Under the pieces are notes generated by a model, which searched no databases, was not told the origin of the DNA, and saw nothing but the letters and a program-made list of their open reading frames with translations. A stretch of DNA of 64,000 nt from positions 1 through 64,000 of the forward strand of contig JAPDJT010000001.1 of the NCBI GenBank assembly GCA_029258955.1, given 5' to 3'. This document shows, piece after piece, positions 1 through 64,000 of the stretch. Numbering within the stretch: position 1 is the stretch's first letter; the number at the start of each line of letters is the position of its first letter. The translations under genes were made by a program, and so were the position numbers. The stretch is from Thermoplasmatota archaeon. GTDB lineage: Archaea > Thermoplasmatota > E2 > UBA202 > JdFR-43.

Positions 1-861
1 CGTCATACCCCTCAGCAATCCGAGTCTGAATCCAAAAATCGATATCCATCGTGGAAAGAAATACTTGACGTAGGTCAGGGGCAACATAAATACGCTACCC
101 ACGAGTAGAGATAATATGGCTTCGTTTTCGCTTATTGCATTACTCTGAAGTAAGACACTAAAAGTTGAAAATCCCACAATTGGTGATGCCACGAACGTCG
201 CTATCGCAGGAATTACAATCGGAGGCAAATTCAATTTACTCGCAATAGGATTGAATACCGTTTCAATTCCATTCATAAAACCGAATTCAAAGAGAGTAAA
301 AATTAGAAAAGTCGTAACAACGAAGGTGCCCCCGATTCTTGCAAATTTCAGTGCAACTGTTTTAAAACTTATTTCAGCGGATTGCGGTCTCTCAAGCGTG
401 ATACTGACGTTAACGGATCTTCTTAAAGTAAACTTTCCGAATATTATGACGAACATCAATAAGACTATCGAATTTAACCACAAGATGGCGATATACACTC
501 CTCCGACGTAAATACCAAGCATTGGCAATATCACGGGTATGTGATACGTGAAGGTCTCTCTGAAGGGTGCTAAAGTCGAGTTTAGTATCGAGGAAAGCAA
601 AACCTCTCTTTCGTTCAATACCTTTCTCTCCCTTAAGTCCTGAAGCATAGCATTTGACGCCGTAGGAGAGAAAATTGCAGTTACGAAAGCGACGCCACAA
701 ATCTCTGGAAGATTTGCAAGCTTTGTAATCGGTTTTCCAATTGCTTCGATCTTTTTCAATACATCCATCCTAAGTAAAATTTCGGAGAATAACATTCCGA
801 AAAAGATGAGAGGCAAAGTTCGTGAACATATGTTTAAAGTTTTCAGAACGACTTCGAGCAT
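1..861 (-). CDS. Gate-domain (nucleoside-recognition) membrane protein, partial
   Basis: This frame is open from an ATG at 861 to the left edge, so the C-terminus lies outside the window. The protein begins MLEVVLKTLNICSRTLPLIF and is very hydrophobic, with about seven membrane segments. Two homologous halves carry the hallmarks of the nucleoside-recognition/Gate family (PF07670): FSPTASNAMLQDL in the first half and ASPIVGFSTFSVLL in the second. Proteins of this family are polytopic membrane proteins of uncertain substrate, so transport is inferred only from the family. A TATA-like run at about 885-897 lies about 27 nt upstream, fitting a leaderless start, and the gene is divergent from the ORF at 945. 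Base composition is richer in G+C and CpG than the rest of the window, so it probably comes from a different genome or segment. Confidence 0.7.
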   Translation of the reverse strand, partial: MLEVVLKTLNICSRTLPLIFFGMLFSEILLRMDVLKKIEAIGKPITKLANLPEICGVAFVTAIFSPTASNAMLQDLRERKVLNEREVLLSSILNSTLAPFRETFTYHIPVILPMLGIYVGGVYIAILWLNSIVLLMFVIIFGKFTLRRSVNVSITLERPQSAEISFKTVALKFARIGGTFVVTTFLIFTLFEFGFMNGIETVFNPIASKLNLPPIVIPAIATFVASPIVGFSTFSVLLQSNAISENEAILSLLVGSVFMLPLTYVKYFFPRWISIFGFRLGLLRGMT

Positions 862-944
862 TGAATTCTTGACTAAGTGGAATAATTTTTAAATTTTTTC
901 AAAAAGTTTTTAAATAGTATGATTAAAACCCGAAAGGTGACTAC

Positions 945-1889
945 ATGATCAGCTTGGTATTGGGATACGGTGCGAAACCCTTGCCCGTTCTTGATAGGAT
1001 TTTAGAAGAGGAGAAGATCGAAGGAATTGTCTTGACGGATAAAAACTGTGAGAAAGAGATTGAAAGTAACCTTAAATCGAAAGTTATCTTCATCTACGCT
1101 CATGAGCTTTCTGATTCTGTTGTTAAAAGTTTAAAGGACTGTAATGCCAAGATAATATCAGCGGGTGGCTTGGAAGATCTGACGAACGTCCCTTCGAGGG
1201 TTTACATCAAAGCAAAATCATATTACGTTATCGGCGGAGAGCAAAATCTGAGGAACTTAGTCAGATTCTTAGCTAATTTGGCTGGGGATAAAAGAAATGT
1301 AAAAATGAGCAGGGAAAAAATTGAGCAATCTATGTATCTTGCTCATTTAATGGGAGCAAGAATAATGACAACTCACCTCGGCTTTTATGGAAATTTATCA
1401 AAGAAAGAAACAATGCGAAGAATAGTAAAGAATCTGAGGGAAATAAGGAACAGAATGAAAAAGAGAGGTATAGAAGTTCCCATTGGTTTGGAAACAATGG
1501 GGAAAAAAGAAGTTTTTGGTAGCTTAGACGAAATAGTAGAAGTCTGTAAAAGAGTAAGGGGAACTGTTCCAGTTCTGGACATGGGACATATTCATGCAAG
1601 AGGGAATGGTTGCTTAAAAGAAAAAGAGGATTTTCAACGTGTATTTGATGCTGTTGAAGAACTCAATTTAAATCATTATCTGATTCATTTATCCGGTGTT
1701 AAATATGATAAAGAGGGAGAAAAATATCATGTTCCTATAAAAAAGGGAGATATGCCTGTCATTAAACTCATGGAATGCATATTGGAGAATGATTATGATG
1801 TAACAATAATATCTGAATCTCCTGTTGTTGAGCATGATGCTGTATATGCTCAAATATTGTTAGACAGAGCTATGGAAATGATGAAATGA
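945..1889 (+). CDS. Chimeric ORF: CobN-like N-terminus joined to endonuclease IV C-terminus
   Basis: Residues 1 to about 115 and the rest look like two unrelated proteins. The first part contains the stretches SAGGLEDLTNVPS and YYVIGGEQNLRNLVRFLANL, which resemble the start of archaeal CobN-type cobaltochelatase subunits (moderate recognition only). From about residue 118 it is an endonuclease IV (AP endonuclease, TIM barrel) from mid-protein onward: THLGFYGNLS, IGLETMG, DMGHIHARG and HLSGV carry the metal-binding His/Glu/Asp residues. The family's usual N-terminal ~80 residues are missing. Upstream are a good SD (AGGTGA) and a TATA box at about 908-916. Downstream the stop overlaps the hexuloisomerase start (ATGA), so the endonuclease half belongs with what follows. 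Probably an assembly or recombination join rather than one functional protein. Confidence 0.6.
   Translation: MISLVLGYGAKPLPVLDRILEEEKIEGIVLTDKNCEKEIESNLKSKVIFIYAHELSDSVVKSLKDCNAKIISAGGLEDLTNVPSRVYIKAKSYYVIGGEQNLRNLVRFLANLAGDKRNVKMSREKIEQSMYLAHLMGARIMTTHLGFYGNLSKKETMRRIVKNLREIRNRMKKRGIEVPIGLETMGKKEVFGSLDEIVEVCKRVRGTVPVLDMGHIHARGNGCLKEKEDFQRVFDAVEELNLNHYLIHLSGVKYDKEGEKYHVPIKKGDMPVIKLMECILENDYDVTIISESPVVEHDAVYAQILLDRAMEMMK
1285..1310. other. Probable chimeric junction
   Basis: Left of this point the DNA is CpG-rich, with codons such as ACG, GTC and TCG common. Right of it the DNA is A-rich and CpG-poor, like the remaining 62 kb. The protein similarity switches at the same place from CobN-like to mid-endonuclease IV. 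The frame stays open across the join, which happens one time in three by chance. Confidence 0.55.
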
Positions 1890-2425
1890 AGTTTAAGGAA
1901 GCAATAAAACATATTGATGAACAAATTTCCCAAATGCTTGAGGAGATTGAAGAAGAAAAGATAGAGGAGATTATAAACTATTTTTTCCAAGCAAATAACA
2001 TATTTGTTTATGGTGCTGGAAGAAGCGGATTAGTTGGCAAGGCATTTGCAATTAGACTTGTTCATTTAGGATTTCCAACATTTGTTATAGGCGAAACAAT
2101 AACAAAGCCAGTTAAAAAAGGAGATTTAGTTGTTTTAATTTCTGGCTCTGGAGAAACAATACCTGTTGCAATGACTGCTGAAATTGCTCGCCGTTTAGGA
2201 GCAAAAATTATTTCCATTACCGCCAATCCAGATTCTCATATAGCAAGGTTTGCAGATTTGGTTGTAATTTTAAAGCCAAAGGAAAAGAAGGCTGATTTAG
2301 CTCCATTAGGTACTTTATTTGAGGCATCAGCATGGATTTTTCTCGATGGAATTATTGCAGAATTAATGGCAAAAAAAGGAGAAAGCGAGGAAAGCATGAA
2401 AAGGAGGCATGCTACTCTGGAATAA
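1886..2425 (+). CDS. hxlB: 6-phospho-3-hexuloisomerase (SIS domain)
   Basis: A 179-residue single SIS-domain protein of the length and type of archaeal PHI enzymes. It interconverts D-arabino-3-hexulose-6-phosphate and fructose-6-phosphate in the archaeal ribulose-monophosphate route to pentoses. Visible hallmarks are GAGRSGLVGKAFA (residues ~43-55), the phosphosugar-binding SGSGET (~86-91), and the C-terminal MKRRHATLE end shared by the family. The start codon overlaps the stop of the upstream endonuclease IV fragment (ATGA), so the two are translationally coupled. No hexulose-phosphate synthase is in the window. The last 14 bases overlap the convergent DUF3160 gene. Confidence 0.88.
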   Translation: MKFKEAIKHIDEQISQMLEEIEEEKIEEIINYFFQANNIFVYGAGRSGLVGKAFAIRLVHLGFPTFVIGETITKPVKKGDLVVLISGSGETIPVAMTAEIARRLGAKIISITANPDSHIARFADLVVILKPKEKKADLAPLGTLFEASAWIFLDGIIAELMAKKGESEESMKRRHATLE

Positions 2426-4580
2426 AGAATGATGAAATCCATGCTGGGCGTTGAGGCGGAGAGTTCTGCAAAATTTCTTTCCATTCTTCATCTGTTAGGC
2501 GTTGCTCCATAGGTTGCTTAAATTCATAATAGCTTAATGTTGCTCCAGCTCCAATGTATATTTCTTTTGTTTTATATGCTACCAGTATTAAATCAAGATA
2601 ACCAACAGCTTCTTCTAAACATTGCTTGGTATTTGTATCTGTATGGACATCAGCAACTAAAACAGTACTTTTAGTTTTTTCATCTATGCCAGCAGTGATT
2701 TCTTCAATATGCTCAGGAAACATGCTTATGTAATATTCATCTTCCTGACTTAACTTTCCTCCTAACTCTTTCAATGATATTTCATATAATTTTTTAAGCA
2801 TAGTTTCCATTGCTTGCAATCTCATTTCTTCTGTTTCATTTATTGCATTAAATTTTTTCAAGCCCATCTTTGTCATATTTACTAATGCTTTCATCCTCGC
2901 ATAAAATTCTGGCACCGCCTCCACATATCCTCCAACTTTTGGTGGCATTGAAACAGCAAAAGGTGTATAGCTCTGCTTTGCGTATAATATTGTATCATGC
3001 CTAAGTTGTGTCCATGAAGCTAATGCAGTTTGCAATTCTTTATCAATCCATGCTTTCGTTTGCATGAAAGTTGGGTATCCATCTCTAAATTCTTTAGTCA
3101 ATGATTTTAAAGCAAAAAGCCAGCTCCAATATAAATTGCGATTCCAGTCTTCAATGCTTAAATTACTGAATTCTTTCCTTAGTTTTTCTAATTGCTGGCT
3201 ATAATTTACATAATCTGTATCTCCTTCTTCCTTCAAAATTTCATATGCTCTGCTTGAACCAAAAACAGCAAAAATATCTAAGCCTCTTGGAAAACATCTT
3301 AACATGCCAAGCATTGTATTTTCCATTGTAAAGGGTGTATTATTTCCTATATAAACACCAACAGCAGGAAAAACAAGTTGCTGGAAAATATACGAATCTG
3401 GTACATATCTCTGCCCAATAAAACGCATTCCTTTTGTAGCGTCTAACACTTCATATAACTTTTCTTTTGTTATTGGTGGGGAAATTGCTACATTGCCAGT
3501 GCCTCCATAAATTTTTGGGCTTCTCTGCTGTGCTAACTCTGCTTTAAATTTAATCATATTCTCTTCATTCAGCAAGGTATCTATTGGGGAATTTCCAAAT
3601 ACATCTATGAAACATTTTGCATATTCATATGGAGTTAAACCATCTGCTACACCAACAAAAAATGATGTTATTGCATAGATTTTCTGCCATAAATCAAAAG
3701 CATTAATGCCATCTATTTTTACTTCTTTTAATTCTAAGGAAATGAGCGTAGCTTGTAATGTTGCAATATTTGCATCTTCTTCTGAAACTATTGCATCTTC
3801 TCCTCCTTTAAGCAAAAATGCCATTCTTCCATACCACATCATTGCCATAAAATATTTTTTAAGTTTCTCTGACTGAGTATAATGTCCTCTTGGCTTATAT
3901 TGAGAATAATCTTCTTTATAATGGAAAATGCTACTTTCTGCATATGTTCTATTTTCAATGTTCGCCAACTCTTTTTCCACATCTTCTTTTACATATGATG
4001 GTGTTTCTATATCTATATCTATGCCCAAGAGTTTTAAAGCAACAGCAAAAAATGCAACATTTCTTCTTGAAGCTTCCTTAAGCAAACCATCATATTTTTC
4101 ATAATCTTCTTTTGCTTTCTCAAATAAAGCTTTACTCAAATTTATTAAATCTCCATAAAGCTCTCTTTCTTCGATATTTTTAAGCAAGGAATTAAATTGC
4201 ACGTGATATAAATGAAGAATGGCATCAGATGTTATGAACAATGGAATTCCAGCATTTCTAAGCATTCTATAAAAGTTAGCAACATCTTCAAAATTTTTAT
4301 ATGGTAAAACAACAAATCCATTTTTTTCTAATGCTTCCAATTGTTTTTCTGTCAAATTAAAGTAATCCAAAATTTCTCTATTTGATATTTCTGAAATATT
4401 TAAAGGTAAGGAATATTGAGGTGAATTTGCTATAAATGATGCATTTTCTTTTGAATAAAAATTTGCAAATGCATACTTTGGTGTATCATATTTCTTCGTC
4501 TCTTTTATTGCTGTCTTTTTTTCTATACATCCAGCTAAGAGTATTAAAAAGCATAATATGGCAAATGCAAATCGCCTCAT
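2412..4580 (-). CDS. DUF3160 family secreted lipoprotein
   Basis: A 722-residue protein with a lipoprotein-like leader, basic MRR then a hydrophobic stretch ending LLAGC with the candidate lipid-modified Cys at 18. It should be exported and tethered outside the membrane. The body matches the DUF3160 family in length and in segments such as VLPYKNFEDVANFYRML, FITSDAILHLYHVQFN and, near the C-terminus, VADVHTDTNTKQCLEEAVGY. The family's function is unknown. A TATA-like TTAAATATA run around 4598-4606 sits about 25 nt upstream of the start, fitting a leaderless mRNA. The gene is convergent with hxlB (14-bp overlap) and divergent from the giant surface protein. Confidence 0.82.
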   Translation of the reverse strand: MRRFAFAILCFLILLAGCIEKKTAIKETKKYDTPKYAFANFYSKENASFIANSPQYSLPLNISEISNREILDYFNLTEKQLEALEKNGFVVLPYKNFEDVANFYRMLRNAGIPLFITSDAILHLYHVQFNSLLKNIEERELYGDLINLSKALFEKAKEDYEKYDGLLKEASRRNVAFFAVALKLLGIDIDIETPSYVKEDVEKELANIENRTYAESSIFHYKEDYSQYKPRGHYTQSEKLKKYFMAMMWYGRMAFLLKGGEDAIVSEEDANIATLQATLISLELKEVKIDGINAFDLWQKIYAITSFFVGVADGLTPYEYAKCFIDVFGNSPIDTLLNEENMIKFKAELAQQRSPKIYGGTGNVAISPPITKEKLYEVLDATKGMRFIGQRYVPDSYIFQQLVFPAVGVYIGNNTPFTMENTMLGMLRCFPRGLDIFAVFGSSRAYEILKEEGDTDYVNYSQQLEKLRKEFSNLSIEDWNRNLYWSWLFALKSLTKEFRDGYPTFMQTKAWIDKELQTALASWTQLRHDTILYAKQSYTPFAVSMPPKVGGYVEAVPEFYARMKALVNMTKMGLKKFNAINETEEMRLQAMETMLKKLYEISLKELGGKLSQEDEYYISMFPEHIEEITAGIDEKTKSTVLVADVHTDTNTKQCLEEAVGYLDLILVAYKTKEIYIGAGATLSYYEFKQPMEQRLTDEEWKEILQNSPPQRPAWISSFFIPE

Positions 4581-4660
4581 ATTTTTCTATTCATTAGTCT
4601 TAAATATAGATTATGATTCATCCATGAAATTAAGGAAGCCATATCTTGAAAAAAACAAAA

Positions 4661-4670
4661 TATTTATAAA
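4661..4670 (+). promoter_or_regulatory. TATA box of the surface-protein gene
   Basis: TATTTATAAA, about 105 nt before the ATG at 4768. Together with the SD it implies a leadered mRNA, unlike most neighbouring genes. Confidence 0.4.
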
Positions 4671-4767
4671 AAAGGTAGAATTTCTAAGTGTTCAAAATGT
4701 GGATAAAAAAGAAAAGATTAAAAAAGGGTAAGTATTTTAGTTGGCAACCTTAAAAAGGGGGAATAAG

Positions 4768-7700
4768 ATGTATGGGAAAAAATTAATGAGAAAGGTAGGG
4801 AGTTTGGTAATTATAGCTGCAATCGTAGCGAGCGCATTTGCAATAATGCCCAAGGAGGAAAGGGCAAATGCAAGTGTATTAATTGCGCCACCTCCAAATG
4901 TAACAATTACAGAAATTATGTATAAACCATCTCCAGCACTCAATGAATGGGTAGAGTTATACAATCCTACAGATACTGCCATCAACTTATCAGGATGGTA
5001 TATAAAAGATGAAGCAAACAATACATTTGGAGATATAGGAAATCTTATATTACAACCTTATAGTTATGCAGTCATTCAAGATGCTGGAGTATTAAATAAT
5101 GATGGGGATACTGTTTATCTTTATAATGCACAAGATGAACTTGTTGGCAGTGTAACATTCGGAGATATTGCAGCAGAGAATTATTCCATAGAATTAAATG
5201 AAACAGGTGGATGGGAGCAAAGCCAGATAGAAGGAGGAACACCTGGAATGCCAAATAGCGTAATGAATGCTCCAGTAACAACTTATGATTTGCAGGGAGA
5301 TTTGACTGCATGGGGTTGGTATGTAAGCAATGTAACAGTAACATTTAATGCAACAGATGAAACAGGAGTAAAAGAGACAAAATACAAGATTGATGATGGA
5401 GAATGGCAAACTTATACTGAGCCATTTGTAATAAGTGAGCCAGGAATACATACTGTATATTACTACTCAGTTGATATTTGGGGTGTTGAAGAAACTGAAA
5501 AGAACTTTGAAGTAAAAATAGCAAATCTCTCATCTGCATTGCAAGTAACACCAACTGAAGCAAATTGGAATGAAACAGCAACTATAGAAGTTAATAATGC
5601 AGAAGGAAATGTCGCTCTATATGCTCCTGGAGAATCTACACCAAGAAGGGGACCACAAGCTGGTCCTTATGTAAGATGGTCTGGAGTTTTATTTGATAAA
5701 AGTGGAAAATGGTGGGTTGTTGATAGTGTTGATAGCGAAGTAAATGCTGTACCTATTGATGTAAAGCCAATTGCATTGGATGTAAATGCAACACCAGATG
5801 AAGTTGATTATGTCAAAAGCGGAATACCAGGATGTTATATCAACATTGAAGGAACAGTAATGATGAATGGACAGCCAGCAACAGCAGCAACAGTTAAGCT
5901 TATATTCCCAGATGGAAGCTATGAAACAAAAAATGTTGGAAGTGATGGAAGCTTTGTATTTAATGATATAAATATAGGAAATAAAGGAGCAGGAAAGTAT
6001 AATGTTACGGCTTTCATTGGAGATGAATCTGCACCAAATGCTTTTGGATATGACATTGTTACAGTAAATACTGTTGATGCAAATATTACATTAGTTGAAA
6101 ATACAGCAGTTGGAGGATTTGACATAGGAATTATAACATTCCAGATTACATATCCAGAAGATGGCACTGCATTGCTCCCAGGAAATAACTTTAATATATC
6201 CATTTATAAAGGTGATGAACTATTTGCATGGTATAACAGCACAACTGGTATGCATGGCAATATAACTTTTGATGTGGCTGGTAAGTTACTCAACTTATCT
6301 GCTGCTCCAATGTGGGAGGAGGGAGATTACAAGATTGATGTTAAAGTTGATGTAACAGGAGATGGAAACTGGGAATATGTAGGTGAGGAATCATTTACAA
6401 TACAGCCAGCACCTCCAGTAAATATAAAGATTCTAAAGCCAGCTGATAAGATATTAAATGTTCTTGATCCAGCAAACAACAGCCAGATTATACAAGTACA
6501 AATCTTCGGAGAAAATATGAATACATATGGAACACCAGAAGCATTAGGCATAGGAGCAAATAATGAAAATGTAACAGATAGAATAAGCATTGAAGGAGAC
6601 ATATTATATACACCTCCAAGAGATGCTTATGAATATATAGGAAATGGTACATGGAACATAACTGTATTTCCAACAATTGGAAATGGCAAAATTTATGTAA
6701 ATGTAACATGGCCTGATAAAGGAACTGCAAATGAGACAATTGAAGTTGTTGATGGAGGCTATGTTTCTGCTCAGCCTACAGCTGTAATAGTAGATACACC
6801 AACAACAATTGAAGTAGAAGTTAAGGATAAAACAAAGACAGCACCAATTTACAATGCAAACGTTACTTTGGTATATGAATCTGGATTATACGGAGTAGGA
6901 GATAAAATAGCTTCATTATCTCAGGCAAATGCTGAAGGCAAATATATATTCAACATAACATCGACAAAAGCTGCAACAAACATAATTGTTATTGCAAAAT
7001 TTGAATATGGAGGAACACAATATGCATATGCATGTATTGTTTCAAATCCAGCACATGATTTGAATGTTGCATTATCTCCAGCAAATGTTCTTGCTGGAAG
7101 AATGACAGAATTTACAGTGAATATAACAAGGGGAAATGCATCATATGCAGATGAATTTGAATATTACATATTGAATGAGAGTCAGCTAGCTGATTTGCAT
7201 GATGGAAAACTTGATTTGGATTTAATTGGCACAGTTTATGAGGGCAATAAAGCAAATGATACATTTAGCACAGTTATAACACAAACAGGAACATACTACT
7301 TATATGTGAGAACAAAGGATAAGAAACACGATAACTTAAATAATGAACCAAGCTTTGAAGTTTCGAAGGCAAGCGTGAGTGTTACTCCAACATTGCTTGT
7401 AAAGAATGTTGATAAGAATGTGACATTGGTATTCAACGTAGAATGGAATGGAGAACCATTAAATGGTACTCTCAAAATCCATGGATTACAAGAAATAGAA
7501 AGCTTTGAAGGATATGTGGAAGGAGCAGTATATGAACTTGAAATTGTAAATGGAGAAGGTAATCTAACAAATGTAACAGCAATAGCAGTAGGAAATGTAA
7601 CATTTGAATTCAGAGCAGCGGAGGAAGGTAGCGTTTATGTTGAAGCAGACGGAACACTTCCAATTACAACACCATCGATAGAAATAACAGAGCCAGCAGA

Positions 7701-8271
7701 AAAGATTGCATTCCTTGGCGAGGAGAATTTAATAACTATTGCTGTAAAACATCCATTGACAGGAGAAGGCTGCGCTGGCTTAAAGGTAGAAATTGAAACA
7801 CCTGCAAGCAATGGAAGAATAGATGTTGGAGAAACAGATGAAAATGGTAAGCTAACATTTGGAATAATTCCATTACAAACAGGAAAGATAAAGATATATG
7901 TTGAAGGCGACGAAGCAGGAAGCATTGATATATGGATAGGCTTGCGCATTCATGTGGAGCCACAAATTGAAGCTGGCAAAGAAACAATAATAACTGTGAC
8001 AACAAGAGGTGGCAAGCCAATAGAGGGAGCAACTGTTAAAGTAAATGGTGCAACAATAGGAACAACAAATGCAAATGGAGAAATTAAATACAAGCCTGAG
8101 AAGGACTTAGGAGGAAAGACAATAACCATAACAGCAGAGAAGACCGGTTATTACTCTGCAGAGAGAACCGTAGAAGTCAAGAAGGCTCCAGAAGGACCAG
8201 GATTTGAGTTAATTGGCTTAGTAATTGGAGCTATCTTAGCTTTGGTGCTGGTAAGGAGAAGGAGAAAATAA
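4768..8271 (+). CDS. Giant surface protein: lamin-tail, OmpL47-like and Ig-like domains with PGF-CTERM-like anchor
   Basis: About 1167 residues, extracellular. The start at 4768 has a strong SD (AAGGGGG) and gives a signal peptide ending near RANA; an in-frame TTG at 4741 has no such support. Domains in order: a lamin-tail domain (VTITEIMYKPSPALNEWVEL, ~residues 45-150); an OmpL47-like beta domain with VYYYSVDIWGVEET (~200-250); then many carboxypeptidase-regulatory/Ig-like beta-sandwich modules such as VKLIFPDGSYETKNVGSDGS. It ends PGFELIGLVIGAILALVLVR plus a basic tail, a close variant of the archaeosortase PGF-CTERM signal, so C-terminal lipid attachment is likely. A TATA at 4661-4670 implies a ~75-nt leader, unusual here. 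A structural cell-surface or adhesive role is inferred. Confidence 0.82.
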   Translation: MYGKKLMRKVGSLVIIAAIVASAFAIMPKEERANASVLIAPPPNVTITEIMYKPSPALNEWVELYNPTDTAINLSGWYIKDEANNTFGDIGNLILQPYSYAVIQDAGVLNNDGDTVYLYNAQDELVGSVTFGDIAAENYSIELNETGGWEQSQIEGGTPGMPNSVMNAPVTTYDLQGDLTAWGWYVSNVTVTFNATDETGVKETKYKIDDGEWQTYTEPFVISEPGIHTVYYYSVDIWGVEETEKNFEVKIANLSSALQVTPTEANWNETATIEVNNAEGNVALYAPGESTPRRGPQAGPYVRWSGVLFDKSGKWWVVDSVDSEVNAVPIDVKPIALDVNATPDEVDYVKSGIPGCYINIEGTVMMNGQPATAATVKLIFPDGSYETKNVGSDGSFVFNDINIGNKGAGKYNVTAFIGDESAPNAFGYDIVTVNTVDANITLVENTAVGGFDIGIITFQITYPEDGTALLPGNNFNISIYKGDELFAWYNSTTGMHGNITFDVAGKLLNLSAAPMWEEGDYKIDVKVDVTGDGNWEYVGEESFTIQPAPPVNIKILKPADKILNVLDPANNSQIIQVQIFGENMNTYGTPEALGIGANNENVTDRISIEGDILYTPPRDAYEYIGNGTWNITVFPTIGNGKIYVNVTWPDKGTANETIEVVDGGYVSAQPTAVIVDTPTTIEVEVKDKTKTAPIYNANVTLVYESGLYGVGDKIASLSQANAEGKYIFNITSTKAATNIIVIAKFEYGGTQYAYACIVSNPAHDLNVALSPANVLAGRMTEFTVNITRGNASYADEFEYYILNESQLADLHDGKLDLDLIGTVYEGNKANDTFSTVITQTGTYYLYVRTKDKKHDNLNNEPSFEVSKASVSVTPTLLVKNVDKNVTLVFNVEWNGEPLNGTLKIHGLQEIESFEGYVEGAVYELEIVNGEGNLTNVTAIAVGNVTFEFRAAEEGSVYVEADGTLPITTPSIEITEPAEKIAFLGEENLITIAVKHPLTGEGCAGLKVEIETPASNGRIDVGETDENGKLTFGIIPLQTGKIKIYVEGDEAGSIDIWIGLRIHVEPQIEAGKETIITVTTRGGKPIEGATVKVNGATIGTTNANGEIKYKPEKDLGGKTITITAEKTGYYSAERTVEVKKAPEGPGFELIGLVIGAILALVLVRRRRK

Positions 8272-8274
8272 ACA

Positions 8275-8290
8275 CTCCTCTTCCCTTTTC
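8275..8290 (+). terminator. Pyrimidine-tract terminator candidate
   Basis: CTCCTCTTCCCTTTTC directly follows the surface-protein stop codon. Similar C/T tracts follow several other genes here (29947, 48598). Archaeal termination commonly uses T-rich tracts without a hairpin. Confidence 0.35.
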
Positions 8291-8327
8291 CACAATATTT
8301 TAATATCTCTTTTTGATTTTTTACAAA

Positions 8328-8738
8328 ATGTTTGATGATAAAAAGAAAAAGAAAGATGACACGGATGAATTTGAAAAGCTTTTCAAAGAAATGGAGAAAT
8401 TCATTGAGGATGTTTTTAAAAATGCATTTAATATGCAACCATTTGTAAAAGGTTTTTCTTTAAGAATAAATGAGGATGGTGTTCCAGAAATAAAAGAGAT
8501 TGGTAGCAAAGATAATGAAAATGAGGAAATTATGGAGGATGAAAAGAAAATATATGTTACTTTGGAAATTCCTGAAACAGATGAAAAAGAAATAGGAATA
8601 AAAGCAAAGGGCAATATATTGGAAATAAGAGCAGGAAATTTTGCTAAAAAGATAGAGCTTCCTGCAAAAGTAAATTCCAAGAAAATAGTAAAAAGTTATA
8701 GGAATGGCATTTTAGATATAGAACTTGAGAAGGCTTAG
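8328..8738 (+). CDS. Hsp20/alpha-crystallin small heat-shock protein
   Basis: About 136 residues. The N-terminal half is charged (MFDDKKKKKDDTDEFEKLFK). The C-terminal ~80 residues form an alpha-crystallin-like domain: KKIYVTLEIPETDEKEIGIK, then LEIRAGNFAKKIELPAKV, and the closing YRNGILDIELEKA, matching the family's GVL-type ending. Such proteins are ATP-independent chaperones that bind unfolding proteins. The ATG at 8328 is chosen over a TTG at 8313 because a TTTTAATAT box lies about 27 nt upstream of it. The 3' end overlaps the convergent trpS by four bases. The sequence is divergent and short, so the family call is good but not certain. Confidence 0.75.
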   Translation: MFDDKKKKKDDTDEFEKLFKEMEKFIEDVFKNAFNMQPFVKGFSLRINEDGVPEIKEIGSKDNENEEIMEDEKKIYVTLEIPETDEKEIGIKAKGNILEIRAGNFAKKIELPAKVNSKKIVKSYRNGILDIELEKA

Positions 8739-10027
8739 CTTAAATATTCTTTTATTTCATCTCTTGCAGATTCTCTTTTTTCCTTCAAATTTTCCAAGAA
8801 TTCTTTTATTAGCTGATACGCATATTTTTTACATTCTCCACATAACATTTCTCCTTTCTTACATTTATTTTTTATCTCTAAAAGCTCTTTATCACTTTCA
8901 ACAATTCCATAAGTAAACAGTTCGTAAATCATGCATTCTTCTGGCTTTCCCCCATATTTTCTTTGCTCTTCTGCCGTTACTCTACCTCCTGTTTTTGCTG
9001 TCCATATTTTCTTTTTAATTTCTTGTGGCTCATCTGTTAGAAATAAAGCATATTGTGGTCTACTGCTTGACATTTTATTTCCATCTAATCCAGAGATGAA
9101 TCTGTGGTAAGTTGAAGATGGTAAAATAAAAGCGTATTCATTATAGTTCCTTTCTATTTTAGCAAGCTCAAAGTCAAGCTTGTAAATGTTATCAACTTCA
9201 GCATAAATTGCCTTATAATCATCTTTTCTTTCCAAAATTTTACCTACCCCAGCTACAGCTTCTTCTGCCTTATCAAGCAATTCTTTCACATTTTCACCAA
9301 CTTTAACAAAAATTCCTACTTTTCCATTTTGAGGAACTATACTATAAAGGCGATGTGCATCTGCAATATCTCTGCAAAATCTTATATGAGGGTCTTGATC
9401 TACACCAACAGGAACAAGCGTAGGGCGCAAACTTCCATATTTTTCAAGTTGTACATGCAATATATCTCCAATTTGTATAAAGGGCGCAAATACATGACTC
9501 ATGTTTGTTGAACCTTGAAAACCATAAATTGCATTTACTTGTGATAAATTTGCTTTCTTTGCCAGTATATAAGCCAAATCTTTTACATCTTCATTTTTTG
9601 ATTGAAAATATATTCTACATGGTTTTAAGCCAAGGGCAATATAATTCAAAATGTATTCTTCAATTGCAATTTTTTCAGCTTCTTTTAAAGAATATCCTCT
9701 TGTGGCATATGCCTCTATATCTGCAACAGCTATATTTATATCTGCTCCTAAACTCTGATAATATATAACTTGATCTATCACTATTTTATGTCCAAAATGC
9801 ATTTTGCCAGATGGCATTAAACCAGTTAAAATTGCCCATTTTTCCTTTTTCTTTATTGCTTCTTTTATTCTTTCAAAATCTCTGTGTCCAAAAACTATGT
9901 TTCTTCTAAAGAAAAAAGGAGGGTTTGGAAAATCTTTCCATAGCTCATCGCTAAACTTTTCTATTCCAAAGTTTTCAAATAACTTTTCATATTCATATTT
10001 CTGGTTCCCCCATGGGTCAATAATCAT
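8735..10027 (-). CDS. trpS: Tryptophanyl-tRNA synthetase, archaeal type
   Basis: A 430-residue class Ic synthetase that charges tRNA-Trp with tryptophan using ATP. The HIGH-type motif reads PSGKMHFGHK (~residues 74-83) and the KMSKS-type loop is KMSSS (~320). The archaeal/eukaryotic-type N-terminus (IIDPWG), the segment VPVGVDQDPHIRFCRDIA and the C-terminal CKKGEMLCGECK element are all typical of archaeal TrpRS. Length is complete. An AT-rich TATA-like run around 10045-10060 precedes the start. It is convergent with the Hsp20 gene. Confidence 0.95.
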   Translation of the reverse strand: MIIDPWGNQKYEYEKLFENFGIEKFSDELWKDFPNPPFFFRRNIVFGHRDFERIKEAIKKKEKWAILTGLMPSGKMHFGHKIVIDQVIYYQSLGADINIAVADIEAYATRGYSLKEAEKIAIEEYILNYIALGLKPCRIYFQSKNEDVKDLAYILAKKANLSQVNAIYGFQGSTNMSHVFAPFIQIGDILHVQLEKYGSLRPTLVPVGVDQDPHIRFCRDIADAHRLYSIVPQNGKVGIFVKVGENVKELLDKAEEAVAGVGKILERKDDYKAIYAEVDNIYKLDFELAKIERNYNEYAFILPSSTYHRFISGLDGNKMSSSRPQYALFLTDEPQEIKKKIWTAKTGGRVTAEEQRKYGGKPEECMIYELFTYGIVESDKELLEIKNKCKKGEMLCGECKKYAYQLIKEFLENLKEKRESARDEIKEYLS

Positions 10028-10070
10028 TATTTCGGATATTTTTCCTATTAATTAATTTTATTGATTTATA

Positions 10071-10135
10071 AATGAAAAGACATTATCATCGGCTCATTGC
10101 AAAGAAGATTTTCATAGTGATTCCATTTCATTATT
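10071..10135 (-). repeat. Dispersed intergenic inverted repeat, copy 1
   Basis: Reads AATGAAAAGACATTATCATC, then GGCTCATTGC and CCATTTCATTATTT. It is a degenerate copy in reverse orientation of the ~75-bp family best seen at 38112-38190. Confidence 0.4.
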
Positions 10136-10230
10136 TAATTGCAACTCAAAGAAAAATGGGATCTATGATCAATATTCTTTTCTAGATTTTTCAATTTGCC
10201 CAAAACAAATGTTTTTCGATTGTTAAACAT

Positions 10231-10240
10231 AAATTTAAAT
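10231..10240 (+). promoter_or_regulatory. TATA box of C25 peptidase gene
   Basis: AAATTTAAAT, about 20-25 nt upstream of the ATG at 10255, fitting a leaderless transcript. Confidence 0.45.
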
Positions 10241-10254
10241 TGTTTTATTAAATT

Positions 10255-12372
10255 ATGAACATGAAAAAGTTAATCTGCATTATGTTGGTAGCTTTTTTAT
10301 TTATGCCAGCTTTTTCAGCTGAAGAAAAAGCAGTAAAAATGCAATTTATCTACCACTTTGAGAACATAAAATTGGAAAAGAATGATAAAGGCTATATTGT
10401 AAAAATTAATGGTTGTCAGCAACATGAAATAAATGGCTATATAATCCCTGTAAAGCCATTGCACATTTTAATACCATATGGAAAAGATGTTAAAGAAATA
10501 AGAGTTAGTGGTGATGAACATTTCTTAGGATTTTACAATTTAAAGAGGGAGAAGCCATTATACATTGGCAATACAAAGCTTCTGCCAAAAATTGGAGAAG
10601 CAATTAAAAAGAAATATGAATATGTTGGTGTATATGGGCTTAGGGGGTACAAAATTTTAGTTATGAAGTTGATTCCTGTGGAATACAAAAATGGGATGCT
10701 ATTTTACTATGATAAAATAAAAGTTGAAATTGAATTAAAGGATGGAAAAGTAAATGGTTTATATAGAGGGCTTGAAAAAGATAAAGAATGGGTGAAGAGA
10801 TATGTAGATAACAAATGGGTTCTTGATACATATCCAGTAAAAAGCTATGATAGAAAATATGATTATTTGATAATTACAGCTGAAAAATTTGTAGATGCAT
10901 TTAAACCATTTGCAGAATACAAAGAATCAAAGCAGATAAAAACTAAAATTGTAAGTGTGGAGGAGATTATCAGCAATTCTTCTTTCTGGAATTCCACAGA
11001 TTTGTTTAATGATACACAAGCCAAAATAAGAAGATTTATAAGATGGGCTTACTTAAATTGGGGTATAGATTATGTTTTACTTGGAGGAGATGGGGATGTA
11101 ATGAATAAAAGTAGCAACATAATTCCTCCTCGCTATCTATATGCAACTTGCGTTGGCTTGCCATTAGGCGAGACTCAAGAAGTTTTAGAAGGATATATTC
11201 CTTCTGATGTATATTATGCTTGTTTAGATGGGAATTTCAATACAGATATGGATAATAAATGGGGAGAAAATGCAACTGGAAATGATATTAGCGATGAAGA
11301 TGAGGCAGATTTGTTTGCAGAAGTATGGGTGGGAAGGGCATGTGTTGATAAAGTAAAAGAAATTGAAAATTTCATTCATAAAACAGAGGCTTATGAGCAA
11401 ACAAATGATAGCTATATAATTCAAATTCTTTTGCTCGGGGAATATTTAGGTTTTGGAGGAGAAGCAGAATGGGGAGGAAATCATAAAGATAGAATAAAGC
11501 CTTACATACCTTCAATTTACAACATAACAACATTATATGATAGAGAAAATCGTTGGGAAAAAGAGGAACTTATAGCTTTGTTGAATAAAGGAATCCATGT
11601 AGTGAATCATGATGGTCATGGATGGACAACATATGCATTGAAAATGGTAAATAGTGATTTAAAAGCATTGAAGAATACAAAATATTTCTTCTTATATTCC
11701 CAAACTTGTTTAGCTGGTTCTTTTGACAATTGGTATCCTGAAGATAGATACTATGAAGATGATTGTTTTGCTGAGCATTTGGCATTCGATGAACATGGTG
11801 CATTTGCCTGCATAATGAATTCCAGATATGGGCTTGGAAGAGAGAATAGTACTGATTCTCCAGGACAAAGATATGATGAATCTTTCTTTAAAGCTGTTTT
11901 CCAAGAAAATATAAGAGAGCTTGGCAGAGCAAATCATTATTCTAAGGAGGATAATGTTTGGAGAATAAATGAAAATGGAATGAGATGGGTATATTATGAA
12001 ACAAATCTATTTGGGGATCCACAAGTAGCTTTAAAAGAACCTTATGAAAAAGTAAATATAAGTATTGATTTGCAAAAGCCGTTGAATGGAATTTATATAC
12101 TCGATTATGGTCCAATTTTTCCGACTTTATCATCAACAATAATTATTGGAGATATTACAATAAAAGCAAATGTAACAACAGAACCAGCAGGAAAATTACA
12201 AAAAGTGAATTTGTTCATTGACGATATATTGAAGGCTTCTTTTGAAACAGGAAACATAGAGTGGAAATGGGAAGAAAAAGCTTTTGGAGAATATAAAATA
12301 TGCATAGAAGCAATTGCAAGAAATGGAAAAGTAGAAAGGGCGGAGAAGGCTGTTTATATCTTTAACTTTTAG
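10255..12372 (+). CDS. Secreted C25 (gingipain-like) cysteine peptidase
   Basis: 705 residues with a signal peptide ([20 protein letters not shown], cut near FSA). The peptidase C25 core spans about residues 200-580, starting [20 protein letters not shown]. The catalytic dyad is visible as His455 in NHDGHGW and Cys485 in [10 protein letters not shown]. The last ~100 residues form a beta-rich Ig-like module ([16 protein letters not shown]). The family comprises extracellular endopeptidases, so degradation of environmental protein is the likely role. It lacks a recognisable C-terminal anchor. It overlaps the convergent slipin gene by 11 bp. One of three C25 genes in the window and the most divergent of them. 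Confidence 0.85.
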
Positions 12373-13129
12373 CTTTCTTTTCTTCCTTTTCTTTTAGGAA
12401 TGGTTTTATGAATTCTAATGGGAATGGAAAGAATATTTTTGTTGTTCCTTCTGCTGACATCTCTGCCAATGTTTGTAAAGTTCTTAGTTGCAAAGCTGCA
12501 GGCTCACTTGCTATAATTTTTGCAGCTTTTGTTAGTTTTTCAGCAGCTTGTAGCTCTCCTTCTGCTGCTATTATTCTGCTCCTCCTTTCTCTTTCTGCTT
12601 CTGCTGCTCTCGCCATAGCGCGCTGCATTCCTTCCGGAATCTCAACATCTTTTATCTCTACAGCTGTAACTTTTACTCCCCATGCATCTGTTGCCTCATC
12701 CAATATAGTTTGCAATCTCTGATTTATTTTCTCTCTTTCCTTGAGCAGTTCATCTAATTCTACTTGTCCAATAATGCTCCTTAGTGTTGTTTGAGCCATT
12801 TGGCTTGTTGCAACCATATAATTTTGTATCTTAACAACTGCATCTTCTGGATTCATAACGCGAAAATAAACTACAGCATTTACTTTTACAGGAACATTGT
12901 CGGCAGTTATCGCTTCTTGAACAGGCACATCCATTACATGCTCTCTCAAATCAACTTTCACCATCTTATCAAACATTGGTATTATGAAAAACAAGCCAGG
13001 TCCTTTAGCTCCTACAAGTCTTCCAAGCCTGAATATTACGCCTCTTTCATATTCCCTTACAATTTTTATTGCAGATGCAAGTATTATGATAAGCAAAAAT
13101 ATTATCAGTATAGCCAATTCAAGCAACAT
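12362..13129 (-). CDS. Slipin/stomatin-like SPFH membrane protein
   Basis: 255 residues: one N-terminal membrane helix ([20 protein letters not shown]) followed by a prohibitin-homology (SPFH) domain with [20 protein letters not shown] and [20 protein letters not shown], then a charged Ala/Glu-rich helical region ([20 protein letters not shown]) typical of slipins. These proteins form membrane scaffolds and usually pair with an NfeD-type protease; no NfeD is next to it here. Length and motif order are complete. An unrelated membrane-protein gene is divergent upstream. Confidence 0.93.
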
Positions 13130-13184
13130 AATGATATAACCTGAGGCAATATAAATAAATAATTGACGGAGGAATTCTTGAAAA

Positions 13185-13256
13185 AAATGAAAGAGCTTTG
13201 TTATAGTAATTTTTCTTCATGCAACAACAGCAATGGCAACCATTTCTTCGTTTATT
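13185..13256 (+). repeat. Dispersed intergenic inverted repeat, copy 2
   Basis: Begins AAATGAAAGAGCTTTGTTAT and ends AATGGCAACCATTTCTTCG then TTTATT. It lies in the gap between the slipin and the 13301 membrane protein, with its arms complementary to each other as in the other copies. Confidence 0.6.
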
Positions 13257-13300
13257 CAAAAATTATTTTATTCATAGACTATTTTTAAAGAGACAATTAA

Positions 13301-13888
13301 ATGAAGGTAAAAGGCGGAAGAAAAAGATTTGCAATCTTCATCTTAATTATGTGGATTCCTTTTCTTCCTTTCATAATTCTTGATAAAGAATTGCTCATGG
13401 AAACGAAAATCTTCATCTTGGTTGCTAATCTCATTGGATGGAGTCTATTTATTTTCATCTTTATTGAGAAGGAGCCATTAAAAGGAAATGAAGCAGGAGA
13501 AAGAGTAATGCGGTTCTTGGAGAATCAAAAATTAATTTTAATTTCCTTTATAACCGCAGTTATAGCTACTGTTGTACTTTCATTTTATGAATTAATTTTT
13601 ATCATCATTTTTCTTTACATATTTACAATTTCTTTTGCTGGGGTTATTCTTTCAAATCTCTTCTTTCCATTGGAATATGTATTTTCTGTTTTTCCATACT
13701 CAAAAATAACTTCTCAAAATTTCCTAAAAATATTACCTATCTTATACATTTTATCAGCCATATTAGCATTATTAGCATTTGAGTTTGTAACATTTTTGCT
13801 TTTTATCTTATATATTTTTCTATGCATAAATGTTGGTTTGTATGTAATCGCTAGAATTCGCACAAAATATCTATATCAAAAATTTTAA
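13301..13888 (+). CDS. Unrecognised six-helix membrane protein
   Basis: 195 residues with about six hydrophobic segments (~8-26, 35-53, 78-97, 99-125, 140-160, 163-185) and a basic N-terminus (MKVKGGRKR). No family motif was recognised. A TATA-like ATTTTTAAAG lies 10-20 nt upstream, consistent with a start at 13301. It lies immediately before the beta-helix gene array in the same direction (16-nt gap), so it could be co-transcribed with it. A role in exporting or anchoring those proteins is possible but unsupported. Confidence 0.6.
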   Translation: MKVKGGRKRFAIFILIMWIPFLPFIILDKELLMETKIFILVANLIGWSLFIFIFIEKEPLKGNEAGERVMRFLENQKLILISFITAVIATVVLSFYELIFIIIFLYIFTISFAGVILSNLFFPLEYVFSVFPYSKITSQNFLKILPILYILSAILALLAFEFVTFLLFILYIFLCINVGLYVIARIRTKYLYQKF

Positions 13889-13904
13889 ATTCAACATCCA
13901 TTTT

Positions 13905-15149
13905 ATGAATGTTATGAAAAAAATCGTTGCAATAGGAACTATATTTATTCTTGTATTTTCGATGTTTCCCACAGGAAGTAATAAAATTACTTTAAACAAT
14001 GGTGGAAGAACATTATATGTTGGTGGAGATGGCCCAAACAACTACACAAAAATACAGGATGCCATCAATGATGCTATGGATGGAAATACAATTTTTGTAT
14101 ATGATGATTCTTCACCATATTATGAAAATTTGGTTATTGATAAATCTATTAAACTCATAGGAGAAAACAAGGAAACAACTATAATAGATGGAGAGAAAAA
14201 GGGAAATGTTATTTATGTATGTGGAAATGGAGTGCACATAAGCAATTTCACTATTCAGCATGGTGGGGGAGGATGGCCTGGTGCAGGCATATTTATCTAC
14301 TCAAGTGATAATGTAATTTCTAATAATATCATAAGAAATAACGGAAAGGGCATTATCATAATGGATTTGGTATCTAAGCACAATAAGATATGTAAAAATA
14401 CAGTTGTTAATAATACAGAGATGGGGATAGATCTCTTTAATGCAGATGGTAATATTATTAAGGAAAATAGTGTGCTATGCAATGGTGGCGATGGGATAAC
14501 AATTGCTGATGCTGGATCCAACACAATTGAAAAGAATGTCTTATCAGATACAATTTATCTGGGAAGAGCATACAGAAATATTGTAGAAGATAATTCTTTT
14601 AGCGAAGGAGGGATAAGAATTTGGCATTCCTCTGGCAATAAACTTCTAAATAATACGATAAATGGGAAACCAATTGTGTATTTGGAAGGTAAAACAGATG
14701 TGGAAATAGATGAAGGTGCACAAGTTATACTTGTAAAGTGCAAAAGAATTACAATAAAAAATTTGAATATCTCAAACACATGCTGTGCCATCCATCTTTC
14801 ATTTTGCAATGAATGCACTGTTGAAGAGAATATTCTGGAAAGAAATTCCTACGGTATCGAAATGTATTCGTGCAAAAGAAATCTCCTAAGGAGAAATACT
14901 CTCAAGAATAATGGGTTAGGTATATGGCTCGAGATGGACTCTAACATGAATAAAATATTCGATAACAATTTTATAGAAAACAATATACATGCAACTTTTT
15001 CCATCTCTCTCCACAATTTGTGGCTTCGCAACTACTGGGATAACTGGAAATTGCCTTTGCCAAAACCCGTTTTTGGTTTCGTTTATGGTTTTCCATGGAT
15101 TCAACTTGACTGGATGCCTCGTTTATCCCCATATGGAGGTGAAGAATGA
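13905..15149 (+). CDS. Secreted parallel beta-helix protein, array gene 1
   Basis: 414 residues with a signal peptide (MNVMKKIVAIGTIFILVFSM). After the leader comes the array's header motif TLYVGGDGPNNYTKIQDAIN, followed by SSPYYENLVIDKSIKLIGEN, a NosD/pectin-lyase-like first coil. Many Asn-rich parallel beta-helix (PbH1) coils follow, for example NVISNNIIRNNGKGIIIM. It closes with the signature LRNYWDNWKLPLPKP and, near the end, IQLDWMPRLSPYGGEE, shared with genes 3 and 4. Likely extracellular carbohydrate-binding, carbohydrate-cleaving or structural; no catalytic residues could be assigned. The stop overlaps the next start (ATGA). Confidence 0.8.
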   Translation: MNVMKKIVAIGTIFILVFSMFPTGSNKITLNNGGRTLYVGGDGPNNYTKIQDAINDAMDGNTIFVYDDSSPYYENLVIDKSIKLIGENKETTIIDGEKKGNVIYVCGNGVHISNFTIQHGGGGWPGAGIFIYSSDNVISNNIIRNNGKGIIIMDLVSKHNKICKNTVVNNTEMGIDLFNADGNIIKENSVLCNGGDGITIADAGSNTIEKNVLSDTIYLGRAYRNIVEDNSFSEGGIRIWHSSGNKLLNNTINGKPIVYLEGKTDVEIDEGAQVILVKCKRITIKNLNISNTCCAIHLSFCNECTVEENILERNSYGIEMYSCKRNLLRRNTLKNNGLGIWLEMDSNMNKIFDNNFIENNIHATFSISLHNLWLRNYWDNWKLPLPKPVFGFVYGFPWIQLDWMPRLSPYGGEE

Positions 15150-16291
15150 AAAAAGTAGTCATTGTTGGGATTGTTTATATGCTTTTTATACCAGCAATGG
15201 CAATTAATGAAAATATAAATCATGCATCCTTTATCACTGATGGAAAAACGTTGTATGTAGGTGGCTCTGGTCCAAATAACTACACAAAAATACAAGATGC
15301 AATTGATGATGCAAGCGATGGAGATACCATAATGGTGTATCCTGGAGCTTACAAAGAAAACATAGTTGTTCATAAAAGTTTAACAATAAGGGGAGCAAAG
15401 AAAAACGAAAAGCCAGTAATTGAGCCAGAAAATGAAAACAGGAGTGTTGTATATATAATTGCAGAAAAATGCAGGATAGAAAACTTTGTAATTAGAGGAA
15501 GAATATATGTGATCTCCTATGGACATTCAATAATAAACAATATATTTGAAGGAGATGGGGGAGGAATAACCTCTCCAAATACTGTAGAAGATACAATAGC
15601 CCATAATATTTTCAGAGGGAATGGGTACAGTGGTATAGATTTAGATGATTCTTATATAATGAAAATTTATAACAATACTTTCTCGGGCGATTATTACACG
15701 GGAATATATTTATCTGATTGTGGCAATCTGAATATTTTCAACAATACTTTCCATTCGATGAGCAAAGGAATATTTGGAGGAAGTGTATATGAACTCAAGA
15801 TATATTCAAATGAATTTTATAACTTAAAAGAAGATGGTATTCATATTTCTCCTTCAGCTTCCTACAATGAAATATTTCAGAACAAGATTTTTGAATGTAA
15901 ATGCGGAATATCTTTTGCGGGAAGAGGAGATAACATTTTTCATAATGAAATCTATAACAATTCTCTTGGTATATGGATTAATGGTGGGGGAGTGAGAGTG
16001 TTTGAGAATAATATCACTAATAATAAAGTTGGAATTAATTTATACAATGTTTATCCATTTTATGGAGGAGCTACACTCATATTTCATAACAATTTTATTG
16101 CCAATGAAAAGCAGGCAACCTTTGTAGATGCTTATTTGAATATATGGTTTAACAATTATTGGAGCGATTGGCATGTTCCTCTTCTAAAAATAATTTTCGG
16201 CACACGTTGCACTCTTTTGCTTATTTGTTATCCATGGATTCAATTTGATTTAATGCCTTCATTAAAACCGATAGAGTGGTGGAGAAAATGA
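15146..16291 (+). CDS. Secreted parallel beta-helix protein, array gene 2
   Basis: 381 residues. A signal peptide (MKKVVIVGIVYMLFIPAMAI) precedes the header TLYVGGSGPNNYTKIQDAID and ASDGDTIMVYPGAYKENIVV, then PbH1 coils (NIFNNTFHSMSKGIFGG, FHNEIYNNSLGIWING). The C-terminal signature is a variant: NNYWSDWHVPLLKIIFG and, near the end, PWIQFDLMPSLKP. Translation is coupled to gene 1 by ATGA overlap, and the 3' end overlaps gene 3 by 16 bp. Function unknown; cell-surface or secreted by its leader. Confidence 0.78.
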   Translation: MKKVVIVGIVYMLFIPAMAINENINHASFITDGKTLYVGGSGPNNYTKIQDAIDDASDGDTIMVYPGAYKENIVVHKSLTIRGAKKNEKPVIEPENENRSVVYIIAEKCRIENFVIRGRIYVISYGHSIINNIFEGDGGGITSPNTVEDTIAHNIFRGNGYSGIDLDDSYIMKIYNNTFSGDYYTGIYLSDCGNLNIFNNTFHSMSKGIFGGSVYELKIYSNEFYNLKEDGIHISPSASYNEIFQNKIFECKCGISFAGRGDNIFHNEIYNNSLGIWINGGGVRVFENNITNNKVGINLYNVYPFYGGATLIFHNNFIANEKQATFVDAYLNIWFNNYWSDWHVPLLKIIFGTRCTLLLICYPWIQFDLMPSLKPIEWWRK

Positions 16292-17307
16292 ATAGAATGG
16301 TTATAATCTTGGTAATGCTATTAATTTTGATACCAATTGATAATAATGCAATTGATTCCATCGTGGAAGAAAAAAGCGATGTTCATCACGGAAAAACACT
16401 ATATGTAGGTGGCTCTGGCCCAAACAACTACACAAAAATACAAGATGCTATTGACAATGCTAATGATGGAGATACTGTATTTGTTTACTGCGGAATTTAT
16501 CATGAAAACATTTTTGTAAATAAAAGCATAGATATTGTTGGCGAATACAGATACAGAACTATTATAATTGCAGCACACGATAGAGATATAATAAATGTTA
16601 CTGCTTGTAATGTAAATATATCTAGATTTACAATAGTGGGCGAGGGCATTAAATGGCCCTGTGCTGGAATAAAACTATTTAAAACCAATGATGTTAGTAT
16701 ATCATATTGTGATATTTATTTTTCTCCGATCGGTGTCTATGTGTATGAATCCAATATGAACAGAGTAGAAAATTGCGACATTGGCAAAAATTCATGTGGT
16801 ATAATGCTCAATTTTTCAGAAGAAAATTCATTTGTTGGTTGTGAAATTCATCATAGTCTTGAAGAAGGGTGTTATTTGTCGGCATCCAACAGAAATATAC
16901 TGAGTGATTGCAAGATCTATGAAAATGATATGGGAGTTAGTATCGTGGGCGTAAAAAACATTTTGTCCCGGTGTGATATAACCGATAATAAGATAGGAAT
17001 TAATATTATAGGATATTCAAATCAAGTCAAGAAATGCAATATTTGTAGAAATTTATGGGGCGTTGAGTTACTTGTGGCCTTTAAAAACATAATTGCAAAT
17101 AATAATTTCTGCAAAAACGAGTTAAATGCTTTCTTTGCAAACGCTGCCTTTAATATATGGCTCCGCAATTACTGGAGTAATTGGAGGCTTCCTTTACCAA
17201 AGCCTATATTTGGTTTTCTTGTATGGTCTTTTATGGAAATTGCCATTCCGTGGCTAAACTTTGACTGGATGCCTCGTGTAATGCCGTATGGAGATGAGGA
17301 AAGATGA
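16276..17307 (+). CDS. Secreted parallel beta-helix protein, array gene 3
   Basis: 343 residues. The leader MNRMVIILVMLLILIPI becomes the true N-terminus if the internal ATG at 16288 is used, which also sits as ATGA on the gene 2 stop; 16276 is the longest frame. The header TLYVGGSGPNNYTKIQDAID is followed by DGDTVFVYCGIYHENIFVNK, then PbH1 coils unusually rich in Cys (CDIYFS, CDIGKNSCGIM, CKIYEND). The C-terminal signature LRNYWSNWRLPLPKPIFGF is clear. Paralogue of its neighbours. Confidence 0.78.
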   Translation: MVEKMNRMVIILVMLLILIPIDNNAIDSIVEEKSDVHHGKTLYVGGSGPNNYTKIQDAIDNANDGDTVFVYCGIYHENIFVNKSIDIVGEYRYRTIIIAAHDRDIINVTACNVNISRFTIVGEGIKWPCAGIKLFKTNDVSISYCDIYFSPIGVYVYESNMNRVENCDIGKNSCGIMLNFSEENSFVGCEIHHSLEEGCYLSASNRNILSDCKIYENDMGVSIVGVKNILSRCDITDNKIGINIIGYSNQVKKCNICRNLWGVELLVAFKNIIANNNFCKNELNAFFANAAFNIWLRNYWSNWRLPLPKPIFGFLVWSFMEIAIPWLNFDWMPRVMPYGDEER

Positions 17308-18059
17308 GCAGAGTTGCAGCAGTTTTAATTATTATTTTGCTAATCGCGCCCGCAATTGCCAGTGAAAGAGTAAATTATGCTATCATGAAAAATGGGAATG
17401 GAAGAACATTATATGTTGGTGGAAGCGGCCCAGGAAATTATAGCAAGATACAGGATGCTATAGAGAATGCAAGCAATGGAGATACAATTTTTGTTTATTC
17501 TGGAACATATTATGAGAATGTTGTTATAAATAAGAGCATAGATTTAATTGGAGAAAATGCAAAGACAACAATAATAGATGGAATGAGGAGGAACAAAACA
17601 GTTTTCATTCTCATGAGCAATGTTTTGGTGTGTAATTTTACAATAAGGAATGGAACTGTTGGAATTGGTAATTCTAGGTTTTCATGCCATCTGGAAAAGA
17701 TAACAATAAAGAATAACATAGTGATCGATAATATTCAAGAAGGGATTTCTTTATGGCGATGCAATCATTGCATCATATATGGAAATACCGTTGTCAATGA
17801 CACATGGGGAATATGTTTATATGGCTCCTATTTTAATAGAATAATCAACAACAACCTTATGAAAAATGAAGAGAATGCCCATGTATATTATTGGGGAAAT
17901 TGGCCCTTGTTCTGGACAAACCGATTCCTAAGAAATTATTGGGATAACTGGCGCATTCCTATTCCAAAACCAATAGTAGCATTCTTTTATCCTATTTATC
18001 CATTAATTCAATTTGACTGGATTCCTCGTGTAATGCCATATGGAGGTGAGGAAAGATGA
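17304..18059 (+). CDS. Short secreted beta-helix protein, array gene 4
   Basis: 251 residues, the shortest member: a signal peptide, the header TLYVGGSGPGNYSKIQDAIE, SGTYYENVVINKSIDLIGEN, only a few PbH1 coils (CIIYGNTVVNDTWGICLYG), then the signature LRNYWDNWRIPIPKPIVAFF and IQFDWIPRVMPYGGEER. It shows the minimal architecture of the family (leader, header, short helix, C-terminal cap). It overlaps both neighbours by four bases (ATGA), so the whole block should be translated as a coupled unit. Confidence 0.78.
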   Translation: MSRVAAVLIIILLIAPAIASERVNYAIMKNGNGRTLYVGGSGPGNYSKIQDAIENASNGDTIFVYSGTYYENVVINKSIDLIGENAKTTIIDGMRRNKTVFILMSNVLVCNFTIRNGTVGIGNSRFSCHLEKITIKNNIVIDNIQEGISLWRCNHCIIYGNTVVNDTWGICLYGSYFNRIINNNLMKNEENAHVYYWGNWPLFWTNRFLRNYWDNWRIPIPKPIVAFFYPIYPLIQFDWIPRVMPYGGEER

Positions 18060-19453
18060 GAAAAATCGCAATAATAGTATCTGTCCTCCTTCTGATGTCA
18101 TTACAATCATTTTCATTGTCTTCTTCTAAAGTAAACAACTATACGCCCCACCATCCAATTTATATAAATGGAAATGATGATTTTACTCCAGAGAATGGTG
18201 TTGTAGGAGGAAATGGAACAAAAGAAAATCCTTATATTATCGAAGGATGGGAAATAAACGCTTCTGGAGAATGGCATGGAATTACTATTAAAAATACCAC
18301 AGCATATGCTGTCATCAGGAAATGTTATATTCACCACGCAGGATGTGCTATGCTCATTAACAATGCAAGCAATATAATTATTCAAAATTTATTTACAGAA
18401 TTTAACAATTTTGGCATTTCCATTATAATTTCAAAAAATGTCTACGTAGAGAATTGTTATACTGAATCCATTTACTTGAATACAGATGAAAATTGTTCTA
18501 TAGAAAATTGCCATATTCTACATTCTATCCAGATAATAGAAAGCGTGAAAAGCAACATAATAAATAATTTTATTGGAGAAGGTTTGCTAATTAAAGGATT
18601 AAAGCAAGAATATTTCTTCCACAATATTTTAAATAATACTGCCATCAATGGCTCCATTCTTTACTATGTTAATAAAAGCAATGTTAAGGTAAAAGAAAAT
18701 GCTTCCCAGATATTTATAATAGGGTGTAAAAACTTTGAGATAAGCATGAATTCCTCAAATGTATTGGTGGCAGTTGAAATGGCATATTCTTCTAACATTT
18801 CAATAATTAACTCAGGTTTTTATGGAAAAATGGCTTGGGCAAGCGTTTTTGGCATTAATTCTTCCAACATTTTTATATCCAATTCAAAGTTTAAAAATAA
18901 TGGCTGCTCAATTTTTTTCCATGCCATATCTAATTTTGAAATAAAAAATTCTTATTTTGCATTTTATGAAAGTGGAGTGGTTGCAGAATTAAGCAAAAAT
19001 GGAATTGTTAGAGACTGCGCATTTGAAAATGGAGAATTTGGCTTGGAATTTTATTTATGCAGAAATATTGCCATAAAGCATTGCAATATCCATGACAATG
19101 AATGCGTTGGAGCAATGGCTCAAGGAATAATTGGCTTTACCATATACAAATGCAATGTTTATAATAATGGCGATGATTGTGGAGGAGGAATAGGAGTAAG
19201 CCAAGGAATTTTTGTAAGAATAAATAGTAACAATATATTCAATAACTCATACTATGGCATATACGCAGATTTTTCAATTGTAAATGCCATACATAATTAT
19301 TATGGCTCATTTCTTGGACCAAGTAGAAATAGGACGCACCCATTAAGAGGAGACATAGTATATGGATTTGCCTCTGTAATAATAACATTTCCATGGAAAG
19401 TTTTTCCTGTTTTTACAAAAGCAGAATACTGCTTACAGAGGGTGAAAAAATGA
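18056..19453 (+). CDS. Secreted beta-helix protein, array gene 5 (different header)
   Basis: 465 residues with a signal peptide (MRKIAIIVSVLLLMSLQSFS). Instead of the TLYVGG header it has HHPIYINGNDDFTPENGVVG and GTKENPYIIEGWEI, the opening found in many archaeal NosD-like surface proteins, followed by many PbH1 coils (KHCNIHDNECVGAMAQGIIG). The end is a plain beta-helix close (NYYGSFLGPSRNRTHPLRGD), lacking the LRNYWDNW cap of genes 1, 3 and 4. It is coupled to both neighbours by ATGA overlaps. Function unknown. Confidence 0.78.
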   Translation: MRKIAIIVSVLLLMSLQSFSLSSSKVNNYTPHHPIYINGNDDFTPENGVVGGNGTKENPYIIEGWEINASGEWHGITIKNTTAYAVIRKCYIHHAGCAMLINNASNIIIQNLFTEFNNFGISIIISKNVYVENCYTESIYLNTDENCSIENCHILHSIQIIESVKSNIINNFIGEGLLIKGLKQEYFFHNILNNTAINGSILYYVNKSNVKVKENASQIFIIGCKNFEISMNSSNVLVAVEMAYSSNISIINSGFYGKMAWASVFGINSSNIFISNSKFKNNGCSIFFHAISNFEIKNSYFAFYESGVVAELSKNGIVRDCAFENGEFGLEFYLCRNIAIKHCNIHDNECVGAMAQGIIGFTIYKCNVYNNGDDCGGGIGVSQGIFVRINSNNIFNNSYYGIYADFSIVNAIHNYYGSFLGPSRNRTHPLRGDIVYGFASVIITFPWKVFPVFTKAEYCLQRVKK

Positions 19454-20766
19454 AGAAAAAAGTTGCCATTATTACATGCTTCTTCTCTCTCTTTTCAATA
19501 GCTATTGCTGGTTATACCGACCCATTGGAGGAAAATACAAAAGTAATAAATGGCAACATTCTTTATGTAGGTGGCTTTGGTCCAAATAATTACACTAGAA
19601 TACAGGATGCTATAGATGATTCTTCCCCATATTATGAAAATTTATTATTCAAATTTATTAGAAATCTGGAAAATATTTCTTCTGATTTAAAAAAGGCTCT
19701 CTTACAAATAATAAACACGGTTATAAACACATCAAAAATATGTAATGAAGCATGCAGTGGAATAGATAAAGAAAAATACCTTGCAAATAGGGAAATGTGT
19801 AGTCATAGAAATAAAAATAAAGAAATCATTAAAAAGATGGATATACAACAGATAAGAAAAGCTTGTGCAATGATTTTATATACATTAAAAAAAGAAATAC
19901 CAATTTTAGAAAAGAATTCAATGCATTATAAATTCCCAACTTTCAAATATCCACCCTTTATTGCTATTGGAGGAAGAGGGAATGATAGTTATTATCACGA
20001 TTATTACATAATTATTGATTTTGGAGGAGATGATAAATATTACAATAATGCAGGAAGCACAGTCATTTATTACAATGGAGAGATTATCGGAGGAGTTAGT
20101 ATATGTATAGATTTAGAAGGAAATGATTTTTACAAGTCAGGCTGGTTTAATTCTCAAGGTAGTGGAGTATTTGGAATAGGAATTCTATACGACGCAAAGG
20201 GAAATGATGTCTATATCTCTGAAGATTGTTCGCAAGGTGAAGGAGAAATGGGAATAGGGATTCTAATTGATAAAAAAGGAAATGATTTTTATTTTGCTGG
20301 ACCAGGTTCACAAGGTTTCGGATGGAATAAAGGGATAGGAATTTTAATTGATATGGAAGGTGAAGATATATACAAAACAACTCCTTTAGGGTTTAGTCAG
20401 GGAAGCAGTACAGAATGGGGAATAGGAATTTTAATGGACTTAAAAGGAAATGATTCTTATGCATCTTATTCTTTATCTCAGGCAGCTGCTGATTATTTTG
20501 GCTTTTCTGCCCTCATTGATTTTTCTGGTAATGATGTCTACGAAGCTGAATCCTTTAGCCAAGCATATGCCAGGTTTATGTCATCTTCTTTTTTACTTGA
20601 TTTTGAAGGAGACGATATTTTTGTTGGAGGAGAACAGGGAAACGCTATTTTTGGATTTGCTTTATTGGTTAATTTATTGGGAAGCGATAAATATTCTGGT
20701 AAGGGCAAAGACAATGCAATATGGTTAAATGGATTCATTGGCCTTGGAATAGATATTGGCAAATGA
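19450..20766 (+). CDS. Secreted hybrid: truncated array header plus nine GND-type repeats, array gene 6
   Basis: 438 residues, starting at 19450 on the ATGA of gene 5; an upstream in-frame ATG at 19393 lies inside gene 5. After the signal peptide it has the array header LYVGGFGPNNYTRIQDAIDD, then jumps straight to SSPYYENLLF, skipping the usual DGDTIFVY step. A ~130-residue helical stretch with several Cys follows. From about residue 175 there are nine repeats of ~25-29 residues with consensus ILIDxxGNDxYxxxxSQGxx plus GIG, probably a beta-roll or beta-solenoid. The repeats differ from PbH1 coils, so this gene looks like a recombinant of the array's 5' end with another secreted protein. Confidence 0.75.
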   Translation: MKKKVAIITCFFSLFSIAIAGYTDPLEENTKVINGNILYVGGFGPNNYTRIQDAIDDSSPYYENLLFKFIRNLENISSDLKKALLQIINTVINTSKICNEACSGIDKEKYLANREMCSHRNKNKEIIKKMDIQQIRKACAMILYTLKKEIPILEKNSMHYKFPTFKYPPFIAIGGRGNDSYYHDYYIIIDFGGDDKYYNNAGSTVIYYNGEIIGGVSICIDLEGNDFYKSGWFNSQGSGVFGIGILYDAKGNDVYISEDCSQGEGEMGIGILIDKKGNDFYFAGPGSQGFGWNKGIGILIDMEGEDIYKTTPLGFSQGSSTEWGIGILMDLKGNDSYASYSLSQAAADYFGFSALIDFSGNDVYEAESFSQAYARFMSSSFLLDFEGDDIFVGGEQGNAIFGFALLVNLLGSDKYSGKGKDNAIWLNGFIGLGIDIGK

Positions 20767-20793
20767 TTATTGCTTTCTTATTTCCATATAATT

Positions 20794-21843
20794 TTACCAT
20801 CCCCATTTCATTGAGTTCAGCATAGCTTTGCCAAGGTGATACATTTTTATAAATAGAGATGGTTTTCTAAGCAACGGCATTACGTCTCGCCATTTAACTT
20901 TCATAATATTCTTTCCATTTATTCTATTAAAAATAATTTCCATTTCTTCATTGGTTATGCTTTCTGCTGCCTTCATTCCTTTTAAGAAAATTGGATTGCA
21001 CATGGGGTGCTTTTTAATTTCCTTTTCGTATTTCGATAAATTTTCTATATTATCTGCCAATATTTTCGAAGCATATATTATTGGAGTTAATCCCCCTAAG
21101 GAAAATGGATTTGTTATTGAAGCAGCGTCTCCAACCAATGCAACATTATTCTTAACCAATTTCTTAGGCAAACTACATGGAATCGATCCAGCTTGCTTTT
21201 TCAAAATCTCTCCTTCTATTCCCTTCCATTTTAAAAATTCATCAAGCATTGAAAATTTTCCTATCAATCCAACATTTATACTTTCCTTTTTAGGAAAAAT
21301 CCATATGTAATAAGATGAAAATTTTTTATCTAAATAGAATTCGAGACGATTCTCTTTCATATGGTGCTTTATCTCATATTGGCATCCTATCTTGCAATCA
21401 TATTCATTTCCAACATAATCTTTTATAACTGAAGCAGGTCCATCTGCTCCAATACAAATATCATATTTTATTTTTCCATCATCAAAATAAATGTAATTGT
21501 TATCTATTCCTACAACCTTTTTTCCAAAATTTATTTTCCCTCCTCTTTCCATAATTTCTTTTGCCATTGCCTCCATCCATTTCTGCCTGTTTAAAACGCA
21601 TCCTTCCGTTTTAACATAAAATGTTTTATCTCTGAAAAACCATCTAACTTCATTTACTTTTCTCTCTATATATGGCAATGAATCAAAAGGCAATTCTGCC
21701 AACGATTTTAAATCACATCCTTCTCCGCAAGCTGAGCTTTTTATCTCTTTATTTTTTTCAAAAATTTCAACTTCATATCCTTTTTCCAATAAAAATAAAC
21801 TGGCTATTAACCCTGCTGGTCCAGCCCCGACAATGTGTATCAT
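20794..21843 (-). CDS. Geranylgeranyl reductase-like FAD-dependent oxidoreductase
   Basis: About 349 residues. N-terminal Rossmann fingerprint HIVGAGPAGLIASLFLLEKG and the second FAD motif GDAASITNPFSLGGLTPI near residue 250 place it in the GGR/digeranylgeranylglycerophospholipid-reductase superfamily, which saturates isoprenoid chains of archaeal lipids. The family's conserved Cys near residue 40 is present (SSACGEGCD). The exact substrate cannot be read from sequence; other flavoprotein hydroxylases share the fold. The start at 21843 is preferred over ATG 21849 because it lies ~24 nt from the shared TATA box at 21863-21871, mirroring pyrC on the other strand. Confidence 0.75.
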   Translation of the reverse strand: MIHIVGAGPAGLIASLFLLEKGYEVEIFEKNKEIKSSACGEGCDLKSLAELPFDSLPYIERKVNEVRWFFRDKTFYVKTEGCVLNRQKWMEAMAKEIMERGGKINFGKKVVGIDNNYIYFDDGKIKYDICIGADGPASVIKDYVGNEYDCKIGCQYEIKHHMKENRLEFYLDKKFSSYYIWIFPKKESINVGLIGKFSMLDEFLKWKGIEGEILKKQAGSIPCSLPKKLVKNNVALVGDAASITNPFSLGGLTPIIYASKILADNIENLSKYEKEIKKHPMCNPIFLKGMKAAESITNEEMEIIFNRINGKNIMKVKWRDVMPLLRKPSLFIKMYHLGKAMLNSMKWGW

Positions 21844-21862
21844 ACTCATAATTATTCAAGTC

Positions 21863-21871
21863 TTTTAAATA
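21863..21871. promoter_or_regulatory. Shared bidirectional TATA box (GGR-like gene / pyrC)
   Basis: TTTTAAATA sits midway between divergent start codons at 21843 (minus) and 21892 (plus), 24-25 nt from each. A single near-symmetric TATA element could serve both leaderless genes. Confidence 0.5.
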
Positions 21872-21891
21872 CTTCTTTTCATTTGGATTTA

Positions 21892-23115
21892 ATGCCTGTA
21901 ATTTGTGGAAAAGCATATCTTGGGAGGCTGGTAAATGCATGCATTAAATTTGAAGGAGGAAAAATCATTGATATAAAAAAGGATATAGCTGGAGAAAAAA
22001 TCGATTATGGCAATGCTGTCATTTTTCCTTCTGCTATAGATGTTCATGTTCATTTTAGGGAGCCAGGATTTGAATACAAAGAGGATTTTTTTACCGGAAC
22101 AAAAGCAGCTGCTATAGCTGGAGTAACATGCATATTGGATATGCCAAATAACGAGCCAGCTATTATTAGCAAAAAAGCATTTGATGAGAAAGTTAAAAAA
22201 ATAAAAAATAAAGCCTGTATTGACTATGCTTTGTATGGGGGAATAAAAGATAAAGTTGAAGAGATGGATTGTATTGCATATAAAATCTTTTTATCTAGAG
22301 ACAACGAAATGTTTTGTTCATTAAATAAATTAAAGGAAGTATTGGAAAATGTAAAAAAGCAGGGGAAGCCATTGGCAATTCATGCCGAGCTTGAGGATTG
22401 TATAAGCAGGGAAAAAGCAAAAAATTTGGAGGAGCACAATAGGAATAGGGCTAAGCAATGTGAGATAGAGGCAGTAAAAAAAGTCCTTGAAATAAACAGT
22501 CAAGTTAATACAAAGATTCATTTTTGCCATATTACAACATGGCAATCTGTAAAGCTAATTAATAAGGAAGCAAGTGTTGGAGTAACATTGCATCATCTTT
22601 TATTTTCTGCTGAGAGTAAATTTAAAATAGAGGCATTTGGAAAAGTTAATCCTCCATTAAGGAATGAGGAAATAAGAAAAAAATTGTATAATGAATTTTT
22701 AGCAGGCAAAATTCCTATCCTTGAATCTGACCATGCTCCTCATTTGCTGGAGGAAAAGGAGGATTTTGTTTCCGCCCCTTCTGGCATGCCCGGCGTAGAT
22801 GCTTTGCTTCCTATAATGCTTTATAAGATTAAGAAGAGGGAGATAAGTTTGGATTTGCTACATAAAATGGTGTGTGAGAATCCAGCTAGGTTTTTTGGAA
22901 TAAATAAAGGTAGCATTGAGATTGGTAAAGATGCGGATTTTATTGTCATTGACTTTAAAAAAATTGATAAAATAAAGCCTTTATCAAAATGTGGCTGGAG
23001 TTGCTACGAAGGGGTGCCATGCATATATCCAAAGGCTGTTTATTTGCGAGGAGAGAAAATTGTTGAGGATGGCGAATTCATTGGGGACAAAGGAAAAGGA
23101 AGGATGATAAAATGA
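21892..23115 (+). CDS. pyrC: Dihydroorotase
   Basis: About 407 residues, a class I amidohydrolase converting carbamoyl-aspartate to dihydroorotate in pyrimidine synthesis. The metal motif HVHFREPGFEYKEDF is followed by AGVTCILDMPNNEP; later come HAELEDC, HFCHITTW and the signature ESDHAPHLLEEKEDF with the catalytic Asp. Length is complete. ATG 21892 is chosen because the protein family starts close to this residue and a TATA box lies 25 nt upstream; a GTG at 21835 would extend into the divergent gene. The stop overlaps the next gene by four bases. Confidence 0.93.
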   Translation: MPVICGKAYLGRLVNACIKFEGGKIIDIKKDIAGEKIDYGNAVIFPSAIDVHVHFREPGFEYKEDFFTGTKAAAIAGVTCILDMPNNEPAIISKKAFDEKVKKIKNKACIDYALYGGIKDKVEEMDCIAYKIFLSRDNEMFCSLNKLKEVLENVKKQGKPLAIHAELEDCISREKAKNLEEHNRNRAKQCEIEAVKKVLEINSQVNTKIHFCHITTWQSVKLINKEASVGVTLHHLLFSAESKFKIEAFGKVNPPLRNEEIRKKLYNEFLAGKIPILESDHAPHLLEEKEDFVSAPSGMPGVDALLPIMLYKIKKREISLDLLHKMVCENPARFFGINKGSIEIGKDADFIVIDFKKIDKIKPLSKCGWSCYEGVPCIYPKAVYLRGEKIVEDGEFIGDKGKGRMIK

Positions 23116-23567
23116 AATGGCTTTGGGTTATATTGCTATCTATGATGCCTATTTCTGAGCTAAGAGGGGCTATTCCACTTGCTTTTAAATATGGATTAAA
23201 TCCTTATTTGGCTATTCCTGCCATTATTATTGCAAATTTTATCCCTGTTCCATTTATCCTTCTTTTTCTTCAGCCTGTTGAAAAATGGCTCCGCAAATGG
23301 AAATTTTGGGATAACTTATTTGATAAAATTTTTGAACATACAAGGAAAAAAACAAGAAAAAGTATTGAAAAATGGGAAAGCTTGGCATTAATAATTTTTG
23401 TAGCTGTGCCTCTTCCAGTAACAGGGGCATGGACAGGTAGTTTGGCAGCATATCTCTTTGGCTTGGAATTTAAAAAATCCTTAATTTGTATTTTCATTGG
23501 TATATGCATAGCTTGCTTAATAGTAACAACTGTGACGGCAATGGGCATAAAATTGCTTGGTATATGA
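23112..23567 (+). CDS. Small multidrug-export-type membrane protein (COG2426)
   Basis: 151 residues with four to five membrane segments. The N-terminal SMMPISELRGAIPLAFKYGL and the later VAVPLPVTGAWTGSLAAYLF motifs are hallmarks of the PF06695 family (putative small multidrug export proteins, distantly related to DedA/VTT proteins). Substrate unknown. It overlaps the pyrC stop (ATGA), so the two form an operon, though no functional link is apparent. Confidence 0.85.
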   Translation: MKWLWVILLSMMPISELRGAIPLAFKYGLNPYLAIPAIIIANFIPVPFILLFLQPVEKWLRKWKFWDNLFDKIFEHTRKKTRKSIEKWESLALIIFVAVPLPVTGAWTGSLAAYLFGLEFKKSLICIFIGICIACLIVTTVTAMGIKLLGI

Positions 23568-23575
23568 TGTTTGTC

Positions 23576-23646
23576 AAATGAAATAACCCTGCTATTGGCT
23601 ATTATAGCATGAACAAATTTACCATGGCAACATTTCTTTCATTTTT
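23576..23646 (-). repeat. Dispersed intergenic inverted repeat, copy 3
   Basis: On the minus strand it reads AAAATGAAAGAAATGTTGCC, then ATGGTAAATTTG and ATAGCCAATAGC, closely matching the family consensus in reverse orientation. Confidence 0.65.
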
Positions 23647-23691
23647 ACTGAACTCCTATAATCGGATCGTCGGACAAATGAAAAATAAAAA

Positions 23692-23746
23692 AAATGTTGT
23701 AATTGGTTATTATAACAACAGGGAGAATTACTATAACAACATTCTT
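23692..23746. repeat. Second imperfect palindrome in the same gap
   Basis: AATGTTGTAATTGG on the left pairs with AATTACTATAACAACATT on the right around an AT-rich centre. It shares the TGTTG/CAACA core of the dispersed repeat family and may be a divergent member. Confidence 0.35.
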
Positions 23747-23808
23747 TTTTATTTTGTTTCCCAAATTTCAATAATCAAAAAGCTTTTTCATTGTGCAAAT
23801 ATTACCTC

Positions 23809-24771
23809 ATGGAAGAATTTACTTACGCCAAAGCTGGAGTAGATATAAAAAAGGAGGAAGATGTTGTTTCAGCCATTTTAAATGTGGTTGAATTTGAAGA
23901 GGAAAAAGTGGAAGTGGAAGGGAAAAAATTTGTTTTATGCACAGATGGCGTTGGCTCAAAAGTTATTGTAGCAAATGAAATGAAAAAGTGGGATACTATT
24001 GGCATAGATTGCATTGCAATGAATGCAAATGATTGCCTTGTTCTGGGAGCAAAACCATTAGCTTTTGTTGATTATCTGGCAATGGAAAAAATGGATGTTG
24101 AAAAAGCAAAAGAAATAGCAAAAGGACTTAAAAAAGGAGCAGATGAAGCTGGAATAAAAATAATTGGAGGAGAAACAGCCACTTTACCGGAGATAATAAA
24201 AGGATTTGATTTAGCTGGAACTTGTTTAGGAATAGTTGAAAAGGAATTTAAAGAAATGAGAGAAGGAGATGTTATAATAGGCTTAAGAAGCAGTGGACTA
24301 CATTCAAATGGCTATACACTAGCTAGAAAAGTTTTCAAAAATCATGGATACTCTTTTCATGATGAAATTGAAGAAATTGGTGTTATCGGCTATGAATTAT
24401 TAAAGCCCACAAAAATATATGTTAAGGAAATCTTGGAGCTATGGAAAAATGTAGAAGTAAAAGGGATAGCTCATATCACTGGAGGAGGATTAAAAAAATT
24501 GTATAGGATAAGAAAAAATGTATGTTTTTATTTAGATGATATTTTTGAGCCCCAGCCAATATTCAAAATAATACAGAAATTAGGAAATGTAAGTAATGAA
24601 GAAATGTATAGGACATTTAACATGGGAATGGGAATGGCAGTAGTTGTTGAAAAAAGAGAGGCTGATGAAGCTCTGCAAATTTTAAATAAATATACGGAAG
24701 CAAAAATAGTTGGAAAAATTAAAGAAGGAAAAGGAGTGGAAGTTGCAAAATTAGGACTAAAGATAATGTAA
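23809..24771 (+). CDS. purM: Phosphoribosylformylglycinamidine cyclo-ligase
   Basis: About 320 residues, PurM (AIR synthetase), the ATP-dependent ring closure forming aminoimidazole ribotide in purine synthesis. Recognisable family segments are TYAKAGVDIKKEED at the N-terminus, VLCTDGVGSKVIVA, IGIDCIAMNANDCLVLGAKP, KIIGGETATLPEI, GLRSSGLHSNGYTLARK and GIAHITGGGL. The family start TYAKAG fixes ATG 23809; the upstream in-frame start at 23791 adds only unsupported residues. It stands alone, preceded by a repeat-filled gap, and no other pur gene is in the window. Confidence 0.94.
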   Translation: MEEFTYAKAGVDIKKEEDVVSAILNVVEFEEEKVEVEGKKFVLCTDGVGSKVIVANEMKKWDTIGIDCIAMNANDCLVLGAKPLAFVDYLAMEKMDVEKAKEIAKGLKKGADEAGIKIIGGETATLPEIIKGFDLAGTCLGIVEKEFKEMREGDVIIGLRSSGLHSNGYTLARKVFKNHGYSFHDEIEEIGVIGYELLKPTKIYVKEILELWKNVEVKGIAHITGGGLKKLYRIRKNVCFYLDDIFEPQPIFKIIQKLGNVSNEEMYRTFNMGMGMAVVVEKREADEALQILNKYTEAKIVGKIKEGKGVEVAKLGLKIM

Positions 24772-24795
24772 TTTCCCACTTCATTTTAACTTTTG

Positions 24796-24862
24796 AAAAA
24801 ATGGCTGTCATTGACAACATTGCATGAAAATGAGTTGCCATAGCATCATCTCTTTCATTATT
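24796..24862 (-). repeat. Dispersed intergenic inverted repeat, copy 4
   Basis: Reads AAAAAATGGCTGTCATTGAC, TTGCATGAAAATGA, and ends CTCTTTCATTATT; degenerate, reverse orientation. Confidence 0.45.
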
Positions 24863-24906
24863 CTTTTTCATCGCAAAAGATTTAATTGCAAAAAGCTTAC
24901 ACACTC

Positions 24907-26016
24907 ATGAAAACAACATTTAGTATTATTAAGGCTGATGTTGGTGGCTGTCCGGGGCATGCTAAAGTTAACGAAAAGCTGATAGAAGTAGCTAAGAAAA
25001 AATTGCAAGAAGCAAAAGAAACGGGCATAATAAAAGATTTTTTCGTTACTAACTGTGGAGATGATCTCGAGCTAATAATGACCCATGACAAAGGAGAGGA
25101 TAATGAAGAAGTTCATGGATTAGCATGGAATGTTTTCAAAGAAGCTACCGAGGTTGCGAAACAGCTTGGCTTTTATGGTGCTGGCCAGGATTTACTTAAG
25201 GATGCCTTTTCAGGCAACATAAAAGGAATGGGTCCTGGAATAGCTGAGATGGAATTTACAGAGAGAAAATCCGAGCCAATTGTAGCATTTTTAATGGATA
25301 AAACCGAGCCTGGCGCTTTTAACTTGCCAATCTACAGAATCTTTGCAGATCCATTTAATACAGCAGGCTTAATTATCGATCCAAACTTGCATTCTGGATT
25401 TGTTTTTGAAGTATGGGATATAAAGGAGCATAAGCGCGTTTTTATGAAGACTCCAGAAGAAATGTATGATTTGCTTGCTTTAATAGGAGCAAAATCAAGA
25501 TTTGTGATAAAAAGAGTTTTTCCAAAAGAGGGAGGAAAGCTTCCAGCAAATGAACCTGTTGCAGTCGTGTCTACAGAAAAACTTTATCAGATTGCTGGCG
25601 AGTATATAGGAAAAGATGACCCTGTTGCTGCTGTAAGATGCCAATCTGGATTGCCTGCTTTAGGCGAAGTTTTGGAACCATTTGCATTTCCTCACCTTGT
25701 CTCAGGATGGATGCGCGGTAGCCACAATGGTCCAATAATGCCAGTTGGCATAAAGCATGCAAAATGCACCCGCTTTGATGGACCGCCAAGAGTAGTTGCA
25801 GTAGGCTTCCAAGTTAAAAATTGCATGATTACAGGATATGAAGATTTGTTTGATGATCCAGCTTTTGACTATGCTCGCCAAAAAGCAATGGAAATTGCTG
25901 ATTACATGCGCCACCATGGTCCATTTGAGCCTCATCGACTGCCATTGGAAGAAATGGAATATACAACTTTGCCAAAAGTAATGGAGAAACTCAAGGATAG
26001 ATTTGAGGAAGTGTAA
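24907..26016 (+). CDS. Fructose-1,6-bisphosphate aldolase/phosphatase (type V)
   Basis: About 369 residues, the bifunctional archaeal enzyme that condenses triose phosphates and dephosphorylates FBP to fructose-6-phosphate, the hallmark of archaeal gluconeogenesis. It begins MKTTFSIIKADVGGCPGHAK, typical for the family, with the Mg-binding KADVGG...H region, GAGQDLLKDAFSGNIKGMGP, the Schiff-base Lys region around DKTEPGAFNLPIYRIFADPF, and SGWMRGSHNGPIMP. ATG 24907 is the conserved family start, about 25 nt after an AGATTTAATT box. It fits with POR to feed acetyl-CoA/pyruvate carbon upward. Confidence 0.95.
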   Translation: MKTTFSIIKADVGGCPGHAKVNEKLIEVAKKKLQEAKETGIIKDFFVTNCGDDLELIMTHDKGEDNEEVHGLAWNVFKEATEVAKQLGFYGAGQDLLKDAFSGNIKGMGPGIAEMEFTERKSEPIVAFLMDKTEPGAFNLPIYRIFADPFNTAGLIIDPNLHSGFVFEVWDIKEHKRVFMKTPEEMYDLLALIGAKSRFVIKRVFPKEGGKLPANEPVAVVSTEKLYQIAGEYIGKDDPVAAVRCQSGLPALGEVLEPFAFPHLVSGWMRGSHNGPIMPVGIKHAKCTRFDGPPRVVAVGFQVKNCMITGYEDLFDDPAFDYARQKAMEIADYMRHHGPFEPHRLPLEEMEYTTLPKVMEKLKDRFEEV

Positions 26017-26054
26017 TTCTCCCTTTTTCTTTTTATAAAAAGGCATTGGAGACT

Positions 26055-26125
26055 AAATGAAATGAGATGTTGCCATGATAAATTTCCATGCTAGCAGTAA
26101 CAAATGGAATTATTTCTTTCAATTT
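26055..26125 (+). repeat. Dispersed intergenic inverted repeat, copy 5
   Basis: AAATGAAATGAGATGTTGCC followed by ATGATAAATTTCCATG, ending AATTATTTCTTTCAATTT. The left arm is identical over about 20 bases to the minus strand of copy 6. Confidence 0.6.
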
Positions 26126-26289
26126 AGTTTGACGAAAATAAGAGATTGTCAACAATTTAAAAATATTTAAAAATGAAAAAAGTGTGTTTTGCAAATTTAA
26201 CGATTCGAAGAATGATGCTGTTAATAGATTATCTTCGTGCATACGTTATTGATTCTTTCATTTGAAAGATAGTTTCACTTATTTTTCAT

Positions 26290-26958
26290 TTATAAAATGG
26301 AGAGAAAGCTTATTATTGCGAGAAATAAAGATGCAATAGCTGGAATATAGTTTTCTATTGGCTTCACTGTTTTTATGCTTAGTGCATGCTCTTTTAAATA
26401 CAGCAATGGGTAAGCAATTATAGCTGTTGCAACAACTGTTGACAACAAATGCCATATGAAAAACGGCAAGGCTAAAGTATAACATAAAGCTAATCCTTGC
26501 AAATTATGTGGATAATATGGACCAAGCCACCATCCAAAATTTGTCCATAAATCATAGATAATTACTCCTAAAATGGATAAGCCAGTTGTTATCGCTGCTG
26601 ACCTTGCATTAAATGATAGTTTATTTTTCCATTTGTAACCCAGTAAGCTTATGAAGGCAAATCCTGACCATGTAAATAGGAATATGAAATTATTTCCATA
26701 ATACAAATCTGTAATTGCCATTACTGCTAAAGGAACAATGAAACTGTAGATGCCTCTAAGCAAAATTCCGCTAAATAGAGCTATTATAGCTACTAAGAAA
26801 AACATATCAGCAATAAAAATTGGCTGTGTTATTCCATTGATTGTAATGTAAAAGTGTGGCATTGCTGGCAAAAAGCTTCTAAAGTATATCCTTCCTATTA
26901 CTCCAAGGATAATGAGGGAGAAAGCAGTAAATAATTGGTTCCTCTCCCTATACATCAT
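26290..26958 (-). CDS. ECF-type substrate-binding-like membrane protein
   Basis: About 222 residues with six hydrophobic segments. It begins MMYRERNQLFTAFSLIILG and contains YGNNFIFLFTWSGFAFISLL, organised like the S components of ECF vitamin transporters and like small families related to them (for example DUF6580). Family assignment is by architecture, so substrate is unknown. ATG 26958 lies 4 nt beyond the stop of the DUF4430 gene, making an operon; the longer upstream frame would overlap that gene. No ECF ATPase or T component is nearby, so it would use a shared energising module. Confidence 0.6.
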   Translation of the reverse strand: MMYRERNQLFTAFSLIILGVIGRIYFRSFLPAMPHFYITINGITQPIFIADMFFLVAIIALFSGILLRGIYSFIVPLAVMAITDLYYGNNFIFLFTWSGFAFISLLGYKWKNKLSFNARSAAITTGLSILGVIIYDLWTNFGWWLGPYYPHNLQGLALCYTLALPFFIWHLLSTVVATAIIAYPLLYLKEHALSIKTVKPIENYIPAIASLFLAIISFLSIL

Positions 26959-26962
26959 AGCC

Positions 26963-27763
26963 CTATAAGGGCAAAATCCATATAATTCTTTCTGTTTTGG
27001 CAGTGTTGCCGGCGTTGTCAAAAGCTTTTGCTTCCAAAATGTGCTTTCCTGCCTCGCCTTGCAATTTCCATATATATGGCTCTTCATTTATCCTTGCTTG
27101 TAAATTGCCATCTAAATAGAATTCAACGTATTTTATTCCGCTAAGTTCATCTTCTGCTATTGCTTCAACAGTTAGCTCGCCAATAATGAATGCCGTTTTG
27201 CTGGGCAATTTCAAAATTTCTCTATCAAAAATGTATACTCCTCCTTCTTTTGGTTTAACAACATCAATGTAAGGCACCTCATTATCTTCAACAACATGAA
27301 CATGTATTCTAATTAGCATTTCCGTTGTATCTGGTGTGATTCCAAATCCTCCATAAAAGAAATCAACTGTATCACCGTCTTTTACTTCATATTTATCTGC
27401 CCCAACCCATGGCAAAGGCTCATCTGGATAATTTACCCAGTACTGCCATCCATTAGTCCCTTCATTTTCCTTTCCAGCAATTGATGTAATTAGCAAGGAG
27501 CCAAATTGTTCATACCATTCATCACTAACTGTATAGCTGAAATTTCCTGCTTTTGAAGCCATATCTAATGCTCCTAATGCTGTTGTATAGCTTATTGTAT
27601 AGCTTTTTCCACTTTCTGCAACAACTGTAAATGTTGTATTTTTAATAAGGACAACATCCCCCTCCCAGAAAGGAGGTGTATTCATTGCAATTGTATGCAT
27701 TCCTTGTAATGGTATTAAAATTAAAAGCCCTATTAACAACATTTCCCATTTCATCTTTTTCAC
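26963..27763 (-). CDS. Secreted DUF4430 protein with Ig-like domain
   Basis: 266 residues with a signal peptide (MKKMKWEMLLIGLLILIPLQ). Residues ~45-155 match DUF4430: TALGALDMASKAG, then NGWQYWVNYPDEPLPWVGAD and DGDTVDFFYGGFG. This domain has the fold of the C-terminal domain of transcobalamin/intrinsic factor. Residues ~175-265 form an Ig-like module (GIKYVEFYLDGNLQARI). A GGTGA SD precedes the ATG. It is followed directly by the ECF-like membrane gene, suggesting a capture-and-import pair; ligand identity is inference. Confidence 0.78.
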   Translation of the reverse strand: MKKMKWEMLLIGLLILIPLQGMHTIAMNTPPFWEGDVVLIKNTTFTVVAESGKSYTISYTTALGALDMASKAGNFSYTVSDEWYEQFGSLLITSIAGKENEGTNGWQYWVNYPDEPLPWVGADKYEVKDGDTVDFFYGGFGITPDTTEMLIRIHVHVVEDNEVPYIDVVKPKEGGVYIFDREILKLPSKTAFIIGELTVEAIAEDELSGIKYVEFYLDGNLQARINEEPYIWKLQGEAGKHILEAKAFDNAGNTAKTERIIWILPL

Positions 27764-27840
27764 CTGTCAAATTTTTTGGACAAAAGTAAATAAAATTTAA
27801 CTATTTAAAATTTGCTTTTACATGGATTGTTAAATAATTG

Positions 27841-27903
27841 AAAAAGGATATCATCGGTTTTATTACATGGAAAATTTATGGCAACATCTCATTTCATTAA
27901 TTT
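27841..27903 (-). repeat. Dispersed intergenic inverted repeat, copy 6
   Basis: Plus-strand AAGGATATCATCGG, then ACATGGAAAATTTATGGCAA and CATCTCATTTCATTAATTT. Its minus strand nearly repeats copy 5. Confidence 0.65.
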
Positions 27904-28014
27904 CTCGAAATGTTATTATAGCAAATTTCTCTTTCCAATAAATACATTAAAGCTCTTCATTTATTCTAATTCTATCTCCATAGTAAAAGTTATATCGTGC
28001 TTTTCATTAGAAAA

Positions 28015-29946
28015 ATGGGGAGGAAAATGGAGAAAATATTGCCTGTAATATTGGCTATTGGGTTGATTTTAGGTAGTGTTACAGTAGGCAATGAAAAATT
28101 CGCAACAAACGCAATGAAAAAATCGGAGATAGAGGCAATAAAGCTTGGAGACATTGAAATAAAAGAAAATGAGGAATACGTCAATGTGATCATGGACAAT
28201 GCATATTACTTGCATGAAACTGGCAAACCAATGCTACCATACTATGTAAAAGTATATTATTTCCCATTAGGTAGCAAAGTTAGCATAGAATGTGAGCCAA
28301 AGAACATTGAAACAATGAAAATAGACAAAGAAGTAGTTGTTGCTGAGCCTCCAAAACCAAAGGGAATGAAAGAAATAAAAATTGAGAAAATTCAGCCATT
28401 GAGGGAAACTTATCCAGCTACATGGTATAGCTACCATCTTGGCGGGGGGCTTGTTAACGGAAAAAGAGTTACAATATTAGTTTTGCATTTATATCCAGTA
28501 AGATATAATGCCGATAAAAAAGAGCTAATGATTGCAAATGAATTTGATGTAAAGATAAATTACATAGAACCAAAGAAATTTATTGTGAGTAATGATGAAT
28601 ATGATTTAGTGATTATATGTCCGGAAGAATGGAGAGAAGCGATACAACCATTGGTAGAGCATAAAGAAAATCATGGAATAAGAACTTATGTTGAAACTGT
28701 AGAAAATATATATGCAACATATGAAGGAAGGGATGGTGCAGAAAAAGTGAAATATTTCATTAAAGACATGATTGAGCAATATGGAATAAAATACGTTTTG
28801 CTCATAGGTGGCAAGAAATCATATTTTGTTGGCAACTGGGGACATGATGGACCATTGCATCACGATGATAGCTTGTGGTATTGCCCAGTAAGATATGTAG
28901 CATTAGATGACATGGCTGAACATGGATATATTAGCGACTTGTATTTTGCTGACATATACGATGCAAACGGAAACTTTTCAACATGGGATACAAACAACAA
29001 TGGAATATATGGAGAGTGGAGGCTTCAAGGGAAGGATATTTTAGATTTATATCCGGATGTTTATGTAGGTAGGCTTGCTTGCAGGAGCTTAAAAGAACTC
29101 CAAAATGTCATGGATAAAATAATTAGCTATGAAAGTAGAAGTGTAAGAAATGAAGATTGGTTCAAAAGAATGCTTCTTGTAGGAGGAGATACTTTTGATG
29201 ATGCACAAAATATTTGTGAGGGAGAGGTATCAACAGACTGGTTCTATGAGCATTATATGGCTGATAAATTTGAAAAAGTTAGCTTATATGTTTCAGATGG
29301 AACTCTTACATTTGGCTATACGGAGCCAAACAAAATTGCAGGAAGATTTGCATGGATAAATGTAATAAAAACATTTAGTGAGGGATGTGGAATGGCTGTT
29401 TTCGATGGACACGGAAGTCCAACAGCATGGGCAACCCATTTCCAAGGATATGCAAGTCATAGTGACCCATGGGTAAATGGATTAATGACATATAACATGG
29501 ATTTGCTTAGCAATAATGACATGCTTCCCGTAGTTGTTATAGGGGGCTGTCATAACAGCGAATTCAATATAAGTTTATTTGATGATTTCAAAAATCCATG
29601 GACATATCAGCCAACATACGAATGCTTCAGCTGGCATTTGGTGAAAATGGCAAAGAAAGGAGCTATTGCAACAATAGGTAATACAGGTTTAGGTTATGGA
29701 GCAGAGGGAGGAGATAGAAATGGAAATGGAATTCCAGATTGCGTTGAATACAATGGAGGGTACATTGAAGACAGATTTTACTATGCATATGGAAAACTTG
29801 GTAAAGATGTACTTGGTGAGACATGGGGAACAGCAATAACAGAGTTCTTAAATGTATATCCAGGAATGAAAGATAGAATAGACTGTAAGACAGTTGAAGA
29901 GTGGGTATTGTTGGGGGACCCAACTTTAAAGATAGGAGGTTACTAA
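28015..29946 (+). CDS. Secreted C25 (gingipain-like) cysteine peptidase
   Basis: About 643 residues with a signal peptide (MGRKMEKILPVILAIGLILG). An N-terminal propeptide/beta region leads to the C25 core from NDEYDLVIICPEEWREAIQP. The catalytic pair is visible as His466 in VFDGHGSPTAWATH and Cys512 in VVIGGCHNSEF. It shares WDTNNNGIYGEW and the C-terminal GDPTLKIGGY with the peptidase at 38239, so the two are close paralogues. A TATA-like AGTTATATC at ~27988 lies 24-27 nt before ATG 28015, which fits the leaderless pattern; ATG 28027 preceded by GGGGAGG is an alternative. No anchor was seen, so it is probably released. Confidence 0.87.
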   Translation: MGRKMEKILPVILAIGLILGSVTVGNEKFATNAMKKSEIEAIKLGDIEIKENEEYVNVIMDNAYYLHETGKPMLPYYVKVYYFPLGSKVSIECEPKNIETMKIDKEVVVAEPPKPKGMKEIKIEKIQPLRETYPATWYSYHLGGGLVNGKRVTILVLHLYPVRYNADKKELMIANEFDVKINYIEPKKFIVSNDEYDLVIICPEEWREAIQPLVEHKENHGIRTYVETVENIYATYEGRDGAEKVKYFIKDMIEQYGIKYVLLIGGKKSYFVGNWGHDGPLHHDDSLWYCPVRYVALDDMAEHGYISDLYFADIYDANGNFSTWDTNNNGIYGEWRLQGKDILDLYPDVYVGRLACRSLKELQNVMDKIISYESRSVRNEDWFKRMLLVGGDTFDDAQNICEGEVSTDWFYEHYMADKFEKVSLYVSDGTLTFGYTEPNKIAGRFAWINVIKTFSEGCGMAVFDGHGSPTAWATHFQGYASHSDPWVNGLMTYNMDLLSNNDMLPVVVIGGCHNSEFNISLFDDFKNPWTYQPTYECFSWHLVKMAKKGAIATIGNTGLGYGAEGGDRNGNGIPDCVEYNGGYIEDRFYYAYGKLGKDVLGETWGTAITEFLNVYPGMKDRIDCKTVEEWVLLGDPTLKIGGY

Positions 29947-29957
29947 CCCTCTTCCCT
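29947..29957 (+). terminator. Pyrimidine-tract terminator candidate
   Basis: CCCTCTTCCCT directly after the C25 stop, lying in the short gap before the convergent DUF89 gene. Confidence 0.35.
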
Positions 29958-30824
29958 CTATTTATATAATTTTATTGCGTTTATTCCATTTTTTAAATTC
30001 ATCGACTCTGCGATGCTTTCACATTTTACTCTTAAAAAGTAAGCTATTGGTTTATAATTTGTTTCTGAAAATGCTTCGTAGTTTGCCATTCCTTTGCAAA
30101 TAATAAGATTGGCTTCATTTAATTTCCTTTTCAATTTTTCAGATATTCCATTGAAATCAACACCTACTGCAAATTTTCCAGTTGTTATTATTTCATCAAC
30201 TACTTCATCAAAACCAAGTTTTTTTACATCCTCATATGTTGCATCAGTTAAGATTGGGTATTTTTTACAAACAAGCGTTAGATGTACATCATATTTCTTC
30301 AGTTCTTGGCATACAAGCTTGTCAAAAACAATCTCTCCACAATTATCTGTAAAATATAAAATTTCTCCTTTTAAAAGCTTTTTTACCTCCTCCAAATCAT
30401 CATAATATAAGCCTTGTTTTAAAAGCTCATCAAATTTTGCTTCCAGCTCTTCTGGCTTGGATGCGCTTCCAGCTATTCCAAAATCTATAGAATTTCCAGC
30501 TATTGAGCAAAGAATTGCTGCTTTTAGCTTATCTTCACTTTCCTCAATAAATTTTATTGCTTTTGGCAATATTTTTAATGCAATTTCATTACTCTTTTCT
30601 TTCAATTCTTTATATGGGTCTTTATTTCCAAGCAATTCATAAACTAAACCGTGTATTTGCGTTGCTATCTCTGCAGAGCATTTTCTTTCATCGTATATTT
30701 CTGCCATTTTTTCAACTACTTTCTTCATTACAAACGATAATTTTTTCTCATCTTTTGTTACCAGCTGACTCTCAAAGAGGGCTCTGTTGATTAGGCATGG
30801 CACACATCTTGGCTTCATTTTCAT
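29958..30824 (-). CDS. DUF89 family (ARMT1-like) metal-dependent phosphatase, paralogue A
   Basis: 288 residues. The N-terminal MKPRCVPCLINRALFESQLV with paired Cys, the central AGNSIDFG, LYFTDNCGEIVFDKL with the metal-binding Asp/Asn, and CKGMANYEAFSE are the archaeal DUF89 signature. Members act as damage-control phosphatases on sugar phosphates or phosphometabolites; the substrate here is unknown. A second member lies at 50096. It is divergent from thioredoxin with start codons 50 bp apart and a TATA-like ATTAAAATAC midway. Confidence 0.85.
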   Translation of the reverse strand: MKMKPRCVPCLINRALFESQLVTKDEKKLSFVMKKVVEKMAEIYDERKCSAEIATQIHGLVYELLGNKDPYKELKEKSNEIALKILPKAIKFIEESEDKLKAAILCSIAGNSIDFGIAGSASKPEELEAKFDELLKQGLYYDDLEEVKKLLKGEILYFTDNCGEIVFDKLVCQELKKYDVHLTLVCKKYPILTDATYEDVKKLGFDEVVDEIITTGKFAVGVDFNGISEKLKRKLNEANLIICKGMANYEAFSETNYKPIAYFLRVKCESIAESMNLKNGINAIKLYK

Positions 30825-30844
30825 ATTTTGTGGAATGATAAGGA

Positions 30845-30854
30845 ATTAAAATAC
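30845..30854. promoter_or_regulatory. Possible shared bidirectional TATA box (DUF89 / thioredoxin)
   Basis: ATTAAAATAC is centred ~25 nt from both divergent start codons (30824 minus, 30874 plus), the same geometry as at 21863. Confidence 0.4.
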
Positions 30855-30873
30855 TTTTATATAAGAAACATAT

Positions 30874-31203
30874 ATGGCTATGAAAGAGTTAAACCAAGAA
30901 GAATTTGATGATTTTATTAGGCAGAATAAGATTGCCGTGATAGATTTCTGGGCTCCATGGTGCATGCCCTGCTTAGCTTTGTCTCCTATTCTGAAAGAAT
31001 TGGAAAATGAGTTTGATGGAGTTGCATTTGCAAAGGTGAATGTTGATAGAAATGTTGATTTGGCGAGGCAGTTTGGAATAATGAGCATACCAACCATAAT
31101 AATTTTTGTAGATGGAAAGGAGGCAGATAGGATAATTGGGCTTGTGCCAAAAGAAGAGCTTAGGGAGAGAATATTAACTTATAGTGGTAGTTTTTCTCCA
31201 TAG
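30874..31203 (+). CDS. Thioredoxin
   Basis: 109 residues, a single thioredoxin fold with redox site FWAPWCMPC (Cys-Met-Pro-Cys), the cis-Pro loop MSIPTIIIF, and a usual length. Cytosolic dithiol reductant. ATG 30874 and ATG 30880 are both possible. The last 25 bases overlap the convergent acetate transporter gene, so the pair cannot be transcribed at full strength independently. Confidence 0.95.
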   Translation: MAMKELNQEEFDDFIRQNKIAVIDFWAPWCMPCLALSPILKELENEFDGVAFAKVNVDRNVDLARQFGIMSIPTIIIFVDGKEADRIIGLVPKEELRERILTYSGSFSP

Positions 31204-31703
31204 AATTCATTTATTATTTCTGCTGCAGAAACATACCATGCAAGCAATGCACATATTAAGCCAATAGCCCCTCCTATTTTGTGGCTGAAGTCATATATGC
31301 TAGCTAAACCAAGTGCAAAGAAAGTTAGCCAGAGAGTCAAGAAAACTAATGATAAAGCCTTGCTAATTTTCAATGAAGGAATCCACATGTAAAATGTGAA
31401 AATTCCCCATGCTATTAACATTGCCCCAATTTCCTTTGCTGTAAAAAGATAACCCATCTTTTCCATCATTGCAATGAATCCAAAGGAGAGCCAGAAAGCA
31501 CCATATGAAGTAAAAGCTGTGCCTGCAAAATTATTCTCTGCTTTAAAACTCCACATTCCAGCAACAAACTGAGCCAACCCTCCATAAAAGAATGCTAATG
31601 CTACAGCAACAGTAGCCTCAATTATTCCAAGATTTCCTAATGATAAAACAAAAGTTGTCAATGCAAATGCTGCTAAACCCAAAGGGGCTGGATTGAGTTT
31701 CAT
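31179..31703 (-). CDS. Acetate/succinate transporter, GPR1/FUN34/SatP family
   Basis: About 174 residues, six membrane helices. The family signature starts at the N-terminus, NPAPLGLAAFALTTFVLSLG, with the central GGLAQFVAGMWSFKAENNFA and TSYGAFWLSFG. SatP proteins move acetate or succinate with protons. With POR making acetyl-CoA, acetate export or uptake fits a fermentative life. The start at 31703 (MKLNPAPLG) is the family start and has a TATA-like ATATAAAAA at ~31722-31730; the longer frame to 31802 runs into the neighbouring pseudogene. Confidence 0.9.
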   Translation of the reverse strand: MKLNPAPLGLAAFALTTFVLSLGNLGIIEATVAVALAFFYGGLAQFVAGMWSFKAENNFAGTAFTSYGAFWLSFGFIAMMEKMGYLFTAKEIGAMLIAWGIFTFYMWIPSLKISKALSLVFLTLWLTFFALGLASIYDFSHKIGGAIGLICALLAWYVSAAEIINEFYGEKLPL

Positions 31704-31754
31704 GAAAGGAATATAGGAAGAATATAAAAATTTTAGGAAAAATACGAAAGAAAT

Positions 31755-32405
31755 TGTGCCATTGTTGCACAGATTTATAAAGCTTTCTTGTATATTAGGC
31801 AATTACTAGATAAATATGGACTTACAGAATGTGAGAATATTCTTACAGAATGGAATATAGGCATATTAACTCCTCAAAGGGATAAAGATAATGCCAAAAA
31901 TACTGCATTTACAGGCTTGGATTAGATTTGAGCTTATTCACATATGATGGAAAATATAAGCACCCAACATTAGCTTATCTTGCAATGAAATATATGCAAG
32001 AAACACTCATGAGAATTGATTTACCTCCATATAATCTTTCTGATGGAATAACACATATTGCTGGAATTTCCGAAGATAAAACAAACATTTCATTTTAATA
32101 AGCAATTATGAAGGAGGAAACAAAAAATGCAGTATTGAATTCAAAAATTTACCATGGAAAAATTTCACAGTAGCTCACTATCTCATCGATGAAAAACATC
32201 ATTTACAAATTATTGAAAAGCACAGCTGTAATAAATCCTGTACTATAACATTTAATTTAAAAGAAAATAGTATTCATTTTATCTTGTTATCTTGCTAAAG
32301 AAGGTCCTGAAGTAGCAAAAATACCTTTCATATTAAAGCTCCGCATTTTAGACCCATTTGCAAAATTATTAGCTATATTGCTTCTTATCCTTGTATTTTC
32401 ATAGA
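31755..32405 (+). pseudogene. Decayed GH39-like glycoside hydrolase with C-terminal membrane anchor
   Basis: Three frames carry consecutive pieces of one protein. First IRQLLDKYGLTECENILTEW followed by NIGILTPQRDKDNAKNTAFT, the LTEWN motif of GH39-type beta-xylosidases. After a shift near 31920 comes DGKYKHPTLAYLAMKYMQ. After another near 32095 come LISNYEGGNKKCSIEFKNLP and HYLIDEKHH, matching the C-terminal beta domain. After a third near 32295 comes a hydrophobic tail LDPFAKLLAILLLILVFS. The N-terminal catalytic half is missing. It probably was a secreted, membrane-anchored glycosidase. The family call rests on a few motifs. Confidence 0.55.
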
Positions 32406-32416
32406 TACCAATAAAA

Positions 32417-32425
32417 AACTTATAT
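32417..32425 (+). promoter_or_regulatory. TATA box of the 32444 gene
   Basis: AACTTATAT, about 23-25 nt before the ATG at 32444. Confidence 0.4.
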
Positions 32426-32443
32426 GGGATAAATTATAACATT

Positions 32444-33286
32444 ATGAAAAAGCTATTGGCATTGCTTATTGTATTTTTAATTCCGACGACAAACGCATTT
32501 TTTATTAGATCTGATATGAGTTTGGAAGCAGAAGAGCCATCTCCATTGCCATTAAATAAAAAAGTGGTTGTAGAAGCAAATTTAACTTTTAGCTGGGGAT
32601 TTGGAGCAATAATACCATTACCTTTAACAATATATGTTGAAGCAAAAGATGTGCCAGAATGGCTGAGTGTTAGCATAAATCCGAGTCAGATAACTTTGTC
32701 TCCATTTGGATTGTTTGGTGGAGAGGAAAGCAAAACATTGCAAATATATTTGCAAGCAAATGATGAAGTGGATGCTTTTACTCCATATACAATAACAATA
32801 CATGCATATACAAATGGCAGTTTTTTAATTAGAGGAAGCGAAGCAATGGCAAAATTAACTGTTATGGAGGATTTTGTTGATAATGGCCTTTACATTGAAA
32901 TGCCATCTGCAGTAAATATGAGAGTTGGCGAAACGGACACAATAACATTGAACATAACAAATAAATGCAACGCCCCTATCTATCTAGAAGTTTATTTTGA
33001 AAATACAACTGGCTTCAATTTGTCATCAAGAGGAAAAATATCTATAGCATCAAAAGCAACTGAACCATTAACTGTAGATATAAAGGCAGAAAAAGTGGCT
33101 GAAAGCCATGCAATTTTAAAATTTGTATATTATCCAGTTGCAGATTCAACAAGGAAAAATCAAGTAGAAAGAATGCTTCTTCTTTCGAGCAGAGCAAAGC
33201 CAGGCGGAGGAGGAGCAATTGCAATTGGCTTGGTAATCATAATTATTGGAATAATTGCATACATAATATGGAAGAAGAAATTCTAA
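32444..33286 (+). CDS. Membrane-anchored extracellular protein, unrecognised
   Basis: 280 residues: a signal peptide (MKKLLALLIVFLIPTTNAFF), an extracellular beta-rich region in two halves (VVVEANLTFSWGFG, and RVGETDTITLNITNKCNAPI, resembling the NPCBM/NEW3-like or CARDB-like Ig folds), a Gly-rich linker (KPGGGGA) and a C-terminal helix ending in IWKKKF. It should be exposed outside the cell and anchored by the C-terminal helix. No enzymatic motif was seen. Its 3' end overlaps glyA by 19 bp, so the two are co-transcribed although functionally unrelated. Confidence 0.72.
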   Translation: MKKLLALLIVFLIPTTNAFFIRSDMSLEAEEPSPLPLNKKVVVEANLTFSWGFGAIIPLPLTIYVEAKDVPEWLSVSINPSQITLSPFGLFGGEESKTLQIYLQANDEVDAFTPYTITIHAYTNGSFLIRGSEAMAKLTVMEDFVDNGLYIEMPSAVNMRVGETDTITLNITNKCNAPIYLEVYFENTTGFNLSSRGKISIASKATEPLTVDIKAEKVAESHAILKFVYYPVADSTRKNQVERMLLLSSRAKPGGGGAIAIGLVIIIIGIIAYIIWKKKF

Positions 33287-34394
33287 AACTTATCGAAAAG
33301 CATGAAAAACATAGGAGGAGAGGCATTAACTTAATAGCATCTGAAAATGTTCTTTCCAGAGAGGCTTTGAAAGCTTTGCATTGTGACTTGGCAGGAAGAT
33401 ATGGTAGTAATTGGTATGGTGGTAGTAGATATACAGAGGAAATTAAAGAAAAGGTTGAAGAGTTGGCGAAAAAGCTTTTCAACGCAAAATATGCTTTCAT
33501 AACTCCTTTATCTGGAAATATATGTGATTTAGCTGTAATTTTTTCTTTTACTAAACCATTCGATGAAATCGCTGGAATAGCCAAAGAAGATGGAGGATAC
33601 CCCTTAGGGTATGAAAAGTTTGATAGAAGGTTTTATCCATTGCCAGTAAAAGATTATGTTATAAATGCTGAAGAGCTTGAAAAAATAAAGAAAGATTTTC
33701 CTTTAGTCCTTATTGCATCTTCCATCATCCTTTTTCCTCATCCATTAGAAGCTATAGCAAAAAAATTCAGACATAATATAGTATATGATGCCTCACATGT
33801 TCTTGGCTTAATAGCAGGAAAGGAATTCCAAAATCCATTGAAGTATTGCCAAGCAATGATTGGCTCTACTCATAAATCTTTTCCTGACCACAAGGAGGAA
33901 TAATATTGACAAATGATAGCTGGGTGGCAGAAAAGCTCTCAAAATATTTGCTCTTTGATTATGACAAAGGCATTGGCTTAGTTGATAATCCTCATTTAAA
34001 TAGGATAGCTTCCTTAGGCATAGTTATGGAAGAAATGCTAAAAAATGGTAGAGAATATGCAAAGCAAATAATAAAGAATGCAAAATATCTGGCTAAATGT
34101 TTGGATGAATTAGGAGTGCCAATAAAATTTGCTGAAAAAGGATATACAGAAAGCCATCAAATTTTATTAAATTTAGGTGAAGAAACGTTCAATTTCTTTA
34201 AAAAGCTTGAGGAAAATCATATTTTTATTGATTGCATTGGAAGAATTGGAACAGCAGAAGTTACACATATTGGAGTGGGCGAAAAAGAAATGGAAGAAAT
34301 TGCTCACATGATAGCAGATGTATATAAAGGAAAAAATGTAAAAGATAAAGCAATAAAAATAGCAAAAGAATTTTATGAAAAATTCTATGAGTAA
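33268..34394 (+). pseudogene. glyA: Serine hydroxymethyltransferase, broken by a one-base frameshift
   Basis: Two frames together give a near-complete SHMT of about 375 residues. It is a PLP enzyme interconverting serine and glycine with a folate-type C1 carrier. The first frame (33268-33903) has INLIASENVLSREALKAL, RYGSNWYGGSRYTEEI and the PLP-lysine motif GSTHKSFP. There GAC replaces the expected GGA CCA of the Gly-Pro-Gln-Gly-Gly loop: one G appears lost at about 33886. The other frame then continues PQGGIILTNDSWVAEKLSKY to the normal end. No other damage is visible, so a sequencing or assembly error is as likely as true inactivation. Confidence 0.85.
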
Positions 34395-34463
34395 AAATGA
34401 AGTGGTTGTCATGTCATTGGTTTATTGCGTAGAAGAGATTCACTTGGCAATATTCTTTCCATT
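34393..34463 (-). repeat. Dispersed intergenic inverted repeat, copy 7
   Basis: AAAAATGAAGTGGTTGTCAT, then TATTGCG, and ends TGGCAATATTCTTTCCATT; reverse orientation. Confidence 0.5.
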
Positions 34464-34537
34464 CTGATTTTTGACGAGCTTCTGTGGAGTCCCGAAAAAT
34501 ATATAAATAGAATTGATATACTGTGTTAGGTGGTAGC

Positions 34538-35095
34538 ATGCTAATTAATAGCATAATAAGAAAGGGGATGATTATTACTTTAATAGCATTATTAATGGCA
34601 CCAGCAACAACTTCATTTATTTCTAGTAAAATGTCTTACATAGTAGGGGAAGAGAATACAACACAAATTCAAAGAAATGCAACTTCTACCAATGAAATAC
34701 ATGATGATTCTCTAATTAAATTTGAAAGGGTGAATATAGGATGTTTTATATGGGGAAAAGGAAGAATGATGTACGACAAACTATATCTCTTTATAATCGA
34801 TGAATTAAGCAGTAAGCTCCATAAAAATTATCCAAAAATAGCAGAGTTATTGAAAAAAATTCTATATAAGCTAGCAGAGATAGATGAAAAAATACCTGTT
34901 ACAGTTTCACTTTTAGCAGGATTTTGCGGAGGGTCAATGAGGGTTCAGGTTATAGGATTGCTGGGTACATGGGATTTGTATGGAGGAGTAAGCATAATAA
35001 TGATTGGTTTTACAGGTGTATGGACAGAAGACTTTATTCTTGGATATGCGCCATTCGTGGGCTTGGAAATGTATGATCCACACTCTACTTCATGA
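34538..35095 (+). CDS. Secreted protein, unrecognised
   Basis: About 185 residues with a signal peptide (MLINSIIRKGMIITLIALLM, cut near TTS). The mature part is partly helical (LSSKLHKNYPKIAELLKKIL) and ends with a hydrophobic Gly-rich region (VSLLAGFCGGSMRVQVIGLL) and FVGLEMYDPHS. No family recognised. ATG 34538 has an SD-like AGGTGG, and a strong TATA (ATATATAAATAG) lies at about 34498-34510. It stands alone between glyA and the convergent iscS gene. Confidence 0.65.
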   Translation: MLINSIIRKGMIITLIALLMAPATTSFISSKMSYIVGEENTTQIQRNATSTNEIHDDSLIKFERVNIGCFIWGKGRMMYDKLYLFIIDELSSKLHKNYPKIAELLKKILYKLAEIDEKIPVTVSLLAGFCGGSMRVQVIGLLGTWDLYGGVSIIMIGFTGVWTEDFILGYAPFVGLEMYDPHSTS

Positions 35096-35101
35096 TTTTT
35101 T

Positions 35102-36253
35102 TTATTTCTTATGCCACAATGGAGAAATTTTTCTTAACTCTTCTACGACTTGTGGTAATACTTCAAGGAAGTAATCTATTTCCTCTTCGCTATTCTCTCT
35201 TCCTAAGGTTACTCTTAATGAACCATGAGCGTCTTCTGGCTTAATTCCTATAGCAAGCAAAACATGCGAAGCTTGTAGCTTTTTGGAAGAGCATGCAGAG
35301 CCAGTAGATGTTGCTATTCCTTTTGCATCAAGCATCAAAACCAAGCTTTCTCCTTCTATTCCTTTAAAATAAAAGCTTGCATTATTTGGTAATCTTTTTT
35401 CTGGATGTCCCGTTAAATAGCTCTCTTCAATTTTTAACGTTTCCTTTATTATTTTATCTCTTAGCTTTTTCATTTTCTCTGCATCTTCATGCAGTCTTTT
35501 CTTTGCTAACTCACAAGCCTTTGCAAAGCCAACTATACCTGCTATGTTTTCTGTTGAAGATCGCAAACCATATTCATGTCCTCCTCCATGCAAAATCGGC
35601 TCAATTTTTATTCCATGTTTAATAAACAAAGCTCCAACTCCTTTTGGTCCATAAATTTTATGAGAAGACATGGAGAGTAAATCTACATTTAATTTTTTCA
35701 CATCTACTTCAATTTTTCCTACACTTTGAACAGCATCTGTATGAAATGGAATTCCATGTTTTTTCGCAATTTTTCCTATTTCTTCTATTGGCTCAATCGT
35801 CCCAATTTCATTATTTGCATGCATTATTGAAATTAATATTGTATCATCTCTTATTGCTTCTTCAACTTGCTTTGGATCTACAAGTCCATATTTATCTACT
35901 GGCAAATATGTAACATCAAAACCTTTCTTTTCTAAATATTTGCAAGTTTCAAGAACAGCAGGATGCTCTATCTTGCTGGTTATTACATGTCCCTTTCTAT
36001 GCTTATATGCTATACCCTTTATAGCCAGATTATCACTTTCTGTTCCACTTCCAGTAAAAACAATTTCATTGGCATCAGCATTTATTAGCTTTGCAACTTT
36101 TTCCCTGCTTTCCTCCAATGCCTCCCTCGCTTCTCTTCCCCAAGAATGCAAGCTGGATGCATTTCCAAATTTTTTGCTAAAGAATTCCTGCATTGCTTTT
36201 AGAACTTCTTCATCTACAGGTGTTGTTGCAGCATGATCCAAATAAACTCTCAT
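35102..36253 (-). CDS. iscS: Cysteine desulfurase
   Basis: 383 residues, a PLP class V aminotransferase-fold enzyme that takes sulfur from cysteine for Fe-S clusters. It has MRVYLDHAATTPVDEEVLKA, SGTESDNLAIKG, the PLP-lysine motif SSHKIYGPKGVGALF, RSSTENIAG and the catalytic-Cys loop STGSACSSKKLQASHVLLAI. Length and motifs fit NifS/IscS-like enzymes. A 15-bp palindrome abuts the start codon and recurs at nadA. Divergent from the HTH gene (43-bp gap). Sulfur delivery to the NadA cluster is a likely job, by analogy with bacterial nadA/nifS gene pairs. Confidence 0.93.
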   Translation of the reverse strand: MRVYLDHAATTPVDEEVLKAMQEFFSKKFGNASSLHSWGREAREALEESREKVAKLINADANEIVFTGSGTESDNLAIKGIAYKHRKGHVITSKIEHPAVLETCKYLEKKGFDVTYLPVDKYGLVDPKQVEEAIRDDTILISIMHANNEIGTIEPIEEIGKIAKKHGIPFHTDAVQSVGKIEVDVKKLNVDLLSMSSHKIYGPKGVGALFIKHGIKIEPILHGGGHEYGLRSSTENIAGIVGFAKACELAKKRLHEDAEKMKKLRDKIIKETLKIEESYLTGHPEKRLPNNASFYFKGIEGESLVLMLDAKGIATSTGSACSSKKLQASHVLLAIGIKPEDAHGSLRVTLGRENSEEEIDYFLEVLPQVVEELRKISPLWHKK

Positions 36254-36268
36254 TATTACACCGTAATA
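36254..36268. promoter_or_regulatory. Candidate operator: palindrome at the iscS start
   Basis: TATTACACCGTAATA has perfect 6-bp arms with a 3-bp spacer. It directly abuts the iscS start codon (36253, minus) and lies 28 bp upstream of the HTH gene. A near-copy lies at the same position before nadA (37480-37494). Confidence 0.55.
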
Positions 36269-36296
36269 GTTAAAAACATAAAAATCTTTCTCTTTT

Positions 36297-36602
36297 ATGA
36301 AGTTTCCATGCGAAGAAATAGCAAATAAAATTCTTCCTGCTATAAGAGCAGAGATAGCTGTAAAATTATCGAAAGATTATGGACTCAAACAAATAGAAAT
36401 TTCAAAGATTTTAGGCATAACACAGGGAGCAGTGAGTCATTACTTAACCTCTTTTAGAGGAAAAGAAAGGAAAATGCTGAATAAAAATCCTGAAATTAAA
36501 AAATTAATAGATGAAATGACAAAAAAACTTGTTAAAGGAAATTTTGATGGACGAGAATTTTGCTCAATTTGTCAAAAATTAAGAGCTTCTTCCAACCTTT
36601 AA
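36297..36602 (+). CDS. HTH transcriptional regulator (COG2522-like)
   Basis: 101 residues. It opens MKFPCEEIANKILPAIRAEI, then a helix-turn-helix YGLKQIEISKILGITQGAVS followed by HYLTSFRGKER, and closes with FCSICQKLR. The PCE start, LPAIRAEIA, ITQGAVSHYL and terminal CxxC match a family of small archaeal HTH regulators (COG2522 type); the Cys residues could bind metal or a cluster. It lies between divergent iscS and convergent nadA (24-bp overlap with nadA), both carrying the candidate operator, so it is the obvious candidate regulator of both and of itself. Confidence 0.82.
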   Translation: MKFPCEEIANKILPAIRAEIAVKLSKDYGLKQIEISKILGITQGAVSHYLTSFRGKERKMLNKNPEIKKLIDEMTKKLVKGNFDGREFCSICQKLRASSNL

Positions 36603-37478
36603 CATTCTTTCCAATGGCTTCCTTGCTTTTTCAATTATTTCTTCACTAAGCTTAATTTCCGGCTCCATTTTTTCTAAACTTCTTATTACCTTTTCCAAAG
36701 TTATTTTTTTCATTGTTGGACAAACTGCATTTTCTATTGGATAAAATTCTTTATCTGGCATCTCTTTTTTCATTCTATAACAAAGCCCTTTTTCTGTTGC
36801 AACTATAAATTCTTTAGCATCGCTTTCTTTAGCATATCTTACCATTCCTTCCGTGGAGGCAATTTTATCTGCTATATCTATAACATCTGGATGACATTCT
36901 GGATGAGCTAAAATTATTGCATTTGGATGCTTTTTCTTCAGCTCCAAAACATCTTTTTTTGTAATTCCTAAATGAGTTGGACAAAAACCTGGCCACAAAA
37001 TTATATCCTTATCTTTAACAAATCTCTTTACATATAAGCCTAAATTTTCATCTGGAACAAAAATAACTCCATTTGGCATGCTTTCAACAACTTTAACTGC
37101 ATTAGCAGAAGTACAGCAAATATCGCTAACTGCTTTAACGGCAGCCGAAGTATTCACATATGAAACAACATCATATCCATATTTCTCCTTAAGCTTAACA
37201 ACGCCTTCTGCATCAACCATCGCCGCCATGGGGCATTTTGCGGTTGCATCAGGAAATAAAACAACCTTATCTGGATTAATTATTTTAGCCGATTCTGCCA
37301 TAAAATCTACGCCACAAAAGATAATTACATCTGCATCTGTTTCCTTTGCTTTCATAGCAAGAGCCAGAGAATCGCCAACAAAATCTGCAACATCTTGTAT
37401 CTCTGGACGCTGGTAATTATGAGCAAGTATAATTGCATTTCTCTCTTTTTTCAATTTTTCTAATTTTTCCACAGCCAT
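36579..37478 (-). CDS. nadA: Quinolinate synthase A
   Basis: 299 residues, the [4Fe-4S] enzyme that condenses iminoaspartate with dihydroxyacetone phosphate in NAD synthesis. It has AIILAHNYQRPEIQDVADFV, VIIFCGVDFMAESAKIINPD, and the three cluster cysteines expected in DICCTSANA, WPGFCPTHLG and NAVCPTMKK. Length is typical of archaeal NadA. No nadB/aspartate dehydrogenase or nadC is in the window. The start codon is preceded by a palindrome like that at iscS. Confidence 0.95.
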   Translation of the reverse strand: MAVEKLEKLKKERNAIILAHNYQRPEIQDVADFVGDSLALAMKAKETDADVIIFCGVDFMAESAKIINPDKVVLFPDATAKCPMAAMVDAEGVVKLKEKYGYDVVSYVNTSAAVKAVSDICCTSANAVKVVESMPNGVIFVPDENLGLYVKRFVKDKDIILWPGFCPTHLGITKKDVLELKKKHPNAIILAHPECHPDVIDIADKIASTEGMVRYAKESDAKEFIVATEKGLCYRMKKEMPDKEFYPIENAVCPTMKKITLEKVIRSLEKMEPEIKLSEEIIEKARKPLERMLKVGRSS

Positions 37479-37479
37479 A

Positions 37480-37494
37480 TATTAAAATGTAATA
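37480..37494. promoter_or_regulatory. Candidate operator: palindrome at the nadA start
   Basis: TATTAAAATGTAATA: arms TATTAA/GTAATA with one mismatch and a 3-bp spacer, 1 nt upstream of the nadA start codon (37478, minus). Eleven of its twelve arm bases equal those of the iscS site. Confidence 0.5.
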
Positions 37495-37644
37495 TAAAGA
37501 TTTTGCAAATTATGCAAATTTTGGTTATAAATGAAAGAGAGGTTATTAATGTTTTGCATGTTATTAGGTTGTAATAAACCATTGTTCTCATGAAAAAGAT
37601 TTAATATAGAACATTCTACTCCAATTCAGATTTTTATATCTGTA

Positions 37645-37719
37645 TGATGAAGAAGTGGTCGTCATTGACTATTATTGCTTGAAAGAAAATTACCTAACAG
37701 CACCTCTTTCTTATTTTAT
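37645..37719 (-). repeat. Dispersed intergenic inverted repeat, copy 8
   Basis: GATGAAGAAGTGGTCGTCAT, then TATTGCTTGAAAG, ending CCTCTTTCTTATTTTAT; reverse orientation, degenerate. Confidence 0.45.
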
Positions 37720-37735
37720 GCTCATTAGGTTGTCA

Positions 37736-37810
37736 AAAATAATGATGCAAGATATTACCATAGCAAAGTTTTTCATCCACTGAGCCAATGATAACCATTT
37801 TATTCATTTA
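37736..37810 (+). repeat. Dispersed intergenic inverted repeat, copy 9
   Basis: Left part ATATTACCATAGCAAAG, then TTTTCATCCACTGAGCCAAT, ending GATAACCATTTTATTCATTT. Confidence 0.5.
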
Positions 37811-37829
37811 GCTCGCTCATTAGGTTGAT

Positions 37830-38019
37830 GACATGTTAAAGCCTTCCATATAAGCATGAAGGAGGCGGTAAAATGTTGTATGCAGGTATGGATGTACATA
37901 AGAAAAGGAAATAAGAGAATTCTTTTATGGACTGAAGAATGTAAAAGTAGCTATAGAAGCATCTACAAACTATAGCTACATTGTAGATGCTTTAGCAAAG
38001 AAGGCTATGAAGTTTTAGT
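37830..38019 (+). mobile_element. IS110-family transposase remnant, copy A
   Basis: After the shared flank GACATGTTAAAGCCTTCCAT an SD (GGAGG) and ATG at 37873 open MLYAGMDVHKKRK and then a stop. The MDVHKK segment is the first DEDD-type motif of IS110 transposases. In another frame follows EFFYGLKNVKVAIEAST plus NYSYIVDAL, the next conserved segment with the catalytic Glu. The rest of the transposase is absent. A nearly identical copy with the same internal break lies at 45683, so this truncated form itself appears to have been copied. Confidence 0.65.
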
Positions 38020-38111
38020 CATAATGTGGCTTTGCCACGAATAGGTATATATCATAAGGCATAAAAATTGAAATTGCTATAAAACAGGCGGGCTTTACAT
38101 AGGTGTCGAAA

Positions 38112-38190
38112 AATAAATGAAATGGAATGTTGTCACAGTAAAATTTCATCCCATGCAATAGGCTAATGACAACCTTTTCTTTCATTTATT
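38112..38190 (+). repeat. Dispersed intergenic inverted repeat, copy 10 (best copy)
   Basis: Left arm AATAAATGAAATGGAATGTT plus GTCAC, right arm AATGACAACCTTTTCTTTCA plus TTTATT. The arms are complementary over about 24 of 26 positions with a ~28-bp centre containing AAATTTCAT and ATGCAATAGG. It should fold into a long hairpin in RNA or single-stranded DNA. Confidence 0.72.
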
Positions 38191-38208
38191 CATGCTCACT
38201 TATTCCAA

Positions 38209-38218
38209 AAATTTATAA
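38209..38218 (+). promoter_or_regulatory. TATA box of the third C25 gene
   Basis: AAATTTATAA, centred ~25 nt before ATG 38239. Confidence 0.5.
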
Positions 38219-38238
38219 CCTCTGTATATTGTGCTATT

Positions 38239-39801
38239 ATGAAATGGATTTCATTTCTAATAATATTTATACTTATTGCTCCAATTTCTGGGATTGAATT
38301 TCAAAATATAAAGGAAGGGAAGGAAGAATTAATGGAAAAGGGTTGCTATATTTTTCCATTAGGAAGTAAAATAAAAGTTTATGGAAATGGAAGTATAGAA
38401 ATAAAGCCAGAATGGATAGGGAAGGGACCAGAGATAAATATAGAAGTACCTCCTTATCATATAGGAGTCGGAATAAAAAATGGAAAAAGGGTTTTATTTT
38501 TGAATTTATACACTAATGCTAAAGTAGAAATTGAAAAGGAGAAAGAAAAAATTGTAAAAAAGGATTCCTATGATTTTCTTATAATTTGTCCAGATGAATT
38601 TGTCAAGCCTCTTCAGCCATTAAAATTGCATAAGGAAATGCATGGAATAAAAACAATTATCGTTAATTTAGATGAAATTTACAATGGCAAATATTTTGAT
38701 GCACAAGGAAGAGACGAGCCAGAGAAGATAAAATATTTCATAAAGAATGCAATTGAGCAATGGGGAATAAAATATGTTTTGCTTGTTGGAGATATAAAAA
38801 GATTGCCAACAAGATATGTAATGTATGCTTGGCGCTCTGGATTCAAAATATACAAGGAATTTCTTCCTACAGATTTGTATTATGCCGATATATATAGATA
38901 TGAAAATGGCAAAGTAGTTTTTTCTTCATGGGATACAAATAACAATGGAATATATGGAGAAAGATACTGGGATATAGATAAGGAAGAAGATGTGATAGAC
39001 TTATATCCAGATGTTTATCTTGGTAGATTAGCTTGTGAGAATAAAAGGGTTGTAAAACATGTTGTCAATAAAATAATTGAATATGAAAATAATGCCCATG
39101 GAAAGAGATGGTTTAAAAGGCTTATACTTGTAGGAGGAGATACTTTTCCAAATTGGGGTGTTGTAGAAGGGGAATTTATGAATGAGCTGGTAGCTCAACT
39201 TTTAAATGATTTTGATGCCTACAAAATCTGGTATTCTTTAGGCAATTTAAATACTATAGAAATTCAGAAAGCTTTAGAAATGGGGGCTGGCTTTCTTTAT
39301 TATTCTGGACATGGATTTCCATATGGATGGGCAACTCATGCAATAAATGGAAGCGATGAAGAGTGGGTCGGAAGATATTATACTCCTTATATTGCTGGAT
39401 TGTTTAATGGAAAAAGATTACCAATAATTTTCTTCGATGCATGCTTGACAGCAAAACTCGATTTTAATTCTTCAGATTTGAGAAATGATGGTATTCCTAT
39501 TAAATTCAATGCTTCTTTTCCATGCTTCGCCTGGTATTTTATTCGCCATCCATATGGAGGAGCAATTGCCACCATAGGAGCAACAAGAGTAGCTTATACA
39601 GGAGTATATGAAGATGGTCCTCACTGGGGAGCAGGATATTTGGCATATAAATTCTTTGAATCTTACAAGGAAAGCGATATTTTAGGAAATGTATTTGTGA
39701 TGGCTCAGGAAAAATATATAAGCAAGCTGTGGGATGAATGGACAATACAAGAATTCATTTTGCTTGGCGACCCAACACTTAAAATAGGAGGTTATGCCTA
39801 A
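38239..39801 (+). CDS. Secreted C25 (gingipain-like) cysteine peptidase, compact
   Basis: 520 residues with a short signal peptide (MKWISFLIIFILIAPISGIE). The propeptide region is shorter than in the 28015 paralogue. The C25 core begins KDSYDFLIICPDEFVKPLQP; His358 lies in YYSGHGFPYGWATH and Cys402 in FFDACLTAKL. It shares SSWDTNNNGIYGER and the end GDPTLKIGGYA with that paralogue. No C-terminal anchor or Ig domain. The start is fixed by a TATA box 25 nt upstream. It borders the repeat/IS hot spot. Confidence 0.87.
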   Translation: MKWISFLIIFILIAPISGIEFQNIKEGKEELMEKGCYIFPLGSKIKVYGNGSIEIKPEWIGKGPEINIEVPPYHIGVGIKNGKRVLFLNLYTNAKVEIEKEKEKIVKKDSYDFLIICPDEFVKPLQPLKLHKEMHGIKTIIVNLDEIYNGKYFDAQGRDEPEKIKYFIKNAIEQWGIKYVLLVGDIKRLPTRYVMYAWRSGFKIYKEFLPTDLYYADIYRYENGKVVFSSWDTNNNGIYGERYWDIDKEEDVIDLYPDVYLGRLACENKRVVKHVVNKIIEYENNAHGKRWFKRLILVGGDTFPNWGVVEGEFMNELVAQLLNDFDAYKIWYSLGNLNTIEIQKALEMGAGFLYYSGHGFPYGWATHAINGSDEEWVGRYYTPYIAGLFNGKRLPIIFFDACLTAKLDFNSSDLRNDGIPIKFNASFPCFAWYFIRHPYGGAIATIGATRVAYTGVYEDGPHWGAGYLAYKFFESYKESDILGNVFVMAQEKYISKLWDEWTIQEFILLGDPTLKIGGYA

Positions 39802-39821
39802 GCATAATTCAATATTTTGAG

Positions 39822-39986
39822 TCAGATATTTTTTCGTTTAATTTTATTTTTTTCTTCTTTCACTTTATCTCTCCACCGCTCCATAAATAAACCTAATAAA
39901 TTTTCGGAGGAAAGCTTTCTTATGAATGCTTCTTTTGGTTTTCTCCCCAATTTCCAGCCATAAGACAGCGGAATAATTTCCGTACT
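39822..39986 (-). pseudogene. Possible gene remnant, unrecognised
   Basis: An open stretch of ~54 codons reading IIPLSYGWKLGRKPKEAFIR then KLSSENLLGLFMERWRDKVK and a Lys-rich end has protein-like composition but no start codon, being preceded by a stop. It fills most of the 240-bp gap between the C25 peptidase and rpS3Ae. It may be the 3' end of a lost gene. No family recognised. Confidence 0.25.
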
Positions 39987-40041
39987 CTAATAAGCATAAT
40001 TTAACCAATTCATTTATATAATACAATTTATTACAGCCTTG

Positions 40042-40788
40042 ATGGTAGAAAGGAGAGGCAAGAAGAAGAAACAGAAGATTTGGTATTCATTGATAGCTCC
40101 TTCCATGTTTGGAAAGAAGAAAATAGGAGAGACACCAGCTGATGACCCAGAAAAAGTTCTTGGCAGAACTGTTGAAGTTTCTTTGCAAGAATTAACAGGG
40201 GATTTTGCTAAGGCTCATTTAAAAGTTATTTTGAAAGTTGTTGATATTAAGGGTTTGGAGGCTCATACTGTTTTTATCGGCCATTCCACAACAACTGATT
40301 ATGTTAAAAGAATGGCTCGCCGTCATAAATCAAAAATAGATGGTGTTTTTGATGTAACAACAAAAGATGGAAAAAGAATTAGAGTTAAGCCATCTGCATA
40401 TACAGCAAAAAGAATACAAACTTCCCAAAAAAGAGCCATAAGGGCTGTTATGAAGCAAGTTATAGAAACAATGGCTCAAAATAATACGCTTGAAGATTTT
40501 GTAAAATTCATGCTTGACGGCGAGATAGGCAAGCAGACTTACAAGTTAGCTAAGCCCATTTATCCAGTTAAAAGAGTGGAGGTTCATAAGTCAGAGTTGT
40601 TGGAAGTGCCAAAGGTGGAAGTGAAGAAAGAGGAAGAGGAAATTGAAGAGATAGAAAAAGAAATGGAAGAAGAAGCTGAAGAGGAAGTTGCAGAAGAGGA
40701 GGAAATAAAGGAAGCTGAAGAAACAAAAGAAGAAGAGGAAATGAAAGAGGAAGAAGTAGAAAAGACGGAGGAGGAAAAATCAGAATAA
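40042..40788 (+). CDS. rps3ae: 30S ribosomal protein S3Ae with long acidic tail
   Basis: 248 residues. The first ~195 match archaeal/eukaryotic S3Ae (eS1): KKKQKIWYSLIAPSMFGKKK, GRTVEVSLQELTGDFAKAHL, and VKRMARRHKSKIDGVFDVTT. Residues ~196-248 are almost pure Glu/Lys (for example VEVKKEEEEIEEIEKEMEEE), an extension not expected for the family. ATG 40042 is 26 nt after a CATTTATATA TATA box, so the mRNA is leaderless. The 3' end overlaps the convergent NOG1-type GTPase by nine bases. Confidence 0.93.
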   Translation: MVERRGKKKKQKIWYSLIAPSMFGKKKIGETPADDPEKVLGRTVEVSLQELTGDFAKAHLKVILKVVDIKGLEAHTVFIGHSTTTDYVKRMARRHKSKIDGVFDVTTKDGKRIRVKPSAYTAKRIQTSQKRAIRAVMKQVIETMAQNNTLEDFVKFMLDGEIGKQTYKLAKPIYPVKRVEVHKSELLEVPKVEVKKEEEEIEEIEKEMEEEAEEEVAEEEEIKEAEETKEEEEMKEEEVEKTEEEKSE

Positions 40789-41712
40789 TCTTTTTTTAAT
40801 TTCTTCTTTCAATTCTTCTATTCCTTCTCCTGTTTTACATGAAATTTTCATATACTCTGTTTTTCCTTTACTAATATCTACTTTATTTTCAACAACAATA
40901 ACATCCACTCCAAATTCTTTCTTAATTTCTTCCAATAAATTCAACTGACTTTCTAAATCATATCCGCAATGCAGAGAGGCATCTATAATAAAAATTATTA
41001 AATCTGGCAGATATTTCAGAGCTATTATTCCTTGCCTTTCTATCTCATTTCTTTCTTCATTCGGCCTGTCAAGCAAGCCGGGCGCCTCTATAATTTGTAT
41101 TTTTTTCTTCTCATGATTTTGCTCAACATAAAAATGACCAACAATAAGTCCTTTTGTGGTAAATGGATATGATGCTATCTCTGGCTTTGCAGAAGATAAA
41201 AGTTTAAGCAGCGATGACTTTCCAACGTTTGGATAGCCAGCTATTATGACTGTAGGCAAATCTGTAGATATTGCTGGAATCTGCTTTATTTTGAGCCTAC
41301 TTTCTTCCAAAAAGTTGAGATGGGGATTAATTTGATATATAATGGAGGAGATTCTTCCATAAACTTCCTTAACAATAGGTGCAAAATCCTCTTCTTCTTT
41401 TTTCAATTTTTTTATTCCTTGGTAACAAATGCTATTTATCTTTTTTCTTGCCCATTCTATAGCCCCTAAGGATTTTTTTAATTTATCTACACCAATCAGC
41501 AAATCAAGCAATTCATAATGGAAACGGTGCAATTTATCAAAACTCGGAAAAGCTTTCACATATTTTTGTAAAGTATTATTCAAAATCATTTTTACTGTAG
41601 AAACTTTATTTATAGCTCTTGCTTTCCTATCTCTTTCAGCTATCTTTTTCGCCCTACCAAAAGCTTTATCAAGGAGTGCATCAGCATCTAGTACATTTGG
41701 AATTTTAAACAT
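40780..41712 (-). CDS. NOG1/Obg-type ribosome-associated GTPase
   Basis: 310 residues: an N-terminal helical NOG1-like domain (~1-155, SFDKLHRFHYELLDLLIGVD) and a GTPase domain with G1 GYPNVGKSSLLKLLSSAKPE, switch FTTKGL, G3 in the variant form EAPGLLDRP (family DTPGLLDRP) and G4 ENKVD (family NKxD). NOG1 proteins act in large-subunit ribosome assembly. The Asp-to-Glu change at G3 is unusual. It lies next to rpS3Ae, convergent, and is divergent from the HTH/ribK pair. Confidence 0.88.
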   Translation of the reverse strand: MFKIPNVLDADALLDKAFGRAKKIAERDRKARAINKVSTVKMILNNTLQKYVKAFPSFDKLHRFHYELLDLLIGVDKLKKSLGAIEWARKKINSICYQGIKKLKKEEEDFAPIVKEVYGRISSIIYQINPHLNFLEESRLKIKQIPAISTDLPTVIIAGYPNVGKSSLLKLLSSAKPEIASYPFTTKGLIVGHFYVEQNHEKKKIQIIEAPGLLDRPNEERNEIERQGIIALKYLPDLIIFIIDASLHCGYDLESQLNLLEEIKKEFGVDVIVVENKVDISKGKTEYMKISCKTGEGIEELKEEIKKRLF

Positions 41713-41745
41713 TCGTATAGCATCTTTATTAATTTAAAAAACTTT

Positions 41746-42018
41746 ATGAAATACAAATCTTTTATTTATGGGATTAAAATGGAGGAAGGTTTCATCATAT
41801 CAAATAGAATAAGGAAAGTAGTATTCATTGAAATTGCTTCTGGAGAAGGAAATTTAAAAAGAATAGCCAAAAAACATCATTTAATGGAACAAGCTGTCAA
41901 AAACGCTGTAGAAGAGCTTATGCAACATAAACTCATTGAAGAAGAAAAAGATGGCTATAAGCTTACAGAATATGGAGTGAAAATTTTTGGCAAACTAAAA
42001 GGAACAAATGTAATATGA
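41746..42018 (+). CDS. Winged-helix regulator, stand-alone partner of RibK
   Basis: 90 residues. The winged-helix core (KVVFIEIASGEGNLKRIAKK, then KNAVEELMQHKLIEEEKDGY and KLTEYG) resembles the N-terminal DNA-binding half of archaeal RbkR, which senses or controls riboflavin genes and is normally fused to riboflavin kinase. Here it is separate: its TGA overlaps the ATG of the kinase ORF. The start could instead be the internal ATG at 41779, where the recognisable domain begins. Confidence 0.7.
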   Translation: MKYKSFIYGIKMEEGFIISNRIRKVVFIEIASGEGNLKRIAKKHHLMEQAVKNAVEELMQHKLIEEEKDGYKLTEYGVKIFGKLKGTNVI

Positions 42019-42704
42019 TGGGAATAGTAACCTCTGGCAGAGGAGAGGGAAGAAAATATATTTTATTAGAAGAATATAAGAAACAATTTATAGAAAAGTT
42101 AGGAATAGAGCCATTTCCTGGGACACTAAATTTAAAAGTAGGGAAGGAAATTGTTAATGATTTAAGGAAAATAAATGGAATAGAAGTTAAAGGATTTATT
42201 GACGATAAAGAATATGGTAATGTAAAAGCTTTTCCAATTAAATTCAAAAATGAGGATGCCTTTTTAATTTTGCCAGAAAAAAGTAAATATGAGGATGTTG
42301 TTGAAATTGTTGCTAAGGAAAATTTAAGAGAAAAATATAAACTGAAAAATGGAGATAAAGTATCTTTTTCATTTTTACCCTTCATTAAAAAGACCAAATA
42401 CAAAACTTATGCGTTGCCATATATTGGTAAAAAGGAGGAAAAAATAACAATTTTTTATGACTCTCCTTTTTCTAAGGGAAGAAGAGACTTATGTTATTTT
42501 AATGAAAAGGAAGATACCTATAGAAAAACAATAGTTGGATTTAACACAGCTTCCATTATCTTTGATAATAATGCTAAAAAAGCTTTTCTTACTTTGCTTG
42601 GTTTTATTAAAGAAAATAAATATTCCATCATGTCCCCTCCAAGGAAGGTAAAATATTCAGTGCTTAAAGAATGGCAGATTGAAGTAAAAACAATGAAGAA
42701 TTAA
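42015..42704 (+). CDS. ribK: CTP-dependent riboflavin kinase with C-terminal extension
   Basis: 229 residues. The first ~125 are archaeal RibK (DUF120): GIVTSGRGEGRKYILLEEYK, LGIEPFPGTLNLKVGKE, ILPEKSKYEDVVEIVA, and the C-terminal strand GDKVSFSF. The enzyme makes FMN from riboflavin with CTP. Residues ~126-229 (YALPYIGKKEEKITIFYDSP to WQIEVKTMKN) are an extra ~100-residue domain I do not recognise. Translationally coupled to the winged-helix gene by ATGA overlap. Confidence 0.85.
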   Translation: MMGIVTSGRGEGRKYILLEEYKKQFIEKLGIEPFPGTLNLKVGKEIVNDLRKINGIEVKGFIDDKEYGNVKAFPIKFKNEDAFLILPEKSKYEDVVEIVAKENLREKYKLKNGDKVSFSFLPFIKKTKYKTYALPYIGKKEEKITIFYDSPFSKGRRDLCYFNEKEDTYRKTIVGFNTASIIFDNNAKKAFLTLLGFIKENKYSIMSPPRKVKYSVLKEWQIEVKTMKN

Positions 42705-42719
42705 ATAGTTAACCCCAAA

Positions 42720-42729
42720 AATTTTTAAC
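42720..42729 (+). promoter_or_regulatory. TATA box of the por operon
   Basis: AATTTTTAAC, centred ~27 nt before the porG ATG at 42752. Confidence 0.45.
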
Positions 42730-42751
42730 TTGGGCTTGCATTCATTACCAA

Positions 42752-43300
42752 ATGCTGAAGGAAATAATATTCTATGGAAGAGGCGGACAAGGAGCTGTCA
42801 CTGCTGCAAATCTCATTGCTTCTGCTGCTTTAAAAAGCGGAAATAAAGGAGTGCAAGCATTTCCTTTTTTTGGGGCAGAAAGAAGGGGAGCTCCCGTTAA
42901 AGCTTTTGCAAGAATAAGCGATGATGAAATTTATCTAAGAAGTCAGATAAGGGAGCCAGATATTGTTGTTGTCTTGGATACGGGCATAATGGATGCAATA
43001 GATATAACTCAAGGATTAAAAGAAAATGGAATGATTTTGTTGAATACAAACAAAAAGCCATCTGATTTTTCTCTACCTTATAAAATTGCTACTGTAGATG
43101 CTACTTCAATTGCCATAAAAAATGAAATCCTTGTTGGAGGAATACCTGTTGTAAATACTCCAATGACTGGGGCTTTAGTTAGAATTTTAAATGGAGTTAA
43201 ATTGGAAGCCTTGAAGGAAGCAATTATGGAGAGATTTGGAAAATATGGAGAGAGAAATGCTAAAGCTGCTGAAGAAGCTTATGAAAAGGTGGTTTTATGA
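42752..43300 (+). CDS. porG: Pyruvate:ferredoxin oxidoreductase, gamma subunit
   Basis: 182 residues. Family opening IIFYGRGGQGAVTAANLIAS, then FPFFGAERRGAPVKAFARIS, GGIPVVNTPMTGAL and the end ERFGKYGERNAKAAEEAYEK. It is the catalytic gamma domain of 2-oxoacid:ferredoxin oxidoreductases. First gene of a tightly packed four-gene operon (porGDAB, overlaps of 4 bp or none). Substrate pyruvate is inferred from the delta-subunit type; 2-oxoisovalerate is the alternative. Confidence 0.93.
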   Translation: MLKEIIFYGRGGQGAVTAANLIASAALKSGNKGVQAFPFFGAERRGAPVKAFARISDDEIYLRSQIREPDIVVVLDTGIMDAIDITQGLKENGMILLNTNKKPSDFSLPYKIATVDATSIAIKNEILVGGIPVVNTPMTGALVRILNGVKLEALKEAIMERFGKYGERNAKAAEEAYEKVVL

Positions 43301-43542
43301 AGACAGCTATTTCTTATCCAGTTGAAGGAGCTATGGGAAAAACTGGAACATGGCGCGTTTTTAAGCCAGTTCTTAACAAAGAGAAATGCATAAGATGCTG
43401 GAGATGCTGGATTTTTTGCCCGGATGCTGCTATATCAAGGAATGATTATCCAAGCATTGATTATGAATATTGTAAAGGTTGCGGAATATGCGCAAATGAA
43501 TGTCCTGTTAATGCTATAGAAATGAGGAGGGAAGAAAAATGA
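43297..43542 (+). CDS. porD: Pyruvate:ferredoxin oxidoreductase, delta (ferredoxin) subunit
   Basis: 81 residues with two [4Fe-4S] motifs: CIRCWRCWIFCPDAAI and CKGCGICANECPVNAI. The N-terminal GAMGKTGTWRVFKPVLNKEK is typical of archaeal PorD/VorD subunits. It carries electrons from the TPP site to external ferredoxin. Start and stop each overlap the neighbouring gene by four bases. Confidence 0.95.
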   Translation: MKTAISYPVEGAMGKTGTWRVFKPVLNKEKCIRCWRCWIFCPDAAISRNDYPSIDYEYCKGCGICANECPVNAIEMRREEK

Positions 43543-44651
43543 TTGTTATAGATACAGCAAATCATATTGCTGCCTTAGCAGCTAAGATGGCAAAACCAAA
43601 AGTAATTGCAGCTTACCCCATTACACCTCAAACTACAGTTGTTGAAAGATTAGCAGAATATGTTGAAAAGGGAGAGTTAGATGCAGAATTTATAAGAGTT
43701 GAGTCTGAACATTCTGCAATGGCAGCTTGCATTGGAGCAGCAGCAACGGGAGTAAGAACATTTACAGCCACCTCCTCCCATGGCTTGCTTTTAATGCATG
43801 AAATGCTTCACTGGGCTGGGCTGGCCAGATTACCAATAGTAATGGTAAACGTAAATAGAGCAATTGGGCCAGGCTGGAACATATGGAGTGATTTAAACGA
43901 TTCAATGGCTCAACGCGATACAGGATGGATTCAATTCTATGCATCAAGCAATCAAGAAGTTTATGATAGCATTATACAGGCATATAGGGTTGCAGAGAAT
44001 GAGGAAGTTTTTTTGCCAGTAATGGTGAGCTATGATGGATTTGTTTTGAGTCATACTTCAATGCCTGTTGAAGTTCCGAGTCAAAAAGAGGTAGATGAGT
44101 TTTTGCCAGAGTTTAAGCCAAGCTGGCTTTTAGATGTCGAAAATCCAATAACTCATGGAAATATAGTTCCTCCAGAACCATATATGGAAATAAGGTATTC
44201 AATGGAGGAAGCAATGAGAAAAGCAAAGAAAATCATAAAGGAAGTGGATGAAGAATATGGCAAAAAGTTTGGAAGAAGTTATGGGCTTGTTGAGGAATAT
44301 AAATGCGAGGATGCAGATTATGTTATTGTTGCAATGTCTGCTATAGCATCGGAAGCAAAAGTAGCTATAGATGAACTTCGCCAAAGAGGAGAAAAGGTTG
44401 GTTTGGCAAGACTTAGAGTTTTTCGTCCGTTTCCAAAAGAAGAGCTTAGATATGACAAAATGATTGTAATAGATAGGGCAATATCTCCTGGATTAGGAGG
44501 GATAGTTTATAATGAATTAAAAGGGAATGGAGAAATCTATAGCTTTATTGCTGGATTAGGAGGAGTAGATGTTAGTTATAGAGATATAGAAAGAATCTAT
44601 GAACTTGCTAAAGAAGGAAAAGAAGGATGGTATCCTACAGAGGTGAGATAA
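43539..44651 (+). CDS. porA: Pyruvate:ferredoxin oxidoreductase, alpha subunit
   Basis: 370 residues. Family features: ANHIAALAAKMAKPKVIAAY, then AYPITPQTTVVERLAEYVE, FIRVESEHSAMAACIGAAAT, SSHGLLLMHEMLHWAGLARL and NRAIGPGWNIWSDLNDSMAQ, followed by a transketolase C-terminal-like domain (GEKVGLARLRVFRPFPKEEL). It forms part of the TPP-pyrimidine binding site and the CoA site. Directly abuts porB. Confidence 0.95.
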   Translation: MIVIDTANHIAALAAKMAKPKVIAAYPITPQTTVVERLAEYVEKGELDAEFIRVESEHSAMAACIGAAATGVRTFTATSSHGLLLMHEMLHWAGLARLPIVMVNVNRAIGPGWNIWSDLNDSMAQRDTGWIQFYASSNQEVYDSIIQAYRVAENEEVFLPVMVSYDGFVLSHTSMPVEVPSQKEVDEFLPEFKPSWLLDVENPITHGNIVPPEPYMEIRYSMEEAMRKAKKIIKEVDEEYGKKFGRSYGLVEEYKCEDADYVIVAMSAIASEAKVAIDELRQRGEKVGLARLRVFRPFPKEELRYDKMIVIDRAISPGLGGIVYNELKGNGEIYSFIAGLGGVDVSYRDIERIYELAKEGKEGWYPTEVR

Positions 44652-45548
44652 ATGGCAATAAAAGATTTGCCAAAGGAAGAGTATATTTTAAAAGGACATG
44701 CTGGCTGTCCAGGCTGTCCAGCCACAATTGCTTTAAGGACAGCTTTAAAAGCCTTAGGCAAAAAAACGATTTTGATTATTCCAGCTTCATGTAGCGCTGT
44801 TATTCAAGCTCTCTATCCTAAAACTGCTTTTGGCGTTCCTGTTTTAAATATTGCATTTGAAGCTTCTGCTGCAGCAGCCTCTGGAGTAGCTTCAGCATTG
44901 AAAATGCTTGGAAAAGAAGATATTACTCCTGTTGTCTGGGCTGGAGACGGAGGAAGTTATGACATAGGGCTACAAGCTCTATCTGGAGCTTTAGAAAGAC
45001 AAACGAATTTCATATATGTTTGCTACAACAATCAAATGTATTCAAATACTGGCATACAAAGGAGTGGAGCCACACCATTTGGAGCGTGGACAACAACAAC
45101 TTGGACTGGCAAAAGGGAGCATCAGAAGGAGTTGGCGGAGATAGTCATGGCTCATCATATCCCCTATGTAGCAACAGCCACCATAGCGTATCCAGAGGAT
45201 TTGTATAATAAAATGAGAAAAGCTAAGGAAATGAAGGGTTCTCGCTACATAGAGATTCTCTGCCCATGTCCGCCAGGATGGAGATTTGATATGAGCAAGA
45301 CGGTTGAAATGGCAAAGCTTGCTGTAGAGACAGGAGCATGGGTTTTATTTGAGGTAATAAATGGTAAGGTAGAATTTACTGGATATAGCAAAAGAATTCT
45401 GGAAGGAAAAGAAAGAAAGCCTATTGAAGAATGGCTCAAAATGCAAGGACGCTTTAGACATTTAAAGGAGGAAGATTTAAAAGAAATAAAAAGGAGATTA
45501 GATGAAAAATGGGAATATTACAAGAAAATGTATGGAAAGCCAAAATAA
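44652..45548 (+). CDS. porB: Pyruvate:ferredoxin oxidoreductase, beta subunit
   Basis: 298 residues. TPP/Mg motif GDGGSYDIGLQALSGALERQ followed by CYNNQMYSNTGIQRSGATPF; an N-terminal GHAGCPGCPATIALR and further Cys provide the proximal cluster ligands. It decarboxylates pyruvate to acetyl-CoA with ferredoxin reduction. Last gene of the operon; a 3' gap with repeats and an IS remnant follows. Confidence 0.95.
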   Translation: MAIKDLPKEEYILKGHAGCPGCPATIALRTALKALGKKTILIIPASCSAVIQALYPKTAFGVPVLNIAFEASAAAASGVASALKMLGKEDITPVVWAGDGGSYDIGLQALSGALERQTNFIYVCYNNQMYSNTGIQRSGATPFGAWTTTTWTGKREHQKELAEIVMAHHIPYVATATIAYPEDLYNKMRKAKEMKGSRYIEILCPCPPGWRFDMSKTVEMAKLAVETGAWVLFEVINGKVEFTGYSKRILEGKERKPIEEWLKMQGRFRHLKEEDLKEIKRRLDEKWEYYKKMYGKPK

Positions 45549-45581
45549 TATATTTAAATTAAATTTTCTTACGGATCATTG

Positions 45582-45640
45582 AATAAAGAAGATATCACAT
45601 CGTTATGGAAAGATGCTATAAAACAATCCATTTCATTTAA
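45582..45640 (-). repeat. Dispersed intergenic inverted repeat, copy 11
   Basis: AATAAAGAAGATATCACATC, then TATGG and a terminal CAATCCATTTCATTTAA; degenerate, reverse orientation. A right-end half copy (ACAACACCCTTCATTTCATT) lies at 45896-45917, beyond the IS remnant. Confidence 0.38.
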
Positions 45641-45682
45641 TTTTCTCATGTGCTTTGCTTTATCACATTTTAGGGTTTAATT

Positions 45683-45890
45683 GACATGTTAAAGCCTTCC
45701 ATATAAGCATGAAGGAGGCGGTAAAATGTTGTATGCAGGTATGGATGTACATAAGAAAAGGAAATAAGAGAATTCTTTTATGGACTAAAGAATGTAAAAG
45801 TAGCTATTGAAGCATCTACAAACTATAGCTACATTGTAGATGCTTGCAAAGAAGGCTATGAAGTTTTAGTGACAGATTTAGCAAGAGGAA
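45683..45890 (+). mobile_element. IS110-family transposase remnant, copy B
   Basis: Nearly identical to 37830-38019 over ~185 bases, including the same MLYAGMDVHKKRK-stop and the same internal junction. Here the second frame runs further: NVKVAIEASTNYSYIVDAC, KEGYEVLVTDLARGNL. The identity of the deletion in both copies indicates a common deleted ancestor rather than independent decay. Confidence 0.65.
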
Positions 45891-45945
45891 ATTTAACAAC
45901 ACCCTTCATTTCATTTATTTTTACAACCTCTCAACTTTAGCAAAA

Positions 45946-45955
45946 AACTTATATG
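45946..45955 (+). promoter_or_regulatory. TATA box of the 45977 gene
   Basis: AACTTATATG centred 26 nt before ATG 45977; it selects this start over the longer frame from 45953. Confidence 0.5.
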
Positions 45956-45976
45956 AAATTGTTGCATCATTTTTGG

Positions 45977-46222
45977 ATGATTGAAGCCTATGTTTTATTA
46001 ACATTGGAAATAGATAAAGTAGAGAAGGTGCTAAAAGAAATTAGGAAAAAAGTGCCAGAAGTAAAGGAAGCAAAGGGAATAACAGGACCATATGATGCTA
46101 TTGTTAGAATAGAAGCACCCACACTAAAGGAACTTATAAGAGAGATTGTTTCTAACATTTACAAAATAGATGGGGTTATAGATACTACTACAGCAATTGT
46201 TATAGAATCTGCAGAAGAATAA
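45977..46222 (+). CDS. Stand-alone Lrp/AsnC ligand-binding (RAM) domain protein
   Basis: 81 residues: MIEAYVLLTLEIDKVEKVLK, AKGITGPYDAIVRIEAPTLK and DGVIDTTTAIVIE show the alpha-beta ferredoxin-like RAM fold of Lrp/AsnC regulators without the DNA-binding half. Such proteins bind amino acids and multimerise. Its stop codon abuts the start of an amino-acid permease gene, so it may tune that transporter or join a full-length Lrp. Start chosen by the TATA spacing. Confidence 0.85.
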   Translation: MIEAYVLLTLEIDKVEKVLKEIRKKVPEVKEAKGITGPYDAIVRIEAPTLKELIREIVSNIYKIDGVIDTTTAIVIESAEE

Positions 46223-47389
46223 ATGTCTACTAAGCCAAAAACTCTGAGAGATTATCATGCAAGAAGAAAGAAATTATTAAAGAGGACTAGAAGAAAAAGG
46301 ATTTTACTTTTGCTGATTAGAGAGAAAACAAAAATTGCTACATTAAGAATCTCAACTATAAGGGTTGAGAAAGTCAGAATCTCCCCAAAGGAAGGTCTTG
46401 CTGTGTTAATTGGTACACAAATAGGTGCTGGTGTTCTTGGACTTCCATATGCAGCGTCAAAAGTTGGTATTATTCCTGCAATTGGCGTTTTATTTGGGGT
46501 TATGATTCTTTTGCTTTTTACAGCACTCATTATCTTAAAATTTTCTGCTGAAATGAATGGAGCTCAAATGAGTAATATTGCACAAAAAGTTTTTGGGAGG
46601 GTTGGCGGATGGTCAATGTATTTAAGCATATTGATAACAAGTTTTGGGGCTTTGCTTGCCTATATTGCAGGAATGGGTAGTGTATTTTCTAATTTGTTTG
46701 GGGTTAGTGAGACATTTGGAGCAATAATATTCTGGATATTTGCATCCTTTATCATATATCTCGGGCTTGAAGCAAGCGGGAAAACAGAATTGATTATGAG
46801 TTTCATCATGCTTCTTTTGTTTATAAGCATAGCAATTATGCTTTTTCCACATGCAAGGCTTGAAAATGGTTTATATGTAAATTTGGGAGGAATGCTTTCT
46901 ATAACAGGAGTGGCAATTTTTGCTCTTGGTTGTCATACAGTTATACCGGATGTTTATAGAGGGATAGGAGATTATGACAAAGCTAAAAAAGTAGTAATTC
47001 TTGCCTTTCTAATTCCAGCCATTATTTATGCAATTTTCATGAGTGCCTTCCTACTTGTTTTTGGCAAAGATACTCCACAAATAGCAACTCAGGGGCTTAA
47101 AATTTTGTATGGTAGGCTTGGGACAATAATTGGCAATTTGATACCTCTGTTAGCCATAACAACAAGTTATATTGGTTTGGGCTTGGCACAACAAAGTAAC
47201 AGCAGGGAATTTCTCAAGCTTAAAAAACCAATTGCTTGGGCAATAACAACCATTCCACCAATAGCTGTATATTTAGCTGGCATTAAGAATTTTGCTGACG
47301 TTTTGGCTTTCGCAGGAAACACTGGCGATTTAATTGCCTTTATTCTTCTTCCAATATTAATGTGGATTGCTGAAAAAATCAGGGATTAA
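46223..47389 (+). CDS. Amino-acid permease, aromatic/hydroxy amino-acid type
   Basis: 388 residues with eleven predicted membrane helices. After an unusual ~50-residue Arg/Lys-rich N-terminus (YHARRKKLLKRTRRKRILLL) comes the transporter signature AVLIGTQIGAGVLGLPYAAS, typical of the tyrosine/tryptophan permease-like branch of the APC superfamily; a later segment is FALGCHTVIPDVYRGIGDYD. It imports amino acids with protons or Na+. It directly follows the RAM-domain gene in one operon, fitting a peptide/amino-acid-consuming organism. It overlaps the convergent 47379 gene by 11 bp. Confidence 0.87.
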   Translation: MSTKPKTLRDYHARRKKLLKRTRRKRILLLLIREKTKIATLRISTIRVEKVRISPKEGLAVLIGTQIGAGVLGLPYAASKVGIIPAIGVLFGVMILLLFTALIILKFSAEMNGAQMSNIAQKVFGRVGGWSMYLSILITSFGALLAYIAGMGSVFSNLFGVSETFGAIIFWIFASFIIYLGLEASGKTELIMSFIMLLLFISIAIMLFPHARLENGLYVNLGGMLSITGVAIFALGCHTVIPDVYRGIGDYDKAKKVVILAFLIPAIIYAIFMSAFLLVFGKDTPQIATQGLKILYGRLGTIIGNLIPLLAITTSYIGLGLAQQSNSREFLKLKKPIAWAITTIPPIAVYLAGIKNFADVLAFAGNTGDLIAFILLPILMWIAEKIRD

Positions 47390-47837
47390 TTATTGGAAAA
47401 GCTACACTCCAAGCTAAGCCAAAAATCATTATTAATAATGCAATTGAATATGGCAATCTCTTTTCGATTTTTATTTCTCTTTTGAATAGTATAGCAGATA
47501 AAGTTATGGACGTAAATGATAGTATTGTCCATATTGCTACAATCCATAGAAACAGCGGATTTTCAATAGGTTTCTTTTCTATGAAAAAGAATATGCCTAA
47601 TAAAAAAGCTATTAGGAAATAAAGCATAGCAGATTTTGCAAATATTTTTGCATTGTTAATTTCATAGAAAGTGAATATACCCAACCCAAAGAAAATTGTT
47701 TCAAATAAAAAAATGAAATTCGATTCCATAAACGAAACTAATGCTATGAAAAAATATCCATATGTTATGAAATTCAAAAGATTTTGAATAAAAATTATGG
47801 ATAGGATAGCATAAACCATTTTCTCAAATTTTTCCAT
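47379..47837 (-). CDS. Unrecognised five-helix membrane protein
   Basis: 152 residues, hydrophobic, with about five helices (~8-27, 30-55, 65-85, 92-116, 130-148) and short charged loops (FKREIKIEKR). No motif recognised. Convergent with the permease and upstream in the same direction as, but separate from, the DUF134 gene. Confidence 0.6.
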   Translation of the reverse strand: MEKFEKMVYAILSIIFIQNLLNFITYGYFFIALVSFMESNFIFLFETIFFGLGIFTFYEINNAKIFAKSAMLYFLIAFLLGIFFFIEKKPIENPLFLWIVAIWTILSFTSITLSAILFKREIKIEKRLPYSIALLIMIFGLAWSVAFPIINP

Positions 47838-47870
47838 ATTTTAGAAAATTTTTGAAATAAAAATTTATAG

Positions 47871-48161
47871 CTATTTCCTTAAAACAAAATCTCCACCTTC
47901 TATTCTAATTGCTTTTCCATTTATCATGGCATCTGCTATTTTGTAGCGAGCATTTTTCAAATCGTTCCATAAAGCTTTTTGGGAAATGCCCATCTTAGCT
48001 GCTGCTTCATGCTGGGTTAAGCCAAGATAGTCTACTAGCCTAAAAGCTTCGAATTCCTCTATGCGCAGAGTAACTACTCCATTATATGGAATATTAGGAA
48101 TAAAATGTGTTGCCATTGGCAACATCTCTACCCATCTTCTGCACCTTCTCCTTCCCGGCAT
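47871..48161 (-). CDS. DUF134 (UPF0251) DNA-binding protein
   Basis: 96 residues. It begins MPGRRRCRRWVEMLPMATHF, then VTLRIEEFEAFRLVDYLGLT followed by QHEAAAKMGISQKALWNDLK, a sigma-70 region-4-like helix-turn-helix. DUF134 proteins are regularly encoded beside NifX/Mrp-type gene clusters in anaerobes; here it is divergent from such an operon with 82 bp between start codons, so it is the likely regulator. A TTATAAATTT TATA lies ~25 nt upstream on the minus strand. Confidence 0.9.
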   Translation of the reverse strand: MPGRRRCRRWVEMLPMATHFIPNIPYNGVVTLRIEEFEAFRLVDYLGLTQHEAAAKMGISQKALWNDLKNARYKIADAMINGKAIRIEGGDFVLRK

Positions 48162-48200
48162 TGATTTTATAAAGATAAATTTATAAAAAATTTTGGCAAA

Positions 48201-48210
48201 AAATTTATAT
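48201..48210 (+). promoter_or_regulatory. TATA box of the metal/Fe-S cofactor operon
   Basis: AAATTTATAT; about 27 nt later the mRNA would start, leaving a ~15-nt leader with SD AAGGTGGT (48232-48239) before ATG 48244. This leadered, SD-bearing start contrasts with the mostly leaderless genes elsewhere. Confidence 0.45.
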
Positions 48211-48243
48211 ATTTCATACTATATATTCCACAAGGTGGTAAAA

Positions 48244-48435
48244 ATGCCGTGGGGCTTTGGAAGAGGAAGAGGTTGGGGATTTGGATTTGGTTGGTATGGC
48301 TATGGATGGCCAGGATGGGGCAGAGGAAATCCATACCCATTCTGCAGACGCTTTCCATGGCTTCCCAGAGGCTGGTGGCGAATGCCATACATGCCATACT
48401 ATGGATTGCCATATTACCCATGGAGGTGGTGGTAA
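48244..48435 (+). CDS. Gly/Trp/Tyr-rich small protein (micropeptide 1)
   Basis: 63 residues: MPWGFGRGRGWGFGFGWYGY, then PGWGRGNPYPFCRR and a Trp/Pro/Tyr-rich end (YYPWRWW), with one Cys. The opening resembles the MPxxDGxGPxG starts of DUF5320 proteins, which accompany NifX genes in many anaerobes. Low-complexity aromatic composition suggests a disordered or metal/cluster-associated scaffold peptide; this is inference. A strong SD precedes it, and its stop abuts the next ATG. Confidence 0.7.
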   Translation: MPWGFGRGRGWGFGFGWYGYGWPGWGRGNPYPFCRRFPWLPRGWWRMPYMPYYGLPYYPWRWW

Positions 48436-48588
48436 ATGCCATTCGGCATGGGTCCATACGGCTGGCTAATGATGCCATACATAATGCCATGGATATATAC
48501 ATGGATGTATTACTACCCATACTATAGCTACATGCCATGGTACTGGTATCCATATAGTTACTGGTATCCATATTACTATCCATGGTAA
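48436..48588 (+). CDS. Tyr/Trp/Pro-rich small protein (micropeptide 2)
   Basis: 50 residues: MPFGMGPYGWLMMPYIMPWI followed by alternating Tyr/Trp/Pro (YPYYSYMPWYWYPYSYWYPY). It begins on the base after the stop of micropeptide 1. Over half the residues are aromatic or Pro, with no charged residues. It has no recognised family and was found by reading codons between its neighbours. A C/T-rich tract (CCCCTCTTCC) follows, possibly an attenuating terminator before the next gene. Confidence 0.6.
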   Translation: MPFGMGPYGWLMMPYIMPWIYTWMYYYPYYSYMPWYWYPYSYWYPYYYPW

Positions 48589-48627
48589 CTACGAGCGCCC
48601 CTCTTCCTTAAATTATTAGGTGAAAAA

Positions 48628-48783
48628 ATGTATTGGCCATATTTCATGCCTTGGGTGCCTTTCATGCCTCTGTTTCCGCCAGAAATAGAAATAGCTATGC
48701 TGGAGCAGGAAAAAGCAATGTTGGAGGCAAGGCTAGCAGAAATAAATAAAAGGCTTGAACAGTTAAAGGGTGGATTAAAATGA
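48628..48783 (+). CDS. DUF5320-like coiled-coil small protein (micropeptide 3)
   Basis: 51 residues: an aromatic Pro-rich head (MYWPYFMPWVPFMPLFPPEI) and a coiled-coil tail (IAMLEQEKAMLEARLAEINK then RLEQLKGG). The tail closely resembles the tails of the NifX protein (48780) and the ferredoxin (49322) that follow. An SD-like TTAGGTG precedes the ATG. The stop overlaps the next start (ATGA). Confidence 0.72.
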   Translation: MYWPYFMPWVPFMPLFPPEIEIAMLEQEKAMLEARLAEINKRLEQLKGGLK

Positions 48784-49325
48784 AAATAATAGTAGCAACC
48801 AATAGAGGAGGTTTAGAGGATGATGTTTCTCCAGTATTTGGAAGATGCCAGACATTTACAATAATAGAGGCAGAGGGAAGTGAAATAAAAAACGTGGAAG
48901 TAGTGCCAAATCAATTTGCCAATGCTGTTCACGGTGCGGGCATACAAGCTGGACAGTGGGTTGTCAACCAGAAAGCAAAGGCAGTCATAGCAGGAAACTT
49001 TGGTCCAAATGTTTCATCTATACTACAGCAAGCTGGCATAGAGATGATTGTAGCACAAGGGAAAGTAAAGGAAGTAGTTGAAAAATATCTGCGAGGAGAG
49101 CTTCGATCTCCTTCAACTCCTCCCTCTCCATATCCATATCAACCTTATCAACCACCATATCAACCGTATCAGCCAATGCCACCATATCCATATTATCCGC
49201 CTCCACCTCCTGCAATACCGTCAATGAGCAAGGAAGAGGAAATAAAAATGCTTGAGGAAGAGCTGAGGAGGATAGAAGACATGCTATCTGCTATTAAGAA
49301 AAGGCTCGAGGAGCTAAAGAAATGA
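48780..49325 (+). CDS. NifX-type (dinitrogenase cofactor-binding) protein with Pro/Tyr linker and coiled coil
   Basis: 181 residues in three parts. Residues 1-103 are a NifX/NifB-C fold: MKIIVATNRGGLEDDVSPVF, then GRCQTFTIIEAEG and AKAVIAGNFGPNVSSILQQA. Residues ~108-148 are a repeat-like linker (YPYQPYQPPYQPYQPMPPYP). Residues ~152-181 are a coiled coil (EEIKMLEEELRRIEDMLSAI). NifX domains bind Fe-S or Fe-Mo cluster precursors; no nitrogenase genes are seen, so a general cluster-handling role is more likely. Confidence 0.85.
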   Translation: MKIIVATNRGGLEDDVSPVFGRCQTFTIIEAEGSEIKNVEVVPNQFANAVHGAGIQAGQWVVNQKAKAVIAGNFGPNVSSILQQAGIEMIVAQGKVKEVVEKYLRGELRSPSTPPSPYPYQPYQPPYQPYQPMPPYPYYPPPPPAIPSMSKEEEIKMLEEELRRIEDMLSAIKKRLEELKK

Positions 49326-49540
49326 AAGCAAGAGTAATAGAAGAGAGATGCGTTGGTTGTGGATTATGCGTCAATGTATGCCCTCAACATGCTATTGAGC
49401 TAGTTGGAAAAAAGGAGCATCCGTTTCTATTACCAACACAAAAAGAAATGGAACTAATGATGATTATGGATCAACTAAGAATGATAGAAAGTGTGTTGCT
49501 AAGTATGAAGGAAAGAATTAAAAGAATAGGAGGTGAATAA
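49322..49540 (+). CDS. Single-cluster ferredoxin with coiled-coil tail
   Basis: 72 residues. One [4Fe-4S] motif CVGCGLCVNVCPQHAIEL at residues ~10-27, then a helical tail (EMELMMIMDQLRMIESVLLS, MKERIKRI) like those of the two preceding proteins. Coupled to the NifX gene by ATGA and directly followed (no gap) by the zinc-ribbon gene. Probably the electron carrier or cluster donor of this complex. Confidence 0.87.
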   Translation: MKARVIEERCVGCGLCVNVCPQHAIELVGKKEHPFLLPTQKEMELMMIMDQLRMIESVLLSMKERIKRIGGE

Positions 49541-49708
49541 ATGGGAATGGGAGCTGGAAGAGGAAGAGGTGCAGGAGGAAGAGCAGGAGCGGGTCCTCCA
49601 AAAGAATGCGTATGCCTGAACTGTGGCTACAGAATACCTCATCAGCCAGGAATACCTTGTCGCCAGATGCAATGTCCAAGATGTGGAGCGCCAATGGTAA
49701 GAGGATAA
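49541..49708 (+). CDS. Gly/Arg-rich zinc-ribbon small protein
   Basis: 55 residues: a Gly/Arg/Ala head ([20 protein letters not shown]), then [20 protein letters not shown] and CPRCGAPM, giving CxCxxC...C...CxxC metal sites. Small rubredoxin/zinc-ribbon-like proteins of this form accompany NifX and Mrp genes. It fits exactly between the ferredoxin stop and the next ATG and is preceded by the SD AGGAGGTG. Confidence 0.75.
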
Positions 49709-49709
49709 A

Positions 49710-50099
49710 ATGAGGGTTGCATTTCCTACTTTAGGCAATAAAGGATTAGATGAAGAAATTGGAGAGCATTTTGGAAGGGTGCCAACATATACTATTGTAG
49801 ATTTGGAAACAAATGAAGTTAAAATAATACCAAATACAAGCTATCATATGGGAGGAGTTGGCTATCCTCCAGAATTGCTTGCCAAAGAGCAAGTAAAAGT
49901 TTTAATATGCAAAGGACTGGGAAGAAGAGCAATAAATATGTTTCAAGATTTTGGCATAGATGTGTATATAGGAGCTACAGGTAAAGTAAAAGATGCCTTA
50001 GATGCTTTTAAAAAAGGCTTATTAAAGAAAGCTACTGTAGAAAATGCCTGCAAAGAGCATGCATTTGGAGATATGCATCACTGGCATGAGAGAATATGA
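49710..50099 (+). CDS. NifX-type cofactor-binding protein
   Basis: 129 residues, NifX fold only: MRVAFPTLGNKGLDEEIGEH, then FGRVPTYTIVDLE, the conserved AKEQVKVLICKGLGRRAINM and DVYIGATGKVKDALDAF. It ends with a His/Cys-rich tail (ENACKEHAFGDMHHWHERI) that could bind metal. Second NifX of the operon; the stop overlaps the DUF89 start. Confidence 0.88.
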   Translation: MRVAFPTLGNKGLDEEIGEHFGRVPTYTIVDLETNEVKIIPNTSYHMGGVGYPPELLAKEQVKVLICKGLGRRAINMFQDFGIDVYIGATGKVKDALDAFKKGLLKKATVENACKEHAFGDMHHWHERI

Positions 50100-50962
50100 G
50101 AACATACTTAGATTGTATACCTTGCTTCCTTAGGCAATCATTGGAAGCGTCTCGAATGGTAACCTCTAATGAAACCCTCCATGAAATTGTATTAAAAAAA
50201 GTAATGAGGTATTTGCAAGTAATATCTTCTTTTAATAACCCTCCCCCAGAATTGTCCAAAGAAGTTCATGCAATTGTTAGAAACATGCTTAATTGCAAGG
50301 ATCCTTACAGGGAAGTTAAGAAAAAATCTAATGAAATGGCAAACGAATTGTATCCTCGTTTGGAGCAGATAGTGGAGGAAGCAAAGGACCCATTTCTTAT
50401 GGCTACTAAATTGGCTATAATAGGAAACGTTATAGATTTTGGAGCAATGAATCGATTTGATGTTAAGGATATGATTAATAAAGCAATTACAGAGAACATA
50501 GATGACAATGCATATTCAAGATTTAAAGAAAGTATAGAAAAAGCACAGACTATTCTTTATTTAGCAGATAATGCGGGAGAGATATTTTTTGATAAACTTC
50601 TTATAAAAAAATTTGCAGAAATGGGAAAAAGGATAGTTTACGCAGTTAAAAATAATCCAATAATTAATGATGCTACCATAGAGGATGCGAAATTTGCAGG
50701 CATAGACAAGTTTGCTGAGGTTTTGCCAGCAGATGAGGGTCAAGATAAATCAGCTCCAGGCATATTGCTTAACTATGCATCTTCTAAATTTTTAAATTAT
50801 TTTAGGAATGCAGATGTCATCATTGCAAAAGGTCAGGGAAATTATGAATCTCTTAGCAATAGCGGGAGAGAAATATTTTTTCTATTAGTAGTAAAATGTC
50901 CTCTAGTTGCAAGAGATATTAGGGCAGATATAGGCAAGCTTATTTTAAAGGTGATTGAATGA
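50096..50962 (+). CDS. DUF89 family (ARMT1-like) protein, paralogue B
   Basis: 288 residues, same family as 29958: MRTYLDCIPCFLRQSLEASR with paired Cys, AIIGNVIDFGAMN, LYLADNAGEIFFDKLLIKKF and IIAKGQGNYESLS. The metal-dependent phosphatase residues Asp/Asn in LADNAGE are present. It lies inside the coupled NifX/Mrp operon by ATGA on both sides, so its damage-control substrate may be a phosphorylated by-product of this pathway; inference only. Confidence 0.86.
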   Translation: MRTYLDCIPCFLRQSLEASRMVTSNETLHEIVLKKVMRYLQVISSFNNPPPELSKEVHAIVRNMLNCKDPYREVKKKSNEMANELYPRLEQIVEEAKDPFLMATKLAIIGNVIDFGAMNRFDVKDMINKAITENIDDNAYSRFKESIEKAQTILYLADNAGEIFFDKLLIKKFAEMGKRIVYAVKNNPIINDATIEDAKFAGIDKFAEVLPADEGQDKSAPGILLNYASSKFLNYFRNADVIIAKGQGNYESLSNSGREIFFLLVVKCPLVARDIRADIGKLILKVIE

Positions 50963-51771
50963 TTATTGCTGTAGCATCTGGCAAAGGAGGCGTTGGAAAA
51001 ACAACTGTAGCTGTTAATTTGGCTTTAGCTAACAATGGTATTATATACGATTGTGATGTTGAAGAGCCAAATGCAAATGTGTTTATAAAGGCCAAGCTGG
51101 AAAAAATTGATGATGTTTATTTAATGAATCCTGAATTCAATTTAGAAACATGCAAATTCTGCAAGAAATGTGCAGAATTTTGCAAATATAATGCTATAGC
51201 TGTTTTACCTTCTGATATTCTATTTTTTAAAGAACTTTGCTCTGGGTGTGGAGGATGCAAAATTGTTTGTCCTTATGACGCCATTGAAGAAGGAAAAAGA
51301 AAAATTGGAGAGATTTATTATGGAAAAAATGAAATAGAAATCTATCAAGGTTTGCTTAACATTGGAGAGGCAAGAGCAACTCCTGTTATAACAAAGCTTA
51401 AAAAATATGTAAAAAAAGATGGCATATCAATTTTAGATGCTCCCCCCGGCAATGCATGTCCAGCTATAGAAACTATGCATCATTCCGATTTCGTTATTCT
51501 TGTTACTGAACCAACTCCTTTTGGATTGCACGATTTGAAAATTGCTGTAGAAATAGTAAAAAAGCTAAACATTCCTCATGGTGTTATAATAAATAAATAC
51601 GGGCTTGGCGATAAAAGTGTTGAAGAATTTTGCAAGGAGGAAGGAATAGAGATTTTAATGAAAATTCCTTATAGCAAGGAAATTGCTGAGCTATATTCTA
51701 AAGGAATAGCGTTAGCAAAGGAAAAAGAATGGGAGAAAAAATTTGTGGAGTTATATGAGGCAATAAAATGA
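50959..51771 (+). CDS. MinD/Mrp-type P-loop ATPase with inserted ferredoxin domain, copy 1
   Basis: 270 residues. The deviant Walker A is ASGKGGVGKTTVAVNL (residues ~5-20). An inserted 2x[4Fe-4S] domain follows (CKFCKKCAEFCKYNAI and CSGCGGCKIVCPYDAI, ~65-112). Then LDAPPGNACPAIETMHHSDF carries the family's APPG and a conserved Cys. This COG1149 family is related to Nbp35/ApbC Fe-S carriers. With its partner at 52517 it probably forms a pair that moves clusters or electrons in an ATP-dependent way. Confidence 0.92.
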   Translation: MIIAVASGKGGVGKTTVAVNLALANNGIIYDCDVEEPNANVFIKAKLEKIDDVYLMNPEFNLETCKFCKKCAEFCKYNAIAVLPSDILFFKELCSGCGGCKIVCPYDAIEEGKRKIGEIYYGKNEIEIYQGLLNIGEARATPVITKLKKYVKKDGISILDAPPGNACPAIETMHHSDFVILVTEPTPFGLHDLKIAVEIVKKLNIPHGVIINKYGLGDKSVEEFCKEEGIEILMKIPYSKEIAELYSKGIALAKEKEWEKKFVELYEAIK

Positions 51772-52520
51772 TTGTTTATGGCCCTGTTGCTTCATGGAGG
51801 TTAGGCAAATCATTGGGCATTGATTTGATTAGTCGCCAAAAAACATGCTCTTTTGATTGTGTTTATTGCCAACTAGGAAAAACAGTGCATAAAATAGCAG
51901 AGAGAAGAATATTTGTAGATGATAATGTTGCAAAAAATGAATTAGATAAATTTCCTTGGAATAATGTTGCTGTTGATGTTATAACTTTTTCTGGAATGGG
52001 AGAACCAACTTTGGCAAAGAATTTAGGCAATGTAGCAAGATATGCTAAAAAATTTGGCAAGCCTATTGCCATACTAACTAACTCGTCATTATTTAGCTAT
52101 GAAGATGTTCAAAAGGATTTGGAAAATGTAGACTGGATTATAGCAAAGCTTGATGCTCCAGATGATAAAATTTTTAAAAAAATAAATAGACCTCATGAAA
52201 AAATAAAATTTGATGAAATGGTTGATTACATGAAAGAAATTGCAAGTAAAGTAAAAAAATTTTCATTACAAATGATGTTCATTGAGGAAAATAAAAATTA
52301 TGCTGAGGAAATGGCTTCTTTAGCTAAAGAAATTAAAGCAGATGAGATCCAAATAAATACACCATTAAGAAAATCTCCTGTTGCTCCTTTATCTAAAGAG
52401 GAATTGTTTGAAATAGAAGGAGCATTTTCTGGGCTAAATACAATAAATGTTTATTCTTCGCCGAAGCCGGAAGTAAAGCCATTAAATTATGAAGAAGTAA
52501 AAAGGAGGCGCCCAGAATGA
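51768..52520 (+). CDS. Radical SAM protein (COG0731-like)
   Basis: 250 residues. Opening VYGPVASWRLGKSLGIDLIS, then the radical-SAM motif CSFDCVYCQLG (CxxxCxxC), the GGE-like SGMGEPT loop, and NINTPLR-type C-terminal strand (QINTPLRKSP). The family is of Fe-S oxidoreductases of unknown reaction, related in sequence to TYW1-like enzymes. Sandwiched between the two MinD/Mrp genes with ATGA overlaps, it probably modifies a substrate or protein of this pathway. Confidence 0.88.
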   Translation: MIVYGPVASWRLGKSLGIDLISRQKTCSFDCVYCQLGKTVHKIAERRIFVDDNVAKNELDKFPWNNVAVDVITFSGMGEPTLAKNLGNVARYAKKFGKPIAILTNSSLFSYEDVQKDLENVDWIIAKLDAPDDKIFKKINRPHEKIKFDEMVDYMKEIASKVKKFSLQMMFIEENKNYAEEMASLAKEIKADEIQINTPLRKSPVAPLSKEELFEIEGAFSGLNTINVYSSPKPEVKPLNYEEVKRRRPE

Positions 52521-53362
52521 AGCAAATTGCAATAGCTAGCGGAAAAGGGGGCGTTGGAAAAACAAGCTTAGTTGCTTCTTTTGCAAGTTTTGCTAATGCT
52601 GTTGTAGCTGATTGCGATGTTGATGCCCCAAATTTACATTTAATTTTCAAGCCAGAAATAGAAGAGAAAATACCTTTTGAAGGAATGGAAGTAGCTGAGA
52701 TAAGCGAGGAAAAATGCATAAAATGTGGAGCTTGCGAAGGAGCTTGTAGATTCGAGGCAATAGAGAATTTTAAAGTTATAGAAGAGAAATGCGAAGGGTG
52801 TAGCGTTTGCCAACTTGTTTGTCCTGTAAATGCCATCGAAATGAAAAAGAGGATAAGTGGGCATATTTATGTTGGAAATACAAGATTTGGAAAATTTGTT
52901 TATGGTTTATTGAAGCCTGGCGAAGAAGCATCTGGCAAATTAGTTACTCAAGTTAGAAGGGCGGCGGAGGAAATTGCTAAAAAAGATGGAAAAGAACTTA
53001 TTCTTATAGATGCTCCCCCTGGCATAGGATGCCCAGTTATAGCTTCTATAGGCAATACAAATTTAGTTGTTATAGTTACTGAGCCAACAATGCCAGCTAT
53101 TCATGATATGAAAAGAGTGCTTAGTGTGGCAGAGCATTTTAAAGTTAAAGCTGTAGTGGTAATAAATAAGTATGATATAAATGAAGAAATGGGAAGAAAA
53201 ATTGAAGCGTTTTGTAATGAGAATGGAATCGAAATAGTTGGTAAAATTCCATTTGATAAAAAATTTGTTGAAGCAATGATTAATGAAAAAAATATTGTTG
53301 AGTATGATGATAAGTTAGCAGAATTAATGGAAGAAATATGGAATGAAATAAAGATAAAATGA
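52517..53362 (+). CDS. MinD/Mrp-type P-loop ATPase with inserted ferredoxin domain, copy 2
   Basis: 281 residues, paralogue of 50959. Walker A ASGKGGVGKTSLVASF, cluster motifs CIKCGACEGACRFEAI and CEGCSVCQLVCPVNAI, switch DAPPGIGCPVIASIG. The pair flanks a radical SAM gene. Coupled by ATGA to both neighbours. Confidence 0.92.
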   Translation: MKQIAIASGKGGVGKTSLVASFASFANAVVADCDVDAPNLHLIFKPEIEEKIPFEGMEVAEISEEKCIKCGACEGACRFEAIENFKVIEEKCEGCSVCQLVCPVNAIEMKKRISGHIYVGNTRFGKFVYGLLKPGEEASGKLVTQVRRAAEEIAKKDGKELILIDAPPGIGCPVIASIGNTNLVVIVTEPTMPAIHDMKRVLSVAEHFKVKAVVVINKYDINEEMGRKIEAFCNENGIEIVGKIPFDKKFVEAMINEKNIVEYDDKLAELMEEIWNEIKIK

Positions 53363-54582
53363 ATGTAGCATTTGAAAAAAGCTTGCGAATATCTGTTCTT
53401 GCAGGATTTATAACTTTATTTCTTGCTTTATTTAAAGGTGTGGTTGGCTATCTTACGAATTCTTTTTTACTTATATCAGATGCTATTCATTCTGCTTCAG
53501 ATTTATTAGTCATTTTCACTGCATCAATAGGGATAAAAATTGCTTCAAAAACACCAGATGAAAGATTTCCTTATGGATATTATAAGGCAGAAAATCTGGC
53601 AACTTTGTTTATTTCATTTCTAATTATTTTTGCTGGCTATGAGGTTGCTATTGAAGGATATAAAAAATTGTACTATCTACCGTCATTAAGACTGCCATAT
53701 TTAGCTTTATTTACTACGCTTATCTCTATAATTATTTCTTATTGGATTGCCATTCATCTATGTAGGATTGGAAGAGAAAACAGGATGCAATCTTTAATTG
53801 CTGTTGGACATGAACGCAAAATAGATGCCTTGTCATCTGTTTTTGTCTTCATTGGAATAATTTTAGATTATTTTAACTTCAGATATGTTGAAGGAATTTT
53901 TAGCATAGGGATAGCGATTTTGATTTTCAAAATAGGTGTAGAAAGCTTAAAGGATTCAATTTATGCATTAATGGATTATGCTCCCAAAGAGGCAAAAAAG
54001 AAAATTGTTGATTTGCTTAAGAAGCAAAAAGATATAGAAGGATTTAATGAAATCAAGTTGAGAAGATCCGGTCCATTTTTATTTGGAGAAGCAAAAGTAT
54101 TTGTGAAAAAAGGCTTGGATATAAGCAAAGCTCATGAAATAGCAGATAGAATAGAAAAGGAAGTAAAAGATAGGCTTAGAGATATTGATTCATTTGTTAT
54201 ACATGTAGAGCCACATAAAGCAAAGATTGTTAGAGTTGCTATTCCTATAGATAATGGAAAAATATCTGAACATTTTGGAAGAGCTCAAAAATTTTTGCTA
54301 TTGACAGTGGATAGAGAAAATAAGAGGATAGTTAAAAAGGACGAAATAAAAAATCCTTATTTTAAAAAGAGAATTAGAGCTGGTTTAGCTTGTGCTAAGC
54401 TTTTAGTTAACAAAGGAATAGATGTTTTAATAACAAAGGAAATAGGAGAAATTGCATATCATATGTTAAGTGATGAAGGCATAGAAATTTATTCAGCTAA
54501 GGGTGATCTTGACGAAACAATAAAAGATTTTATTGAAGAAAAGTTGGAGAAAATGGAAAAACCAACAAAGGTGAAAGAATGA
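53359..54582 (+). CDS. Cation diffusion facilitator fused to a NifX domain
   Basis: 407 residues. Residues ~1-205 are a six-helix CDF transporter with metal sites (SDAIHSASDLLVIF in TM2; GHERKIDALSS in TM5). Residues ~205-285 are the cytosolic CDF domain (ALMDYAPKEAKKKIVDLLKK, ending IDSFVIHVEPHK). Residues ~290-390 are a NifX fold (VRVAIPIDNGKISEHFGRAQ, LLVNKGIDVLITKEIGEIAY). Substrate metal (Fe, Zn or Mn) not assignable. The fusion physically links metal export or import to the cluster-binding module used elsewhere in the operon. Confidence 0.9.
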   Translation: MNVAFEKSLRISVLAGFITLFLALFKGVVGYLTNSFLLISDAIHSASDLLVIFTASIGIKIASKTPDERFPYGYYKAENLATLFISFLIIFAGYEVAIEGYKKLYYLPSLRLPYLALFTTLISIIISYWIAIHLCRIGRENRMQSLIAVGHERKIDALSSVFVFIGIILDYFNFRYVEGIFSIGIAILIFKIGVESLKDSIYALMDYAPKEAKKKIVDLLKKQKDIEGFNEIKLRRSGPFLFGEAKVFVKKGLDISKAHEIADRIEKEVKDRLRDIDSFVIHVEPHKAKIVRVAIPIDNGKISEHFGRAQKFLLLTVDRENKRIVKKDEIKNPYFKKRIRAGLACAKLLVNKGIDVLITKEIGEIAYHMLSDEGIEIYSAKGDLDETIKDFIEEKLEKMEKPTKVKE

Positions 54583-55175
54583 AGGTAAAAATTGTTTATG
54601 ATAATAAGGCTCTGCCTGGCTTTAAATCGGCATGGGGCTTTTCCTGCTTTATTGAGCATAACATAAATTTGCTTTTTGATACTGGCTGGAGATATAGCAT
54701 ATTGAAATATAATATGGAAAAGTTAGGAATAAGTTTAGATAATATAGATGCTATTTTCATATCTCACAGCCACTGGGACCATGCTGGAGGGCTAAAAAAA
54801 TTGGGATTCAAAGGAAAGATATACGTTCCTCCTTCATCAAATTTAAAAGGAATAAAAGTGGAAAAAGGGGAATTTCTGCCAAATTTCATTTCAACAGGAG
54901 AAATAAATGGTGAGCAATCTTTAATTGTTAGAAATGGGGATAAACTCGTAATATTTACTGGATGTAGCCATAATGGCTTAAAAAATGTAATAAGAATAGC
55001 CGAGGAATATGGTGAAATATACGGAATAATAGGTGGATTTCATGATTTTAAGGAAATTGATTTACTTAAAAATTATAAGCTGGTAATGCCATGCCATTGC
55101 ACAAAGCTAAAGAAACAAATAGAATCTTTTCCAAATGCTATAGAATGTATGGCAGGAAAAATAGTGGAAATATGA
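54579..55175 (+). CDS. Metallo-beta-lactamase fold hydrolase (COG1237-like)
   Basis: 198 residues. Metal motif SHSHWDHAGGLKKLG, preceded by LLFDTGWRYSILKYNMEKLG, with later HNGLKNV, GGFHDF and MPCHCTKL ligands. The COG1237 branch includes dihydropterin-ribofuranosyl-aminobenzene-phosphate synthase-like proteins; the protein is shorter than those, so the substrate is unknown. Coupled by ATGA to the CDF-NifX gene and to the methyltransferase. Confidence 0.86.
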   Translation: MKVKIVYDNKALPGFKSAWGFSCFIEHNINLLFDTGWRYSILKYNMEKLGISLDNIDAIFISHSHWDHAGGLKKLGFKGKIYVPPSSNLKGIKVEKGEFLPNFISTGEINGEQSLIVRNGDKLVIFTGCSHNGLKNVIRIAEEYGEIYGIIGGFHDFKEIDLLKNYKLVMPCHCTKLKKQIESFPNAIECMAGKIVEI

Positions 55176-55744
55176 AATATGATGATTTCTTTTTCTCGCC
55201 ATTAGGCAAGAAAATTCTGGAGGCGGAGGCAAAATTTATTGCAAATCATGCAGAAGGAATTGCATTAAGCATAGGATGTGGGACAGGAATAATAGAGGAA
55301 AAAGTGGAAAAGATATCTAAGGCAGAAATAATAGGGATTGAAATTGATGATGAAATGCTTTCAATTGCTAAGGGGAGAATAAGCATTATTAAAGCCAATG
55401 CTATGGCTTTACCATTCAAAAATTCTTCCATTGATACTATAATCTTCGTAACATCTTTGGAATTTATTGAAGATTACAAAAAAGCTATAGATGAAGCATA
55501 TAGAGTTTTAAAAAAGGGTGGCAAACTTGTTGCCATATTACTCAATACCTCTTCACCTTATTTTAAACAAAGATATGGAAAGGGAGGGTATATAAGAAAA
55601 AACATAAAACATCTAGATATTGATGCTATACTCAATTTTATGAAAATGCATTTTAAGCTTAAGGTAAAAGGATTATTTGAAATCAAAGATAAAGAATTAT
55701 TATTTCCAGGAAAGAGTGTATATGGAGTGGTAGGAATTAAATGA
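55172..55744 (+). CDS. SAM-dependent methyltransferase, UbiE/type-11 like
   Basis: 190 residues. SAM motif I in ALSIGCGTGIIEEKVEKISK, acidic motif IGIEIDDEMLSIAKGRI, motif FVTSLEFIEDYKKAIDEAYR then VLKKGGKLVAILLN. A generic class I small-molecule methyltransferase. The start at 55172 is set by ATGA overlap with the hydrolase gene; the longer frame lies inside that gene. Last gene of the coupled operon. Confidence 0.85.
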   Translation: MKYDDFFFSPLGKKILEAEAKFIANHAEGIALSIGCGTGIIEEKVEKISKAEIIGIEIDDEMLSIAKGRISIIKANAMALPFKNSSIDTIIFVTSLEFIEDYKKAIDEAYRVLKKGGKLVAILLNTSSPYFKQRYGKGGYIRKNIKHLDIDAILNFMKMHFKLKVKGLFEIKDKELLFPGKSVYGVVGIK

Positions 55745-55772
55745 ATTATAGGAAAAAATTAAGGAGGAAGCT

Positions 55773-56819
55773 TTGCTTATTTCTCTTCTTATCCTCTTAT
55801 TCATTTTATCATTAATGTCACCTTATCAAATTAAGGAATATCCTTATTTTGTTCATTGGAAAACTATTGCTATTTTAGCTGGCTTGCTTCTAATTTCAAC
55901 TGGATTGAAAGAAAGTGGTTTATTGCATATGTTTTCAGAAAAAATTCTTTCCCATATGAACACGGAAAGAAAGCTTGCTTTCTTTTTAATTCTCCTCACC
56001 GCCTTCTTCTCCTCTTTTTTAACAAATGATGTTGCTCTTTTTGTTGTTGTGCCTTTGACGCTTGGAATGCAAAATTTGTTAAACAGAGATGTTTCAAAAT
56101 TAATTATTTTTGAAGCTATCTCTGCAAATGTTGGTTCTTCATTAACACCCATAGGCAACCCACAGAATATTTTCATATGGCAAAAATGGGGTATTTCTTT
56201 TTTATCTTTCATCATAAAACTTTTCCCTCTTATTTCTATTTTACTTCCTCTGCTTTTCATGTTTACATTTATCTCATTTAAAAATACAAAGTTGGAAAAG
56301 CAGAGGAAGCAGGCACATATAGAAAAATTTCTTGCAATATCTTCTTTTCTTTTCTTAATAACATATCTTATTTTCCTACAAATTAACTATATTTTTTATT
56401 TACTACCCATCTTCTTTCTCTTCTATCTCATTCTTTTTCCATCAGTCATTAAAAATACAGATTGGCTCCTCTTATTCCTTTTTATTCTAATTTTCGTTGA
56501 CTTTCAATGTGTTTCAAATCTCTGGTTAATAAAGCAAATTATGCAGAAGATTAGCATAAATCATTTCTTGCTTTCTGCTTTTCTTTCTCAATTCATGAGC
56601 AATGTTCCTGCAACTATTTTCATTTCAAATTTTTCTAATGATTGGCTTAAAATTGCATATGGTGTAAATGTTGGAGGAAATGGATTCATATTTGCATCTT
56701 TGGCAAATATTATTGCTTTAAGGCTAAGTAATAAACAAATTTTTATTGAATTCCACAAGTACTCCATTCCATTCTTCATAATAAGCTTAAGCATTGTTTA
56801 TCTTATATTGATCTGCTAA
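55773..56819 (+). CDS. ArsB/NhaD-type permease
   Basis: 348 residues, about ten membrane helices. Two pseudo-repeats with SSFLTNDVALFVVVPLTLGM and SQFMSNVPATIFISNF, and NVGSSLTPIGNPQNIFIW, the signature of the CitMHS/ArsB/NhaD ion-transporter superfamily. It could carry an anion (arsenite, citrate) or exchange Na+/H+; not separable here. The start is TTG at 55773, supported by a strong SD (AAGGAGG) 7 nt upstream. It lies 28 bp after the methyltransferase. Confidence 0.85.
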   Translation: MLISLLILLFILSLMSPYQIKEYPYFVHWKTIAILAGLLLISTGLKESGLLHMFSEKILSHMNTERKLAFFLILLTAFFSSFLTNDVALFVVVPLTLGMQNLLNRDVSKLIIFEAISANVGSSLTPIGNPQNIFIWQKWGISFLSFIIKLFPLISILLPLLFMFTFISFKNTKLEKQRKQAHIEKFLAISSFLFLITYLIFLQINYIFYLLPIFFLFYLILFPSVIKNTDWLLLFLFILIFVDFQCVSNLWLIKQIMQKISINHFLLSAFLSQFMSNVPATIFISNFSNDWLKIAYGVNVGGNGFIFASLANIIALRLSNKQIFIEFHKYSIPFFIISLSIVYLILIC

Positions 56820-56891
56820 GCTATTATTAGAGCATTAAAAAACCCATGAAGAGAATTATTGCATGGTATTCTCTTTCATTTTTTCTTCAAT

Positions 56892-56900
56892 CTTTTTATA
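56892..56900 (+). promoter_or_regulatory. TATA box of the HDAC-like gene
   Basis: CTTTTTATA centred 25 nt before ATG 56921, which selects that start over the longer frame from 56846. Confidence 0.5.
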
Positions 56901-56920
56901 GGCAATTCTATTTTTCATTT

Positions 56921-57904
56921 ATGACTTTCATCATATATTCGGATGATTATCTCCTACACGACAATCCAAATCATCCAGAAAATGCAAATAGATTAAAAGC
57001 AATAATAGATTTCCTTAAAAAAACGCCATTTTATGAAAAGTTAGAGTTTATTAAGCCAGAAAAAGCTAATGAGGAGGAAATTGCAAAGGTTCATAGCATA
57101 GATATGATTGAGGAGGCAAAAAATATAGGATGGCTTGACATGGACACATACACAAATGAATATTCATATGAAATTGCCAAGCTAGCTGTTGGGGGCGTCA
57201 TTAAAGCATGCAAACTTATTATGGAGAGAGGAGGTAATGCTTTCTGTTTAATCCGTCCTCCTGGACATCATGCTACAAGTAAAAAGTCAATGGGTTTTTG
57301 CATTTTTAACAATGTTGCCATAGCTTCGAATTTTTTGGCAGAGAAAGGGTATAAAATACTGATTTTTGACCATGATGTTCATCATGGAAATGGTACTCAG
57401 GAAATATTTTATTCAAGAAATGATGTGCTTTATCAATCAATCCATTTATATCCTCATTATCCAATGACTGGATTAATAAATGAAGTTGGATGGAAAGAAG
57501 GAGAAGGATATACAGTAAATGCTCCTCTCCCCCATGGGGCTGGTGAAGAGTGTATTGAGAATCTTTTACAGGAAATTTTTATTCCTATTGCAGAAGAATT
57601 CTCCCCGGATTTCATTTTAATTTCTGCAGGATTTGACAGTCATCATGCAGATTATTTGGGAGGGATGAAACTAACAGTAAATTTCTTTGGAAAGGTTATA
57701 GAGTATTTTAAAGAGGTGCAAAATAAAATAATTTGTTGCCTTGAAGGAGGGTATAATTTGGAGTATTTGCCAAAATGTGTTGCAAAAGAAATAAGCCATT
57801 TAATTGGCAACCCAATGAATTTTGATGATGAAGCGAAGGGGAAAGATTGCAACGATGTTCTGCAGGGATTAAAGAAAAAAATGAGGGAGTACTGGAAAGT
57901 ATGA
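56921..57904 (+). CDS. Histone deacetylase-family (acetylpolyamine/acetoin-type) zinc hydrolase
   Basis: About 327 residues. HDAC motifs: HPENANRLKAIIDFL, CLIRPPGHHATSKKSMGFCI, the zinc motif IFDHDVHHGNGTQEIFY, SAGFDSHHADYLGG and CLEGGYNLEYL. In archaea such proteins deacetylate proteins (for example Alba-like), polyamines or other acetyl compounds; substrate unknown. ATG 56921 gives the normal family N-terminus (MTFIIYSDDYLLHDNPNHPE). The stop overlaps DUF1614 (ATGA). Confidence 0.92.
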   Translation: MTFIIYSDDYLLHDNPNHPENANRLKAIIDFLKKTPFYEKLEFIKPEKANEEEIAKVHSIDMIEEAKNIGWLDMDTYTNEYSYEIAKLAVGGVIKACKLIMERGGNAFCLIRPPGHHATSKKSMGFCIFNNVAIASNFLAEKGYKILIFDHDVHHGNGTQEIFYSRNDVLYQSIHLYPHYPMTGLINEVGWKEGEGYTVNAPLPHGAGEECIENLLQEIFIPIAEEFSPDFILISAGFDSHHADYLGGMKLTVNFFGKVIEYFKEVQNKIICCLEGGYNLEYLPKCVAKEISHLIGNPMNFDDEAKGKDCNDVLQGLKKKMREYWKV

Positions 57905-58575
57905 GGGATTATGTTTTTATTCCATATGCATTTTCATTCTTCTTTTTCTTCTTTATTTTAATTTTCTCTTTATTCTTTTTATTTATGTTTGGCATTCCTT
58001 TAGCTTTTTATAAACTGGGGATTCCTCCTTTCATAGCATATTTGCTTCTTTTTCTTTCCTTAATAGGAAGTGCAGTAAATATTCCAATAAGAGAAATGGA
58101 GGGAAAAGAAATAGAATATGCAGAGATAAGCTTTTGGGGAATAAGATATAGAATCCCTTATGTGAGGAAAACTGTTATAGCAATAAATTTTGGAGGAGCA
58201 GTTATTCCAATAGCTATTTCATCCTATGAGATTTTAAGAGTAGCATCAGCAGGGAATGTCTCGTTACTCATGAAAATATTTTTAGCAGTCTTCATTTCAT
58301 CAATAATTTTTCATTTCTTTGCTAAGCCCGTTAAAGGAATAGGAGTAGCAATGCCAGCTTTAATTCCTCCCATAATCTCTGCCATACTCGGCATATCCTT
58401 AGGGGACAATCCAGCTATGATTGCTTACATTTCTGGCACAATTGGAACATTAATAGGAGCAGACTTGTTAAATCTTCATAAAATAAAGGGCTTTGGAGGC
58501 GTTGCCAGCATAGGAGGAGCTGGCACATTTGATGGTATCTTCCTTTCTGGCATAATAGCTGTATTGCTTGTTTAA
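57901..58575 (+). CDS. DUF1614 membrane protein
   Basis: About 224 residues, six to seven membrane helices: GSAVNIPIREMEG, then NFGGAVIPIAISSYEI, FFAKPVKGIGVAMPALIPPI and the end IKGFGGVASIGGAGTFDGIF match DUF1614. Function unknown; the repeated GxG-rich loops in membrane segments suggest a channel or transporter. Starts on the ATGA of the HDAC-family gene. Confidence 0.87.
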   Translation: MRDYVFIPYAFSFFFFFFILIFSLFFLFMFGIPLAFYKLGIPPFIAYLLLFLSLIGSAVNIPIREMEGKEIEYAEISFWGIRYRIPYVRKTVIAINFGGAVIPIAISSYEILRVASAGNVSLLMKIFLAVFISSIIFHFFAKPVKGIGVAMPALIPPIISAILGISLGDNPAMIAYISGTIGTLIGADLLNLHKIKGFGGVASIGGAGTFDGIFLSGIIAVLLV

Positions 58576-58598
58576 ATTGCTGATTTGCTAAGATCGAA

Positions 58599-58671
58599 AA
58601 TAAATGAAAAGGGTGTTATTATGGTAACTCTATGCAATATGCCGATGACAACCATTTCTTTCAATATATTT
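58599..58671 (+). repeat. Dispersed intergenic inverted repeat, copy 12
   Basis: AATAAATGAAAAGGGTGTTA, TATGGTAAC, ATGCAATATG and CCGATGACAACCATTTCTTT. It contains the cleanest version of the right-hand core CGATGACAACCATTTCTTTC. Confidence 0.65.
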
Positions 58672-58724
58672 ATCCTAGATTTGCTAATAAAGCATAAATA
58701 ATTCTTCATTTATGTAATGGGGAA

Positions 58725-59462
58725 ATGACTGTTGGAAGGGTTGGTAAAGAAATTTTGGAAGAAGCTGACTTCAATAAATTCAGGCAAGCATTAATTGAAG
58801 AATTAGTTAAAAAAATAAGCAGAGGAGGATGTTATGGAGCTGATATTAGACAAATTATAGAGGAAACTTTAAGGGAGGAGGAATTTGTAAATTTTGCAAA
58901 TAAATTGGCAAAAATTATTGAGAAAAGAACAAATATAAGTAAAGAGAGTTCAAATGAAGCTGCCTGTCAGCTTGTTGAAGAAGAAATTGCAGATGACATA
59001 AAAGGAATTTTACATGGTCAGCTTGAAGAAAGAAAAGGGAAGAGCAAGAAGGAAAAGGAAATAGATTTTATGGGAAGAGAATCTAAGTTATGGGACGAAA
59101 CAACAAAAAGATTTATTGGCAAAAAGCATGGTTTAAAAGATATTGCTTTAATTTTAAAAGAGCATCGCCTAATGAAAATCACAATTGTAACTGGTTTTAT
59201 TTTGCTAATAATCTCTGCTTTTCTTTTCAATTCCATCTATAAAGCAATTGTAGTTGGACTAACATTAACTATTTTTTCTGGAGATTCTTTACGCATTAAA
59301 TTGGCAAATGTGCTTGGCGGGCTTGGTGGCATACTGATTTTCTTTACTTCCATATCAATTTTATTACAATATGCTTTGCTCGAGGAAAGGAGAAGTATGG
59401 AGCTTAAAGAAATGGCAAGGGATTATCTTGAAAAGGCAAAAAGAAAGGAGAATTTTAATTGA
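58725..59462 (+). CDS. Unrecognised protein with C-terminal membrane helices
   Basis: 245 residues. The N-terminal ~145 are charged and helical (MTVGRVGKEILEEADFNKFR, NFANKLAKIIEKRTNIS), followed by three hydrophobic segments (~147-165, 170-185, 195-218; for example ITIVTGFILLIISAFLFN) and a basic tail (MARDYLEKAKRKENFN). No known family recognised. A CATAAATAA box lies 28 nt upstream of the ATG. It is followed by a broken GAF gene. Confidence 0.6.
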   Translation: MTVGRVGKEILEEADFNKFRQALIEELVKKISRGGCYGADIRQIIEETLREEEFVNFANKLAKIIEKRTNISKESSNEAACQLVEEEIADDIKGILHGQLEERKGKSKKEKEIDFMGRESKLWDETTKRFIGKKHGLKDIALILKEHRLMKITIVTGFILLIISAFLFNSIYKAIVVGLTLTIFSGDSLRIKLANVLGGLGGILIFFTSISILLQYALLEERRSMELKEMARDYLEKAKRKENFN

Positions 59463-59473
59463 TTTTTATATAT

Positions 59474-59906
59474 AGAAGAAATTTTGCAGGAGATAAGGAG
59501 GATTGTTAAAGAAAGGCAAAAGGAAAGAGAAGTTGTTAAAAATTTGTAAAATATTGCATAAAATTCTCATTATAACTGGTTTTATATTGCAGATAAGGAA
59601 AGGAAGGAATTGCATCTTTCCAGTTTTGTTGGAGAGCCTGCAGGACATAAAAGAATTCCATCTGGATGAGGAATTTGCGGGAGGGTAGCAGAGGAGCAGA
59701 AGACATTGGTAATACAAGATGTATTAAAAGAAGACAACTATTTGGCATGCAGTTTAAAAGTTAAGGCAGAGATTGTTGTACCTATATTTAAAAATGGAGA
59801 ATTTGTTGCAGAACTTGACATTGACTCTCATGAATTATCTCCATTTGGTAAAAAAGATAAAGAATTTCTTGAAAAAGTTGCAGAAATAGTTGCAGAAATT
59901 TTTTAA
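59474..59906 (+). pseudogene. Broken GAF-domain gene (free-methionine-sulfoxide-reductase-like)
   Basis: Fragments in successive frames make one GAF protein. IEEILQEIRRIVKERQKERE precedes a shift near 59540; KICKILHK precedes a second shift near 59570; then YNWFYIADKERKELHLSSFV, GEPAGHKRIPSG, an in-frame TGA, GICGRVAEEQKTLVIQDV, YLACSLKVKAEIVVPIFKNG and DIDSHELSPFGKKDKEFLEK to a normal end. The CG(R/K)VA, LxACxxxxxxEIVVP and DIDS segments match fRMsr-type GAF domains. Two shifts plus a stop indicate true decay rather than one read error. Confidence 0.65.
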
Positions 59907-59925
59907 TAATTACTCCCTTTAAATT

Positions 59926-60378
59926 ATGCGTTGCTTAGTCATATATCAATCTGTACATCATGGAAATACGGAGAAGATTGCTAAAGAAATTGCAAAATGT
60001 TTGGATGCTGATTTAAAAAGGGTAGATGAAATAAATAAAAAAGATTTGACGGAGTATGATTTAATTGGTTTTGGTTCTGGCATTTATTTTTTAAAACACC
60101 ATAAAAGTCTATTGGAATTTGTTGAGAATTTGCCAAAAATGAATAAAAAGGCATTCATTTTTTCAACAAGAGGATTAGGGTGCTATAAATTTTATCATAG
60201 AGCTTTAAGGAAAAAATTGATCGAAAAAGGATTTAAAATAGTAGGAGAATTCTCGTGTAAGGGGTATGATACATATGGTATTTTAAAGCTTATTGGAGGA
60301 ATAAATAAGGGAAGACCAAATGAGCAAGATTTGGAAAAAGCCAGAAAATTTGCAATGAGAATGAAAAAGGTTGGTTAA
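59926..60378 (+). CDS. Flavodoxin-like protein
   Basis: 150 residues. FMN-binding opening CLVIYQSVHHGNTEKIAKEI, then DLIGFGSGIYFLKHHKSLLE and IFSTRGLGCYKFYHRALRKK: a flavodoxin fold with the phosphate-binding HGNT loop. It would act as an electron carrier or small flavoprotein. The stop overlaps by a few bases the long frame of the next gene, whose chosen start at 60380 leaves a 1-nt gap. Confidence 0.87.
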   Translation: MRCLVIYQSVHHGNTEKIAKEIAKCLDADLKRVDEINKKDLTEYDLIGFGSGIYFLKHHKSLLEFVENLPKMNKKAFIFSTRGLGCYKFYHRALRKKLIEKGFKIVGEFSCKGYDTYGILKLIGGINKGRPNEQDLEKARKFAMRMKKVG

Positions 60379-60379
60379 G

Positions 60380-61522
60380 ATGGATTTAGAAAAAATTGAT
60401 AAAGAGGTTAGAAAAGCATTGAAGCTTATAAGAAAAGGATATCAAAAGGACTATATAATGGAAAAAATAAAGCCAATAGAATTTTCTAAGGAAAAAGTAT
60501 ACGAAATGGCGAAATGCAGGATAAAAGCAAAAGAAAAATTTGGAGAAATGGCAGAAAAACTATTTTTTGATGAGGAAGGATTACGTTATTCAACGCCTCC
60601 AATTGTAGCAGAATATAGAGCTAAAAGATTGAAATGTAAATCAATAGCTGATATAAGTTGTGGAGTTGGAATACAGCTTTCATATTTTGCAAAACTTAGC
60701 AAAGCAATCGGTGTAGAAATTGATGAAGATAGAGTTAAAATGGCAAAATTAAATGCTATGGTGTTTGGCGTGGATGTTGAAATTATACAAGGAGATGCAT
60801 TAAGCAATGAAATTTTTGAAAAAATAGATGCAGATTGTATTTTTTCGGATCCTTCAAGAAAAGAAAAGGAAGAGAAAAGAACATTTGAAACGCTTTTTCC
60901 AAATCCTTCAAAAGTATATGAATTGTATAGCAAGAAAACAGGAAATATTGCTTTTGAATTGCCTCCTCAGATGAAAAGAGAGGAAATTAAACTGCAAGGA
61001 GAAAAGGAATATACTTCATTAAATTTTAGGTTAAATAGATTGGCTTTATATTGTGGTGATTTAGCTACTTGCAATATTTCTGCTATCTCTCTCCCATCTG
61101 AAGAAAGAATTACAAATGAAGATGAGAAAATAGAAATTGGAAAAGGAGAAGCAATGGATTTGCTTTATGAAGTAGATAATACCATCATTAAAGCAAATTT
61201 GTTGCCAAATCTTGTTGGAAAACTTTCTTTTAATGGCTATATCCTCCATGAAGACAAGAAAAGGGTTTTACTCACTTCATCAAATGATTATAAATCTGCT
61301 TTTCTTAGAAAATATGAAATTATAAAAATTTGCAGATTTAATTTTTCTGAAATAAATAAGGAGTTAAAAAAGCTTAATGCTAAAAAAGCTACTTTGCGCT
61401 TTTCAATTGAGCCTAAGGAATACTGGAAAATAAGAAATAAAATTGAAGAAGGATTGAAAGGGGAGAAGCATTATTATATATTCAAAGTAAATGATTTGGC
61501 AATTATTTCTTCTCCTTCCTAA
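60380..61522 (+). CDS. Class I SAM methyltransferase with THUMP-like C-terminal domain
   Basis: About 380 residues. An N-terminal helical region (~1-60), then SAM motif I IADISCGVGIQLSYFAKLSK, acidic IGVEIDEDRVKMAKLNAMVF, and IFSDPSRKEKEEKR, the DPxR motif of this family. The C-terminal ~100 residues (KASLRF-like KATLRFSIEPKEYWKIRNKI, YYIFKVNDLAII) match the THUMP-like domain. Related proteins are predicted RNA methyltransferases. ATG 60380 is preferred over the TTG at 60371. The 3' end overlaps the RND gene by 20 bp. Confidence 0.8.
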   Translation: MDLEKIDKEVRKALKLIRKGYQKDYIMEKIKPIEFSKEKVYEMAKCRIKAKEKFGEMAEKLFFDEEGLRYSTPPIVAEYRAKRLKCKSIADISCGVGIQLSYFAKLSKAIGVEIDEDRVKMAKLNAMVFGVDVEIIQGDALSNEIFEKIDADCIFSDPSRKEKEEKRTFETLFPNPSKVYELYSKKTGNIAFELPPQMKREEIKLQGEKEYTSLNFRLNRLALYCGDLATCNISAISLPSEERITNEDEKIEIGKGEAMDLLYEVDNTIIKANLLPNLVGKLSFNGYILHEDKKRVLLTSSNDYKSAFLRKYEIIKICRFNFSEINKELKKLNAKKATLRFSIEPKEYWKIRNKIEEGLKGEKHYYIFKVNDLAIISSPS

Positions 61523-64000
61523 GCAAAAATAGGGATGGAACTAACAAAATGGTTATTATAAATGAGTAAAGTATCGTTATGGCTGTTACTATACCAAATT
61601 GTTGCTCTGGAGGAATAGGTGAGAATATTAGGATTGCAAATCCAGCTATCGTTGTCAAAGCTGCCATAAACAAAGCTGTGCCTGTATGATATATGGAATC
61701 AAAAACTGCTTTTTCATATCCAAACTCATCTTTCATTATCCTATATCTTTCTACTGCATGAATTGCATATGTTATTCCAAGCCCAATTGTCAATGAAGTA
61801 ATCATTACAGTCATAACATTCAATGAATATCCTATGAAATAAATTGTGCCTAAAATCCAAATGGCGGCGATGGCAACAGGAAGCATGGCGACAATGCCAT
61901 AAAATATTCTTCTGTAAGCAATGATTAAAACGATACCTGCAAGGATAATGCAGGCAATTGTAGACTTAATTTGGCTTTCCGTTAATGAGCTTGTAATCAT
62001 ATGTGTCAATGTAATTTGCCCTGTAACAATAGCTTTTACATTTCTAAAAGCTAAATCCTCTTTTAACTCTTCATAAAATTTTTTCATTTTTTCTCCTTCT
62101 TGCGTCACATCATGCTGTGCATATACTCTTATAAGTGCTGCCTTGTATTCCCCGCCTTCCTTATAGAGTACATTTCTTACTTCTCTTTCAAATTCTTTAT
62201 TTTCATAAAGATAGTCAAAGAACGCCTTTACATCTTCATTAGTTTGTGGCAATCCATTTTTAATATTGTATTTTGTTATCAAACTGGCATTTTCTTCAAT
62301 AGCTTTTTCCATTATGCCTATAATGCTCTCAATCCTTGCATTTCCTTCTCTACTCCTTGCAACATACTCATCATTTTCGATGTTTGCAATTGTTTTTTTC
62401 ATTTCTTCTAAAACAGCAATGCTTGCAATATTTCCCTCAATAAGTATATATTCCTGTTGCTGGCTTGAAAACGGAAAATCATTTCCAATTTTCTCCATGA
62501 TTTTTATTGATTTACTTTCCTTGGGCACAAAATCCTTCATATTAAACTCTGTTTTTAGATTTATTGAGCCAAAAGCAAATAAAATTGTAAATACAGCCAC
62601 CAACACCATTGCTTTTTTTGGGTTTTTACAAATTATATTTGCAATTCTCTTCATTAAATGAGAAACAATAAATTTTCTCTCTTTAACTTCAATTTTTTTC
62701 TTTCTGTCGAGAATGTATCTTATGGAAGCAAGCAAGGTAATGGTAACAATGAATGTATAGATTATGCCAATTGCACATAACAAACCAAAATTTCTAATTG
62801 AGGGAACAGAAGAAGTTAAAAACGAAAGAAAACCAATACATGTTGTAATAGTTGCAAGAAGCATTGCCATTCCTATGTCCTTAACTGATGAAACTATTGC
62901 TTCTGATGGTTTCCTTCCTTTTGCTATTTCCGCCCTATAATTATGAAAGAGATGCACAGAATAATCGACACCTAACCCCATAATAAGAGGAATTAATGCA
63001 ACAGCTATTGCATTGAATTTTATTCCCAATAGAGACATTGTTCCAAAAAGCCATATTATAGATATGGTTAATCCAAGTAAGGGAAGAAAAACATATGATG
63101 GTTTTCTAAAATTCAAGAGTAAAATTAGTATTATTGCTATAAAAATACCTGGAACAATTATTCTGTTGGCTTCATCTGCTATTTTGTCAATTTCTGCAGT
63201 AATTACGCTTTCTCCTGTAACTTTCATTTTAAAATTTGCATTATAATTTTCAAGAAAATCTTCTATTTCTCTGCTCAACTCCTTTGTCTTTTCTTCATTC
63301 ATTGAGCCATTTAGCTGTACTATTGCCAAAGTTTTATCTGCGTTTTCAAATTGTTTTGGTAAAAAAGTTAATGTAGATTTTCCCATTTCATCCATAAATC
63401 TTGGTTTTATCAAAAGCGTTTCTTCTCCCTTTGCTATGTCAACTGTCTCCCAAAAATTGTCAAAATCTTTAATGGCAATACTTCCATTAATCATATCTAA
63501 AATCTGGCTATAATTTTGTGCAACGGCATTAAATAAAGCTCTTTCCTGTATGAATGCAAAAACTGACTTAATGAAGGATATACTGAGTGGTATTCTTAAA
63601 TATGGCAATTTATAAATTCTGCTACCTGCAGATATATTTCCTAGTTTGGCAGGAAGTTGAAAGTTTCCTGCCTTTAAAGCTATACCATATTTGGCAAGTT
63701 CTTCTTTACTTACTTTAATAAAAATGTGATTTTCATTCATATCAATGCTTGCATTTATTGCAACTGGAAAATATTGGTTCATATTATGTGGCTTAATCCA
63801 TAGATAAGCTTTAACTTCTCTTTCAAAAATTTCTCCTGTTAAGATGCTTCTAATTAAATTTTTTATATTTATAAAGAAATTGTTGCCAATCTGCCATATA
63901 GGCTTAGGCGCCATCTGCACAGCCAACCTATATGACATGTTGAGCCTTTCATCTGGAACAATTTCATTTTTGAAGGCTATGTACCATTCAATAACTTTAT
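61503..64000 (-). CDS. RND-superfamily (MMPL/COG1033) exporter, 5' end outside window
   Basis: At least 832 residues with two repeated halves, each with an extracytoplasmic loop and a cluster of five to six helices. The motifs IMGLGVDYSVHLFHNYRAEI and IGLGITYAIHAVERYR mark the paired TM4-type segments of RND permeases. The frame stays open from ATG 63938 to the right edge (KVIEWYIAFKNEIVPDERLN), so the true start lies beyond 64000. Archaeal COG1033 exporters probably move hydrophobic compounds or lipids using ion gradients; substrate unknown. Confidence 0.9.
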   Translation of the reverse strand, partial: KVIEWYIAFKNEIVPDERLNMSYRLAVQMAPKPIWQIGNNFFINIKNLIRSILTGEIFEREVKAYLWIKPHNMNQYFPVAINASIDMNENHIFIKVSKEELAKYGIALKAGNFQLPAKLGNISAGSRIYKLPYLRIPLSISFIKSVFAFIQERALFNAVAQNYSQILDMINGSIAIKDFDNFWETVDIAKGEETLLIKPRFMDEMGKSTLTFLPKQFENADKTLAIVQLNGSMNEEKTKELSREIEDFLENYNANFKMKVTGESVITAEIDKIADEANRIIVPGIFIAIILILLLNFRKPSYVFLPLLGLTISIIWLFGTMSLLGIKFNAIAVALIPLIMGLGVDYSVHLFHNYRAEIAKGRKPSEAIVSSVKDIGMAMLLATITTCIGFLSFLTSSVPSIRNFGLLCAIGIIYTFIVTITLLASIRYILDRKKKIEVKERKFIVSHLMKRIANIICKNPKKAMVLVAVFTILFAFGSINLKTEFNMKDFVPKESKSIKIMEKIGNDFPFSSQQQEYILIEGNIASIAVLEEMKKTIANIENDEYVARSREGNARIESIIGIMEKAIEENASLITKYNIKNGLPQTNEDVKAFFDYLYENKEFEREVRNVLYKEGGEYKAALIRVYAQHDVTQEGEKMKKFYEELKEDLAFRNVKAIVTGQITLTHMITSSLTESQIKSTIACIILAGIVLIIAYRRIFYGIVAMLPVAIAAIWILGTIYFIGYSLNVMTVMITSLTIGLGITYAIHAVERYRIMKDEFGYEKAVFDSIYHTGTALFMAALTTIAGFAILIFSPIPPEQQFGIVTAITILYSFIITILLVPSLFLLRKEKK

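Follow-up and report, generated by a model that had tools for sequence, protein, structure and literature searches.

The MITEs reviewed in prokaryotes include Correia, QMITE2 and Chunjie, and archaeal ones occur in Sulfolobus, Halobacterium and Haloquadratum (PMC10969869). The intergenic palindrome ERIC has been counted at 711 copies in Photorhabdus, as cited in the same paper (PMC10969869). Such repeats can themselves be invaded: IS1111 inserts in the QMITE2 of Coxiella (PMC10969869), and IS110-family elements insert in REPs (PMC1525189). The repeat family analysed in the present study is almost certainly an IS5-type MITE of an uncultured Thermoplasmata archaeon, non-coding and about 101 bp long. 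This reading follows from terminal inverted repeats (TIRs) matching an IS5-type transposon of the same genome, from target-site duplications (TSDs) and from young intact copies. The preliminary description had proposed a MITE-like non-autonomous element, and this proposal was borne out, since the analysis revealed TIRs, TSDs, subfamilies, an occupied/empty pair of sites and a candidate autonomous partner. With hundreds of decaying copies, a young subfamily and the ends of a parent, the birth and decay of a MITE can be traced in an uncultured archaeal lineage.

The full element runs from GGGTTTGTCGAAAAATAAATGAAA to TTTCATTTATTCGACGAACCC (consensus GGGTTTGTCGAAAAATAAATGAAATGGGATGTTGYCATAGTAAATTCTCTTCCATGCAATAATAGCCAATGACAACCATTTCTTTCATTTATTCGACGAACCC), and sequence conservation ends just beyond GGG…CCC. 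Its TIRs are GGGTTTGTCGAA... and ...TTCGACGAACCC, the former also written GGGTTTGTCGAA(AAATAAATGAAA). The unit of about 75 bp bounded by AAATGAAATG...CTTTCATTTATT, as first delimited, is the correct core of this element, but the outer GGGTTTGTCGAA/TTCGACGAACCC had been overlooked. Young copies measure 100-102 bp and contain no ORF. Old and young copies are mixed, with a mean identity to the consensus of 76%, and for 32 of 170 copies the closest other copy is at least 90% identical.

The window, that is, the whole 64-kb stretch of DNA analysed, belongs to contig C3 in a MAG of 1.71 Mb (94% complete, 7.3% contaminated). Related sequence is present at all 12 positions listed in the preliminary description, and leave-one-out nhmmer searches with a window profile recovered 11 of them (E 3e-12 to 2.4e-4); the reversed window gave no match below E 2. 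Two further copies bring the total to 14. The cores detected by both leave-one-out and profile searches lie at 13180-13259 (+), 23572-23646 (-), 24794-24867 (-), directly upstream of the FBP aldolase/phosphatase gene, 26048-26125 (+), 27831-27908 (-), 34394-34469 (-) and 37648-37710 (-); the core at 10065-10139 (-) was the one recovered at E 2.4e-4. The additional copy at 23680-23763 (-), found by profile search, is situated 34 bp from the copy at 23572-23646, and the other addition is a partial copy at 45877-45925 (-), also detected by profile searches. The copy at 45574-45647 (-) is heavily decayed: the leave-one-out search with the window profile gave E 8.5, and the genome-wide profile gave E 0.003 over 736 kb and 2.9e-4 over the window alone. 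At 58594-58666 (+), a copy is flanked by a 10-bp TSD, GATTTGCTAA.

The core at 37648-37710 opens a cluster of three copies. The second, at 37732-37811 (+), has the left end GGTTGTCAAAAA and the flanking direct repeat GCTCATTAGGTTG, and it is inserted beside the end of the third. That third copy, at 38105-38193 (+), is the one originally noted and the best-preserved of the window (E 1.7e-19); its left TIR survives as a stub, AGGTTGATG, at 37821-37830 (+), severed by an insertion of the IS110/IS1111 type. Among the genes of the window, three encode C25 (gingipain-type) peptidases (10255-12372, 27997-29946 and 38239-39801), and the region 13905-19453 holds NosD/right-handed beta-helix paralogues in tandem, whose starts share a repeated GG-GPNNYTKIQDAI and whose ends read LPxPKPxxGF...DWMPR.

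Outside the window the family is abundant. The genome profile search returned 218 copies at E<=0.01, against none in the reversed control, over 736 kb taken as stretches that were selected in part for containing matches. A search with one 23-base arm, allowing at most 3 mismatches, gave 54 matches in the genome and none for the reversed pattern; a sequence-only model proposed at least 150 candidates. On contigs C2 and C3 and most of C4, covered nearly end to end, 74 copies occur in 327 kb, from which the whole-genome copy number is estimated at roughly 350-400. A single parasite of about 100 bp makes up roughly 2% of the genome and, by estimate, about 15% of its non-coding DNA. Contig C1 (genome G000, locus L085) is probably foreign, because no copy was found in the first 12 kb read or in the genome search, its tetranucleotide composition is outlying (0.222 vs 0.079, sd 0.023), it carries an intact IS110 of a different type, and its 131 kb of 1.71 Mb is consistent with the 7.3% contamination.

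Among 40 relatives searched with the sequence-only model, clear copies were found only in G001 of the same genus (3) and in G004 (1 strong). An exact 22-mer of the MITE had no match in GTDB genome contigs, a set from which its own and near genomes are possibly absent. Clusters of short AATGAAA...CATGAG repeats with a weak profile match occur at L043 (genome G003) and L051 (G014), and are possibly these relatives' own MITE families.

The copies had been described as lying only between genes, which is nearly so: of 187 copies placed with a simple ORF caller, 163 are intergenic, 10 overlap an ORF partly, and 14 share more than half of their length with an ORF, mostly at ORF ends. Density per kilobase of remaining gap amounts to 2.75 in divergent, 2.6 in co-directional and 2.34 in convergent gaps, so that no preference for any gap type is seen and nothing points to placement as a terminator or promoter. 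In co-directional gaps the orientation of the element is slightly skewed (48 with vs 29 against).

Evidence for mobility comes from the flanks. Direct repeats of at least 9 bp at the expected ends, the target-site duplications that the preliminary description suggested looking for, surround 27 of 153 copies, compared with 2.8 once left and right flanks were drawn from different copies; for at least 11 bp, the same flank-shuffling test gave 9 against 0.3. An earlier test that was not anchored to the ends had given 17 against 5.2. The TSDs span 9-11 bp, and most copies have no recognisable duplication, which is to be expected with a mean identity to the consensus of about 76%. A young subfamily comprises 16 near-identical matches, most with the intact ends GGGTCTGTCGAAAATTAAATG...ATTTGTTCAACAAACCC (also GGGTCTGTCGAAAATTAAATG…CTATTTGTTCAACAAACCC), and its TSDs are visible, e.g., CATTTTAATC, TTTTTAATT, TTCTTTTTTC and GAATGACTTGG. 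One repeated segment is filled with a MITE at L077 and L099 and empty at L065 and L092; the filled sites have TCTTATCCCAG-type repeats on either side, and the left TIR of both copies is eroded. In a comparison of synteny with G001, good alignment is confined to the FBP gene, and therefore this genome offers no orthologous empty sites. A second dispersed repeat, AACGCTTTCCTTCTAATGCCTCAAAGGAAAGCG...TTACAATCTGGAGGTAAGAATTTCTTGACAGT, lies at L073:18546-18645, with copies in L040, L065, L077, L081, L092 and L099, often beside IS or MITE remnants.

Multi-copy ISs located at contig ends, here called IS-A and IS-B, were traced from a partial DDE transposase with which contig C14 ends; the MAG contains no complete copy of either. 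The right ends of IS-B, ...ATTTATTCGACGAACCC (…GGATTTATTCGACGAACCC), were found at C39 and C28 and, with one mismatch, at C9, and their downstream flanks differ. This end is identical to the right end of the MITE over 17 of 17 bp. IS-A right ends (…TTTTTTCGACAACCTC) occur at the ends of four contigs, C28, C29, C11 and C30, and the IS-A left end, seen at C41, reads GAGGTTGTCGAAAAATTTCGTGAAATTT. The left flank at C41 and the right flank at C29 both carry the 9-bp GGTTGGAGG, which points to a single IS-A copy with a 9-bp duplication, the two contigs being joined by inference. A full-length relative in G013 encodes 329 aa and has the ends GGGTTTGTCGAAAAAATC and GGGGTTGTCGAAAAATTA; G002 contains a decayed full IS with TIRs GGGATTGTCGAAAAA and flanks GGTTAGTTTG/GGTTAGTTGG. 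The left ends of related ISs match the MITE over 16 bp. The IS transposase matches PF01609 with 34.9 bits, above the cut-off of 23, and NF033579 with E 1.5e-16 and 60.7 bits, below the NCBIfam IS5 cut-off of 140; from these profile matches it is assigned as IS5-like, of the DDE type. It had no match among plasmids or in the PDB, and the same transposase type is present in relatives named Thermoplasmata archaea. Two IS5-like loci found first with PF01609, L105 (TIR CTGCTGTGTTGCATAACT) and L106 (TIR TGTGCTTTGTGGTATAA), were rejected as the parent, as their ends differ. It is most likely that the MITE is mobilised in trans by the IS5-type transposase of the same genome, which would cut and insert it. 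A few active sources would give rise to new copies in bursts; the copies would persist in intergenic gaps because insertions into genes are lost, and would then drift as neutral sequence.

The insertion that severed the copy at 38105 belongs to a different element. A 164-bp duplicate at 37829 and 45682 is a remnant of the IS110/IS1111 type, with the subterminal sequences AAAGCCCGCC/GGCGGGCTTT, and PF01548 matches to a DEDD transposase were obtained on remnants of this type. The remnant at 37831-38103 (+) is internally deleted, lies inside the MITE terminal repeat and has the subterminal repeats AAAGCC...GGCGGGCTTT; the second, at 45684-45876 (+), is preceded by the TIR-like AGGGTTTAATTG, and over 164 nt it shares 99% identity with 37829-37992. 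Right ends matching GGCGGGCTTTACATAGG number 12 across the whole genome, and 11 of them continue directly into a MITE, which may lie in either orientation; nearly all of the junctions fall at one position in its terminal repeat. Left ends are preceded by TIR-like sequences, for example GGTTTGATG. Of the two copies of about 1.18 kb in G001 (L165, L167), one likewise abuts a MITE. Thus, this element inserts almost only into the MITE terminal repeat, an archaeal mobile element parasitising another mobile element. It is an evenly balanced question whether it acts as a guided hyperparasite, in which a putative guide RNA would read the TIR common to the MITE and its IS5-type parent, its loop pairing with GGGTTTGATG/TGTCGAA. 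Hundreds of harmless MITEs would then provide safe landing sites, and each landing would destroy the TIR of the MITE entered. The insertions form a natural target set for guide-RNA prediction.

The other role considered in the preliminary description was that of an extragenic palindrome that serves in mRNA processing, termination or chromatin binding. A functional palindrome selected at each site (REP/BIME-like, a terminator, an mRNA stabiliser or a protein-binding site) would agree with the intergenic location, with the close pairing of some copies, with the slight strand skew in co-directional gaps and with the consensus arms, which are able to pair over about 24 pairs. The statement that each copy could fold holds for this consensus, but single old copies often show no folding advantage over shuffled sequences (z -2.7 to -0.2). 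Across 236 aligned copies, compensatory changes of the arms are absent: standard pairs make up 0.787, against 0.790 expected if the arms were independent, and double changes in the stem number 96 against 101.6. This lack of covariation, named in advance as a refutation, refutes a maintained fold and leaves a mobile palindrome standing; the palindrome was therefore inherited from founders, not maintained copy by copy, and then drifts. RNAalifold found no structure in an early alignment, and an Rfam search gave no match. Together with the similar density across gap types, the missing covariation speaks against a role as terminator, RNA or chromatin site; convergent gaps are not enriched, and the TSDs and matching IS ends fit such a function poorly. 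The Y1 (RAYT) transposase, PF01797, had no match in the host genome, whereas control genomes gave matches. Selection at each site is therefore very improbable, and it should be noted that archaeal annotation can easily misread such MITE copies as regulatory palindromes, terminators or RNAs.

If the family is a MITE, its parent could be another IS, unassembled or extinct, which merely shares TIR bases with IS-A and IS-B. Similarity between the MITE interior and the IS 3' end beyond the TIR is not significant (P 0.11-0.54; HMM E ~0.002-0.003), so that the link rests on the ends and the duplication length, and the MAG, incomplete as it is, is broken at IS copies. The exact match at the IS-B right end, the 16 bp at the left ends of related ISs and the similar duplication lengths nevertheless make another parent rather unlikely. 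Spread mainly through segmental duplication or through the IS110/IS1111-type element, instead of the MITE's own ends, would explain why nearly all right ends of that element adjoin a MITE and why a few copies have long flanks in common. For most copies, however, the flanks are unique and no IS110-type end is present; the IS110-type insertions interrupt the TIR, duplications of about 9 bp agree with DDE transposition acting on the MITE itself, and young copies with TSDs and no IS110-type sequence beside them contradict such a route, which is extremely improbable.

The family can be compared with several known systems. Its candidate parent, a possible member of the IS5 family, IS903 group, has a DDE_Tnp_1 transposase as they do, here scoring below the NCBIfam IS5 cut-offs. 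The TIR of the MITE starts with GG(C/G)TTTGTTGAA, and a 9-bp duplication is seen in the MITE and in the one inferred IS-A copy. The TIR GGGTTTGTTGAATAAAT resembles the IS903 end GGCTTTGTTGAATAAATC, and the 9-bp duplication also resembles that of IS903; the plasmid match obtained for this comparison is unannotated. Like other prokaryotic MITEs, the element is short, non-coding, intergenic and multi-copy, with TIRs, TSDs and many decayed copies resembling extragenic palindromes; unlike them, it represents a sequence family that is new and comes from an uncultured Thermoplasmata lineage, and a literature search found no paper joining 'Thermoplasmata' with 'miniature inverted-repeat'. Enterobacterial ERICs are also intergenic imperfect palindromes of about 100-130 bp in hundreds of copies, but their sequence is unrelated, and the archaeal MITE has clear target duplications and IS ends; its density per kilobase, as inferred from copy number and genome size, would exceed that of ERIC in Photorhabdus. 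REP/RAYT systems share the dispersed intergenic palindromes, some of them paired, and the role of target for IS110-type insertion (PMC1525189), whereas the MITE is longer, has TSDs and DDE-type TIRs, and is found in a genome with no Y1 transposase. In Coxiella IS1111/QMITE2 and in IS110/REP, an IS110/IS1111-type element is likewise specific for the repeats of another element when it inserts; the elements concerned are different, and here the host is an archaeon and the target is a MITE TIR. The class of MITEs is well known, and the family described here is a new, unusually dense member with a likely parent and a second-level parasite.

Follow-up and report, generated by a model that had tools for sequence, protein, structure and literature searches.

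What does a tightly packed operon of 14 genes in a Thermoplasmatota archaeon of the JdFR-43 lineage handle, when its products include NifX-domain proteins, MinD-type ATPases, aromatic micropeptides and enzymes of several unrelated families? The operon lies in a window of 64,000 nucleotides (contig JAPDJT010000001.1, positions 1 to 64,000), of which a sequence-only reading had proposed a unit for metal or Fe-S cluster assembly and trafficking with no established product. Handling of Fe-S and metal-sulfide species is poorly understood in strict anaerobes. The orange protein of the ORP locus has a Mo-Cu sulfide cluster and IssA forms thioferrate nanoparticles; ORP and IssA have so far been studied apart, and neither has a settled role. 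The operon brings together ATPases of the ORP type, an IssA-like NifX protein, micropeptides resembling a split DUF5320, a DUF134 protein and recurrent enzymes in one conserved unit.

Gene content, conservation and promoter

The 14 genes of the operon and the divergent DUF134 gene were confirmed as open reading frames, and the surrounding features are as follows.

47871..48161, minus strand: DUF134 HTH protein (PF02001), candidate regulator, divergent
48164..48243, no strand: divergent promoter region, a near-invariant block in 7 genomes
48244..48435, plus strand: micropeptide A, 63 aa, Gly/Trp/Arg/Tyr-rich (14 G, 11 W, 8 R)
48436..48588, plus strand: micropeptide B, 50 aa, Tyr/Trp/Pro-rich
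48628..48783, plus strand: micropeptide C, aromatic head followed by a coiled coil of the DUF5320 C-terminal type (17.9 bits)
48780..49325, plus strand: NifX1, IssA/MTH1175-like NifX domain, Pro/Tyr-rich linker and DUF5320-type coil
49322..49540, plus strand: one-cluster [4Fe-4S] ferredoxin with a DUF5320-type coil tail
49541..49708, plus strand: zinc-ribbon-like protein, 6 Cys, Gly/Arg-rich N-terminus (weak profile match)
49710..50099, plus strand: NifX2, ORP/NifX domain (PF02579, 69 bits; PDB 2yx6, 1t3v, 1o13), His-rich C-terminus
50096..50962, plus strand: DUF89 metal-dependent phosphatase (ARMT1-like), conserved motifs intact
50959..51771, plus strand: MinD1, P-loop ATPase with two [4Fe-4S] motifs (8 invariant cluster cysteines)
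51768..52520, plus strand: radical SAM protein of the GPVxSxRLGxSLG family, CxxxCxxC
52517..53362, plus strand: MinD2, P-loop ATPase with two [4Fe-4S] motifs
53359..54582, plus strand: CDF cation efflux transporter carrying a fused NifX domain (CDF-NifX)
54579..55175, plus strand: MBL-fold hydrolase, TM1679-like, metal ligands intact
55172..55744, plus strand: class I SAM methyltransferase
55773..56819, plus strand: CitMHS-type transporter (profile match), candidate 15th gene

Profile matches upheld the families assigned from sequence alone, weakly for the zinc ribbon: the DUF134 protein scores 90.9 bits against PF02001 (cut-off 27), the DUF89 protein 228.6 bits against PF01937, and the three NifX domains, one of them fused to the CDF transporter, 66-71 bits against PF02579. 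The head-to-tail packing claimed for 48628-55744 was borne out, neighbours overlapping by 4 bp, abutting or standing 1 bp apart, given a methyltransferase start at 55172, whose ATGA overlap fits this arrangement, in contrast to the alternative start at 55091. The two leading micropeptides, A and B, were likewise found in place. Gene order is kept in related genomes of several genera. Purifying selection acts on all 14 genes and on the DUF134 gene, and the micropeptides and small proteins are not chance open reading frames, because comparison with relatives reveals purifying selection (dN/dS mostly 0.03-0.3; 0.07-0.32 for micropeptide A; pN 0.04-0.06 and pS 0.5-0.8 for micropeptide B). The CitMHS-type gene is a possible fifteenth member, since it begins after a gap of 28 bp and its counterpart directly abuts the methyltransferase gene in one relative (L033).

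The divergent promoter region contains an archaeal TATA-like element (TTTATATATTT, 48204-48214) and a conserved element (TACTATATATTCC, 48217-48229). The DUF134 protein would control this promoter, with TTTATATATTTNNTACTATATATTCC as its candidate target; its gene and MinD1 are no more than 12 kb apart in 12 of the 22 relatives that have both.

Relationship to ORP, IssA and DUF5320

The sequence comparisons identify the operon as related, in an enlarged form, to the orange protein (ORP) locus known from anaerobes, and not as an orphan pathway; the sequence-only reading had overlooked this known core, although its notion of a single co-inherited unit for metal or Fe-S handling is supported. The ORP locus of Desulfovibrio vulgaris (DVU2103-DVU2109) likewise has paired related ATPases with two [4Fe-4S] motifs each, a NifX/ORP-domain protein, a divergent regulator and an anaerobic host. 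The eight cluster cysteines of MinD1 and the eight of MinD2 are conserved, and in nearly all related genomes the two genes are adjacent or separated only by the radical SAM gene or one further gene. The D. vulgaris locus differs in having MrpORP, a fusion of Mrp to NifX, whereas the operon is without Mrp, and in its sigma54 promoter with an enhancer-binding activator, in place of which the archaeon has its TATA-like promoter and DUF134; no such activator was found among the operon genes or the immediate neighbours scanned. The operon in turn adds the micropeptides, DUF89, radical SAM, MBL, methyltransferase and CDF-NifX genes. ORP proteins and MrpORP are Fe-S or metal-sulfide proteins (PMC6345978). 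A Mrp/NUBPL gene lies beside DUF134 in the sister genome, and the C12 locus of the present genome also has one.

An archaeal set of NifX and MinD/CbiA-type genes, similar by description to part of the operon, is AF2378-AF2380 of Archaeoglobus fulgidus, which is constitutively highly expressed and was connected with ORP in the paper that describes it (PMC3949148); the extended gene set is not described there. A search of the open-access literature found no prior description of the extended set and no link of DUF134, DUF5320 or DUF89 to ORP.

NifX1 appears to resemble the iron-sulfide storage protein IssA. Its nearest PDB protein is MTH1175 (61 bits, against 38 bits for ORP), which was included in the analysis of IssA (PMC5524996), and the ORP structure 2wfb is also matched by NifX domains of the operon. 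IssA of Pyrococcus furiosus (PF2025), which stores thioferrate and reconstitutes ferredoxin (PMC5524996), carries its NifX domain at the N-terminus and a long Pro-rich tail behind it, as does NifX1, which has 19 Pro in its last 73 residues and whose tail ends in a charged coiled coil. In IssA the Pro-rich part is followed instead by a Gly/aromatic/cationic part (Gly/aromatic/Arg; PMC5524996), which is not on NifX1 but is matched in composition by the separate micropeptide A (Gly/Trp/Arg); NifX1 differs further in sitting inside a 14-gene operon.

The micropeptides, which the sequence-only reading listed among the genes, have a link that it missed, to DUF5320 (PF17253), a family that accompanies ORP loci. 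When DUF5320 was modelled from other genomes, the coils of NifX1, micropeptide C and the ferredoxin matched the model, and the coil score of micropeptide C was reached by none of 1000 shuffles. Likeness of micropeptide C and the NifX1 tail to DUF5320 is confined to this C-terminal coil, and against the full-length model neither reached the curated cut-off of 27 (21.9 and 19.6 bits). The Gly/Arg/aromatic middle of DUF5320 resembles micropeptide A (a weak match) and the N-terminus of the zinc-ribbon protein. DUF5320 appears to be split into micropeptides A and C plus the coil tails of NifX1 and the ferredoxin: elsewhere it is one protein, with a GPxGxGPMTGRG head that the operon pieces lack. In locus L047 the N-terminus of micropeptide B is fused to the coil of micropeptide C.

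Recurrence and the accessory enzymes

Parts of the gene set had been said to recur in anaerobes, and the core set was found again in a sample of 57 named loci identified by MinD1 similarity, which come from archaea and from over ten phyla of bacteria. NifX is present in 54 of these, DUF134 in 25, the zinc ribbon in 16, radical SAM in 13, DUF89 in 8 and MBL in 8, compared with none in 21 control ParA/MinD loci; binomial nulls were also computed. For the methyltransferase (4/57) and MBL (8/57) the enrichment is not significant against the small control set alone. The order MinD1, radical SAM, (methyltransferase), MinD2 also occurs in Smithella, Aminicenantes and an unclassified bacterium (L058, L083, L071). 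Independent assortment of the genes, suggested earlier as evidence against a single unit, was tested for, and the outcome did not speak against such a unit. Across the class, genomes with radical SAM tend to be those with MinD1 (38/5/6/31 of 80, Fisher 4e-11), with 18 cases within 12 kb, and the association also holds inside family f4 alone (Fisher 4e-7). The idea that the short radical SAM gene depends on the locus was dropped, as the gene is found elsewhere in f4.

The motifs DNAGE, ND and KGQGNxE are invariant in operon-type DUF89 members. Fold searches with models of the radical SAM protein and the methyltransferase gave generic superfamily matches only. Some related operons lack CDF-NifX, some DUF89 and some radical SAM, and radical SAM and CDF-NifX are accessory, being absent or displaced in several related genomes. 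The small-molecule modification arm proposed earlier is recurrent in such loci, and its chemistry is a guess. The operon is a testable parts list in which DUF89, the radical SAM family and MBL enzymes are indicated as partners of the ORP system.

Proposed function and alternatives

The operon is most probably (at roughly 0.62) an enlarged locus of the ORP/IssA type that uses ATP to assemble, store and move a metal-sulfide species, which is most likely Fe-S. Its gene content, conservation and co-inheritance, the intact domains and residues, the coil homology and the conserved promoter are observed; the identity of the metal, its binding, its ATP-driven transfer and the regulation are inferred. 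NifX1 and NifX2 would bind metal sulfide, which the Arg/Trp/Gly/Tyr-rich micropeptides and Pro/Tyr tails may help to condense or hold, while the DUF5320-type coils of micropeptide C, NifX1 and the ferredoxin could join scaffold, peptide and electron donor in one assembly. The MinD1/MinD2 pair, with two [4Fe-4S] sites each, would use ATP for cluster loading or release; the CDF-NifX fusion may couple the metal-sulfide pool to divalent metal efflux; and DUF89, radical SAM, MBL and methyltransferase may serve as a side arm acting on a small organic partner, which they would make, modify or repair. Because the genome has a SufB-like gene, the operon would be an additional system. A bolder version, which we consider unlikely, is an undescribed, nitrogenase-independent metal-sulfide cofactor or storage particle, with an organic ligand from the enzyme arm, held in a coiled-coil condensate formed by NifX1, the ferredoxin and the aromatic micropeptides.

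If the operon instead served metal efflux or detoxification, excess Fe, Zn, Mn or thiometallates would be sensed and removed via CDF-NifX, while NifX and the aromatic peptides would buffer the metal and DUF134 would be a metal-responsive regulator. The CDF-NifX fusion, seen in two genera (also in L047), another transporter gene downstream and the lack, in this genome and its sister, of the ferritin that most relatives have are consistent with such a role, but CDF is not present in four related operons (L029, L031, L033, L045) or in any of the 57 named loci, and is therefore an add-on; ferritin is present in other holders of the operon, and this account is unlikely. Replacement of ferritin by the operon was set aside as not clean, two operon genomes being without true ferritin and others having both. 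A positional role, in which the MinD pair and NifX place a membrane or polar complex with metal binding as a sensor, is suggested by the MinD fold of the ATPases and by the published proposal that Desulfovibrio ORP genes act in cell division, Orp3/4 having C-terminal amphipathic helices (PMC6345978, PMC3897727); it is quite unlikely, as it leaves DUF89, radical SAM, MBL, methyltransferase, CDF-NifX and the IssA-like parts unexplained, and the hydrophobic moments of the C-terminal segments are only moderate (0.41 in MinD1, 0.52 in MinD2).

The presence of NifX domains and a radical SAM protein in one operon also recalls a split NifB/NifX that would make a cofactor of the FeMo-co kind, carbide-containing or heterometal, and the modelled radical SAM fold resembles NifB among others (7jma, TMt 0.75), though no better than it resembles PFL-AE, viperin and others. 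The radical SAM protein is not NifB-like, because its only cysteines are the three of CxxxCxxC (27, 31, 34), leaving none for the extra clusters that NifB fuses; it is displaced in or missing from related operons, and, as the sequence-only reading anticipated for the locus, nitrogenase genes are absent, with no PF00148 match (nifDK/EN) genome-wide. The cysteine count and the fold led to the rejection of a split pathway of the NifB kind, which is very unlikely. That an ORP core merely gained unrelated neighbours, co-transcribed for expression reasons, is very unlikely: accessory genes do come and go, and the short radical SAM gene has no locus nearby in 11 of 12 inspected f4 genomes, but these accessory families turn up again at the ORP loci of distantly related phyla, at times in identical positions, the present data point to their lying near MinD1 beyond chance, and the DUF89 ortholog adjoins MinD1 in all 11 judgeable genomes.

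Gene order, micropeptides and DUF5320-like coils

The ORFs, coordinates and families that the sequence-only reading assigned to the operon (48244-55744, + strand) were all confirmed, and from 48628 to 55744 each junction between neighbouring genes is a 4-bp overlap, a direct abutment or a gap of 1 bp, given a methyltransferase (MTase) start at 55172. Divergent from a DUF134 gene, the order micropeptides A, B and C, NifX1, ferredoxin, zinc-ribbon-like protein (ZnR), NifX2, DUF89, MinD1, radical SAM protein (rSAM), MinD2, (CDF-NifX), MBL hydrolase and MTase is kept in loci of related genomes (L029-L033 and L047, with L030 and L033 truncated where their contigs stop; L045 has a shorter form). Variable among relatives are DUF89, rSAM, CDF-NifX and a CitMHS-type transporter; in L045 and L047 a longer rSAM of the same family instead overlaps DUF134. 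The transporter gene, immediately downstream at 55773-56819 and also adjoining MTase in L033, may be a fifteenth operon gene. Seven genomes share a nearly unchanged block, TTTATATATTTNNTACTATATATTCC, in the divergent promoter region. The assembly is fragmented, with estimated contamination of 7.3%, but the operon contig is unlikely to be a contaminant because a sister genome with 1% contamination carries the same operon. The promoter and the genes present suggest that the organism is an archaeon.

The closest DUF89 orthologs (at least 53% identity) adjoin MinD1 in each of the 11 genomes whose contig extends far enough for a check, and the other DUF89 paralogues in this comparison are located away from MinD1. 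Outside the operon, the window has a second DUF89 paralogue at 29958-30824 (- strand), with 32% identity to the one in the operon, and a third is on another contig, C12.

The micropeptides are genuine genes, with dN/dS values against other genera that are mostly 0.03-0.3, and the fusion of the micropeptide B start to the micropeptide C coil in L047 suggests that B and C are parts of one functional protein. A model made solely from DUF5320-like proteins of other genomes matched three C-terminal coils over the same model columns, those of NifX1 (24.8 bits), micropeptide C (17.9 bits) and the ferredoxin (10.9 bits), with the remaining operon proteins at 8 bits or less. For each tail, the real score was reached by none of 500 plain and none of 500 hydrophobic-pattern-preserving shuffles, with a thin margin for the ferredoxin (11.2 versus 10.0). 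The Gly/Arg middle of DUF5320 is matched weakly by micropeptide A and by the N-terminus of ZnR. We infer that DUF5320 is split here, its coil serving to bring NifX1, micropeptide C and the ferredoxin together.

ORP-type loci and co-occurrence of MinD1 with rSAM

A scan by MinD1 alignment yielded at least 57 named loci (L049-L105) of the type of the orange protein (ORP) locus of anaerobes; among the matches listed, they are found in Methanosarcinales, Bathyarchaeota and more than ten bacterial phyla, and include NifX (54/57), MinD2 (52/57), DUF134 (25/57), ZnR (16/57), rSAM (13/57), DUF89 and MBL (8/57 each) and MTase (4/57). None of these eight was present in 21 control loci, taken from those that matched MinD1 in the P-loop only, a set by itself too small for significance on DUF89, MBL or MTase; assuming 1-4 copies per genome, a binomial null gives at most 2e-5 for DUF89 and MBL. 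MinD1-rSAM-MTase-MinD2 is the order both in Smithella (L058) and in Aminicenantes (L083); in L071, an unclassified bacterium, rSAM sits between the two MinD genes, as in the window. Further neighbours recognised by clustering were MrpORP, a sigma54 activator, DUF5320, a NifU-type scaffold and TrmO-like proteins, the scaffold recurring beside eight ORP loci and the TrmO-like protein beside five (L061, L083 and similar named loci). The same genome has another compact ORP-type locus (L048, G000:C12:42000-58000, about 6377-12882), which encodes DUF5320, two NifX proteins, Mrp/NUBPL, MBL, MinD1, MinD2 and a radical SAM protein other than the operon's.

The co-occurrence check proposed by the earlier reading did not refute it: of 80 sampled genomes of the class, 38 have both MinD1 and the rSAM family, 5 MinD1 only, 6 rSAM only and 31 neither (Fisher P = 4e-11, and 4e-7 in family-level group f4 alone, both inflated by relatedness of the genomes). 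rSAM is within 12 kb of MinD1 in 18 of the 38, and physical linkage does not simply account for the co-occurrence, because 11 of the 12 f4 genomes that were inspected also have the short rSAM at a distance from the locus.

Proposed metal-sulfide function

The favoured reading is that the operon would carry out ATP-driven assembly, storage and trafficking of a metal sulfide, probably Fe-S, together with a putative organic side arm. The genes present, their conservation and the integrity of their residues are established; that the proteins bind and transfer a metal sulfide, which metal it is and how the operon is regulated are putative. MinD1 and MinD2 retain the KGGxGKT P-loop and eight cluster cysteines, DUF89 has intact motifs (solved relatives 2ffj and 2g8l), MBL retains HxHxDH plus later ligands (relatives 7dck and 3h3e/TM1679), and rSAM retains CxxxCxxC. 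The AlphaFold model of rSAM (pLDDT 78) matched many radical SAM folds with no clear winner, and the MTase model is a generic class I fold. A NifB role for rSAM is disfavoured, since its sequence has no cysteines beyond CxxxCxxC.

The nearest PDB relative of NifX1, MTH1175, is covered by the analysis of Pyrococcus furiosus IssA, a protein that binds iron and sulfide in the form of thioferrate. In IssA a NifX domain is followed by a tail that is first Pro-rich and then Gly/aromatic/cationic, and the protein can reconstitute ferredoxin in vitro (PMC5524996). The Desulfovibrio vulgaris ORP complex comprises two ATPases, each bearing a pair of ferredoxin motifs, an ORP protein and MrpORP (PMC6345978), and is controlled by sigma54 (PMC3897727); AF2378-AF2380 are highly expressed and have been linked to ORP (PMC3949148). 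The genome has a SufB-like gene, so the operon would add to a basic Fe-S system. Most relatives have a strong ferritin match, which is absent from both genomes of the genus (G000 and G001). Three gingipain-type C25 peptidases in the window (10255-12372, 27997-29946 and 38239-39801), near a giant protein with a lamin-tail domain and NosD/beta-helix proteins, suggest a protein-degrading lifestyle.
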